In this document: positions 1 through 35,510 of the stretch, piece after piece
Layout of the letters: each line of letters begins with the position of its first letter
Position numbering within the stretch: position 1 is the stretch's first letter
Source of the DNA: an uncultured Oscillospiraceae bacterium
Lineage (GTDB): Bacteria; Bacillota; Clostridia; Oscillospirales; Oscillospiraceae
Length of the DNA: 35,510 nt
Assembly: GCA_944385705.1 (NCBI GenBank)
Contig: CALWYF010000022.1
Span: forward strand, 1-35,510
Reading direction: 5' to 3'
Notes under the pieces: model-generated
The model's database searches: none
What the model was told of the DNA's origin: nothing
The model's input: only the letters and a program-made list of their open reading frames with translations
Position numbers and translations under genes: made by a program

Positions 1-706
1 CCTGATGCGGGTGCTTGCGGCCGCCCTGAGGCGGGACGTTTGCCACAGTGCCCTCCAGCAGCTTCAGCAGGGCCTGCTGCACGCCCTCGCCGGACACGTC
101 TCGGGTGATGGAGGTGTTCTCGCTCTTGCGGGCGATCTTATCGATCTCGTCGATATAGATAATGCCCTTCTGAGCCCGCTCCACGTCAAAGTCCGCCGCC
201 TGGAGAAGCTTGAGAATAACGTTCTCCACATCTTCGCCCACGTAACCGGCCTCGGTGAGGGTGGTGGCGTCGGCGATGGCAAAGGGCACATCCAGCATCT
301 TGGCCATAGTCTGGGCAAAAAGGGTTTTGCCGCTGCCGGTAGGGCCGATAAGGAGGATGTTGCTCTTCTGCAGCTCCACATCGTCGTCCGCCGGATGGAG
401 TATACGTTTATAGTGGTTGTATACTGCAACGGACAGGACCTTCTTCGCTCTGTCCTGGCCAATGACATAGTCGTCCAGCCTGGCCTTTATCTGCATTGGT
501 TTAGGCAGTTTGGAAAACTCCAGAGGCAGCCCGTCATAACCTGTAATCTGAGAAGTCTCCTCAGCCTCCCCCACGATGCTGGCGCACATACGCACACACT
601 CATCGCAGATATAGCAGTTGTTGCCGGCTATCATCCTTTCCACCAGGGACTGGGGCTTGCCGCAAAAAGAGCATCTTATGCTTCTTCTGTCTTCATTTCT
701 AGCCAT
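1..706 (-). CDS. clpX: ClpX, ATP-dependent Clp protease ATP-binding subunit (3' end cut by window edge)
   Basis: AAA+ unfoldase that recognises tagged or damaged proteins and feeds them to the ClpP chamber in the cytoplasm. I translated about 235 N-terminal residues. The N-terminal zinc-binding domain has C12-x2-C15 and C34-x2-C37, separated by the family's 18 residues. A Walker A motif GPTGSGKT lies at 121-128, and a Walker B motif (IIYIDEIDK) follows about 60 residues later. The start ATG at 706-704 is preceded by AGAGGGG at good spacing. The C-terminal part (sensor and C-terminal domain) lies outside the window, so intactness cannot be judged. It follows clpP and tig on the same strand, the conserved tig-clpP-clpX order, with a hairpin in the clpP-clpX gap. 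Identification is secure. Confidence 0.97.
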
Positions 707-726
707 ATGTTATCCCCTCTTAAAAC

Positions 727-752
727 TATGGGGGAACTGTCGTTCCCCCATA
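727..752 (-). terminator. hairpin between clpP and clpX (partial terminator or attenuator)
   Basis: A perfect 11-bp inverted repeat (TATGGGGGAAC / GTTCCCCCATA) with loop TGTC fills most of the clpP-clpX gap. Read on the minus strand it is followed by GTTTTAAG, a weak U-tract. It probably lowers read-through from clpP into clpX, or stabilises the clpP 3' end, rather than ending transcription fully, because no separate clpX promoter is obvious. Confidence 0.6.
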
Positions 753-760
753 AGAAAGTA

Positions 761-1342
761 TCAACGCTTGTAGATGACCTTATCTATGAGTCCGTAGTCC
801 TTAGCTTCCTCTGCGGTCATAAAGTGGTCACGCTCACAGTCTCGCTCTACTTCTTCCACGCTCTTGCCGGTGTTGGCAGCCAGGATGGAGTTGAGCTTTT
901 TCTTTATCTTCAGTATCTGCTCGGCCTGGATCTGGATGTCGGTGCACTGGCCCTGGCTGCCGCCGGAGGGCTGGTGAATCATTATCTCCGCATTAGGCAG
1001 AGCAATACGCTTGCCCTTGGCTCCGGAGGAAAGGAGGAAGGCACCCATGGAGGCGGCCATACCAATGCAGATAGTGGACACGTCCGGCTTTATATACTGC
1101 ATGGTGTCGTATATAGCCAGGCCGGAGGTGACGCTGCCGCCGGGACTGTTTATATAAAACTGTATGTCCTTATCCGGGTCCTGGGCTTCCAGATAGAGAA
1201 GCTGTGCCACCACCAGGCTTGCGGTGGTGTCGTTGACCTCTTCCGACAGCATGACTATGCGGTCGTTAAGCAGTCTTGAGAAAATGTCGTAAGAGCGCTC
1301 GCCTCTGCTGGTCTGCTCTACAACATATGGAACTAAACTCAT
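761..1342 (-). CDS. clpP: ClpP, ATP-dependent Clp protease proteolytic subunit
   Basis: Serine peptidase of family S14 that assembles as a tetradecamer and degrades proteins delivered by ClpX or another Clp ATPase. The 193-residue product has the usual length. The catalytic triad is visible as Ser98 (GMAAS), His123 (IHQP) and Asp172 (ERD), in exactly the canonical positions. I chose the ATG at 1342 because a GGAGAG ribosome site lies about 9 bases upstream and family members start [10 protein letters not shown]. An in-frame ATG seven codons upstream would place that ribosome site inside the gene. It lies 61 bp downstream of tig on the same strand and is probably co-transcribed with it. No signal peptide or oddity is seen. 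Confidence 0.98.
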
Positions 1343-1403
1343 TGTATTAAACTCTCCTTCCAAATATCAGCATCCAAGAGAGCATATCCTTATCGGCGAA
1401 AAA

Positions 1404-2696
1404 TTATTCAGCCTTATCCTCGGCCTTTTCCACCTGGGCGCTGTCTATAATGATATTGGTGGCACGCTCTTTCTTCAGCTCGTCCTCAATAAAGTCCTTG
1501 CTGAAATAGCTCTTCATATCCTCCACCTTGGCGCCAATGCCCTCGGCAACCTTCTTCATGTACTCTTCGGTGTCTTCCTCGGTGACCTCCATGTTCTCCG
1601 CCTTGACCACGGCCTCCAGCAGGAGCTCGGTCTTCACCTGCATCTCTGCGGAGGGACGGATGGCTGCGGCATCCACGCCCATCATCTTCAGCAGATCCTC
1701 CAGAGAGGTCTTTCTGTCGGTAAAGCCGAAGTTTGCGGCGTAGTTACGCACCATCTCCTCCAGCTTGTCGTCGATCATGACGGCAGGGATATCAACGGTC
1801 ATGTTCTCGCAGGCCTTGCGGATTATCTCGGAGCGGAACTTGTTGTCGGCCATCTCCTGCTGCTGCTTTTCCTGCTTTGCACGGATATCGGCCTTGTACT
1901 CGTCAAGAGTGTCGAACTCTGAAACGTCCTTGGCAAACTCGTCGTCCAGCTCAGGCAGCTCCTTGGTAGAGAGGCTGTTGAGCTTGACCTTGAACACAAC
2001 GTCCTTGCCTGCCAGGTCGGCCACATAGTCCTGGGGGAAGGTGATGTTTATATCCTTCTCCTCGCCTATCTTCATGCCCACGATCTGCTCCTCAAAGCCG
2101 GGAACGAAGGAACCGGAGCCCAGCTCCAGGTCATAGCCCTCTGCCTTGCCGCCGTCGAAGCGCTCTCCGTTCAGATAGCCGTCAAAGTCGATGTTGGCGG
2201 TGTCGCCCATCTGAGCCTCCCTGTCGTCCACGGTAAGGATGCGGGCGTTGCGCTTGCGGGCAGCTTCCAGCTCCTTGTCCACTTCCTCATCGGTGACCTT
2301 GACTTCGTCCTTCTGTGCGCTGAGGCCCTTGTACTGGCCCAGGGTTACCTCGGGGTAAAGAGTAACTTCAAAGGTGTATTCAACGGTGCGATCATCGCTG
2401 ACCTTCACATCGGAGATGGCGGGAGCGCCCACAATACGCAGCTGGGACTCCTTCAGGCCCTGGTCGAAGGCCTTGGGGGCCAGCTCGTCCATTGCATCCT
2501 GATAGAAGACCTCATGGCCGTACATGCCCTCAACTACGGCACGGGGGGCTTTGCCTTTGCGGAAACCGGGGATATATATAGAACTCTTATTCTTCAGGTA
2601 AGCGCCGTTGACTGCGGCCTCAAATTCGGCAGCGTCGGTCTCCACCTGAAAAGTAGCGGTATTATTCTCTTTTTTCTCTACATTCTTGACTGTCAT
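1404..2696 (-). CDS. tig: Trigger factor, ribosome-associated chaperone/PPIase
   Basis: Chaperone that docks at the ribosomal exit tunnel and shields nascent chains. The 430-residue length is typical. The N-terminal ribosome-binding domain carries the signature GFRKGKAP at residues 44-51. An FKBP-type peptidyl-prolyl isomerase domain follows at roughly 155-245 (DFDGYLNGERFDGG, LGSGSFVPGFEEQIVG), then the helical C-terminal chaperone domain, with an acidic tail. The start ATG has a strong AGGAGG site. A near-consensus promoter lies just upstream at 2737-2765, so tig is the first gene of the tig-clpP-clpX transcript. Confidence 0.98.
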   Translation of the reverse strand: MTVKNVEKKENNTATFQVETDAAEFEAAVNGAYLKNKSSIYIPGFRKGKAPRAVVEGMYGHEVFYQDAMDELAPKAFDQGLKESQLRIVGAPAISDVKVSDDRTVEYTFEVTLYPEVTLGQYKGLSAQKDEVKVTDEEVDKELEAARKRNARILTVDDREAQMGDTANIDFDGYLNGERFDGGKAEGYDLELGSGSFVPGFEEQIVGMKIGEEKDINITFPQDYVADLAGKDVVFKVKLNSLSTKELPELDDEFAKDVSEFDTLDEYKADIRAKQEKQQQEMADNKFRSEIIRKACENMTVDIPAVMIDDKLEEMVRNYAANFGFTDRKTSLEDLLKMMGVDAAAIRPSAEMQVKTELLLEAVVKAENMEVTEEDTEEYMKKVAEGIGAKVEDMKSYFSKDFIEDELKKERATNIIIDSAQVEKAEDKAE

Positions 2697-2736
2697 GTTT
2701 CTTTCCTCCTAAATATGTGTCTGCACGCACTGTAGA

Positions 2737-2765
2737 ATAATAACAGATATCAGCTGTAAAATCAA
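2737..2765 (-). promoter_or_regulatory. sigma-A-type promoter of tig-clpP-clpX
   Basis: On the minus strand, -35 TTGATT (2760-2765) and -10 TATTAT (2737-2742) are 17 bp apart, with a TGn extended -10. The predicted start lies about 35 bases before the tig ATG. No CtsR-like heat-shock operator was recognised by eye. Confidence 0.7.
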
Positions 2766-2792
2766 TGACAAATTAATGAATTCGCACTTTTT

Positions 2793-3482
2793 CTAGTCCA
2801 TAAGTTTCACCGGACAAAAGTCCAGATAATCAGCGGAGACCAGCCTGAATTCCGTGCCATCTCTCCAGCCCTTGAAAGCGGCGGAGCAGCCCCGTCCATG
2901 GATGTGTCCGTAGCAGCAGAGCCGTACCCGGTGCTCCTTGAGTAGCTCCAGTATCTCAGGGCAGCTGTAATGGAGATATATGGGAGGATAGTGGAGAAAG
3001 GCCAATTTCGGCTTGTCTCCGGCGGCTTTCAGGGAGGCCTCCAGGCGCATTATCTCCCTGCGCATTATTTTCTTGTCATGCTCTCCGCCCTTTTCCTCCT
3101 CGTAGAACCAGCCCCTGGTACCGCATAGGGCAAAGCCCTTGTAATCAAAGCAGTTGTTGTAAAGGATCTCGATACTGTCTATACCGTTTTCATCAAAAAA
3201 GCGCCGGGCCTTGGCGGCAGTGCTCCACCAGTAGTCGTGGTTGCCCTTCAGTATAATCTTTTTCCCCGGCAGAGAGTGGATAAAAAGAAAGTCCTCCCGG
3301 CACTCCTCAATGCCCATGCCCCAGCTGATGTCCCCGCAGATGACGCAGACATCATCAGCTTCAAGGCGGGCAAAGCCCTTTTTCAGTTTTTCGGCGTGGT
3401 TTTCCCATTTGTCTCCAAAGATATCCATAGGCTTCTGGCTGCCCAGGGACAGGTGGGTATCGCCTATTGCGTAAAGCGCCAT
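2793..3482 (-). CDS. Calcineurin-like metallophosphoesterase
   Basis: Cytoplasmic metallophosphoesterase of 229 residues, substrate unknown. The dinuclear-metal motifs are complete and in order: GDTH (D8, H10), GDISWG (about 49-54), GNHDYWW (about 80-86), a histidine in FLHYPP near 165, and GHIHG near 191-195. No signal peptide or membrane segment is present. It is transcribed divergently from the DUF1540 peptide gene, with a GAGGA ribosome site before the ATG. It is not obviously in an operon with tig, which has its own promoter. Related proteins are common in Clostridia, but I know no established substrate. Confidence 0.85.
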   Translation of the reverse strand: MALYAIGDTHLSLGSQKPMDIFGDKWENHAEKLKKGFARLEADDVCVICGDISWGMGIEECREDFLFIHSLPGKKIILKGNHDYWWSTAAKARRFFDENGIDSIEILYNNCFDYKGFALCGTRGWFYEEEKGGEHDKKIMRREIMRLEASLKAAGDKPKLAFLHYPPIYLHYSCPEILELLKEHRVRLCCYGHIHGRGCSAAFKGWRDGTEFRLVSADYLDFCPVKLMD

Positions 3483-3557
3483 AGAATCCGTCCTCAGAAT
3501 AAAAATGTTTGTAAAAACAAATACTAACAGGGCAATTCAATAATTGGAGGCGTAAAG

Positions 3558-3734
3558 ATGAACGACAAAAAGACATCCGGTCCCAACCCCGGCGTGGGCT
3601 GCGACGTGACCAACTGCAAGTACAACACCGTAGACTGCAAGTGCAGTGCAGCAAAAATCAGCGTTCAGAACGAAAAGGCCAGCACCAAGGGCGAGACCTA
3701 CTGCTCCACCTTCTGTCCCAGGGGCACCTGCTGA
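3558..3734 (+). CDS. DUF1540 domain small cysteine-rich protein
   Basis: A 58-residue protein with seven cysteines (15, 20, 27, 29, 49, 53, 58). The pattern C-x4-C-x-YN near residues 15-23, then C-x-C, then C-x3-C matches DUF1540, a small Firmicutes domain of unknown function that is probably metal-binding. The ATG is preceded by TTGGAGG at good spacing, which strongly supports a real gene. No signal peptide. It is divergent from the metallophosphoesterase and followed by a short GC hairpin, so it looks monocistronic. Function is unknown; spore-associated members are suspected, but nothing here shows that. Confidence 0.85.
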   Translation: MNDKKTSGPNPGVGCDVTNCKYNTVDCKCSAAKISVQNEKASTKGETYCSTFCPRGTC

Positions 3735-3739
3735 AAAAT

Positions 3740-3756
3740 CCCCGGCCCGTCCGGGG
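3740..3756 (+). terminator. short GC hairpin after the DUF1540 gene
   Basis: CCCCGG and CCGGGG flank a CCCGT loop a few bases after the stop codon. The following TACATAGTTTCTT is only moderately T-rich, so this is a weak terminator candidate. It also lies at the 3' end of the convergent yraN. Confidence 0.4.
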
Positions 3757-3768
3757 GTACATAGTTTC

Positions 3769-4131
3769 TTATTGAAAAGCGTCCTCTATGTGGTTTATCT
3801 CTATCCTGCGGCTCTTCTCCCCTTCCGGGGCATAGAGCTCGATTACGTCGAAGCGGGGCTGCAAATCCGTGTCATGGCAGGAGAGCCAAAGCTCCGCCGC
3901 AGTGATGATGCGCCGCTGCTTTCCCCTGTCCACAAATTCCCTTGCCTGGGCGAAGGCGGCATCCTTTCTCAGCTTTACCTCTACGAAGGCCAGGTATCCG
4001 CCCCGGCTTGCAATGAGGTCTATCTCTCCGAAGCGGCATGAGAAGTTTCTCTCCAGTATTTTGTAACCCTTCCGCCTCAGGTAATTTGCTGCCTTATCTT
4101 CTCCCCAGCTGCCCAGACTCTTTCTGTCCAT
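3769..4131 (-). CDS. yraN: YraN-family (UPF0102) putative endonuclease
   Basis: A 120-residue UPF0102 protein with a restriction-endonuclease-like fold. Visible landmarks are the N-terminal G-x-x-G-E-D-x-A-x-x-Y-L region, GEIDLIA at about 35-41, and the VEVK motif at about 50-53, together forming the predicted metal-binding E/D-E-x-K site. The length is typical. The biological role is not established. Its ATG overlaps the rnhB stop by one base (TGATG), so the two are translationally coupled. The rnhB-yraN pairing is common in Firmicutes and supports the call. Confidence 0.9.
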   Translation of the reverse strand: MDRKSLGSWGEDKAANYLRRKGYKILERNFSCRFGEIDLIASRGGYLAFVEVKLRKDAAFAQAREFVDRGKQRRIITAAELWLSCHDTDLQPRFDVIELYAPEGEKSRRIEINHIEDAFQ

Positions 4132-4730
4132 CAGTGCATCTTCCTCAGAAAGCTCAGCCTGTGTATGGGGCTGGGCCCGTATTCTCTCAGAGCCTCATAA
4201 TGGAGCTTTGTGCCGTAGCCCTTGTGCTGCCGGAAATGATATTGAGGGTAAAGTTCATCCATCTGCAGCATATAGCGGTCACGGCTTACCTTGGCCAGCA
4301 CCGAGGCCGCCGCAATATCGGCGCAAAGGGAATCTCCCTTCACCACGCAGCGGCTGGCAAGTTCGATTCCGCTGTTTCTGTTGCCGTCTATAAGGGCCAG
4401 CTCCGGCCGGGGTTCAAGCTGAGCGATGGCCCGGTTCATAGCCAGGAAGGTAGCCCCCAGGATATTCAGCTCCTCTATCTCCTCCACAGAGGCAAAGGCT
4501 ATGCCGTAGCTCAATGCAGCAGCTTTTATGGGCTCAAAGAGCTCCTCCCGCTTTTTCTCCGTCAGCTTCTTGGAATCGTTGAGACCGGGTATCTCAAGAC
4601 CCCGGGGCAAAATGACGGCGGCGGCGCAGACGGGCCCGGCCAAGGGTCCCCGGCCCGCCTCGTCCACGCCGCAGATAAGTTTATAGCCCTGAGCATATAT
4701 CTCGTTTTCCAGTTCCCACAACTCAGTCAT
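4131..4730 (-). CDS. rnhB: Ribonuclease HII
   Basis: Cleaves the RNA strand of RNA-DNA hybrids and single ribonucleotides in DNA. The 199-residue product carries the type 2 RNase H motifs: GVDEAGRGPLAGPV with D23 and E24, NDSKKL, LIDGN, and DSLCADIAAASVLAKVSRD. The frame stays open further upstream, but that extension lies inside rbgA and is low-complexity. The ATG at 4730 overlaps the rbgA stop by 8 bp and gives the usual family length. It belongs to the lepB-rbgA-rnhB-yraN operon. Confidence 0.96.
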   Translation of the reverse strand: MTELWELENEIYAQGYKLICGVDEAGRGPLAGPVCAAAVILPRGLEIPGLNDSKKLTEKKREELFEPIKAAALSYGIAFASVEEIEELNILGATFLAMNRAIAQLEPRPELALIDGNRNSGIELASRCVVKGDSLCADIAAASVLAKVSRDRYMLQMDELYPQYHFRQHKGYGTKLHYEALREYGPSPIHRLSFLRKMH

Positions 4731-5586
4731 CAGGAGCCTCCAGGCTGAGCCTGCCCAGCTTGCCCTCGTGGTATTCACCCAGGAGGGTGTTGGCCATGCG
4801 CTCCATATCGTATTCCCCTTTGGAGACAAGAAATCCCCGTTTTTTTGCTGCCTGTTCCAGAAGCTCAAAGCCGTTCATATCCGGGTCCGGAGCAAACTTG
4901 TAGCGCTCCTCTATAGCCTTGGGGTACATTTCTCTCAAACGCAGCATGAAGTTTGCCCCCAGGGTCTCCTTGTCCAGCACGTCGGCCTTGATGGCGTTGG
5001 TGATTGCCAGCATCTCCCCCACCTCCTGGCTGTCAAAACGGGGCCAGAGTATGCCGGGAGTATCCAGCAGGTCAAGACCTGAGTCAATGTTTATCCACTG
5101 TTTGCCTCTTGTGACTCCCGGCCTGTCCCCGGCAATGGCGGCCTTGCGCCCGGCCACTTTGTTTATAAAGGTGGACTTGCCCACGTTGGGAATACCCAGT
5201 ATCATCACCCGGAGGGTGCGCCCCACCTGACCTTTGCTCTCATATTCTTTCAGCTTGTCGGCCAGCAGACGGCGCACGGCGGGGGCAAAGCCGTTTACGC
5301 CCTTGCCGCTTTTGGCATCGGTCTCCAGTACGGAAAAGCCCCGGGCCTCATAGTACTTCTTCCACCTTGCGGTCATTGCCGGGTCTGCCAGGTCAATGCG
5401 GTTGAGGATGATGAGCCGGGGCTTGTCCCCTGCCAGGCGGTCTATGTCCGGGTTCCGGCTGGCCCTGGGTATGCGGGCATCAAGAAGCTCGCACACGGCG
5501 TCCACCATTTTCAGGTTTTCCTCAATCATGCGCTGGGCCTTGGTCATGTGGCCGGGGAACCACTGGATGTTCATTTTCTCGTACAT
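4723..5586 (-). CDS. rbgA: RbgA/YlqF ribosome biogenesis GTPase
   Basis: Circularly permuted GTPase needed for late assembly of the 50S subunit. The G motifs appear in permuted order: the G4-like LNRID near residue 65 comes first, then the P-loop GIPNVGKST, then DTPG. The N-terminal MNIQWFPGHMTKAQ is diagnostic, and the C-terminal ANTAR-like RNA-binding region is present. The start is uncertain. A GTG at 5604 overlaps the lepB stop (GTGA), the ATG at 5586 has AGGGA upstream, and the ATG at 5574 gives the classic MNIQWFPGHM start. I use 5586; the change affects only 4-6 residues. Its end overlaps rnhB. Confidence 0.95.
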   Translation of the reverse strand: MYEKMNIQWFPGHMTKAQRMIEENLKMVDAVCELLDARIPRASRNPDIDRLAGDKPRLIILNRIDLADPAMTARWKKYYEARGFSVLETDAKSGKGVNGFAPAVRRLLADKLKEYESKGQVGRTLRVMILGIPNVGKSTFINKVAGRKAAIAGDRPGVTRGKQWINIDSGLDLLDTPGILWPRFDSQEVGEMLAITNAIKADVLDKETLGANFMLRLREMYPKAIEERYKFAPDPDMNGFELLEQAAKKRGFLVSKGEYDMERMANTLLGEYHEGKLGRLSLEAPDD

Positions 5587-5600
5587 ATCTTTTCCCTGCG

Positions 5601-6179
5601 TCACTTTATGCTTCTCATCTGTGACAGGGGGTAGACCACAAAGTAGGCTTTACCCAGAATGAGCCGGCTGTCCACCATGCCTATCTCTGCCTTGCGGCTG
5701 TCGGTGGAGGCGTTGCGGTTATCACCCATAACAAAGACGCAGCCCTCCGGTACAGTCTGGGGTCCGATAAAATCAATCTTGTTTGTAGTAGGCTCCATTA
5801 TATAGTCCTCTTCCAAAGGCTCTCCGTCCACATAGACAATGCCGTTATCAAAGTCTATGTTTATCACCTGGCCCTCGGTGGCGATGACACGCTTTACCAG
5901 AGCCCGCTCAGGGTCATATTCGTCCTTTTTGAATACCACAACATCCCCGGCCTTGGGGGAATAGAAGAGTCCGGACACCAGCATCTTGTCGCCGTTGTTG
6001 AGAGTGGGGTTCATGGATGTACCCCTCACGTCAATAAGCCTGATGAAAAAAGCAAAGATGACCACGCAGATAATCAGAGCTATGCTCAGGCAGTGTATCC
6101 AGTCGTATATCTCCCTGCGGGATTTCTCTCCAAAGGAGAGTTCCGGCAGACTTTCCTGTTTCTTTGTATGTTTGCTCAT
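5601..6179 (-). CDS. lepB: Signal peptidase I (type I, S26)
   Basis: Membrane-anchored serine/lysine peptidase that removes signal peptides from secreted proteins. The 192-residue product has one N-terminal membrane helix (about 27-50). The catalytic Ser is near residue 55 (RGTSMNPTL) and the catalytic Lys near 96 (LVKRVIA); the box-E motif GDNRNASTDSR follows. The start ATG at 6179 is favoured over the ATG at 6191, because GGAGAT, a good ribosome site, lies between them. It is the first gene of lepB-rbgA-rnhB-yraN and has a strong promoter. Length and single-helix topology match Gram-positive SipS-type enzymes. Confidence 0.95.
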   Translation of the reverse strand: MSKHTKKQESLPELSFGEKSRREIYDWIHCLSIALIICVVIFAFFIRLIDVRGTSMNPTLNNGDKMLVSGLFYSPKAGDVVVFKKDEYDPERALVKRVIATEGQVINIDFDNGIVYVDGEPLEEDYIMEPTTNKIDFIGPQTVPEGCVFVMGDNRNASTDSRKAEIGMVDSRLILGKAYFVVYPLSQMRSIK

Positions 6180-6211
6180 TTCGATCTCCATTCATCATAA
6201 AGATTCATAGT

Positions 6212-6241
6212 ATTATACACCTGGAAGCTATAATTAAGCAA
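6212..6241 (-). promoter_or_regulatory. promoter of lepB-rbgA-rnhB-yraN
   Basis: Minus-strand -10 TATAAT (6212-6217) and -35 TTGCTT (6236-6241) are 18 bp apart. The start site should lie about 25 bases before the lepB ATG. It is back-to-back with the glycan-locus promoter at 6256-6285. Confidence 0.7.
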
Positions 6242-6255
6242 CTGTTTTTCTCCCC

Positions 6256-6285
6256 TTGAAAGCCTGGCCTCAACTGTGATATGAT
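6256..6285 (+). promoter_or_regulatory. promoter of the tandem GT2 genes
   Basis: Plus-strand -35 TTGAAA (6256-6261) and -10 TATGAT (6280-6285) are 18 bp apart. A GAGGTG ribosome site follows just before the first GT2 start codon. Confidence 0.6.
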
Positions 6286-6311
6286 GTTAAGCAATGATTT
6301 GAGGTGAAAAC

Positions 6312-7298
6312 ATGCCAAAGCTCAGCATCGTTATACCGGTATACAATGTGGAGAAATATCTTGCCAAATGCCTGGATTCGGTAATATATCCCGGCCTGGA
6401 GGACTACGAGATAGTCGTAGTCAATGACGGCTCCACCGACTCCTCCCTCTCTGTTGCGGAGGACTATGCCCGCCGCTTTCCCGGCCTCATCCGGGTCATA
6501 AGCACCGAAAACGGCGGCCTGGGCGCCGCCAGAAACGTGGGGATGGAGGCTGCCCGGGGCGAGTTCCTGTTGTTTCTGGACAGTGACGACTATCTCCGGG
6601 AAGGGGCCCTGCCTGAGATAATGGAAAAACTGAAAGAGGATTTTGACATCTGCCTTTTTGACATTCTCTCGGTAACTGAGGACGGCACCGTGCTGGACGA
6701 TATCCCCCGCTGCGGCCGGCAGGGGCCCTTGTCTCTGTCCGGCTTTCCCGGGCTGCTGCTGTGTCCCCCCTCCGCCTGCAGCAAGCTCTGCCGCCGCAGT
6801 CTTTTTATGGACAGCGGCCTACGCTTTCCCAGCCGGGTATGGTATGAGGACCTGCGCACCATGCCGAAGCTCTATCTGCTCACAGATAGGATCACAGCCA
6901 CTGACAGGCAGTGGTATATCTATGTTCAGCGCACCGGCTCCATCACCCGTTCGGCAAATCTGGGGCGTAACCTGGAGATAATAGATGCTGTGGATGACCT
7001 GAGCGGATATTATAAAGCCAAAGGCAAATATGAAGAATACCGAAACGAGCTTGAGTATCTGGCTTTTTATAACCAGTTTCTCACCGCAGTGGTTCGCATC
7101 TGCCTGGCGGAGCCGGGAAATCCTGTGGCGGATAAACTGCGGTCCGATTTTCTCGTCAAGTACCCTGACTTTCTGAAAAACCCCTATATGAGGGAAATGC
7201 CCTTTAAATACCGGCTTCTGACCAGACTGATCCTGCTGCGCCGCTACAGGGCGGTGGGGCTTATCATGGGCCTGAACGAGCGTATCAAGGGCAAGTAA
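6312..7298 (+). CDS. Family 2 glycosyltransferase (first of a tandem pair)
   Basis: Cytoplasmic GT-A fold glycosyltransferase of 328 residues that probably adds a sugar to a lipid-linked glycan. The family 2 start is clear: SIVIPVYNVEKYL at 5-17, VVNDGSTDSS at about 37-46, and the nucleotide/metal motif FLDSDDYL near 90. A WYEDLRTMPKLY segment resembles the acceptor side of other GT2 enzymes. No membrane helix is evident. It is followed after 12 bp by a close paralogue, so the pair probably arose by tandem duplication and shares one transcript. Donor and acceptor sugars cannot be told from sequence. Confidence 0.9.
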   Translation: MPKLSIVIPVYNVEKYLAKCLDSVIYPGLEDYEIVVVNDGSTDSSLSVAEDYARRFPGLIRVISTENGGLGAARNVGMEAARGEFLLFLDSDDYLREGALPEIMEKLKEDFDICLFDILSVTEDGTVLDDIPRCGRQGPLSLSGFPGLLLCPPSACSKLCRRSLFMDSGLRFPSRVWYEDLRTMPKLYLLTDRITATDRQWYIYVQRTGSITRSANLGRNLEIIDAVDDLSGYYKAKGKYEEYRNELEYLAFYNQFLTAVVRICLAEPGNPVADKLRSDFLVKYPDFLKNPYMREMPFKYRLLTRLILLRRYRAVGLIMGLNERIKGK

Positions 7299-7310
7299 GG
7301 GGGCGCAGCC

Positions 7311-8327
7311 ATGGTAAAATTGAGTGTGGTCATCCCCGTGTACAATGTAGAGGACTATGTGGCCAAATGCCTTGACTCTTTGCTGGAGCCCGGCATCAGC
7401 CGCCTTAACTCCGGGGAAGAGCCGGGGTATGAGATAATCGCCGTCAACGACGGCTCCACCGACTCCTCCGGCGAAATAGTTGCCGGATACGCAGAGCGCT
7501 GCCCGGAGCTGGTAAAGCTTATCACCATAGAAAACAGCGGCCAGGGCCAGGCCCGAAATGTGGGCATGGAGGCCGCCTCCGGGGAATTTCTCTATTTCAT
7601 AGACAGTGACGATTATCTGGCCCCAGGGGCCATGGCAGAGCTTCTGGATGCTCTGGAGCAGGATTTTGATATCTGCATCTTTGACTCCATAGCTGTGAAT
7701 ACCCTGGGGGACGAATTGGAATACCGCCCCGGCTGCCGGTGCGGCGCTCCCCTCTCCCTTTCCTCCCACCCGGAGCTGCTGCTGGAAAATCCCGACGTGT
7801 GGAACAAAATTTTCCGCCGCAGCTTGTTTATGGACAATGGCATTCGCTTCACTCCCCGGGTCTGGTTCGAGGACCTGCGCACAGTTCCGAGGCTCTATGC
7901 CTATACGGACCGGATAATATATATCCCCAAGGCCTGGCACCGTTACGTTCAGCGGCCGGACTCCGTCACCAACACCAGCAAGGTCCGGCGGAATCTGGAG
8001 ATAATTCCGGCGGTGGACGAGCTGCTGGACTTTTATAAGTCTCTGGGGATGTACGGGCAGTTGAAGGACGTGCTGGAATATCTGGCCTTTCACAGCCAGT
8101 TTCTCACCTCCTCGGTAAGAGCAAACCTGGCAGACTGGAAAAGCCCTGTTCAGGGAGAGCTGGCCCGGGACTTTCTAAGGAAATTCCCCGACTATAAGTC
8201 AAATCCCTATGTGGGCAGTATGAGCCTCCAGCACAAGCTGCTAAGTTTTCTGCTGATGCACCGGATGTATCTCAGCGTACATGTACTGATGAAGCTGAAT
8301 AACAGACTTAAAAACAAGAGAGTGTAA
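7311..8327 (+). CDS. Family 2 glycosyltransferase (second of a tandem pair)
   Basis: A 338-residue GT2 enzyme closely similar to its upstream neighbour. Shared features are SVVIPVYNVEDYVAKCLDSL, NDGSTDSSG, the FIDSDDYL metal motif, the RRSLFMD and WFEDLRTVPRLYAYTDRI blocks, and a similar C-terminal LEYLAF region. It has a short insertion of about eight residues after LLEPG compared with the first copy. No membrane helix. It probably transfers a different sugar or linkage in the same polymer. Transcription ends at the bidirectional terminator at 8327-8372. Confidence 0.9.
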   Translation: MVKLSVVIPVYNVEDYVAKCLDSLLEPGISRLNSGEEPGYEIIAVNDGSTDSSGEIVAGYAERCPELVKLITIENSGQGQARNVGMEAASGEFLYFIDSDDYLAPGAMAELLDALEQDFDICIFDSIAVNTLGDELEYRPGCRCGAPLSLSSHPELLLENPDVWNKIFRRSLFMDNGIRFTPRVWFEDLRTVPRLYAYTDRIIYIPKAWHRYVQRPDSVTNTSKVRRNLEIIPAVDELLDFYKSLGMYGQLKDVLEYLAFHSQFLTSSVRANLADWKSPVQGELARDFLRKFPDYKSNPYVGSMSLQHKLLSFLLMHRMYLSVHVLMKLNNRLKNKRV

Positions 8328-8372
8328 GTATAAATTAAAGGCGGGGCCAAAGCCCTGCCTTTAATTTATACT
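8327..8372. terminator. bidirectional intrinsic terminator between convergent GT2 genes
   Basis: Arms at 8327-8347 and 8352-8372 form a 21-bp stem with one G-T pair and a CAAA loop. The GC core is flanked by T-rich and A-rich ends, so it can end transcription from both sides: the tandem GT2 genes on + and the Wzy/GT operon on -. Confidence 0.85.
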
Positions 8373-8376
8373 CTGT

Positions 8377-9315
8377 TCATCTAGAAAGTCTAGCCTTTAA
8401 ATCCAGCATACCAATAGCCAGCCGGTCCAGACCCAGATAATTAAGCCGCATGATAAACCTTCTCTTTCCGCTCTCCTTTTTGTAAGCGGAACAATGAACC
8501 AGATCCGGTATCTTTTCCCGCACATAGGCCCGAAGCCGGGAGAGCACCTCGTCCCGATCCGGTGTCCTTTGCCGGGACACCCGGCTGACGGTATCCAGAA
8601 GCACATGGTTTATAAGGAAAAATTCAAATTCCTCCCTGTGCTCCGGCAGCATATACTCTGCGAGCATGTCCATTATCTTCAGCATATCCAGGTTCTTTGC
8701 GGAGTTGTTGTTGCACATGGTGGAATCCTGGTGTCTGCGGTAGATATACAGCGGTTCCTTTACATATTCGATTTTGTTTGCCCTTATAAGCATCAGAGCG
8801 GAGAAATAGAAATCCTCGTACCATAGTCCCATGGGGAAGCGTATATCCCCCACCAGCTCCCGGCGAAAGACCTTGTTGCAGGCAGAGCCCGCCGCAGCCA
8901 GGGGATGCTCCTGAACGCAGGCGGGGAGCACTTCCTCCCGGCCGTCGTCATAGCGGGCCAGCCAGTCACAGACCGCCACATCGGCCCCGGTCTCCTCCGC
9001 TCTGGCAATGAGCTTTTCGTACATGTCCGGAGCAATGCTGTCGTCGCTGTCTATAAAACCCAGGAATTTCCCCCGGGCCTCAGGGATGGCAAAGTTCCTT
9101 GCCCGGCCCTGTCCGCCGTTATCCACCCGGCGCAGTCTTATCAGCTCCGGGTATCTGTCCCTGTACTCCTCCAGCACGGCAGCAGTACCGTCAGTGGAGC
9201 CGTCGTCCACCAGCAAAATTTCATAGTCCTCCAGGGTCTGGTTTACCAGGGAATCCAGACATTGACGGATATAGGGCAGAACATTGTAAACCGGAACAAT
9301 AATACTCAGCTTCAT
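8377..9315 (-). CDS. Family 2 glycosyltransferase (third)
   Basis: A 312-residue GT2 enzyme. Motifs: MKLSIIVPVYNV at the start, VDDGSTDGT near 38-46, GGQGRARNFAIPEA, and FIDSDDSI near 88-95. The LWYEDFYFSALML block corresponds to WYEDLRT in the tandem pair, so all three belong to one subfamily. The start ATG at 9315 overlaps the stop of the upstream membrane gene (TGATG), showing translational coupling. An open extension of five codons upstream is less likely. It is the last gene of the three-gene minus-strand glycan operon. Specificity unknown. Confidence 0.9.
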   Translation of the reverse strand: MKLSIIVPVYNVLPYIRQCLDSLVNQTLEDYEILLVDDGSTDGTAAVLEEYRDRYPELIRLRRVDNGGQGRARNFAIPEARGKFLGFIDSDDSIAPDMYEKLIARAEETGADVAVCDWLARYDDGREEVLPACVQEHPLAAAGSACNKVFRRELVGDIRFPMGLWYEDFYFSALMLIRANKIEYVKEPLYIYRRHQDSTMCNNNSAKNLDMLKIMDMLAEYMLPEHREEFEFFLINHVLLDTVSRVSRQRTPDRDEVLSRLRAYVREKIPDLVHCSAYKKESGKRRFIMRLNYLGLDRLAIGMLDLKARLSR

Positions 9316-10796
9316 CAAGGTTTTCTCCAAAGATTGTTTTCCTCTGTCACGGGCTTAACTCTGGTCTGATAGTATATGAGTCCCAGCACCAGGGCCATAT
9401 AGAAGGATACGTTGGGCCGCCGCAGCACCGAGCCGGAGAACTGAGCCAGACCTATAAACAGAGCGAAGGTAATAAGCAGGATAAAGTTGTCCGTGGTAAA
9501 GGCGGTCTTGAAGTTTTTCAGCAGCCGCCAGATTATCAGCAGAGCAAAGTAGGCCACAAAAGCCACATAGGCTCCAAAGCCCAGGTAACCGTAGTAGTAG
9601 AATATGGCGGGCCAATCGTTCTCCAGGTCGCAGCTGCCCGTGAGCCAGATGTCGGAGACATCGATGCCGAAGAGGTGGGTCAGGCCGTCGCTGTGCTTCC
9701 ACATAATGGAGGCGTAGGCGCTCTTTTGCTGTCTGACGTTTATAAGGGTCTGAGCATCGGTAGTAAAGTCATACTCCTCCATTATCTCGTCAATGGTGAA
9801 GCGCTCGAACATGTTGGGCATAATGCTCCAGAGCATTTTCCTGTAATAGTCCTCAAAAACCTGATGTACCTCCGGGTCGGAAAGTATATCCTCTTCGCTG
9901 ATAGTGTTGATATCGTAGCCCATAGCCTCCAGCTGCTTGTCTATCTCGCTCTGGTTGAGCTGGGCAAAGCTGGTCTGGGCAAAGCGGACCTTGTACATAG
10001 GAGTATACGGCGTCACCAGCGCCGACAGAGCCGACAGGGCCAGCAGCGTTATCACCACCGGCTTTTTGAGCTTTGTGCCTTTGATGAATTTTTCCGCTAT
10101 CATGAATCCGGCAAAGCCCGTGAATATCACGTAAACTGCAAAGTAGCAGGCCTTGGTGCCGTTGGACAGGAGCACCAGCAGCGTCAGGGCGGGCACCAGT
10201 ATATTCACCAGGAGTTTTTCCGACTTCACTGCGCAGAAGACGGAGAAGGCCGCCAGGGTTACAACTATCACGCTGTTGGCGCAGCGGTTGTCGTCGATGA
10301 CCCAGCCGCTTATTCCCAGGCCGTCGCCGTAGGTGACGTTGGCGGTGCCGGTAATCCAGGACAGGCCGATGGAGGCGGCGGTGATGGCAGCGGCAAAGAA
10401 GAGGCCCCAGTAGGCCTGGTTTCTTGTCTGCTCATTTCGTATGCAGTGGACAAAGCACACAGCCAGAATAGGCATCTGGGCAGTCTTGGCCGCATAGGAG
10501 ATGTCAAAGCTCATGCTCACGTAGCCTATACGCATGCAGTTGATAATGTGTAGCAGACAGACAGCAGCAATGGCTGCCATGGACAGGATGAAGGCTCTTT
10601 TCTCCTTCAGGGCAAAGAGGAGATACAGGGGCAGCAGCAGCATTATCATCAGTCTGATAACCCCCGCCATGGTGCCCTCGGGATTTTTTGTCCAGTAGGC
10701 AAGAATATCCAGCACCGGCTGAAGGATAATAAGCAGCATGAGCCAGTGGTTCTGGAAGTAATTTCTTATTGACTTTATCTTGTAGTTTTCACTCAT
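9315..10796 (-). CDS. O-antigen ligase / Wzy polymerase-like polytopic membrane protein
   Basis: A 493-residue protein with many hydrophobic helices (roughly 10-12) and one large extracytoplasmic loop, at about 255-390, rich in acidic and polar residues. This is the layout of the WaaL/Wzy family, which joins or polymerises lipid-linked oligosaccharides outside the membrane. The family is too divergent for me to name catalytic residues. The start ATG at 10796 overlaps the upstream stop (ATGA), and its own stop overlaps the next gene. Both partners are glycosyltransferases, which supports a polymerase or ligase role in making a cell-surface polysaccharide. An export function is less likely because no flippase fold is seen. 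Confidence 0.75.
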   Translation of the reverse strand: MSENYKIKSIRNYFQNHWLMLLIILQPVLDILAYWTKNPEGTMAGVIRLMIMLLLPLYLLFALKEKRAFILSMAAIAAVCLLHIINCMRIGYVSMSFDISYAAKTAQMPILAVCFVHCIRNEQTRNQAYWGLFFAAAITAASIGLSWITGTANVTYGDGLGISGWVIDDNRCANSVIVVTLAAFSVFCAVKSEKLLVNILVPALTLLVLLSNGTKACYFAVYVIFTGFAGFMIAEKFIKGTKLKKPVVITLLALSALSALVTPYTPMYKVRFAQTSFAQLNQSEIDKQLEAMGYDINTISEEDILSDPEVHQVFEDYYRKMLWSIMPNMFERFTIDEIMEEYDFTTDAQTLINVRQQKSAYASIMWKHSDGLTHLFGIDVSDIWLTGSCDLENDWPAIFYYYGYLGFGAYVAFVAYFALLIIWRLLKNFKTAFTTDNFILLITFALFIGLAQFSGSVLRRPNVSFYMALVLGLIYYQTRVKPVTEENNLWRKP

Positions 10797-13015
10797 GTCT
10801 CTATCACCGAATACCATTTCTCCGCCACCTTTTCCTCTGAGAATTCCCTGGAGTGGAGCAGGGCGCAGCGGCCCATCTCTCTCAGAAGTTCAGGCTTGGC
10901 CATCATTTCAAGGAGTCTCTTTTCATAGGCCGCCTCATCCCCCTCCGGCACCAGATAGCCGTCCTCTCCCGGATGGACGATGAAGCCGGGGCCGACCCGC
11001 ACGTCGTAGGCCAGGATGGGCAGGGCGCAGCTCTGTGCCTCCAGCAGAACGAAGGGGAAACCCTCGGAGCTGGAAGACATGGCAAAGACGGAGGCTTTGC
11101 ACATTTCCTCTTCCACCTGTTCTCCGCTTTTCTTCCCGGCCAGGAGGACGTAATCCTCCGCCCCCAGCTCATGTATCTCCTGAGCCAGAGCGGCAGCATC
11201 CTCCCCGTCTCCCAGAATCTTCAGTTTCCAGTCTGGAGCCTGGGGGTGTATGCGGGCAAATTGCTTCATCAGCAGGTCGAAACGCTTGACCTTCGTGAGC
11301 CGCCCGGCGGCCAGCACCGTCTTCTCCCTTGGCCGCAGCTCCGGGTGCTGGGGATAGTGAACCAGGAAATTAGGCATGTAAATCAGTTTGGTGTGGCGGT
11401 TTTTCCCCGCCATCATCCTCTCTGCTTCCTCCACCAGCTGGGGCGTCAGCAACGCCAGGATATCTATGCCCTCATAGCCCTTTTCAAAGCCCCTCACATA
11501 TTTCTTCTCAAAGCGGTGGTCGTGGTGCAGCTGGCCTATCTTCAGGACATTGGGGCTGCCGTAGCGAGATAAGAGCAGATTGTGTTCGTGGCGGGTGGTA
11601 ATTATCACACCGTCCTGAATGTTTTTGATGACTCTGATTACGGAGCGCCGCTTGCCGATCAGTATCTTCACGCTCCTGATGCTCTCTTTTATAAAGCGCA
11701 CAGGCCTGAGCTCCCGGAGCGCCGCCTTCCATTGTTCCCTGTTTGGGGTGTCCCCCAGCAGATAGAGGACCCGCACACCCTCCGCTACCGGAAAAGCAGG
11801 GGAATCCGGCATGTCGTAAACGCTGAACAGCTTCACCTCATAGCGCCGGGCAAAGAGGTTGGCCATACTGATGATGGCCTTTTCCACTCCCCCCATGCCC
11901 AGGTGCAGGGCAATGATGTTTACTGTCTTCTTATTTTTCACCTGCCCGGCCCGGAAGTCCTCCTGAGCCAGAGCCTTGATGCTGTTTATTATCTCTGCGT
12001 TGTATTGGCGCAGGTCGTCTCTCTGTTTAGGCACTCGCCGGGCTTTCACAATGGCGTCCAGCATGTCCTCCCGGCCCACCAGTCCACGGCTGTACCTCTC
12101 CAGGTTCTTGGTGCAGTAGAGGGGCAGGCCCAGAGCTTTGGCCTCCATGATGTTTAAAGGCTGGCCTTCATATCGGGAGGTGGAAACGAAGGCGTCCATC
12201 CTGTCCATGTATTTGAAGGGGTTGGTCTGCTGGCCCAGGAATGTGACCTTGTCGGTGAGCCCCAGGCTGTCCCTCTGATATTCCAGAGCAAAACGCTTGT
12301 CCCCGTCCCCTATGATGTAAAGGTGCAGATCGTCCCTGTATCTGGCCGCCTTGGCAAAGAGCTCCAGCATGATATCGTAGCCTTTCTGGTGGCATAACCT
12401 GCCCAGAGCCACAAAGTTCAGCTTGTCCGGGTCCGGGGAAAAGTCAAGGGCTTCTCCCGCCTTCTGATATATCTCCCCGGTGTCGATGGTGTTTTGGATG
12501 ACGGTGAATTTCTCCGGGTCGTAAATGCCGCTGCTGACCATAAAGGGCTCTATTACCCCTTGGGAGACGCCCACAAATTTGTCGTAATATTTGAACTTGT
12601 CCTTGAAGTTGAACCACAGGACCCGGTACTTCCACTCGTTTTCCAGCTTCACGCTGACATTGTTGTGTATCCACATCACCCGACGCTTGGCCGGGACGGT
12701 GAGAGCCCCAAGGGCGCAGGAGAACTGGTAGGAGTTGAAGTCTATAGCCAGGTCGTACTCCGGGCAGTCTCCGAAATCCAGGCTCACCATATTCCTGGCG
12801 ATGTCAAAAGGGATGAAGGAGCAGAGCCTCGGCAGGTGCTTCAGGTATTTTATATTCAGCTGGGGCGGAAAATCCACCTTCCAGAAGGACTTCTTGTCCG
12901 AAAGGTAGAGATCCACCTGAAAATGCTCATAGTCAAAGTTCCGCAGGAGGTTCACCAGGGACTTCTGAATCCCTCCCACGTCCAGATTATCCTGAAAGAA
13001 GGCTATCCTCTTCAT
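10793..13015 (-). CDS. Tandem double-domain GT4-type glycosyltransferase
   Basis: A 740-residue protein with two GT-B glycosyltransferase units. The first, about 1-365, starts FFQDNLDVGGIQKSL. It carries FVALGRLCHQKGYD near 218-231 and the E-x7-E-type nucleotide-sugar motif SRYEGQPLNIMEAKALGLP. The second, about 372-740, starts HLGMGGVEKAI and carries VLAAGRLTKVKRFD and SSSEGFPFVLLEAQSCALP. Each half is close to the size of a complete GT4 enzyme and both keep their nucleotide-sugar motifs, so two successive sugar transfers are plausible. No membrane helix is evident. It is the first gene of the minus-strand glycan operon, with a promoter at 13051-13079. Confidence 0.88.
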   Translation of the reverse strand: MKRIAFFQDNLDVGGIQKSLVNLLRNFDYEHFQVDLYLSDKKSFWKVDFPPQLNIKYLKHLPRLCSFIPFDIARNMVSLDFGDCPEYDLAIDFNSYQFSCALGALTVPAKRRVMWIHNNVSVKLENEWKYRVLWFNFKDKFKYYDKFVGVSQGVIEPFMVSSGIYDPEKFTVIQNTIDTGEIYQKAGEALDFSPDPDKLNFVALGRLCHQKGYDIMLELFAKAARYRDDLHLYIIGDGDKRFALEYQRDSLGLTDKVTFLGQQTNPFKYMDRMDAFVSTSRYEGQPLNIMEAKALGLPLYCTKNLERYSRGLVGREDMLDAIVKARRVPKQRDDLRQYNAEIINSIKALAQEDFRAGQVKNKKTVNIIALHLGMGGVEKAIISMANLFARRYEVKLFSVYDMPDSPAFPVAEGVRVLYLLGDTPNREQWKAALRELRPVRFIKESIRSVKILIGKRRSVIRVIKNIQDGVIITTRHEHNLLLSRYGSPNVLKIGQLHHDHRFEKKYVRGFEKGYEGIDILALLTPQLVEEAERMMAGKNRHTKLIYMPNFLVHYPQHPELRPREKTVLAAGRLTKVKRFDLLMKQFARIHPQAPDWKLKILGDGEDAAALAQEIHELGAEDYVLLAGKKSGEQVEEEMCKASVFAMSSSSEGFPFVLLEAQSCALPILAYDVRVGPGFIVHPGEDGYLVPEGDEAAYEKRLLEMMAKPELLREMGRCALLHSREFSEEKVAEKWYSVIET

Positions 13016-13050
13016 TAAGACATCCTCACGAAAACATGTTATGACAGTTT

Positions 13051-13079
13051 ATTTTAACTCAAAATCTCCCGTATGTAAA
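13051..13079 (-). promoter_or_regulatory. promoter of the GT4-Wzy-GT2 operon
   Basis: Minus-strand -35 TTTACA (13074-13079) and -10 TAAAAT (13051-13056) are 17 bp apart, each one base from consensus. The start site falls about 30 bases before the GT4 ATG, and GTGAGGA supplies the ribosome site. Confidence 0.65.
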
Positions 13080-13111
13080 GTTTAAGCTGTCTCTCTCTGC
13101 TTCAGCCGCAA

Positions 13112-13146
13112 AAATTCTCCCGGAGCTGACTGCTCCGGGAGATTTT
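13112..13146 (-). terminator. intrinsic terminator of the one-carbon operon
   Basis: A perfect 11-bp stem (13116-13126 with 13132-13142, loop TGACT) lies just after the cyclo-ligase stop codon. On the minus strand it is followed by AATTTTTGC, a typical U-tract. It separates the folate operon from the glycan operon that follows on the same strand. Confidence 0.88.
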
Positions 13147-13149
13147 GCA

Positions 13150-13704
13150 TCATGTCTGTTTTCTTCTATATACCCGCTCTTCCGTCACCACGGCATCCAT
13201 GGGGATGTCCCAGCTCTGAGCCTCAAGGGCCTCCGCCCGCTGAAACTCGTAGGCCACGGCAACGAATTTTGCTTTGGTGCACCTGAGCAGGAAACGGTCA
13301 TAATAGCCCCCGCCCATGCCCAGGCGGCGACAGTCCGGGTCAAAGGCGGTGCAGGGGCAGAGCACCAGATCAATTTCCTCCGGAGCAATTTCCCGGGAGA
13401 GCTCCCGTACAGGCTCCGGTATACCAAAGGCCCCGGTTTTCCAGGCCTCCTCCCCCTCCGGCAGCAGGGCGCACATCTCTCCGGGTCCGGTGCACAGGGG
13501 GTAGGCAAAGACCTTCCCCCGGAGCAGCTCCAGACTCACCTCTCCCTGAACCGCCCTGTATATCATCACGATCCGGGCCAGTCTGTATTCCGGCAGCTCC
13601 TCCACTTTTGAAACTATACGCCGGGAAAGTTCTTCCACGGTGTCCCGGCTCAGAGCCTTTCTGGCGCAGCGCATCTCCCGGCGGAGCCGGTCCGTTGACT
13701 TCAT
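13150..13704 (-). CDS. 5-formyltetrahydrofolate cyclo-ligase
   Basis: ATP-dependent enzyme (MTHFS, YgfA/FAU1 family) converting 5-formyl-THF to 5,10-methenyl-THF, so rescuing a dead-end folate. The 184-residue length is typical. The N-terminal basic R-R-E-M-R region, the FAYPLC strand and the signature GMGGGYYDR at 129-137 are present. The start overlaps the folD stop by 4 bp (ATGA), so it is co-translated as the last gene of the operon. In this context it returns formyl-folate to the methenyl pool used by FchA and FolD. Confidence 0.94.
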   Translation of the reverse strand: MKSTDRLRREMRCARKALSRDTVEELSRRIVSKVEELPEYRLARIVMIYRAVQGEVSLELLRGKVFAYPLCTGPGEMCALLPEGEEAWKTGAFGIPEPVRELSREIAPEEIDLVLCPCTAFDPDCRRLGMGGGYYDRFLLRCTKAKFVAVAYEFQRAEALEAQSWDIPMDAVVTEERVYRRKQT

Positions 13705-14582
13705 TTCAGTCTCCTCTCCGCCGCCGTGACCACATGCTTCATCAGCACCGCAGAGGTAGCCCGGCCCACTCCTCCCGGCACCGGGCTTATTGCCTCCACA
13801 GTCTTTTCCACTTCCTCATATATGGCGTCTCCCACGAAGCCTCCCAGGCTTCCGTCGGCATTTTCCAGCTCCGGCAGAAAGTTCATGGACACATCCAGCA
13901 CCGTCTGGCCCGGCCGCACCATGTCGCCTGTGAGGAGTCCCGGTCTTCCTGCGGCGCAGATTATCAGGTCTGCCTGTCGGCAGATGTCTCCCAGGCCTTC
14001 CGTGCGGCTGTGGCAGAGAGTGACGGTGGCATCCCTGGCCGTCAAAAGCATAGCCAGGGGCTTTCCCACCACCAGGCTTCGGCCTATCACCGCCGCCCTT
14101 TTACCCCGGCAGTTAATGCCGTAGTAATCCAGTATCTCCAGACAGGCCTGGGCAGTGCAGGGGGGAAATCCCGCTCCCTCCCCTGTGTATACAGCAGCGG
14201 CAGAGGCGGCGGTGCAGCCGTCCACGTCCTTCTCCGGTGAAAGGACATTGCATATCTCCCTCTGCTTCGCTGCAAGCGCTCCCGGCAGAGGCCGGAATAT
14301 AAGGCAGCCGTGGACTTTGGCATTGGCGCTGAGTTCTTCCAGCAGCTCCTTCAGTTTCTCCGGGGCTGCAGTCTCCGGCAGCACACAGCTTTCCGTCTCT
14401 ACTCCGCTTCGGGCAGCCTGGCGCCGTATACTCTTCTCGTAGGCGATATCGTCTTCCCGCTCTCCGCAGCGGACCAGAGCCAGTTTCGGGACTATGCCCT
14501 GCTCCCTGAGAGCGACACAGCGCCGGGATATATCCTCCTCCAGGGCGGCGGCCACCTCCCTGCCTGATAAAAGCTTAGCCAT
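13701..14582 (-). CDS. folD: FolD-type methylene-THF dehydrogenase, apparently lacking the cyclohydrolase residues
   Basis: Interconverts 5,10-methylene-THF and methenyl-THF. The 293-residue protein has the usual two domains. The Rossmann motif IGRSLVVGKP lies at 166-175 and the folate-site loop PVPGGVG at 268-274. Y48 and D121 (KDVDG) of the active site are kept. The catalytic lysine that normally sits four residues after the Tyr is Ile52. The Gln of the family's VQLPLP motif is replaced, the segment reading IFRPLP. In characterised FolD enzymes that Lys and Gln serve mainly the cyclohydrolase step, so this one is probably a dehydrogenase only. FchA, two bases upstream, would supply the cyclohydrolase. 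From memory, clostridial FolD proteins with a similar MFRPLP pattern exist. Its ribosome site AGGGGAGG spans the fchA stop. Confidence 0.93.
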   Translation of the reverse strand: MAKLLSGREVAAALEEDISRRCVALREQGIVPKLALVRCGEREDDIAYEKSIRRQAARSGVETESCVLPETAAPEKLKELLEELSANAKVHGCLIFRPLPGALAAKQREICNVLSPEKDVDGCTAASAAAVYTGEGAGFPPCTAQACLEILDYYGINCRGKRAAVIGRSLVVGKPLAMLLTARDATVTLCHSRTEGLGDICRQADLIICAAGRPGLLTGDMVRPGQTVLDVSMNFLPELENADGSLGGFVGDAIYEEVEKTVEAISPVPGGVGRATSAVLMKHVVTAAERRLK

Positions 14583-14583
14583 T

Positions 14584-15213
14584 TTACCTCCCCTGCTCCA
14601 GAAGAGCAGCCTTCACTTTGCCGTATATATCCCCCCAGAGCCGTTCACAGCTGTGCTGCATCTCAAGGCAGGCGGCATTCAGCTTTTCGGCCTGTTCCCT
14701 GTCCCTGAGGCTCCCGGTGTTGATGTACACGTTCAGCGCCGCCGAATCCACGGCGGCCTTTAGCATGGCGGCGGCACAGCCGGCATCGGACACCGCCATC
14801 ACCGAGCCTTTTTCCGCCATCACTGCCGTCAGTTCCAGGGCCCGGCAGCCCAGTTCCATTATCTTTTTTGGAGCGGCGCAGGCTGTGAGAGTGGCCCTTT
14901 CCAGCTTCTCCTCCCGGCCCGGCTCCTCCTTCGGCAGTTTGTAGGCCCGGCTCAGAGGCAGGAAGGCCTCCGCATCCTCCGTCACTGCGTCCAGCAGCTT
15001 TTCCCGGAGCCTTTCCAGCTCCGCCGCCGCTGCCTTTATCTCCTCTTCTGCCCCGGCATAGCGTTTCTTGCCCACCGTAAGGGCGGCCACCATTTCCCCC
15101 AGGGCTGCCCCCAGGGCTCCTGCAAGGGCCGCTGCACCGCCGCCCCCGGGAGTCGGGCTGGAGGAAGCCAGCAGCCGGGTAAAGTCCCGGCAGCTCTCCT
15201 TTGTGTAGTCCAT
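14584..15213 (-). CDS. fchA: Cyclodeaminase/cyclohydrolase family protein (FchA, methenyl-THF cyclohydrolase)
   Basis: A 209-residue all-helical protein of the FTCD C-terminal/FchA family. In acetogens and purine fermenters such proteins hydrolyse 5,10-methenyl-THF to 10-formyl-THF, or release ammonia from formimino-THF. Signatures: the N-terminal TPTPGGGGAAALAGALGAAL near 21-40, then MVAALTVGKKRY, and the later SDAGCAAAMLKAAVDSAALNVYIN. It sits 12 bp after the homocysteine methyltransferase and 1 bp before folD. The FolD lacks cyclohydrolase residues, which makes the cyclohydrolase role more likely than formimino-THF deamination. Confidence 0.88.
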   Translation of the reverse strand: MDYTKESCRDFTRLLASSSPTPGGGGAAALAGALGAALGEMVAALTVGKKRYAGAEEEIKAAAAELERLREKLLDAVTEDAEAFLPLSRAYKLPKEEPGREEKLERATLTACAAPKKIMELGCRALELTAVMAEKGSVMAVSDAGCAAAMLKAAVDSAALNVYINTGSLRDREQAEKLNAACLEMQHSCERLWGDIYGKVKAALLEQGR

Positions 15214-15225
15214 GTTATGATCCTC

Positions 15226-16437
15226 TCAGATTATAAGTCCGTATCTTTCGCAGAGGGGCAGCAGCTCCTCTTCCCTTATGTTTCCCTCGTACATAGCCCG
15301 TCCCTGATAGAGCCTCAGAGCCTGTTCCAAAAGCCCTGCATCTTCGCAGCAGAGACAAAGGGGCTTGGATATCATGAACTGGCAGTCGGCAAAGGCAGAG
15401 AGGTCTTCCTCTGTCCTGATGGCTATTGCCACCATCTCCCCCTCCTGCTCTTCCATAAGCTCATCCTCCAGCTCCTCTCCACAGCTGAGCACCTCCCCGT
15501 GCTTTGCCGCCGGGTCCAGGAAGAAGACCTCCTTCTCTGTGGCACAGGGCAGCTTGTCACTGTGCATAGGTGCCGGCGGGAGCATATCCAGAGCGGCGCT
15601 GCCCTTTGCCAGAGCTTCCACATGTCCGGCCTCCGTGCCGCAGCAGCCGCCGAAGATGCAGACCCCCGCCCGGGCCATTCCGGGAACGCAGGCGGAGAAT
15701 TCCTCCGGCGGGCAGTTGTATACTGTCTTTCCGTCCACCGTCTCCGGCATACCCGCGTTGGGCTTTGCCATCAGAGGTATGCGGGCTATTTCCCTCAGCC
15801 TCTCCAGCTGAATCAGCATCTCCTCCGGGCCCACGGAGCAGTTGAGACCAAAGGCGTCCGCCCCCATGCCCTGCATTATCTGCAAAGCCGCAGTTACGTC
15901 GCTGCCGGTGAGAGTGCGGCCCTTCTCGTCGCAGGTAAAGCTGACAAATACCGGCTTCTCACTGACGCTCTTCACCGCCAGCAGTGCTGCCCTGGCCTCC
16001 GCCACTGTCATCATTGTCTCAATGACGAAGAGGTCCACCCCGGCCTTTTCCAGAGCTGCCGCCTGTTCGGTGTAAATCTCCACCAACTCGTCAAAGGATG
16101 CGGTGCCCAGGGGATAGAGCATCAGGCCCGTTGGTGCCAGGTCCCCGGCCACCCAGGCTCTGTCCCCCGCCGCCTTGCGGCTGAGATTCACCAGAGCCTG
16201 ATTATATTCTTCTACCTTGCCGAAAATTCCGTGCTGTTCCAGCTTCACCCGGTTTGCTCCGAAGGTGGGAGCATATATTACCCGGCTGCCCGAGTCAACA
16301 TAGCTGCGCTGTATCTCCAGTATGGCCTGGGGATGCTTCAGCGTCCAGCTCTCGGCGCACTCCTCTCCCGTGTAGCCCTGTTTCTGCAGCTGGGTGCCGG
16401 TGGCTCCGTCCAATATAAGGGGAAAGCTCAGTTCCAT
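15226..16437 (-). CDS. Homocysteine S-methyltransferase-like protein (MetH N-domain type) with extra C-terminal region
   Basis: A 403-residue protein whose first ~280 residues match the homocysteine-binding barrel of MetH and BHMT. It starts FPLILDGATGTQL, and the zinc-binding cysteines are present: C200 (GLNC) and C265-C266 (GGCCG). Methyl groups would be transferred from a methyl-corrinoid to homocysteine, giving methionine. Residues ~290-403 form a separate acidic region ending in LYQGRAMYEGNIREEELLPL. That tail faintly resembles one strand-helix unit of the MetH folate-binding barrel, but is far too short to be a working one. The ATG overlaps the RACo stop (ATGGAACTGA), so the two are tightly coupled. 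No corrinoid domain is in this protein; the fused one at 18606-20321 is the obvious partner. A different thiol acceptor is possible. Confidence 0.85.
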   Translation of the reverse strand: MELSFPLILDGATGTQLQKQGYTGEECAESWTLKHPQAILEIQRSYVDSGSRVIYAPTFGANRVKLEQHGIFGKVEEYNQALVNLSRKAAGDRAWVAGDLAPTGLMLYPLGTASFDELVEIYTEQAAALEKAGVDLFVIETMMTVAEARAALLAVKSVSEKPVFVSFTCDEKGRTLTGSDVTAALQIMQGMGADAFGLNCSVGPEEMLIQLERLREIARIPLMAKPNAGMPETVDGKTVYNCPPEEFSACVPGMARAGVCIFGGCCGTEAGHVEALAKGSAALDMLPPAPMHSDKLPCATEKEVFFLDPAAKHGEVLSCGEELEDELMEEQEGEMVAIAIRTEEDLSAFADCQFMISKPLCLCCEDAGLLEQALRLYQGRAMYEGNIREEELLPLCERYGLII

Positions 16438-17966
16438 TCCAGTTCATCCTCCTTGCCAAACATCATATGTGCCGGAAAAGCCCGGTTGAAGCGGGCGTCC
16501 CCGGAGAGTTCAATATACCTGCATTTTTTCTGTATCCTGTACAGCTCCTCGCGGCTGCCCATGTCCAGCAGAGCCATGGACGCCCCGCCAAGAGCGCTGT
16601 TGCCTATAGCCTCCGCCCTGTCCACCAGCTCCTCCGGCAGCATGCCTATGGCCGCTGCGGCCTTAACGTCCAGGCCTGAACCAAAGCCCCCGGCTATATA
16701 CACTCCGCCAATATCTCCGGGGCATATTCCCAGCTCCTCCATAAGTACATCTATCCCGGCGGCCACGGCAGCCTTGGCCAGCTGCAGCTGTCTCACATCC
16801 CCGGCAGTCAGGTACACCCTCTCCGTCAGATGCAGGCAGCCGTTTCCGTTCTCGTCTTCATCCAGCCACTCCCCCAGCTCCTCCGGGGCCTCCTCCGGAG
16901 GCAGCAGCCGGCCGCCCTCATCCACAGCCCCCAGCTCCAGCAGCAGGGCCAAAAGGCTGATAAGACCGGAGCCGCAGAGGCCCCTTGGCTCCTCGCCGCC
17001 TATTGTCTCCATTTCAAAGCCATTTTCTTTCCATTTTACCGTCTTCACAGCTCCGGGCATACCGGCCATACCGCAGCTGATGCCCGCCCCTTCAAAGGCC
17101 GGCCCGGAGGCCACGGCACAGCAGGCAAAACCGCTTTCGCCGCCCAGGGCCATCTCCCCGTTGGTGCCTATGTCAAGGAACAGGTTTAATCCCTCCCTGC
17201 TCCCCAGTCCCGAGGAAAGCAGCCCCGCCAAGACATCTCCCCCTACGTAGGCGGCTACACAGGGAGCGGCAAAGGTTTTAATATTTTTTATGTAAACCGG
17301 AGTCTTTTCCATAAAAAGGGTCAATGGCTTAAAGGGAGCCAGGGCCATCCCCGCCGGGGACAGGCCCATAAATATGTGCTCCATTACCGTGTTGCCCACC
17401 GCAAACAGCTCCTCCAGCTCTTTTCCCTCTCTGCCGGACCTGACCATGAGCTTATGGATAAGGGAAAAAACCTGGCTTTGTATCCGTTCTTTCAGCAGCT
17501 CCAGGCCGTCATCATGCTCAATGACATACTGGCAGCGGCTAATTACATCCGCTCCAAAGGAGCTCTGGCTGTTCCAGGCGCCGCAGCTGCCCAGCTCCCG
17601 GCCATCGGTAAGGTCGAAGAGCTTAAGGGCCAGAGTGGTAGTTCCGATATCCACGGCGACCCCCAGGCCACTGCGGCCGGTATAATGTGTTATGTCAACC
17701 TGTTTGCCTTCCCGACATATTGCTTCGTCCCCTTGCTCCGGCAAATACAGGCTGATATCTCCCTCTATCCTGTAACGGCAGGCCAGAACGCTCTCCCGGC
17801 CTGCGCTGCTTTCAATCTCCACCCGGCATTTGCCGCATTTCCCGTTTCCTCCGCAGGGCGCAGACAGCTCCAGGCCGTTACGGCGCAGGATTTCCAGAAG
17901 ATTCTCCCCGGTTTTCCCTTTTAATTCAAAGTATTTGCCTCCTTGACAGGCCAAAATCCTTGACAT
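16428..17966 (-). CDS. RACo/RamA-like ATP-dependent corrinoid-protein reactivase (2Fe-2S ferredoxin + ASKHA, DUF4445)
   Basis: Reduces inactive Co(II) corrinoid proteins to Co(I), driven by ATP. The 512-residue protein starts with a 2Fe-2S ferredoxin domain (cysteines 38, 44, 47 and 63, in CGGNGKCGKC). The C-terminal actin-like ATPase part includes VAVDIGTTTLALKLFD near 103-118, FLDIGTNGEMALG, GLCGSGLISLLA and IAGGFGSGLD. It is somewhat shorter than the roughly 600-residue RACo proteins I know, mainly between ferredoxin and ATPase parts. It is first in the operon with the homocysteine methyltransferase and is divergent from the corrinoid fusion protein, its likely client. The -35 of the opposing promoter covers its start codon. 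Confidence 0.9.
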   Translation of the reverse strand: MSRILACQGGKYFELKGKTGENLLEILRRNGLELSAPCGGNGKCGKCRVEIESSAGRESVLACRYRIEGDISLYLPEQGDEAICREGKQVDITHYTGRSGLGVAVDIGTTTLALKLFDLTDGRELGSCGAWNSQSSFGADVISRCQYVIEHDDGLELLKERIQSQVFSLIHKLMVRSGREGKELEELFAVGNTVMEHIFMGLSPAGMALAPFKPLTLFMEKTPVYIKNIKTFAAPCVAAYVGGDVLAGLLSSGLGSREGLNLFLDIGTNGEMALGGESGFACCAVASGPAFEGAGISCGMAGMPGAVKTVKWKENGFEMETIGGEEPRGLCGSGLISLLALLLELGAVDEGGRLLPPEEAPEELGEWLDEDENGNGCLHLTERVYLTAGDVRQLQLAKAAVAAGIDVLMEELGICPGDIGGVYIAGGFGSGLDVKAAAAIGMLPEELVDRAEAIGNSALGGASMALLDMGSREELYRIQKKCRYIELSGDARFNRAFPAHMMFGKEDELEWN

Positions 17967-17988
17967 ATTTTTGCCCTTTTCCTATAAT
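17960..17988 (+). promoter_or_regulatory. consensus sigma-A promoter of the DUF2284-corrinoid methyltransferase operon
   Basis: A perfect match: TTGACA (17960-17965), 17 bp, TATAAT (17983-17988). The -35 overlaps the start codon of the divergent RACo gene. Transcription would begin near 17995, giving a leader of about 67 bases before the DUF2284 ATG. Confidence 0.85.
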
Positions 17989-17991
17989 TAT

Positions 17992-18008
17992 TTTAAGTAC
18001 TTTAAGTA
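17992..18008. repeat. direct repeat TTTAAGTA x2 between opposed promoters (candidate operator)
   Basis: TTTAAGTA occurs at 17992-17999 and 18001-18008 with one base between (9-bp period), also creating the palindrome AAGTACTT at 17995-18002. It lies at the start sites of both facing promoters, a good place for one regulator to control both operons. No regulator gene for it is recognised in the window. Confidence 0.45.
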
Positions 18009-18037
18009 TGATATACAGCAGATAAGGCTTTTGTCAA
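18008..18037 (-). promoter_or_regulatory. promoter of the RACo-homocysteine methyltransferase-fchA-folD operon
   Basis: Minus-strand -35 TTGACA (18032-18037) and -10 TATCAT (18008-18013) are 18 bp apart. The start site is near 18001, about 35 bases before the RACo ATG. It points toward the + promoter at 17960-17988, so RNA polymerase could hardly occupy both at once. Confidence 0.65.
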
Positions 18038-18061
18038 GGAGCATTGTGAAAGGAGCGAAAT

Positions 18062-18619
18062 ATGCCGGATCTTTTTCAGCTGGCCAGGCAGAACGGCTTC
18101 GAGCATATTGCTCCTCTGTGCATGGAAGCTCTGGAGCCTTTGCCGGAAGTGCGGGAGATGTGCGCCTCGGGCCGCTGCCTCAAATACAACCGCTGCTGGA
18201 GCTGTCCTCCCGCCTGCGGCAGTCTGGAGGACACTGCCCGTCGCATGAGCCTATACCGCCGGGGTATCCTGGTTCAGACCGTGGGGGAGCTGGAGGATGA
18301 GTTTGACAGCAAAGGCATTGCTCTGGCCCAGTCCAGACACAAGTCGGCTTTCTCAAACCTGGCCCGGCAGGCCAGATGCCTGGAGCCGGACTGCCTGCCT
18401 CTCACCGCCGGGGCCTGCACTCTCTGCCTTAAGTGCACCTGGCCGGACAAGCCCTGCCGTTTTCCTCACAGGCGGCTGTCCTCCATGGAGGCCTACGGTC
18501 TTCTGGTGAGCCGGGTTTGTATGAGTTCCGGTCTTAGGTACAATTACGGTCCCGGGACCATAAGCTTTACCTCATGTATTCTGTTCGAAAGGGAGCGGGA
18601 GCCAAATGCAGAGTCCTAA
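18062..18619 (+). CDS. DUF2284 cysteine-rich predicted metal-binding protein
   Basis: A 185-residue protein with 14 cysteines, clustered at 34-52 (including C45-x2-C48-P-P) and 106-132 (C-x2-C-x2-C near 119-125, then C132). It has the DUF2284 layout, including SMEAYG near 141-146 and a final strand with C172. The family is predicted to bind metal or an Fe-S cluster and, as I recall, often sits beside corrinoid methyltransferase genes; its biochemical role is not known. The ATG has an AAAGGAG ribosome site. The gene overlaps the UroD-corrinoid fusion by 14 bp, so the two are translationally coupled. An electron-transfer or cobalt-handling role is only a guess. Confidence 0.85.
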   Translation: MPDLFQLARQNGFEHIAPLCMEALEPLPEVREMCASGRCLKYNRCWSCPPACGSLEDTARRMSLYRRGILVQTVGELEDEFDSKGIALAQSRHKSAFSNLARQARCLEPDCLPLTAGACTLCLKCTWPDKPCRFPHRRLSSMEAYGLLVSRVCMSSGLRYNYGPGTISFTSCILFEREREPNAES

Positions 18620-20321
18620 GGAAATTTTTCTTGAATTACTGAAGCCCGACGGGAAACCCGAGCGGCAGCTGAAGCAGTACGAAGCGCTGCACATAGTGCT
18701 GAATGACCCGGTAAACAGTTATCTTCGGGCCGGCCGGGGCAAGGGACGGACTAATATTGACCGTTGGGGCACCACAATAATGTGGCCGGAAGACGCTCCG
18801 GGCCCCATGCCCCACATTACCCCGGAGACTAAGGTATGCCCGGATGTCACCCGCTGGCGGGAATACGTCCACGCTCCGGATCTGGCCGCCAACTGCTCCC
18901 GGGGCTGGGAGACCTGTGCCGCCGCTGCCAGGGAAGCCGCGGGAGACAGCAAAATTGTGGCGGGCTTCATGGGCACCGGCATATTTGAAGAGTGCCATTT
19001 TCTCATGGGCTTTGAGGACACCCTCACCAATCTCTACGAGCACCCGGAGGAAATGCATCAACTTATTGAGTATATTACAGATTATCGTATACAATTCGTC
19101 AAATTACTTATTGACGGACTGGCCCCGGATATGATATTCTCCCATGACGACTGGGGTGCAAAGGATTCCCTATTTATGAAGCCGGAGATGTGGCGGGATT
19201 TCTTCAAGGAACCCTACCGGCGTTTCTACGGCTACATCCGCTCCCGGGGCGTCATAGCTCTGCACCATGCCGACTCTTACCTGGTTCCCATTGTGGAGGA
19301 CATGGCCGAAATAGGTATCCAGGTCTGGCAGGGTGTACTGCCGGACAACGATATACCTGCCCTTCAGCGCCGGCTGAAGGGGCGCATGGTGCTCATGGGC
19401 GGCATAGGTGCCGCCATTGATCGGCAGGATACTTCCGAAGAGGAAATACGCAGCTATGTGGGCCGCACTCTAAAAGCTTGCTGCCCCGGCGGGCACTTTA
19501 TCCCCAGCATCACTTACGGTCTGGCCGGGACCGTGTTCCCCCATGTGGACCCCATCATCGACGATGAAATCGATAAATACAATTCGGTGCTCCACATGCC
19601 GGCTGTAGATGTACCCCCTCTGCCCCGGCGCATTACTGCCCCAAAGGCGGATATCTCCGTAAAAGCCGGAGAGGAGAGGGGCGGCGGCCTGCTTTCCCAG
19701 CTGTCTCAGGCCCTGTGCCGCGGACAGAAAAAGAAAGTGCTGGAACTGTGCCGTCAGGGTCTGGACCAGGGCCTTGAGGCCAGAGAGCTGCTTGACCGGG
19801 GTCTCGTGGCCGGTATGACCAAGCTTGGGGACGACTTCACCGCAGGCCGGGCTTTTGTACCGGAGATGCTTATGGCAGCCCGCTGCATGGCGGCGGCCAC
19901 TGAGCTTCTCAAGCCTTGGCTCGTAAGCGGTGGAGAAAAAGCCGTGGGCCGTGTAGTGCTTGGGACCGTGAAGGGTGACATGCACGATATCGGCAAAAAC
20001 CTGGTCAAAATAATGATGGAGGGCTGCGGCCTTGAGGTCATAGACCTGGGCGTGGACGTAAGTCCTGAGGACTTCGTAAACACCGCCATCGAGAAAAACT
20101 GCGGCATTATCGCCTGCTCTTCCCTGCTCACCACCACCATGGCGGAAATGCGCCGGGTCGTAAATCTGTCGGTGGAAAAAGGTATCAGGGATAAAATAAA
20201 AATAATGATTGGGGGCGCTCCCATCACTCAGAGCTTTTGTCAGGAGATCGGCGCAGACGCCTACACCGCCGACGCAGGTCAGGCGGCCAGGGTTGCCGTA
20301 GCACTTCTGAAAAGCACATGA
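18606..20321 (+). CDS. Fusion of a UroD/MtaA-type methyltransferase and a corrinoid-binding protein
   Basis: A 571-residue protein. Residues 1 to about 340 are a UroD-fold domain like MtaA/MtbA/MtvB methyltransferases (FSHDDWGAKDSLFMKPEMW, MGGIGAAID, GGHFIPSITYG). About 360-440 is the helical cap of corrinoid proteins. About 445-571 is the B12-binding Rossmann domain, with D458-x-H460-x-x-G (lower cobalt ligand His460), SSLLTTTM and IGGAP. In methanogen and demethylase systems these two parts are usually separate proteins. Where MtaA has its H-x-C zinc motif, this protein has H220-H-A-D-S-Y, so the metal site must differ. The substrate is unknown. Divergent RACo, homocysteine methyltransferase and folate genes supply reactivation and acceptors. 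The start is supported by GGGAG upstream. True uroporphyrinogen decarboxylase is excluded by the B12 domain. Confidence 0.9.
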   Translation: MQSPKEIFLELLKPDGKPERQLKQYEALHIVLNDPVNSYLRAGRGKGRTNIDRWGTTIMWPEDAPGPMPHITPETKVCPDVTRWREYVHAPDLAANCSRGWETCAAAAREAAGDSKIVAGFMGTGIFEECHFLMGFEDTLTNLYEHPEEMHQLIEYITDYRIQFVKLLIDGLAPDMIFSHDDWGAKDSLFMKPEMWRDFFKEPYRRFYGYIRSRGVIALHHADSYLVPIVEDMAEIGIQVWQGVLPDNDIPALQRRLKGRMVLMGGIGAAIDRQDTSEEEIRSYVGRTLKACCPGGHFIPSITYGLAGTVFPHVDPIIDDEIDKYNSVLHMPAVDVPPLPRRITAPKADISVKAGEERGGGLLSQLSQALCRGQKKKVLELCRQGLDQGLEARELLDRGLVAGMTKLGDDFTAGRAFVPEMLMAARCMAAATELLKPWLVSGGEKAVGRVVLGTVKGDMHDIGKNLVKIMMEGCGLEVIDLGVDVSPEDFVNTAIEKNCGIIACSSLLTTTMAEMRRVVNLSVEKGIRDKIKIMIGGAPITQSFCQEIGADAYTADAGQAARVAVALLKST

Positions 20322-20452
20322 GGCCCCGCTCGACTGCGGCCGCTTTTATTCCCGGCATGTAGTCCGACCGCTTTACGGGCTATGCTCTCCGGTTTTTCGG
20401 AGGGAGCTGATGGGTTAAAATCGCTTATCGATATTTGAAAGGAAGGTTTGTT

Positions 20453-22741
20453 ATGGCACGGAAGAATGTTGATTCAAGCATGAAGAAAACCACCGTGAAA
20501 GAGGCGGCAGCAACGACTGCGGAAAAAGATATCCAGGTCCCGGTTAAGGCTGCATCCGCTGAAAAGGCCGCTCCTGTAGAAAAAAAGACTGAGCCCACAG
20601 TGGAGAAAAAAGCAGCCGTCGCAGAAAAGAAGGCTGAGGCTGTTGAAGAAAAGAAGGCCCCTGCCGCAAAGAAGAAAACTACTGCCGCAAAGAAGAAGGC
20701 ACAGCCTGTGGCAGAAGAGAAAGCCGCTTCTGTTGAAAAGAAGGCTGAACCCGTTGTGGAAGAGAAGACCGCCGCTGTTGAAAAGAAGGCTGAACCTGCT
20801 GCGGAAGAAAAACCCGCTGCTGTGAAGAAGAAGGCAGGATCCGCTTCAGAAAAGAAGACTGCCACAACAAAAAAGAAGGCTGAGCCTGCCGAGAAGAAGG
20901 CCGCTGCTCCTGTGAAAAAGAGAGCTGCCGCTTCCAGGAAGAAGGCAGCCGCTCCCGTCGTTGAAGCCGCTCCCATTGTGGAGGCTGCTCCCGTTGAGGA
21001 AGCTGCTCCCGTCGTGGAGGCCGCTCCCGTTGTGGAAGAAGCTGCTCCCGTCGTGGAGGCTGCTCCCGTCGTGGAGGCTGCTCCCGTCGTGGAGGCTGCT
21101 CCCGTTGTGGAGGAAGCTGCTCCCGTCGTGGAGGCTGCTCCCGTTGTGGAGGAAGCCGCTCCCGTCGTAGAAGAGGCTGCTCCCGTCGTGGAAGAAGCTG
21201 CTCCCGTCGTGGAGGCCGCTCCCGTCGTTGAGGAGGCTGCTCCTGTCGTTGAGGAAGCCGCCCCAGTGTTTGACATCTCAACTTTGCCCCGCAGAAGCGT
21301 TGCTTTCATAGGTTCCGAATGTCATCCCTTTGTAAAGACCGGCGGTTTGGGCGACGTGATGTATGCTCTTCCCCGGGAGCTGGTGAAGCTCAATTGTGAT
21401 GTGCGGGTCATTTTGCCCCGCTATGCCTGTATCCCCAGAAAGTTCCAGGACAAGATGGTCTACCGGGGCGAATTCTATATGGATCTCGGCAGCACCGGCC
21501 GCAACTACTATGTGGGCATAATGGAGTACGTCTGTGACGGCGTTGTCTACGATTTCATTGACAACCAGGAGTTTTTCACCTCCGGCAATCCCTATACCAA
21601 TCTGGTGGATGACATTCCCAAGTATTGTTTCTTCAGTAAAGCTGCTCTGGCCGCCCTCAACTACATGAACTGGATACCGGACATCATCCACTGCCACGAC
21701 TGGCAGGCCAGCCTTGTTCCGGTGTATCTGCGTACCCTGTTCAAGGACACCCCCGTGGGACGGGCCCGGTCCATACTCACCATACATAATCTGCGCTTCC
21801 AGGGCATCTTCAACATTCCCACCATAAAGTACTGGACCGGTCTTCCCGATTCAGTGTTCAACATGGGCGCTTTGCAGCAGGACTACGTCAACGCCAACAT
21901 GCTTAAAGGCGGTCTGGCCTATGCCGACCGCATCACCACTGTAAGCGGCACCTACGCCTGGGAGATACAGACCGCCGAGTATGGCGAACGGCTTGAAGAC
22001 CACCTGCGTTACCACAGCGGAAAGCTGAGGGGCATAGTCAACGGCATCGACTACGACATGTGGAACCCCGAGACCGACCCCGCCCTGGTGGAGAATTACG
22101 GCCTGGCCAATGTCCTCAACCACAAGATGGAGAACAAGAAGGCTCTTCAGAGAGAGCTTGGTCTGGAGGAGAATGAGGGCAAGTTCGTCATCGGCCTTGT
22201 CTCCCGCCTCACCAACCAGAAAGGCCTGGATCTGGTAAGCGCCATAGTCCCCCAGGTCCTGGACGGCAACACCCAGATGGTGGTTCTGGGTACCGGCGAT
22301 GCCCAGTATGAGGACACCTTCCGCTATTACGAAGGGGCCTACAAAGGTACTTTCAGTGCCTGCATCCAGTACGATGAGGGCAGAGCCCACCGTATCTATG
22401 CCGGGGCCGATGCAGTGCTGGTACCCTCCCGCTTTGAGCCCTGCGGCCTGACCCAGCTCAACGCCATGCACTACGGCACCCTGCCTATAGTTCGTGAAAC
22501 CGGAGGTCTGAAGGACACCGTGCAGCCCTACAACGATTTCACCGGCGAGGGCAACGGCTTTACCTTTGACCGCTATGACGCCGGTCTGCTGCTGGACGCC
22601 ATTAACCGGGCCAAGACCGTCTACTTTACCAACCGCTACCACTGGGACGAGATAGTGCAGCGGGACATGGCAAAAGACGTGTCCTGGGCAAACTCCGCAA
22701 GGCAGTACAAGGATCTTTATCTGGAGCTGACTCAGTGGTAA
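20453..22741 (+). CDS. glgA: Glycogen/starch synthase (GT5) with a long low-complexity N-terminal extension
   Basis: Transfers glucose from ADP-glucose to a growing alpha-1,4-glucan. The 762-residue product is far longer than the usual ~480. The catalytic part starts near 278 (RRSVAFIGSECHPFVKTGGLGDV), with the ADP-glucose-binding KTGGL motif. It includes HCHDWQASLVPVYL, VNGIDYDMWNPE, RLTNQKGLDL and PSRFEPCGLTQLNAMHYGTLP. Residues 1-165 are Lys/Ala/Glu-rich (KKAEP and KKK blocks, histone-H1-like). Residues 165-272 are 17 APVVEA or APVVEEA units. A TTG six codons upstream is possible, but GAAAGGAAGG sits between it and the ATG at 20453. It appears monocistronic. The extension has no signal peptide or hydrophobic stretch; its role is unknown. 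Confidence 0.93.
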   Translation: MARKNVDSSMKKTTVKEAAATTAEKDIQVPVKAASAEKAAPVEKKTEPTVEKKAAVAEKKAEAVEEKKAPAAKKKTTAAKKKAQPVAEEKAASVEKKAEPVVEEKTAAVEKKAEPAAEEKPAAVKKKAGSASEKKTATTKKKAEPAEKKAAAPVKKRAAASRKKAAAPVVEAAPIVEAAPVEEAAPVVEAAPVVEEAAPVVEAAPVVEAAPVVEAAPVVEEAAPVVEAAPVVEEAAPVVEEAAPVVEEAAPVVEAAPVVEEAAPVVEEAAPVFDISTLPRRSVAFIGSECHPFVKTGGLGDVMYALPRELVKLNCDVRVILPRYACIPRKFQDKMVYRGEFYMDLGSTGRNYYVGIMEYVCDGVVYDFIDNQEFFTSGNPYTNLVDDIPKYCFFSKAALAALNYMNWIPDIIHCHDWQASLVPVYLRTLFKDTPVGRARSILTIHNLRFQGIFNIPTIKYWTGLPDSVFNMGALQQDYVNANMLKGGLAYADRITTVSGTYAWEIQTAEYGERLEDHLRYHSGKLRGIVNGIDYDMWNPETDPALVENYGLANVLNHKMENKKALQRELGLEENEGKFVIGLVSRLTNQKGLDLVSAIVPQVLDGNTQMVVLGTGDAQYEDTFRYYEGAYKGTFSACIQYDEGRAHRIYAGADAVLVPSRFEPCGLTQLNAMHYGTLPIVRETGGLKDTVQPYNDFTGEGNGFTFDRYDAGLLLDAINRAKTVYFTNRYHWDEIVQRDMAKDVSWANSARQYKDLYLELTQW
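20945..21268 (+). repeat. in-frame 18/21-bp tandem repeats in glgA
   Basis: About 17 near-identical units based on GAGGCTGCTCCCGTCGTG, some lengthened by one Glu codon to 21 bp, encode APVVEA or APVVEEA. The DNA is nearly identical between units even at third positions (GTC/GTT, GCT/GCC alternate a little), which suggests recent expansion by slippage or unequal recombination. Every unit keeps the frame. Confidence 0.9.
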
Positions 22742-22774
22742 TTCTTCGGCGCACAAACTGAATTTATCCTGTTT

Positions 22775-22809
22775 TTAAAGTCCGGCAACCAGAGGTTGCC
22801 GGACTTTAA
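22775..22809 (+). terminator. strong hairpin after glgA
   Basis: A perfect 16-bp stem (TTAAAGTCCGGCAACC with its complement) and a three-base AGA loop lie 34 bp after the glgA stop. The 3' side ends CTTTAACC, a weak U-tract, so termination may be partial. Confidence 0.7.
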
Positions 22810-22820
22810 CCGTTGATTGC

Positions 22821-22850
22821 TTGCAATGCAACCGTCCCTTATGCTAATAT
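22821..22850 (+). promoter_or_regulatory. promoter of the membrane XRE regulator, with an overlapping inverted repeat
   Basis: -35 TTGCAA (22821-22826), 18 bp, extended -10 TGCTAATAT ending at 22850. The -35 is part of the inverted repeat TTGCA-A-TGCAA (22821-22831), a possible autoregulatory operator for the HTH protein it drives. Confidence 0.5.
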
Positions 22851-22887
22851 CTGCACATCATCAAAGCATCAGAAAGGCGGTAACAGA

Positions 22888-23511
22888 ATGAACCTGTCCG
22901 ACAGAATACAAAATCTGAGAAAGACCAGAGGCCTGTCTCAAGAGGAGCTGGCGGAAGCCCTGGGCGTATCCCGGCAGGCGGTTTCCAAATGGGAGAGCGG
23001 TCAGAGCAGCCCCGACCTGGACAAAATAGTCCAGCTCAGCGAATACTTCGGCGTAAGCACCGACCACCTGCTCAGGGGTACGGAGCTTTCAGATGCAAAT
23101 GGAGAAGCTCTGAACATGGCCTTTATCTTTAATGCGGTGGCTACAGCCTTTGACCTGCTGTCCATAGTGCTGTCCGCCCTTATTTGGTACGAGACCCAGG
23201 AGGCCGGAGCCCTGATAGCCGGATTCGTATTTATAATCTTCGGTCTTATGCTCCATGTAATAGGCTCCCGGTGGGCCAAGGGCAGGGACGGGCTGGCTCT
23301 CAAGCTACGGTTCTGGAAGATAAACATCTGGCTGGTTCTCTTCCTGCCTCTGTCTCTTCTCTATAACCTTCTGGCCCTGAGCTGGCCTGCTCCCTACCCG
23401 CTGATAGCAATGAACCGGCTGATTCCCTTTGCACTTTTCTGGCTGCTGTACCTGGGGCTGAGTACAGCTGTCACACTGTGGTGTGTGAAAAAAGAGCGGG
23501 CTATGAAATAA
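22888..23511 (+). CDS. XRE-family helix-turn-helix regulator with C-terminal membrane domain
   Basis: A 207-residue protein. Residues 3-60 form a Cro/CI-type HTH: RIQNLRKTRGLSQEELAEAL, then GVSRQAVSKWESGQSSPDLD. Residues about 75-200 contain four hydrophobic helices (AFIFNAVATAFDLLSIVLSA, AGALIAGFVFIIFGLMLHV, INIWLVLFLPLSLLYNLLAL, LIPFALFWLLYLGLSTAV). Such membrane-anchored XRE proteins are common in Clostridia and are thought to sense envelope or membrane state; the ligand is unknown. Start ATG at 22888 follows AAAGGCGGT. It is monocistronic, with its own promoter and a terminator shared with the convergent malic enzyme gene. Confidence 0.88.
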   Translation: MNLSDRIQNLRKTRGLSQEELAEALGVSRQAVSKWESGQSSPDLDKIVQLSEYFGVSTDHLLRGTELSDANGEALNMAFIFNAVATAFDLLSIVLSALIWYETQEAGALIAGFVFIIFGLMLHVIGSRWAKGRDGLALKLRFWKINIWLVLFLPLSLLYNLLALSWPAPYPLIAMNRLIPFALFWLLYLGLSTAVTLWCVKKERAMK

Positions 23512-23524
23512 CAGGATGTATAGA

Positions 23525-23564
23525 AAAAATTCCGCCGTGAGAAATTTCTCATGGTGGAATTTTT
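23525..23564. terminator. bidirectional terminator between the XRE gene and malic enzyme gene
   Basis: Arms 23525-23544 and 23545-23564 form a long stem (AAAAATTCCGCCGTGAGAAA with its near complement; two G-T pairs). A-tracts on the left and T-tracts on the right make it work in both directions. Confidence 0.85.
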
Positions 23565-23592
23565 ATGTAAACCACATTTCAATTCTTCAAGT

Positions 23593-24765
23593 TTATACTC
23601 CGGCTACTCCGCTGTCCTTGGCAGCCTTATACACGGCGGCAGCCACTGACTCTCTGACTCTGGGGTCGAAGGCCAGGGGCAGGATATAATCGGCGGAGAG
23701 CTCCTCGTCGCTGACCAGGGAGGCTATGGCCTGGGCGGCAGCCAGCTTCATTTCCTCGTTTATATCCCTTGCCCGGGCGTCCAGAGCGCCCCGGAATATG
23801 CCGGGGAATGCCAGGACATTGTTCACCTGGTTTGGGTAATCGCTGCGGCCGGTGGACACCACGGCAGCTCCTGCTGCCTTGGCTTCGTCAGGCAAAATCT
23901 CCGGAACCGGGTTTGCACAGGCAAAGATTATGGAGTCCTTATTCATGCTTCTCACCATGTCCTGAGTGAGCAGCCCTGGGGCGGACACTCCAATGAATAC
24001 GTCGGCACCCTTTATCACATCTGCCAGGCTTCCCTGCTCTCTGCCGGGGTTGGTCATTGCGGCTATCTCCGCTTTGGCCGGGTTCAGACCTGGGCGGCCG
24101 GAGTAGATAGCTCCGCTCCTGTCGCACATAATGATGTTCCCGACTCCCGCTCCTGCCAGCAGCTTCACCACGGCAGTGCCTGCGGCCCCTGCCCCGGAAG
24201 TGACTACCTTTATCTTCTCAAGCTCTCTCCCCGTAAGACGCAGAGCATTTTTCAATGCTGCCATGACGATGACGGCGGTACCGTGCTGGTCGTCGTGGAA
24301 AATGGGAATGTCGCAGCGCTGCTTCAGTTTTTCCTCTATCTCAAAGCAGCGGGGGGCGGAGATATCCTCCAGATTAACCCCGCCGAAGGAACCGGCCAGC
24401 AGTGCCACGGTGTTTACTATATCGTCCACGTTCTTGCTGCGGATACAAAGGGGGATAGCATCCACTCCGCCAAACTCCTTGAACAGGACACACTTGCCCT
24501 CCATAACCGGCATACCCGCCTCCGGGCCGATATCTCCAAGGCCCAGCACTGCAGTGCCGTCAGTGACCACAGCCACGGTATTCCAGCGGCGGGTCAGTTC
24601 ATAGCTTTTATTTATATCCTTCTGTATCTCCAGGCAGGGCTGAGCCACTCCCGGAGTATAGGCCAGGCTCAGTGCCTCCCGGCTGTCCACCTTTACCCGG
24701 GACACTACTTCTATCTTCCCTCTCAGCTGCCGGTGCAGCTCCAGAGATTTCTGTGAATAATCCAT
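23593..24765 (-). CDS. Malic enzyme (malate to pyruvate + CO2)
   Basis: Oxidatively decarboxylates malate. The 390-residue length matches the short bacterial NAD(P)-malic enzymes. Visible: Y36 in SLAYTPGVAQPC (catalytic Tyr), K91 in GKCVLFKEFGGVDAIPLC (catalytic Lys), FHDDQHGTA at 156-164 (metal site), a dinucleotide fold GAGAAGTAVVKLL, and CANPVPEI further on. Its start lies 1 bp after the fumarase beta-subunit gene ends, so they are coupled and give a fumarate-malate-pyruvate route. NAD versus NADP preference cannot be told safely by eye. Confidence 0.95.
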   Translation of the reverse strand: MDYSQKSLELHRQLRGKIEVVSRVKVDSREALSLAYTPGVAQPCLEIQKDINKSYELTRRWNTVAVVTDGTAVLGLGDIGPEAGMPVMEGKCVLFKEFGGVDAIPLCIRSKNVDDIVNTVALLAGSFGGVNLEDISAPRCFEIEEKLKQRCDIPIFHDDQHGTAVIVMAALKNALRLTGRELEKIKVVTSGAGAAGTAVVKLLAGAGVGNIIMCDRSGAIYSGRPGLNPAKAEIAAMTNPGREQGSLADVIKGADVFIGVSAPGLLTQDMVRSMNKDSIIFACANPVPEILPDEAKAAGAAVVSTGRSDYPNQVNNVLAFPGIFRGALDARARDINEEMKLAAAQAIASLVSDEELSADYILPLAFDPRVRESVAAAVYKAAKDSGVAGV

Positions 24766-24766
24766 A

Positions 24767-25333
24767 TCAGTTTCCGCCTTTCATACTTTGAAGATAGGCC
24801 GCAGGGCCGCTCTCGTATATATTACCGCCAAGACTGTCTATAGCCACAGTGAGGGGCATGTCCTCCACTTCCAGACGCCGCACCGCTTCGCATCCCAAGT
24901 CCTCCCAGCATATCAGCTCCGCAGACTTTACGCAGGCGCTCATCAGTGCTCCCGCGCCCCCCATGGCTGCCAGATACACTGCGCCGTTCCTGACCATGGC
25001 GTCGACCACATCTTTACTGCGCATACCCTTGCCTATCATCACACTCTGGCCCAAGTCCAGAAGTCTTGGAGAGTAGGCATCCATCCGGCCGGAGGTGGTG
25101 GGCCCGGCAGAGCCTATGGCCCGTCCCGGCGGCTCAGGAGTAGGGCCCACGTAATAGACGGCACTGTCTCTTATCTCAAAGGGCAGAGGTTCTCCCCTGT
25201 CCAGACATTCCATCATCCGCTTATGGGCGGCATCTCTGGCGGTATATATCTCTCCGCTGAGATACACCATGTCCCCGGCTCTAAGCTCACTTAGCTCTTC
25301 CCTGCTCAGCGGAGTCCTAAGTCTGTATTCCAT
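24767..25333 (-). CDS. Class I fumarate hydratase, C-terminal (beta) subunit
   Basis: A 188-residue beta subunit of the oxygen-sensitive 4Fe-4S fumarase. It starts YRLRTPLSREELSELRAGD and has the family motifs GEIYTARDAAHKR, YYVGPTPEPPG, the hallmark GPTTSGRMD near 77-85, and MIGKG. It works only with the alpha subunit, encoded at 27049-27888 on the same strand but separated from it by a 1.7-kb membrane glycosyltransferase gene. L(+)-tartrate dehydratase beta is a related family; the malic enzyme next door favours fumarase. Confidence 0.92.
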   Translation of the reverse strand: MEYRLRTPLSREELSELRAGDMVYLSGEIYTARDAAHKRMMECLDRGEPLPFEIRDSAVYYVGPTPEPPGRAIGSAGPTTSGRMDAYSPRLLDLGQSVMIGKGMRSKDVVDAMVRNGAVYLAAMGGAGALMSACVKSAELICWEDLGCEAVRRLEVEDMPLTVAIDSLGGNIYESGPAAYLQSMKGGN

Positions 25334-25339
25334 CGTCTC

Positions 25340-27007
25340 TCAGTCTTTCCTTTCCAACACATAGTAGCTGCCGTACTGCTCCACGTCGTACAAATCCAAA
25401 TCAAAGCAGTCCAGCTCGCTCTCCGCCGCCACATAGGCAGCGTCCTCCTCCGGGTCTATATCTATATCCTCCATCCGTGCAAAGGTATAGCGCTCGCCAA
25501 AGGGCAGCAGTCCCTCCGGGCAGGTCTTGCCCTGGTAGTACTCCGCATCAGTCTCATGGTAGAAAAGAGTCAGTATCTCGCTGACATAGGGCGTGTTCTC
25601 CCCCTGGCTTTTGCCGGTGATATATAATCTCTCTGCATCACTGTCTTTCAGAGCGGTCACGGCAGAGCCGAAATCTTTGAAAAAATAATAGTCCATACTT
25701 CTGGCATAGCCTCCGAAATAGGTATTGCACGGCAGGGCAAAGGCCAGCAGATAGGCAGCTGCAACACCAAGATGCGCAGGAAAAGCATTGATACGGCAGA
25801 GCACCGTATATATGCCCAGAGCGGTGAAAATGATCTGGGGATAGAAAATAATATTAATACGGTTTATATTGACCCCATTGGTGCACAGGCCGCACCACAG
25901 CCCGGTGACAAAAAAGAACAGAAGCAACACGGCGCCGTGGTTGTTTTTCATTTTGCACAGCACATATACAAACCCTGCCACTGCAAAGGGCATTGAGAAA
26001 AGGTATATGCTGCCGAAAGCGGGGATGTTGTTCCAGGGCAGATCATCACCCTGGGCAAACACGGTTCTTTGCAGTGACTTGATGTTTTCCCACAGTTGGG
26101 AGAAGAAGTTTTCGGAGAAGAAAAGGATATCATTTGAGCGGACACTGCCGGAAAAATAGGGCAGAGTGAAGGGTCCTATCTCCACGGTGTCCCAGCCGAA
26201 GTAATTTATGGCCATGACCAGAATAAAGGGCCAGGCCACCGCCAGCCAGACCGCAAGGGCCAGCAGCGCTTCCCCTATGCTAAGCTGCTTTTTTGCCAGC
26301 AGATAGATGCAGGCCATCAGCAAAAACAAGGGCATGGTATATATGGACACGCCGTAGCAGTACATGCACAGGCCGAACATCACCATGCTTATGCACAGCA
26401 GCAGCTTCCTGTGCTTCGCCTCAAGGGAGCGGTTGAGAAAATAAATTCCAAACAGGAAAAAATGGGGATACAGGTTGCAGTCCAGAGCCCAGCGGCTTTG
26501 AAGGATGTGCCAGGGGGCTATAGAGCCGAAGGCAAAAACCACCAGCGCCGCCTTCTTCCCAAAGGCATCCCGGCTGAAAAGATACAGAGCGGCCAGGCCC
26601 AGCAGGCTTATTACCAGCTGGGGCAGCCGGGCGGACACCGCATTCAGGCCCATAAGCTTTATAAACGGCACCATAAGATAACTCAGAAGGGCGCTCATCT
26701 GGCCGTAGCCCCAGGCAGTGAGATGCACCGGCAGGCTCATGCCGTAGTGGTCGGTACCGTAATCCGCCAGAGCCTTGGCGTCCACCGCCGCCATTGCTCC
26801 GTCCTGGTTGAAGCCCCCGGGCACAGTGCCGAATTTATACACCCGGACCGTTATTGCCGCCAAGGCAAAAAGCAGCAGTAAAGCCTTATACAACCTGTCG
26901 TCTATAGAAAGCTCGGCACCTGTATAAGGCCGGGACAGCATTCTGGACATGGCTACCACGGTCAGAAGCAGAGCGAGGGCAAAGAAAATTTGATTTAATG
27001 AATCCAT
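25340..27007 (-). CDS. GT-C fold membrane glycosyltransferase (PMT/ArnT-like)
   Basis: A 555-residue polytopic membrane protein with about 11-12 helices and a C-terminal soluble acidic domain (about 455-555). The first outer loop has GGFNQDGAMAAVDAKALADYG, an acidic motif in the position of the catalytic Asp of PMT/ArnT family 39 enzymes, which use polyprenyl-phosphate sugars. LPQLVISLLGLAALYLFSRDAFG and APWHILQSRW are typical of the family. No Shine-Dalgarno is visible before the ATG, and the 41-bp upstream gap is very AT-rich. It lies between the two fumarase subunit genes with no obvious functional link; its target (wall polymer, lipid or protein) is unknown. Confidence 0.8.
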   Translation of the reverse strand: MDSLNQIFFALALLLTVVAMSRMLSRPYTGAELSIDDRLYKALLLLFALAAITVRVYKFGTVPGGFNQDGAMAAVDAKALADYGTDHYGMSLPVHLTAWGYGQMSALLSYLMVPFIKLMGLNAVSARLPQLVISLLGLAALYLFSRDAFGKKAALVVFAFGSIAPWHILQSRWALDCNLYPHFFLFGIYFLNRSLEAKHRKLLLCISMVMFGLCMYCYGVSIYTMPLFLLMACIYLLAKKQLSIGEALLALAVWLAVAWPFILVMAINYFGWDTVEIGPFTLPYFSGSVRSNDILFFSENFFSQLWENIKSLQRTVFAQGDDLPWNNIPAFGSIYLFSMPFAVAGFVYVLCKMKNNHGAVLLLFFFVTGLWCGLCTNGVNINRINIIFYPQIIFTALGIYTVLCRINAFPAHLGVAAAYLLAFALPCNTYFGGYARSMDYYFFKDFGSAVTALKDSDAERLYITGKSQGENTPYVSEILTLFYHETDAEYYQGKTCPEGLLPFGERYTFARMEDIDIDPEEDAAYVAAESELDCFDLDLYDVEQYGSYYVLERKD

Positions 27008-27048
27008 ATTTAAGATTATGTTAACTAATTAATAAATTATGTAAACCT

Positions 27049-27888
27049 TCACAGTTCCATACTGGCTCTTCTGGTCACATGGCAGCTTATATTCACTGCC
27101 ACCGGCAGCCCCGCCACATGGGTGGGCATGGTCTCTATGTTTACTCCCAAAGCCGTGGTCCGACCCCCAAAGCCCTGGGGACCGATACCCAAAGAATTTA
27201 TCTCCCGGAGCATATCCTCTTCCAGCCGGGCATAGAATTCATCCTGGTTGGGGCAGTCTATGGGCCGCAGGAGGGCGTGCTTTGCCAGGGAGGCAGCCTT
27301 GTCGAAGGTACCGCCTATACCTACTCCCACCACTATGGGCGGACAGGGGTTGGAACCGGCGGCCCTCACCGTGTCCAGCACGAAGCGCTTCACTCCCTCC
27401 ACGCCATCGGCGGGCTTGAGCATGGCAAGACGGCTCATGTTTTCGCTGCCGAAGCCTTTGGGTACAACCGTAAGCTCCAGCCGGTCTCCCGGAACCAGCT
27501 CCACCGTTATGGCGGCAGGGGTATTGTCCCCGGTGTTCACCCGGCGCAGAGGGTCGGCCACTACGCTCTTGCGCAGGTAGCCCTGTTGGTAGCCACGGCG
27601 CACGCCCTCGTTGACTGCGGCATTAAAATCGCCTTCAATGTGCACATCCTGGCCCAGGCGCACAAAGACGCAGGCCATGCCCGTATCCTGGCAGACGGGC
27701 AGGTCCATCTCCCCGGCGGCCTCAATGTTCCGGCACAGCACTCCGAGGCTTGCCTCCGCCACCGGCCAGGGCTCCCCTTCCCGGGCTGCATTCATGGCCC
27801 GTACTATATCCTCCGGCAGCTGCTTATTTGCCCTTATGCACAGCTCCGCCACAGCGGCGCTTATATCCTCTGCTTTAACTGTACGCAT
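27049..27888 (-). CDS. Class I fumarate hydratase, N-terminal (alpha) subunit
   Basis: A 279-residue alpha subunit holding the 4Fe-4S cluster of class I fumarase. Cysteine ligand candidates are C66 (CQDTG), C182 (NPCPPIVVG) and C269 (NISCH). KGFGSENMS and GIGPQGFGGRTTALGV are family hallmarks. The open frame extends to 27981, but a promoter (27944-27972) lies inside that stretch. The family start is like MRTVKAEDIS, so I use the ATG at 27888; an ATG at 27909 is an alternative. It is followed by the GT-C gene and then the beta subunit and malic enzyme on the same strand. Confidence 0.93.
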   Translation of the reverse strand: MRTVKAEDISAAVAELCIRANKQLPEDIVRAMNAAREGEPWPVAEASLGVLCRNIEAAGEMDLPVCQDTGMACVFVRLGQDVHIEGDFNAAVNEGVRRGYQQGYLRKSVVADPLRRVNTGDNTPAAITVELVPGDRLELTVVPKGFGSENMSRLAMLKPADGVEGVKRFVLDTVRAAGSNPCPPIVVGVGIGGTFDKAASLAKHALLRPIDCPNQDEFYARLEEDMLREINSLGIGPQGFGGRTTALGVNIETMPTHVAGLPVAVNISCHVTRRASMEL

Positions 27889-27943
27889 GTATTCAAACGG
27901 CCCCGGCATTCCGGGGCTCTCCCCTTCCGTTATAGACGGGAAT

Positions 27944-27972
27944 ATTATTCCACCCTGTTTCCCGCCTGTCAA
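27944..27972 (-). promoter_or_regulatory. promoter of the fumarase alpha gene
   Basis: Minus-strand -35 TTGACA (27967-27972) and -10 AATAAT (27944-27949), 17 bp apart; TAATAT two bases further down is an alternative -10. Transcription would start near 27937, which rules out the longest possible N-terminus of the gene. Confidence 0.6.
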
Positions 27973-28009
27973 GTACAACAAAGGCTGTGAAGCCCGGTAT
28001 ATTTAAAAA

Positions 28010-28027
28010 ATTTTACATATTTTACAT
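28010..28027. repeat. 9-bp tandem repeat ATTTTACAT x2 in the fumA-nagD divergent region
   Basis: Two exact copies (28010-28018, 28019-28027) lie between the divergent fumarase and NagD genes. They could be a regulator site or simply AT-rich promoter DNA; no clear -10/-35 pair for nagD is seen. Confidence 0.35.
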
Positions 28028-28083
28028 ATTGGTGCTTGCTAAATACGGCATCGCTGTGTTAAACTCCCCTGCGAGGTGAATGT

Positions 28084-28881
28084 ATGAATACACTTAATTT
28101 CAATGAAAAGACCGGTTTTATCTGTGATATGGACGGTGTTATATATAAAGGGAACCAGATCCTTCCGGGTGTCACCGAATTTATCCAGTGGCTCCAGGAT
28201 GAGAAAAAGGAATATCTTTTCCTCACCAACAACAGCGGCTACACTCCCAGGGAGCTGAACCAGAAGCTGGAGCGCATGGGTCTGGACGTGCCCGAGGAGC
28301 ATTTCTACACCAGCGCACTGGCTACAGCCGCCTTTCTGAAAGATCAGGCTCCGGGCTGCTCCGTTTTTGCCATAGGCGAGGCGGGACTGCTTAATGCCCT
28401 GTATGATGCCGGGATAACCATGAACGATGTGAATCCCGACTATGTGGTCGTCGGAGAAGGCCGCTCCTATTCCCTGGACTCTCTTACAAAGGCCACCAAC
28501 TTGGTCATGGGTGGAGCCAAGCTCATAGGTGCAAACTCCGATGTCTCCGGCCCCATTGAAGGCGGCATAGCCCCGGCCTGCCGGGCTCTGGTTGCCCCCA
28601 TTGAGATGGCCACCGGCATTCAGGCCTATTTCTGCGGCAAGCCCAATCCCCTGATGATGCGTACAGGTCTGCGCATGCTCCACTGCCATTCGGCGGACGC
28701 CGTAATGATAGGCGACCGGATGGACACGGATATCATCTCCGGCTTGGAGAGCGGTATGTCCACCGTTCTGGTGCTCTCCGGCTGTTCCACTATGGACACC
28801 TTGAAGACCTATGCCTACCGCCCCTCTGTGGTAGTGGACGGCGTTGGGGATATCGTATCAATGGCCAGGGCCATGAAGTGA
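28084..28881 (+). CDS. NagD-like HAD subfamily IIA phosphatase
   Basis: Cytoplasmic HAD phosphatase of 265 residues, typical for NagD/AraL-type enzymes acting on sugar or nucleotide phosphates. Motif I is D15-x-D17-G (FICDMDGVIYKG). Motif II is TNNSG near 55-59, motif III the Lys in CGKPNPLMM, and motif IV is IGDRMDTDI. The C2-type cap between motifs II and III has the expected size. The ATG follows GAGGTG. It stands alone, divergent from the fumarase gene and followed by a terminator. Exact substrate cannot be told from sequence. Confidence 0.9.
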   Translation: MNTLNFNEKTGFICDMDGVIYKGNQILPGVTEFIQWLQDEKKEYLFLTNNSGYTPRELNQKLERMGLDVPEEHFYTSALATAAFLKDQAPGCSVFAIGEAGLLNALYDAGITMNDVNPDYVVVGEGRSYSLDSLTKATNLVMGGAKLIGANSDVSGPIEGGIAPACRALVAPIEMATGIQAYFCGKPNPLMMRTGLRMLHCHSADAVMIGDRMDTDIISGLESGMSTVLVLSGCSTMDTLKTYAYRPSVVVDGVGDIVSMARAMK

Positions 28882-28918
28882 GTTTAGTTAATTGTCCTGC
28901 AAAACACTACATAGCGTC

Positions 28919-28951
28919 AAGGCCGGTGCAGAAGAATTTTGCACCGGCCTT
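28919..28951 (+). terminator. terminator hairpin after the NagD-like gene
   Basis: AAGGCCGGTGCA (28919-28930) pairs perfectly with TGCACCGGCCTT (28940-28951) around a nine-base loop. ACTGCGTTTTAC follows, a modest T-tract. A further 8-bp inverted repeat (28972-28979 with 28996-29003) sits between it and the xerD terminator. Confidence 0.75.
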
Positions 28952-29005
28952 ACTGCGTTTTACGATCTATAGCCTCAGCCGAATCACGCTTTAGAGCTGA
29001 GGCAT

Positions 29006-29038
29006 AAAAATACCGCAGCCAAAGCAATGGCTGCGGTA
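29006..29038 (-). terminator. intrinsic terminator of xerD
   Basis: A perfect 10-bp stem (TACCGCAGCC / GGCTGCGGTA, 29011-29020 and 29029-29038) is followed on the minus strand by TTTTTATG. It lies about 25 bp after the xerD stop. Confidence 0.88.
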
Positions 29039-29061
29039 AAGCTCATATTGACTTTTGCTTT

Positions 29062-29952
29062 TCAGGCTCTGGGATGGGCCTTGTTATACACGTCCTTCAG
29101 CTGCTTCTTTACCAGCTGAGAGTACATGTGAGTGGAGGAAATATCTGCATGGCCCAGCATCTCCTGAATGGCGTGGATATCCGCACCGTTTTCCAGCAGA
29201 TGGGCGGCAAAGGAGTGGCGCAGGGTGTGGGGAGTGATGTCCTTCTCTATACCCGCCTTTTTCTGATAGTATTTGACTATCTTCCAAAAGCCCTGGCGGG
29301 ACATGCGCTCGCCGCTGACATTTACAAACAGTGACTGCTCGTCCGGCGTTGAGATCATCTGAGGCCGCACAAGAGTTATATACTCGCTGAGAGCCTTCAC
29401 TGCGGCGCTGTACATGGGGATGAAACGCTCCTTGTTGCGGCTGCAGCAGCGTATTACGCCTGCACCGAGATTTACATCGGTGATGTTCAAATCTATAAGC
29501 TCACTGACTCTTATGCCCGTGGCATACAGCAGCTCCAGCATAGCCTTATCCCGGTAGCCCTTGGCATCGACACACTGAGGCTGTTCCAGCAGCAGCTCCA
29601 CTTCCTTGTTCGTGAGTATCTGTGGCAGCTTTTGTGTGCTCTTCTCCGGAACCAGACCCAAAGCCGGGTTCACCTTTATCATCTGCTTTATGCAGAAATA
29701 GGAGTAGAGGCATTTTATAGAGGCGATGCTCCTGGATACCGTGGCTACAGACTTGCCCTTGGAACGAAGCATGGCTATATAGCCGCTCAGGTCCTCCTCG
29801 TCGGCATCGATGATACCGTGCTCAGAATGGTCGTCAAGATATTCTCCCAGCTGCCTGATATCACGCAGATAGGAACTGAGGGTGTTTGCAGAGGATTTTT
29901 TATCGTCTCTCAGGTATTTCTCAAAGATATCGATACATTCCTGATTCTGCAT
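29062..29952 (-). CDS. xerD: XerD-type tyrosine recombinase
   Basis: Site-specific recombinase of 296 residues, the size of XerC/XerD proteins that resolve chromosome dimers at dif. The N-terminal SAM-like core-binding domain spans about 5-90 and the catalytic domain about 108-290. The catalytic set is R148 (ATGIRVSEL), K174, H242-x2-R245 (PHTLRHSFAAHLL), H268 (LGHADISS) and Tyr277 (HMYSQL). The usual GKG turn before the Lys reads SRN. Ribosome site AAAGGAGGG precedes the ATG. No phage or transposon genes or att sites are nearby, so this is a housekeeping Xer. Upstream on the same strand is a small membrane protein gene 31 bp away, probably co-transcribed. Confidence 0.92.
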   Translation of the reverse strand: MQNQECIDIFEKYLRDDKKSSANTLSSYLRDIRQLGEYLDDHSEHGIIDADEEDLSGYIAMLRSKGKSVATVSRSIASIKCLYSYFCIKQMIKVNPALGLVPEKSTQKLPQILTNKEVELLLEQPQCVDAKGYRDKAMLELLYATGIRVSELIDLNITDVNLGAGVIRCCSRNKERFIPMYSAAVKALSEYITLVRPQMISTPDEQSLFVNVSGERMSRQGFWKIVKYYQKKAGIEKDITPHTLRHSFAAHLLENGADIHAIQEMLGHADISSTHMYSQLVKKQLKDVYNKAHPRA

Positions 29953-29983
29953 TGCAACGCCCTCCTTTCTCCTTAAGAATTAT

Positions 29984-30499
29984 CTATCTAAAAACGATGC
30001 AGACCGTGAGTGCGGCAGCCACCGCAGTCGACAGAAGCACCATAATATTCTGCTTTCTCAAAGCCGCTTCGCCAATACCCTGGTATCCTTGCATGGCCCT
30101 GCGCAGCAGAGCCGAACTTCTCATGCCGGAAACACCCATGATAAATTGCAGCGGCACCACCAGCAGCAGCGCTGGAAGTAATCTAAGGCAGTCTCTATCC
30201 CCATCTCTCAGGCCCAGAGCCAAAAGGCAAAAGGCGCAGGCGCACACGGCACCCATCAGGGCCGTGACCGCCGGCAGACATATGCTGCCGCAGCAAGAGC
30301 CGCTGTAGGCCGCCGTGAGCAGCAGCAGCAAGGCCATGCAGGCTGCCAGCCATCTTCCTTCAGGCAGAGTCTCAAAGGATCGGGCATCCAGATAGAGCAG
30401 GGACAGCAGAGAGGAACAGATGAAGCTGAAGAACAGGAACATGGAAGAGCTGCCAAAGCTCTCCCTGCCAGGTCTGTTTCGCACTGTCAGAGCTCTCAT
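29984..30499 (-). CDS. Small polytopic membrane protein upstream of xerD (SpoIIM-like candidate)
   Basis: A 171-residue protein with about five hydrophobic segments (roughly 18-38, 50-66, 70-95, 106-125 and 150-170) and a basic N-terminus. I do not recognise it by motif. In Bacillus and many Clostridia, spoIIM, a membrane protein of the engulfment machinery with about five helices, lies near xerD. The LPALLLVVPLQFIMGVSG segment is loosely like SpoIIM, so this is a possible divergent SpoIIM, from context more than sequence. The ribosome site is weak (CCGGTG). It has its own good promoter at 30551-30579. Function otherwise unknown. Confidence 0.6.
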   Translation of the reverse strand: MRALTVRNRPGRESFGSSSMFLFFSFICSSLLSLLYLDARSFETLPEGRWLAACMALLLLLTAAYSGSCCGSICLPAVTALMGAVCACAFCLLALGLRDGDRDCLRLLPALLLVVPLQFIMGVSGMRSSALLRRAMQGYQGIGEAALRKQNIMVLLSTAVAAALTVCIVFR

Positions 30500-30523
30500 A
30501 GGCGGACACCGGCAAATAATTGT

Positions 30524-30540
30524 TCGATTGACATAATCGA
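30524..30540. promoter_or_regulatory. inverted repeat just downstream of the xerD-operon promoter (candidate operator)
   Basis: TCGATT-GACAT-AATCGA: 6-bp arms around a 5-bp centre, at about +4 to +20 of the transcript expected from the promoter at 30551-30579. A dimeric repressor could bind here. Confidence 0.4.
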
Positions 30541-30550
30541 CTGTGGTAAC

Positions 30551-30579
30551 AATATATTACAAACTCGCAAAATAATCAA
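30551..30579 (-). promoter_or_regulatory. promoter of the membrane protein-xerD operon
   Basis: Minus-strand -35 TTGATT (30574-30579) and -10 TATATT (30551-30556) with a 17-bp spacer. Start near 30544, leader about 45 bases. Confidence 0.65.
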
Positions 30580-30710
30580 GTCCTTTTTTCAAAAATAACG
30601 AAAAAATTTTTCGTTTATGTCAACTCTTGTTTCTAATATGCAGTTGAATTTTACTAATATTATATTAAATTGAGCCGATTTTGTTTGTTTTATTGCATTT
30701 ATTATGTCAA
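30580..30710. other. AT-rich intergenic island without a gene
   Basis: This stretch is far more AT-rich than its surroundings and holds no gene. It contains the inverted repeat AACGAAAAA-A-TTTTTCGTT (30597-30615) and two minus-strand copies of TTGACATAA (30615-30623, 30702-30710). A third copy lies on + at 30528-30536. Possible upstream promoter elements or a regulator-binding region; no known RNA motif recognised. Confidence 0.5.
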
Positions 30711-31127
30711 TTATTTTCTGTAACGTTTTTTATGGCTCTTGGTTTTCTTGCCTCCTGAGAGTACCGCTCCAAGCAGGCAACCGGAAAAAGTGAAGCTGAC
30801 CACGCTCAGTACCCCTGAAGATTGCAGGTCCGCGCCCTCCACAATAAAGCCTATTGTGAGAAGGGCCGTCACCAGTACGGCGGCGGTGAGCAGAGCCGGA
30901 TATATGATTCCGCCGGATTTCGCCCGGCCCAGAACAGCTCCCGCAAATACGGCCGAGAGAAAGCTGAGGGCAGAGCTCACGTAACCCATGGCCCCCTCCC
31001 CCAAGCTTATCTTGGACAAGATGAGGCTTGCTATACACAGCAGTATAAGGGCGGATATGGCCCAGGCCGCCAGGGCCGAGAGTATGGTCCTGGGTTCCCA
31101 GGCTTCCACTTTTACATTGGACAGCAA
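30711..31127 (-). CDS. TIGR04086-like (YrzE-type) four-helix membrane protein
   Basis: A 138-residue protein with four hydrophobic helices (about 15-38, 47-66, 73-95 and 103-122) and a very basic C-terminus (GGKKTKSHKKRYRK). The layout and its place right after yajC match the TIGR04086/YrzE family found beside yajC in many Firmicutes; function unknown. The apparent start is TTG at 31127-31125, preceded by GGGGGTG at 5-base spacing. Both lie in the descending arm and U-tract of the yajC terminator, so initiation may depend on whether that hairpin forms. A GTG at 31109 is an alternative start but has no ribosome site. Confidence 0.75.
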   Translation of the reverse strand: MLSNVKVEAWEPRTILSALAAWAISALILLCIASLILSKISLGEGAMGYVSSALSFLSAVFAGAVLGRAKSGGIIYPALLTAAVLVTALLTIGFIVEGADLQSSGVLSVVSFTFSGCLLGAVLSGGKKTKSHKKRYRK

Positions 31128-31183
31128 AAAAACACCCCCGTGAAATAAGATTTGTACATCCTATTTCTCAGGGGGTGTTTTTT
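31127..31183 (-). terminator. terminator after yajC that overlaps the next gene's start
   Basis: A 13-bp outer stem (AAAAAACACCCCC with GGGGGTGTTTTTT, at 31127-31139 and 31171-31183) encloses a second, imperfect 8-bp stem. On the minus strand it ends in seven T's. Those T's run straight into the TTG start codon of the downstream membrane protein gene. Confidence 0.85.
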
Positions 31184-31200
31184 ATACCCGGGTAAGCCGT

Positions 31201-31536
31201 TTATTTTTTCTTCTTGGTGCGGGCCTCGGCCTCGGCGGCCTCCATCTTGGCGGTGGTGGAAATGCCCCACTTCTTGATCTGGATACGGACTCTGTCCTCA
31301 CCGGTCTCGAAAGTGACGGTGTCCTCGGTTATCTGGACCAGCTTGCCGGTCATGCCGCCGATGGTGGTAATCTCGTCGCCCAGGCTCAGGGAGTTGCGCA
31401 TCTCCTCGGTCTTCTTTTTCTTCTTGTTCTCGGGGCGGATGATGAAGAAATAGAAAACGGCGAACATCAGCACCAGCATGAAGATCATGGAACCGCTGCC
31501 GGCAGCTGCGCTTGTGTTTGCAAGAATCAGGTTCAT
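31201..31536 (-). CDS. yajC: YajC, accessory subunit of the Sec translocon
   Basis: A 111-residue inner-membrane protein that joins SecDF to SecYEG. One membrane helix (about 16-34, MIFMLVLMFAVFYFFIIRP) ends in the family signature FFIIRPENKKKKK. It is followed by a small domain with LGDEITTIGGMTGKLVQI (about 52-69). An alanine/lysine-rich tail ends KKKK. It is 71 bp downstream of tgt, in the standard queA-tgt-yajC order, and is closed by a strong terminator. Confidence 0.96.
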   Translation of the reverse strand: MNLILANTSAAAGSGSMIFMLVLMFAVFYFFIIRPENKKKKKTEEMRNSLSLGDEITTIGGMTGKLVQITEDTVTFETGEDRVRIQIKKWGISTTAKMEAAEAEARTKKKK

Positions 31537-31607
31537 TATGGGTTTACCTCCGATAACTATATGTCGATTTTGTATTATAAATGCTTATCCTGTAAATTTC
31601 AAGATAC

Positions 31608-32738
31608 TTAAATACGTTTATCAAGAATTTCTGAATATTCCCGGCGGAAGCTGTCAAAGCTGTCCTGCTCCAGGCTCAGGCGTATGCGCTCCATCAGCTT
31701 ATTGTAGAAGTAGAGATTGTGCATCACCGCAAAGCGCATGGCCAGCATCTCCTCTGCCTTGAACAGGTGACGCAGATAGGCCCGGGAATAGCTGCGGCAC
31801 ACCGGACAGTCGCAGTCCGGGTCAATGGGCAGCAGGTCTTTGGCGTATTTCTCATTCTTGATATTGATTATACCCTTCCATGTGAAGAGGTGGCCGTGGC
31901 GGCCGTTGCGGGCGGGCATGACGCAGTCGAAGAAATCCACGCCCCGGGCCACGGATTCGATGATGTTTCCGGGAGTGCCCACGCCCATAAGATATCTGGG
32001 CTTGTCCTTAGGCATGTACTCCTCCACCGCCTCGATGGTGTCGTACATCTCCTGATGGCTCTCCCCTACGGCCAGGCCGCCGATGGCGTAGCCGGGCAGG
32101 TCCAGCTCCGCTATCTTCTTCATGTGATCTATGCGGATGTCGTGGAACACCGCTCCCTGGTTTATGCCGAAGAGCATCTGCCCGGGATTTACCGCATCCT
32201 CCCGGCTGTTGCATTCAGCCAAAGCCGTCTTGCAGCGCTGAAGCCAGCGGTAAGTCCTGGCGCAGGACTTCTCCACATAGTCTCTGGGGGAAGGTATCTT
32301 GATGCACTCGTCAAAAGCCATGGCGATGTCCGAGCCCAGGTTTGACTGTATCTGCATGCTCTCCTCCGGGCCCATAAAGATGTGACGCCCGTCCACATGG
32401 GAGTTGAAGCTGACGCCCTCCTCCTTAATTTTCCTCAGCTGGGCCAGGGAAAATATCTGGAAGCCGCCGCTGTCGGTGAGAATGGGGCCGTCCCAGTTCA
32501 TGAATTTGTGCAGGCCCCCCAGCTCCTTTATAAGGCCGTCTCCCGGACGGACGTGGAGATGATAGGTGTTGGACAGCTCCACCTGGCAGCCTATATTCTT
32601 AAGGTCACAGGCGGACAGGGCTCCCTTTATGGCCCCCTGGGTTCCCACGTTCATGAATACCGGGGTCTGGACTGTGCCGTGGGGGGTCTCAAACTCGCCC
32701 CGTCTTGCACGACCCTCCTGTTTTAAAAGTCTGTACAC
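31608..32738 (-). CDS. tgt: tRNA-guanine transglycosylase
   Basis: Exchanges guanine 34 for preQ1 in tRNAs with GUN anticodons. The 376-residue protein has the substrate-site motif LTDSGGFQ, the AIGGLAVGES loop, the nucleophile region FDCVMPARNGRHG, and the zinc site C-x-C-x2-C (CDCPVC) followed 25 residues later by a His (VMHN). The start is GTG at 32738, not the upstream ATG. TAGGAGG, made partly from the queA stop codon, sits six bases before it, and the family begins YRLLKQEGRARRGEF. It is coupled to queA. Confidence 0.96.
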   Translation of the reverse strand: MYRLLKQEGRARRGEFETPHGTVQTPVFMNVGTQGAIKGALSACDLKNIGCQVELSNTYHLHVRPGDGLIKELGGLHKFMNWDGPILTDSGGFQIFSLAQLRKIKEEGVSFNSHVDGRHIFMGPEESMQIQSNLGSDIAMAFDECIKIPSPRDYVEKSCARTYRWLQRCKTALAECNSREDAVNPGQMLFGINQGAVFHDIRIDHMKKIAELDLPGYAIGGLAVGESHQEMYDTIEAVEEYMPKDKPRYLMGVGTPGNIIESVARGVDFFDCVMPARNGRHGHLFTWKGIINIKNEKYAKDLLPIDPDCDCPVCRSYSRAYLRHLFKAEEMLAMRFAVMHNLYFYNKLMERIRLSLEQDSFDSFRREYSEILDKRI

Positions 32739-32748
32739 TGCTTGCCTC

Positions 32749-33771
32749 CTATTCGATAAACATGGCATCCCCAAAGGAGAAGAAGCGATAGCGCTGCCTC
32801 ACCGCCTCGTTATAGGCATTGAGGATATGTTCCCGTCCCGCCAGGGCAGACACCAGCATAATGAGGGTGCTCTCCGGCAGGTGGAAATTGGTCACCAGAG
32901 CGTCGATGCACTTGAACTTGTAGCCGGGGTAGATGAAGATATTGGTCCAGCCGGAGGTCACGGGCAGGCTGCCGTCCTCCAGGGCAAAGCTCTCCAGGGT
33001 GCGGCAGGAAGTGGTGCCAACGGCAATGACCCGGCCGCCCTTGCGTTTGGTCTCGGTGACAATCCTGGAGGTCTCCTCCGGCACCATGCAGAACTCCGAG
33101 TGCATCTCGTGATCCTCTATGTTCTCAGCCTTCACCGGGCGGAAGGTACCCAGACCCACGTGGAGAGTGACAAAGCACAGCTTCACGCCCTTGGCGGCTA
33201 TCTCCTCCATCAGTTCCTTGGTAAAATGCAGTCCCGCCGTAGGGGCGGCGGCGCTGCCTATTTCCCGGGAATACACGGTCTGGTACCGCTCCCCGTCCTG
33301 GAGCTCCTCCTTTATATAGGGAGGCAGGGGCATTTTGCCCAGGCGCTCCAGCACCTCCAGGAAGATGCCCTCATAGTCAAAGCGTACTATACGGTTTCCG
33401 CCCTCGGCCACGGCCTCCACCGTAGCTTTCAGTTCCCCGTCTCCAAACAGTATCTCGGTGCCGGGCTTGGTCTTCCTGCCGGGGCGGCTCAGGCATTCCC
33501 AGCGTCCCTCTCCCAGATCCCGCAGCAGCACCAGCTCCACGCTGCCGCCGCTGGGCCGGGCGCCTATAAGCCGGGCGGGCAATACACGGGAGTCGTTGAA
33601 GACCATGCAGTCTCCCTCATGAAGGTAGTCCACCAGGTCATAGAAGTGCCGGTGCTCCATCTCCCCCGTGAGCTTGTTCAGATGCAGAAGGCGGGAGCTG
33701 TCCCTCTTTTCCAGAGGAGTCTGGGCGATAAGTTCCTCCGGGAGTTCAAAGTAAAAATCAGATTTCTTCAA
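32749..33771 (-). CDS. queA: S-adenosylmethionine:tRNA ribosyltransferase-isomerase
   Basis: Makes epoxyqueuosine by moving the ribosyl part of SAM to preQ1 in tRNA, the step after Tgt. The 340-residue length is normal. Motifs: [25 protein letters not shown] at the start, [25 protein letters not shown] and the final [23 protein letters not shown] choose TTG at 33771: AGGTG lies six bases before it and the family starts M-KKSDFY. An ATG at 33801 would begin about 10 bases after the predicted transcription start and has no ribosome site. First gene of queA-tgt-yajC. Confidence 0.95.
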
Positions 33772-33818
33772 AAGTTTCACCTGTTTCAATATATCTGGCA
33801 TATCCGCACAACGGCTTG

Positions 33819-33847
33819 ATTATACCAGAGCCTCAAAACTTTTTCAA
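33819..33847 (-). promoter_or_regulatory. promoter of queA-tgt-yajC
   Basis: Minus-strand -35 TTGAAA (33842-33847), 17 bp, -10 TATAAT (33819-33824). Predicted start near 33812. No preQ1 riboswitch is seen in the roughly 40-base leader. Confidence 0.78.
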
Positions 33848-33917
33848 TGAAAAGAGTAATAATATTCTCCCCGCTCCCGTATGCTTTGAGATGTAAACAG
33901 CCCTTTGGGGCCGGGCA

Positions 33918-34014
33918 GCCGCCTGAGAGGCGGCATACGCAGCACAGGCCGGAATTTTCCCGTTTGCCGCTGCCGGGGATATGCAGGGAGCTGTGCTGAC
34001 TACATAAGCGGCAG
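33918..34014 (+). promoter_or_regulatory. structured leader of dapA (candidate regulatory RNA)
   Basis: A perfect hairpin GCCGCC-TGAGA-GGCGGC (33918-33934) is followed by CAGCACAG (33940-33947), which pairs with CTGTGCTG (33991-33998). TGCCGCT (33965-33971) pairs with AGCGGCA (34007-34013), just before the dapA ribosome site. The last two helices cross, so they form a pseudoknot or exclude each other, as in regulatory leaders. It does not match the lysine riboswitch or T-box by eye. Confidence 0.4.
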
Positions 34015-34027
34015 AATGGAGTATTAT

Positions 34028-34918
34028 ATGGTCAAGACACCCATCTTCAAAGGCTCATGCACCGCCATCGTCACGCCTTTCAACGAGTACGGCGTGGATT
34101 ATGACAGGCTACAGAAAAATATCGACTATCAGTACGAAAACGGTACGGCTGCCATAGTGGTCTGCGGCACCACCGGCGAAGCCGCAACTCAATCCCAGTG
34201 CGAGCAGAACGAGACTGTGCGCCAGGCCATAAAATTCAACCAGGGACGCATGAAACTGATCGTCGGCGTGGGAAGCAACAACACCGAGACTGCTCTGAGA
34301 AATGCGGAAAACGCAAAGACCGCCGGGGCCGACGGCATACTCATGGTCACCCCCTATTACAACAAGAGCACCCAGAAGGGCCTTGTGGAGCACTTCACCT
34401 ACGTTGCAGACCGGGTGGACATTCCCATGATACTCTACAACGTCCCCAGCCGCACCGGCATAGGCATTGCTGCCGACACCTATAAGACTCTCTCCCAACA
34501 TCCAAACATAAACGGAGTCAAAGAGGCCTCCGGTGACATCGCCCTTGTAGGTACCACCCGCAGCCTCTGCGGCGACGACCTGTATATATGGAGCGGCAAC
34601 GACGACAACACCGTAGCCATGATGGCTCTGGGAGCCCTGGGCGTCATCTCTGTCGCCAGCAACATTATCCCCGGAGTTATCTCCAAGCTCTGCGCCCTGT
34701 GCCTTGAGGGAGACTTTACCCAGGCCACAGCCCTTTACGCCAGGTATGCCCGACTGTTTTCCACCCTTTTTGTGGAGACCAATCCCATCCCGGTAAAGGC
34801 TGCAATGAAAATGCTGGGCTTTGACTCCGGCATTTTGCGTCTTCCTCTCACGGAAATAAGCGGAGACAACATGGGCAAGCTCATGGGTGCCATGCGGGAA
34901 GTGGGACTGAACGTATAA
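34028..34918 (+). CDS. dapA: 4-hydroxy-tetrahydrodipicolinate synthase
   Basis: Condenses pyruvate and aspartate semialdehyde in the lysine/diaminopimelate pathway, also feeding peptidoglycan and, in spore-formers, dipicolinate. The 296-residue TIM-barrel protein has GTTGE near 47-51, the active-site Tyr in YNVPSRTG (Y137) and the Schiff-base Lys in GVKEASGD (K165). The open frame runs 41 codons further upstream, but through the structured leader. The ATG at 34028 has GGAG six bases before it and gives the standard N-terminus. It is divergent from queA and stands alone. Confidence 0.95.
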   Translation: MVKTPIFKGSCTAIVTPFNEYGVDYDRLQKNIDYQYENGTAAIVVCGTTGEAATQSQCEQNETVRQAIKFNQGRMKLIVGVGSNNTETALRNAENAKTAGADGILMVTPYYNKSTQKGLVEHFTYVADRVDIPMILYNVPSRTGIGIAADTYKTLSQHPNINGVKEASGDIALVGTTRSLCGDDLYIWSGNDDNTVAMMALGALGVISVASNIIPGVISKLCALCLEGDFTQATALYARYARLFSTLFVETNPIPVKAAMKMLGFDSGILRLPLTEISGDNMGKLMGAMREVGLNV

Positions 34919-34928
34919 AACGTATAAA

Positions 34929-34966
34929 AAATCTGGAGCCTATCTGCAAAGATATGCTCCAGATTT
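34929..34966. terminator. terminator between dapA and the convergent 3'-end gene
   Basis: Outer stem AAATCTGGAGC / GCTCCAGATTT (34929-34939, 34956-34966) with an inner TATCT/AGATA stem and a GCAA tetraloop. On the minus strand TTTTTTAT follows, so it works best for the gene at 35190 but also marks the dapA 3' end. Confidence 0.8.
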
Positions 34967-34972
34967 CAGCTT

Positions 34973-35122
34973 GTCAAAAAAGTCCTCACAGACTTTTTTG
35001 ACTGCGCTTCTCCCGCCAAGCATTTTGCCCATAGCAAAATGCTGCTGCGCCCGTAAAGCCTTGATTTTCAAGGCTTTTCTGTGGCGGGTTATTGAAATGC
35101 GAGGCGGGCCTTGCCCCCTCGC
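34973..35122. repeat. cluster of four strong hairpins, possible intergenic repeat element or structured RNA
   Basis: Perfect or near-perfect hairpins follow one another: GTCAAAAAAGTC/GACTTTTTTGAC (34973-35002), AGCATTTTGC/GCAAAATGCT (35019-35043), AAAGCCTTGA/TCAAGGCTTT (35055-35077), and GCGAGG plus GGGC with their complements (35099-35122, one bulge). CCCGCCA (35012-35018) pairs with TGGCGGG (35082-35088) and encloses the two middle hairpins, making a three-way junction. A motif like the first arm, TTTTTTGAC, returns at 35161-35169. No convincing gene lies here. Confidence 0.6.
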
Positions 35123-35189
35123 GCTCCCCCGCTGCTCTACATCTTTGAACTAAATCATAGTTTTTTGACAGTTTCAAATCTGGTATTGT

Positions 35190-35510
35190 TTATTTTCCGC
35201 TCTCGGAGAGAAGCGTATTAGCATAGGAATTAAGAGCCTGGCAGGGTTCATACTTGGCTTTATAACCCACGCCGTCGATTATGACAAAGGGTGTATAGTC
35301 CGTTATCTCCACTGCCGTTCCGTCTTCCATGACGAGAGTAAAAACAGCGGCCTGGCCTGCATAGTCTTTATAGCTGTCGTCCTGGCGGTAAATTACCACC
35401 GAGCTCAGAAGCTCTGCCAGCTTCTCCCTATCCGATATCTCCAGCTTCACATCCGGCGGCATCAGCTCCACTGAAGCGGAAACGATGTCTGTTCCTTTCA
35501 AATCCGTAAA
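35190..35510 (-). CDS. 3' part of an unrecognised gene (N-terminus outside the window)
   Basis: At least 106 C-terminal residues in a frame open to the window edge; the TTG at 35501 is not needed as a start. The sequence reads as a small soluble alpha/beta domain (VELMPPDVKLEISDREKLAELLSS, then YAGQAAVFTLVMEDGT, then YEPCQALNSYANTLL) with no membrane helix in the visible part. Similar tails occur in Firmicutes hypothetical proteins and at the end of some membrane or lipoproteins, but I cannot name the family. It converges on dapA. Confidence 0.6.
   Translation of the reverse strand, partial: FTDLKGTDIVSASVELMPPDVKLEISDREKLAELLSSVVIYRQDDSYKDYAGQAAVFTLVMEDGTAVEITDYTPFVIIDGVGYKAKYEPCQALNSYANTLLSESGK

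Follow-up and report, generated by a model that had tools for sequence, protein, structure and literature searches.

The locus lies in a 35,510-nucleotide stretch of DNA from an uncultured Oscillospiraceae bacterium (the whole stretch analyzed, referred to here as the window). ORF calling in the window identified two divergent runs with seven ORFs in total, five on the minus strand and two on the plus strand; within each run, adjacent ORFs either overlap or have no more than 12 bases between them, and the two runs are separated by a gap of 95 bases. The plus-strand run encodes a DUF2284 protein (positions 18062 to 18619; Pfam DUF2284, 146 bits) and a 571-residue protein (18606 to 20321) that carries URO-D (56 bits), B12-binding_2 (62 bits), and B12-binding (98 bits) matches on a single chain, here referred to as the UroD-corrinoid fusion. 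The minus-strand run encodes a RACo-type ATP-dependent corrinoid reactivase with an N-terminal 2Fe-2S domain (16428 to 17966; RACo_C_ter, 232 bits, along with Raco_middle and Fer2), a 403-residue homocysteine S-methyltransferase (15226 to 16437; S-methyl_trans, PF02574, 240 bits), an FchA-type methenyl-THF cyclohydrolase (14584 to 15213; FTCD_C, 198 bits), FolD (13701 to 14582; THF_DHG_CYH_C, 171 bits), and a 5-formyl-THF cyclo-ligase, MTHFS (13150 to 13704; 5-FTHF_cyc-lig, 119 bits). An earlier, sequence-only reading had described these seven genes in two divergent runs, and the ORFs and Pfam matches confirm that all seven are real and lie at these positions.

Conservation of the gene set

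To count neighbors, we used 53 related loci with sufficient flanking sequence, which were located via the fusion alone. The homocysteine enzyme was near the fusion in 53/53 loci and DUF2284 in 50/53, while RACo lay within 6.5 kb in 32 loci and was not near in the other 21. The co-occurrence spans records labeled from Oscillospiraceae to Mogibacterium, with varying gene orders; isolates with the locus include Mogibacterium kristiansenii, Eubacterium pyruvativorans, and Baileyella intestinalis. The conserved unit is thus smaller than seven genes and consists of the UroD-corrinoid fusion, the homocysteine methyltransferase, and DUF2284, usually with RACo. FolD was near the fusion in only 4 of the 53 loci and FchA and MTHFS in 5 each, which rules these three out as members of the unit; they probably serve general one-carbon metabolism outside the relay, as local neighbors. 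The sequence-only reading had treated all seven genes as one coherent set and had offered conservation of the neighborhood as a check: this stands for the fusion, the homocysteine enzyme, DUF2284, and, less than universally, RACo, but not for the folate genes. Its further claim that the folate genes handle C1 units for the system finds no support, because such neighbors are rare and no methylene-THF reductase that might supply methyl-THF was detected in the host. Were all of these genes chance neighbors without a functional relationship, local neighbors such as the folate genes are what one would expect to see; the near-constant company of the homocysteine enzyme and DUF2284 across these records and varied gene orders makes that explanation hardly credible.

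Recurrent neighbors were defined as ORF clusters found in at least 6 of 80 named loci. These included CbiK (13 loci), FecCD (9 loci), CobQ (9 loci), an MgtE-type cation transporter (9 loci), an ABC ATPase (16 loci, at a median distance of 7 kb), and a NEAT-like protein. Gene divergence was correlated among members of the set, a correlation that has no control pair for comparison. Riboswitch scans of relatives covered 13 (7 + 6) of the 80 named loci. No riboswitch was found in the window or at the locus in the 7 relatives (one purine riboswitch lies elsewhere in L141), and the sole one among the 6 further loci was a cobalamin riboswitch after the homocysteine gene in L121; riboswitch control of the locus as a rule was rejected on these results.

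The fusion and its predicted redox partners

The fusion comprises a UroD-type methyltransferase domain (approximately residues 1 to 345) and a corrinoid-binding domain (residues 363 to 570). All three Pfam domains are found on 119 of 120 homologues among the matches listed (P0083 has no B12-binding_2 call), so the fusion is not an assembly artifact. In the corrinoid domain, D458, H460, and D461 are present in 75/75 aligned rows. This half of the protein scores 192 to 176 bits with MtgC/MtbC-type models versus 136 bits with MetH, all under the cut-offs, and 177 bits with PDB 1y80 versus 95 bits with MetH 1bmt; inheritance of the corrinoid domain from MetH is therefore not favored.

Ten UroD residues (E128, H131, H180, D181, D182, E202, H220, H221, D223, and D232) are likewise present in 75/75 rows, and none of the cysteines in the UroD domain reaches 97% conservation across them. 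Because a profile search of the PDB with this domain found no significant relative, the donor side is read from the 56-bit URO-D match and a weak alignment with MtaA (E 0.07), in which the MtaA His-x-Cys motif falls on H221-x-D223. D223 thus occupies the place of the MtaA cysteine in that alignment, which hints at an O-methyl compound as the likely donor. We also considered that methyl flow might be reversed, or that the acceptor might be another thiol or selenol, such that, for example, methionine or S-methylmethionine would donate to a UroD-bound acceptor as in UroD-type coenzyme M methyltransferases. According to PMC10418091, UroD-type SCMTs do act on the acceptor side, and methyl-sulfur or methyl-selenium compounds have been proposed as the substrates of type 1 mlp clusters; the same source describes S-type UroD enzymes as His-Cys-Cys, however, which does not fit the lack of conserved cysteines here or the aspartate opposite the MtaA cysteine. 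Reversal would also leave the host with no methionine synthase of known type (see below), and we regard it as very unlikely.

RACo scores 292 and 280 bits against PDB 3zyy and 4c1n, respectively. It has 2Fe-2S, RACo middle, and ASKHA domains, and C38, C44, C47, and C63 are present in 37/37 rows. Its predicted role is to reduce the corrinoid from Co(II) back to Co(I). Mutant fitness data led to the inference that DUF4445/RamA-like proteins reactivate B12 for those methionine synthases that lack a standard activation domain (PMC5764234). Eight cysteines of the DUF2284 protein (C34, C39, C48, C119, C122, C125, C132, and C172) are invariant in 56/56 rows, which suggests an iron-sulfur protein, the predicted Fe-S partner of the system. 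The available literature passages that mention DUF2284 give no function for it.

A folate-barrel remnant in the homocysteine enzyme

The homocysteine S-methyltransferase barrel spans approximately residues 1 to 285 (Pfam match, 7 to 278). Residues C200, C265, and C266, which we take to be its zinc ligands, are invariant in 70/70 rows. In a tree, these homocysteine barrels group apart from MetH (support, 99/93). About 120 residues follow the catalytic domain, a C-terminal extension that was absent from the sequence-only reading.

Several comparisons connect this tail to MetH. With hhalign, the tail matched MetH at an E value of 3.5e-6 (probability, 87.6%; 38% over 50 columns), and tblastn with a MetH from the genus gave alignments covering the entire homocysteine enzyme up to MetH residue 422 (e.g., in L075, L121, and L138). 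Thermotoga maritima MetH (1q7m) matched the homocysteine enzyme at 220 bits and also aligned weakly over a second stretch, within the folate domain. This phmmer stretch (10 bits; independent E, 3) is not significant by itself; in it, C363 and E384 lie opposite two residues of T. maritima MetH, D390 and N411, which are presumably folate ligands. No Pterin_bind (PF00809) match was found in the homocysteine enzyme. Mean identity is 64% for the tail versus 66% for the catalytic barrel; the idea that the tail is decaying junk was rejected because its identity equals that of the barrel. These alignments indicate that residues ~351 to 403 are a conserved remnant of the MetH folate barrel, in which the two folate ligands have been replaced and from which the rest has been lost. 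We find this remnant to be the most telling evidence for the reading proposed below.

Predicted methionine synthesis in the host and comparison with known systems

The host assembly contains one S-methyl_trans gene and one URO-D gene, both within the locus, and no match to Pterin_bind (PF00809, the family to which the folate methyltransferase MTII belongs), MTHFR (MetF), or MetE. The sequence-only reading had pointed to a full MetH and a dedicated cognate substrate methyltransferase elsewhere in the genome as evidence against it, and to the absence of MetE as a check. The outcome favored that reading: no full MetH was found, MetE is absent, and the single URO-D protein is the one in the locus, in a genome-wide search whose scope did not extend to MtaB and MTTB types.

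We compared these features across a genus sample of 61 draft genomes, 19 of which carry the fusion. All 19 carriers have an S-methyl_trans gene of ~405 codons, cut or extended in some. MTHFR is absent from 17 of the 19, and the same 17 have no second S-methyl_trans; the remaining two, G014 and G148, also hold a three-domain MetH and an Hcy-MTHFR protein. Meth_synt_2 (PF01717) was found in 0/61 genomes. The mutual exclusion of fusion and MTHFR has a P value of 0.004 over the 61 genomes, uncorrected for relatedness, and is nonsignificant among the 23 most complete genomes (1/9 versus 6/14; P = 0.18). Because 21/61 genomes have neither route, MetF absence is also common without the locus. Pterin_bind was found in 3/19 fusion carriers versus 20/42 other genomes (P = 0.02).

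We propose, with a probability of roughly 60%, that the fusion, the homocysteine methyltransferase, RACo, and DUF2284 cooperate as a folate-independent methionine synthase on a MetH scaffold. The UroD domain would take the methyl group of a non-folate donor and place it on the corrinoid cobalt, from which the homocysteine enzyme would pass it to homocysteine to form methionine; RACo would reduce Co(II) to Co(I), with DUF2284 acting as a possible Fe-S partner. Methyl transfer, its direction, and homocysteine as the acceptor are what we infer from the genes. A corrinoid methyl relay to homocysteine, with a UroD-type domain in place of the methyl-folate domain, had been claimed from the sequence, and the conserved loci and a host without a folate barrel support it. 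A same-genus genome that lacks the fusion carries an unfused version of the system, which also counts in favor of the proposal.

The UroD barrel could instead be a new methyl-folate site that receives imported, ready-made 5-methyl-THF, making the set a rebuilt MetH. MetE uses methyl-THF, and the window holds folate genes downstream. MetE is also a member of the UroD superfamily (PMC10418091), and no FolP-sized Pterin_bind ORF is seen in 60/61 genus genomes, which makes import of folates probable. Against this, the lack of MTHFR in 17/19 carriers means that they have no known internal methyl-THF supply, the folate genes are not conserved neighbors, and a folate barrel cut to a remnant would be odd were folate still the donor. 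We therefore consider a methyl-folate site unlikely.

A different view is that the system mainly demethylates a nutrient to free its skeleton, with homocysteine as a handy methyl sink and the methionine then degraded or recycled. Acetogen corrinoid methyltransferase systems do likewise with folate as the sink (PMC13222342). In G001, the unfused cluster holds three URO-D proteins along with an ABC importer of the sugar type. The host has four weak PF01053 matches: two aminotransferase-type proteins, one decarboxylase-type protein, and one PF06838 (Met_gamma_lyase) protein, whose family is named for methionine gamma-lyase. However, no catabolic gene was found among the recurrent ORF clusters with a Pfam result at the 80 named loci, and in 17/19 genus carriers no further methionine synthase of a known type was found, which makes a mainly catabolic role distinctly improbable. 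As for homocysteine makers in the host, HcyBio and LuxS were not found and no PF01053 match was convincing, S-adenosylhomocysteinase being outside the search; de novo methionine synthesis by the host is accordingly only tentative.

In textbooks, it is the formation of methionine that ties folate to vitamin B12. If the four proteins do form a folate-independent methionine synthase, then gut and rumen bacteria in which no MetF, MetE, or folate barrel is detected would still have a way to regenerate methionine, and methionine would be uncoupled from folate in carriers of a gene set common to many gut and rumen relatives. It would also provide a direct biosynthetic use for diet- or host-derived methyl donors and create an extra need for corrinoid. 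Tools that predict auxotrophy from genomes may overlook this need, since all they would recognize is an incomplete MetH. A broader version, to which we give slightly less than even odds, is that this is a fifth class of folate-independent methionine synthase, with no earlier one built on the MetH scaffold: a UroD-type demethylase with its own corrinoid would have taken over methyl supply as the folate barrel decayed to a conserved stub. The carriers, which are widespread among Clostridia of the gut and rumen, would then derive their methionine from plant or host methoxy groups, uncoupled from folate one-carbon metabolism.

No description of this gene set appeared among the titles and abstract openings listed, a listing in which subscription journals are mostly outside coverage. 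As in MetH, a homocysteine barrel with three zinc cysteines is paired with a corrinoid domain, here on a partner protein; unlike in MetH, that domain follows a UroD domain and is closer to MtgC/MtbC carriers. CmuA of chloromethane users has its UroD domain first. Like the fusion, CmuA combines a methyltransferase and a corrinoid carrier on one chain, being both MTI and CP, whereas its partner is the MTII CmuB rather than a homocysteine enzyme (PMC13222342), and the fusion falls far below the CmuA/MtaA model TIGR01463 (29.4 bits versus a cut-off of 235.4). The UroD-type O-demethylases MtvB, OdmB, VdmB, and MtoB (PMC13222342; likened by description) share a UroD-superfamily donor enzyme, a corrinoid protein, a reactivase, and a candidate metal site without cysteine; unlike those systems, the host has no folate methyltransferase (MTII) match, and the methyl would end on homocysteine.

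The split MetH of Phaeobacter is also divided among separate proteins and is likely reactivated by a RamA-like DUF4445 protein, but it retains a separate pterin-binding protein (PMC5764234), where only the folate-barrel remnant is found here. MesA-MesD make methionine without a folate-binding domain, as the present set is predicted to do, and MesA-C are predicted to draw the methyl from a corrinoid protein; they are related to the MetE catalytic domain (PMC7857596), while the present enzyme is PF02574, of MetH type. Type 1 mlp clusters resemble the locus in having UroD-type proteins, a corrinoid protein, a Ram/RACE protein, and no folate methylase. They differ in having two or three UroD proteins, mostly His-Cys-Cys, and a separate corrinoid protein (both points from PMC10418091), whereas the host has a single URO-D protein in its genome, fused to the corrinoid domain.

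Genes conserved around the fusion

The sequence-only reading had described seven genes in two divergent runs, and all seven were found where it had placed them, with the named Pfam families matched above cut-off. By Pfam, the fusion (18606-20321, +) carries URO-D, B12-binding_2, and B12-binding domains in that order, and all three are present in 119 of the 120 fusion homologues among the matches listed. The homocysteine methyltransferase (15226-16437, -) belongs to a size class of 386 to 429 residues that takes in 119 of its 120 homologues among the matches listed. A 603-aa homologue, P0124, holds a near-exact internal duplication of part of its barrel; this may be an assembly artefact. Elsewhere in the window, a starch/glycogen synthase (20435-22741) has a repetitive Ala/Pro/Val/Glu-rich N-terminal extension of ~275 residues ahead of its catalytic domain, and a gene of the phage-integrase family lies in the right part (29062-29952).

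We scanned the fusion alignment against the named genome collection, which gave 87 confirmed relatives, and 80 loci were kept (L073-L152). Their records are labeled Oscillospiraceae, Ruminococcaceae, Clostridiales, Mogibacterium, Solobacterium, and others; many come from the rumen and gut, and the carriers include Candidatus Limivicinus faecipullorum as well as three named isolates. We located genes by tblastn and counted neighborhoods in the 53 loci with at least 5 kb of left and at least 2 kb of right flank, the other 27 having less. Within 6.5 kb of the fusion, the homocysteine enzyme was present in all 53 loci and DUF2284 (18062-18619, + in the window) in 50, which bears out the proposed association of these two genes with the fusion. 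The RACo-type reactivase (16428-17966, -) also belongs to this neighborhood, as had been proposed, but in 32 of the 53 loci and not in all. The folate genes, which had been counted as part of the set, seldom accompany it (FolD in 4, FchA in 5, and MTHFS in 5 of 53). Over all 80 loci, with flank ignored, the counts were 71 for the homocysteine enzyme, 71 for DUF2284, 48 for RACo, 4 for FolD, 5 for FchA, and 5 for MTHFS.

Gene order as placed by tblastn varies between groups of loci, so a shared ancestral order alone does not account for the association. In an uncontrolled comparison, the fusion and the homocysteine enzyme diverge in step at r = 0.90 (66 rows, window included), and pairs with DUF2284 and RACo give 0.79 to 0.86. 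CbiK (13 loci), FecCD (9), and CobQ (9) recur near the fusion, as assigned by Pfam on representatives in two loci, L118 and L121; in the latter, a cobalamin riboswitch (L121:13085-13276) lies immediately after the homocysteine methyltransferase gene and before FecCD- and CobQ-type genes. Among 88 genomes of the order that are at least 95% complete, the host alone has a close UroD-domain match, 20 others having weaker ones at no more than 40% identity; within the order, the system is thus confined. A group outside the order is among its other carriers.

Methionine synthases in the host and its genus

The host genome is a draft of 2.26 Mb in 95 contigs, one of which (C22, 35,510 bases) is the entire window. 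The sequence-only reading had likened the set to a methionine synthase and singled out MetE and full-length MetH as the genes to look for in the host. Consistent with that likeness, profile searches of this 96.4% complete draft found no MetE, Pterin_bind, or MTHFR, and a single S-methyl_trans gene. Of 14 control genomes, the same searches were positive in 9 for S-methyl_trans, 13 for Pterin_bind, 11 for MTHFR, and 10 for MetE. Pterin_bind is present in 69 of the 88 genomes sampled from the order, the host being among the 19 without it.

In the genus sample, 19 of 61 genomes carry the fusion (E <= 1e-150). Each of these also has an S-methyl_trans gene, with frames mostly of 405 to 414 codons, one of 306, and three of 420 to 488. 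MTHFR is missing from 17 of these carriers, and the same 17 have S-methyl_trans once only; the exceptions, G014 and G148, also carry a three-domain MetH and an Hcy-MTHFR protein. The 42 genomes without the fusion divide into 21 with MTHFR and 21 with none. Across the 61 genomes, 23 have MTHFR and 23 have Pterin_bind, with 22 having both. The relation of fusion to MTHFR gave p = 0.004 by Fisher's exact test, uncorrected for relatedness, and p = 0.18 in the 23 genomes that reach 90% completeness with no more than 5% contamination (MTHFR in 1/9 with the fusion versus 6/14 without); for Pterin_bind, the values were 0.02 and 0.66. Because of the p value in the most complete genomes and the uncorrected kinship, mutual exclusion of fusion and MTHFR is suggestive, and firmer weight lies with the counts of absence. 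Eighteen of the 21 genomes with neither fusion nor MTHFR have no S-methyl_trans match, and genomes of this kind are possible methionine auxotrophs. A Pterin_bind ORF of FolP size occurs in one of the 61 genomes, the fusion carrier G132 (277 codons); the genus probably imports folate.

A folate-barrel remnant in the homocysteine enzyme

About 120 residues follow the catalytic barrel of the homocysteine enzyme, and the last 50 align to the folate barrel of three-domain MetH (hhalign E 3.5e-6, probability 87.6%, 38% over 50 columns; one template, 13 MetH, 12 from the genus and one from the order, versus 13 homocysteine enzymes, P0124 excluded). With genus MetH in tblastn, the match over the homocysteine enzyme continues to about residue 422, as at the related loci L075, L121, and L138. 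In phmmer, residues 353-392 lie opposite 380-420 in structure 1q7m, the MetH of Thermotoga maritima, a stretch of 10 bits (independent E 3) that is not significant alone and forms part of a strong overall hit. This weak stretch sets C363 opposite D390 and E384 opposite N411; in MetH, D390 and N411 bind folate. In a 25-row alignment, D occurs at 363 in no row and N at 384 in one (L130), and the remainder of the folate barrel is missing. Mean identity of 69 other rows to the window is 64% in the tail, 66% in the catalytic barrel, and 45% in the linker. Since the tail is as strongly conserved as the catalytic barrel, it is a retained part whose role has changed. These conservation rows (window included: 70 homocysteine enzymes, 75 fusions, 56 DUF2284, and 37 RACo) exclude loci in which under 85% of the gene is present or the matched stretch contains a stop. 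A midpoint-rooted tree of 27 chosen rows (15, 8, and 4) separates the homocysteine barrels from MetH as a single group (support 99/93).

Proposed methyl donor and mechanism, and an unfused relative

The corrinoid half is nearer to MtgC/MtbC-type carriers than to MetH in sequence models and PDB profiles, and its DxHxxG residues D458, H460, and D461 are present in 75 of 75 rows. The UroD half is remote from all solved structures; its best PDB profile match is MtaA (E 0.07), and in this weak alignment H221 and D223 fall on the His and Cys of the MtaA HxC motif, which are zinc ligands in MtaA. According to Kountz and Balskus (PMC10418091), S-type UroD enzymes have His-Cys-Cys, and O-type enzymes have one or both cysteines replaced. 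As D223 is aligned with the MtaA Cys, an O-methyl compound would be the better guess for the donor. Zinc is absent from CdmB and the Moorella O-demethylase, according to PMC13222342, so a metal in the UroD half is not certain. A second UroD domain, ~41% identical, lies in an 819-residue ORF of genome G140 (L164:9365-11824) that has no BLAST match to the corrinoid domain.

In the mechanism we propose, RACo would reduce the cobalt from Co(II) to Co(I), and DUF2284, which has eight invariant cysteines in 56 of 56 rows, is a possible Fe-S partner in this step. The UroD domain would then take the methyl from X-CH3 and pass it to Co(I), and the corrinoid domain would swing toward the homocysteine enzyme, where zinc-bound homocysteine would accept the methyl; the conserved tail is perhaps, as a guess, a docking surface inherited from MetH. 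Searches of the host assembly for homocysteine sources found no good PF01053 enzyme, HcyBio, or LuxS; a PF06838 protein was found. The set may recycle homocysteine that is released by SAM use or taken up by the cell, instead of completing de novo synthesis. The nearest ideas are MetH as split in Phaeobacter, alongside a DUF4445 reactivator (PMC5764234), and MesA-D (PMC7857596); in excerpts of the two papers, neither pairs a UroD-corrinoid donor protein with a MetH-type homocysteine enzyme. Our literature searches found no description of this gene set among the papers listed.

Genome G001, of the same genus, yielded no close fusion, MTHFR, or Pterin_bind in genome searches and carries an unfused version at L169 (G001:C71:34500-54400, positions 2584-16617). 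Three URO-D proteins are encoded there, along with a stand-alone corrinoid protein that shares 55% identity with the corrinoid domain of the fusion, relatives of DUF2284 (30% identity) and RACo (38%), and a pair of homocysteine methyltransferases, one of which aligns over its full length, tail included, at 54%. The locus thus has the same parts, differently arranged. Interspersed with its UroD genes are a sugar-type ABC importer pair and a GntR-type regulator that has a sugar-binding domain, a hint that the donors in L169 may be methylated sugars or polyols, although this does not name the donor used by the window's system.
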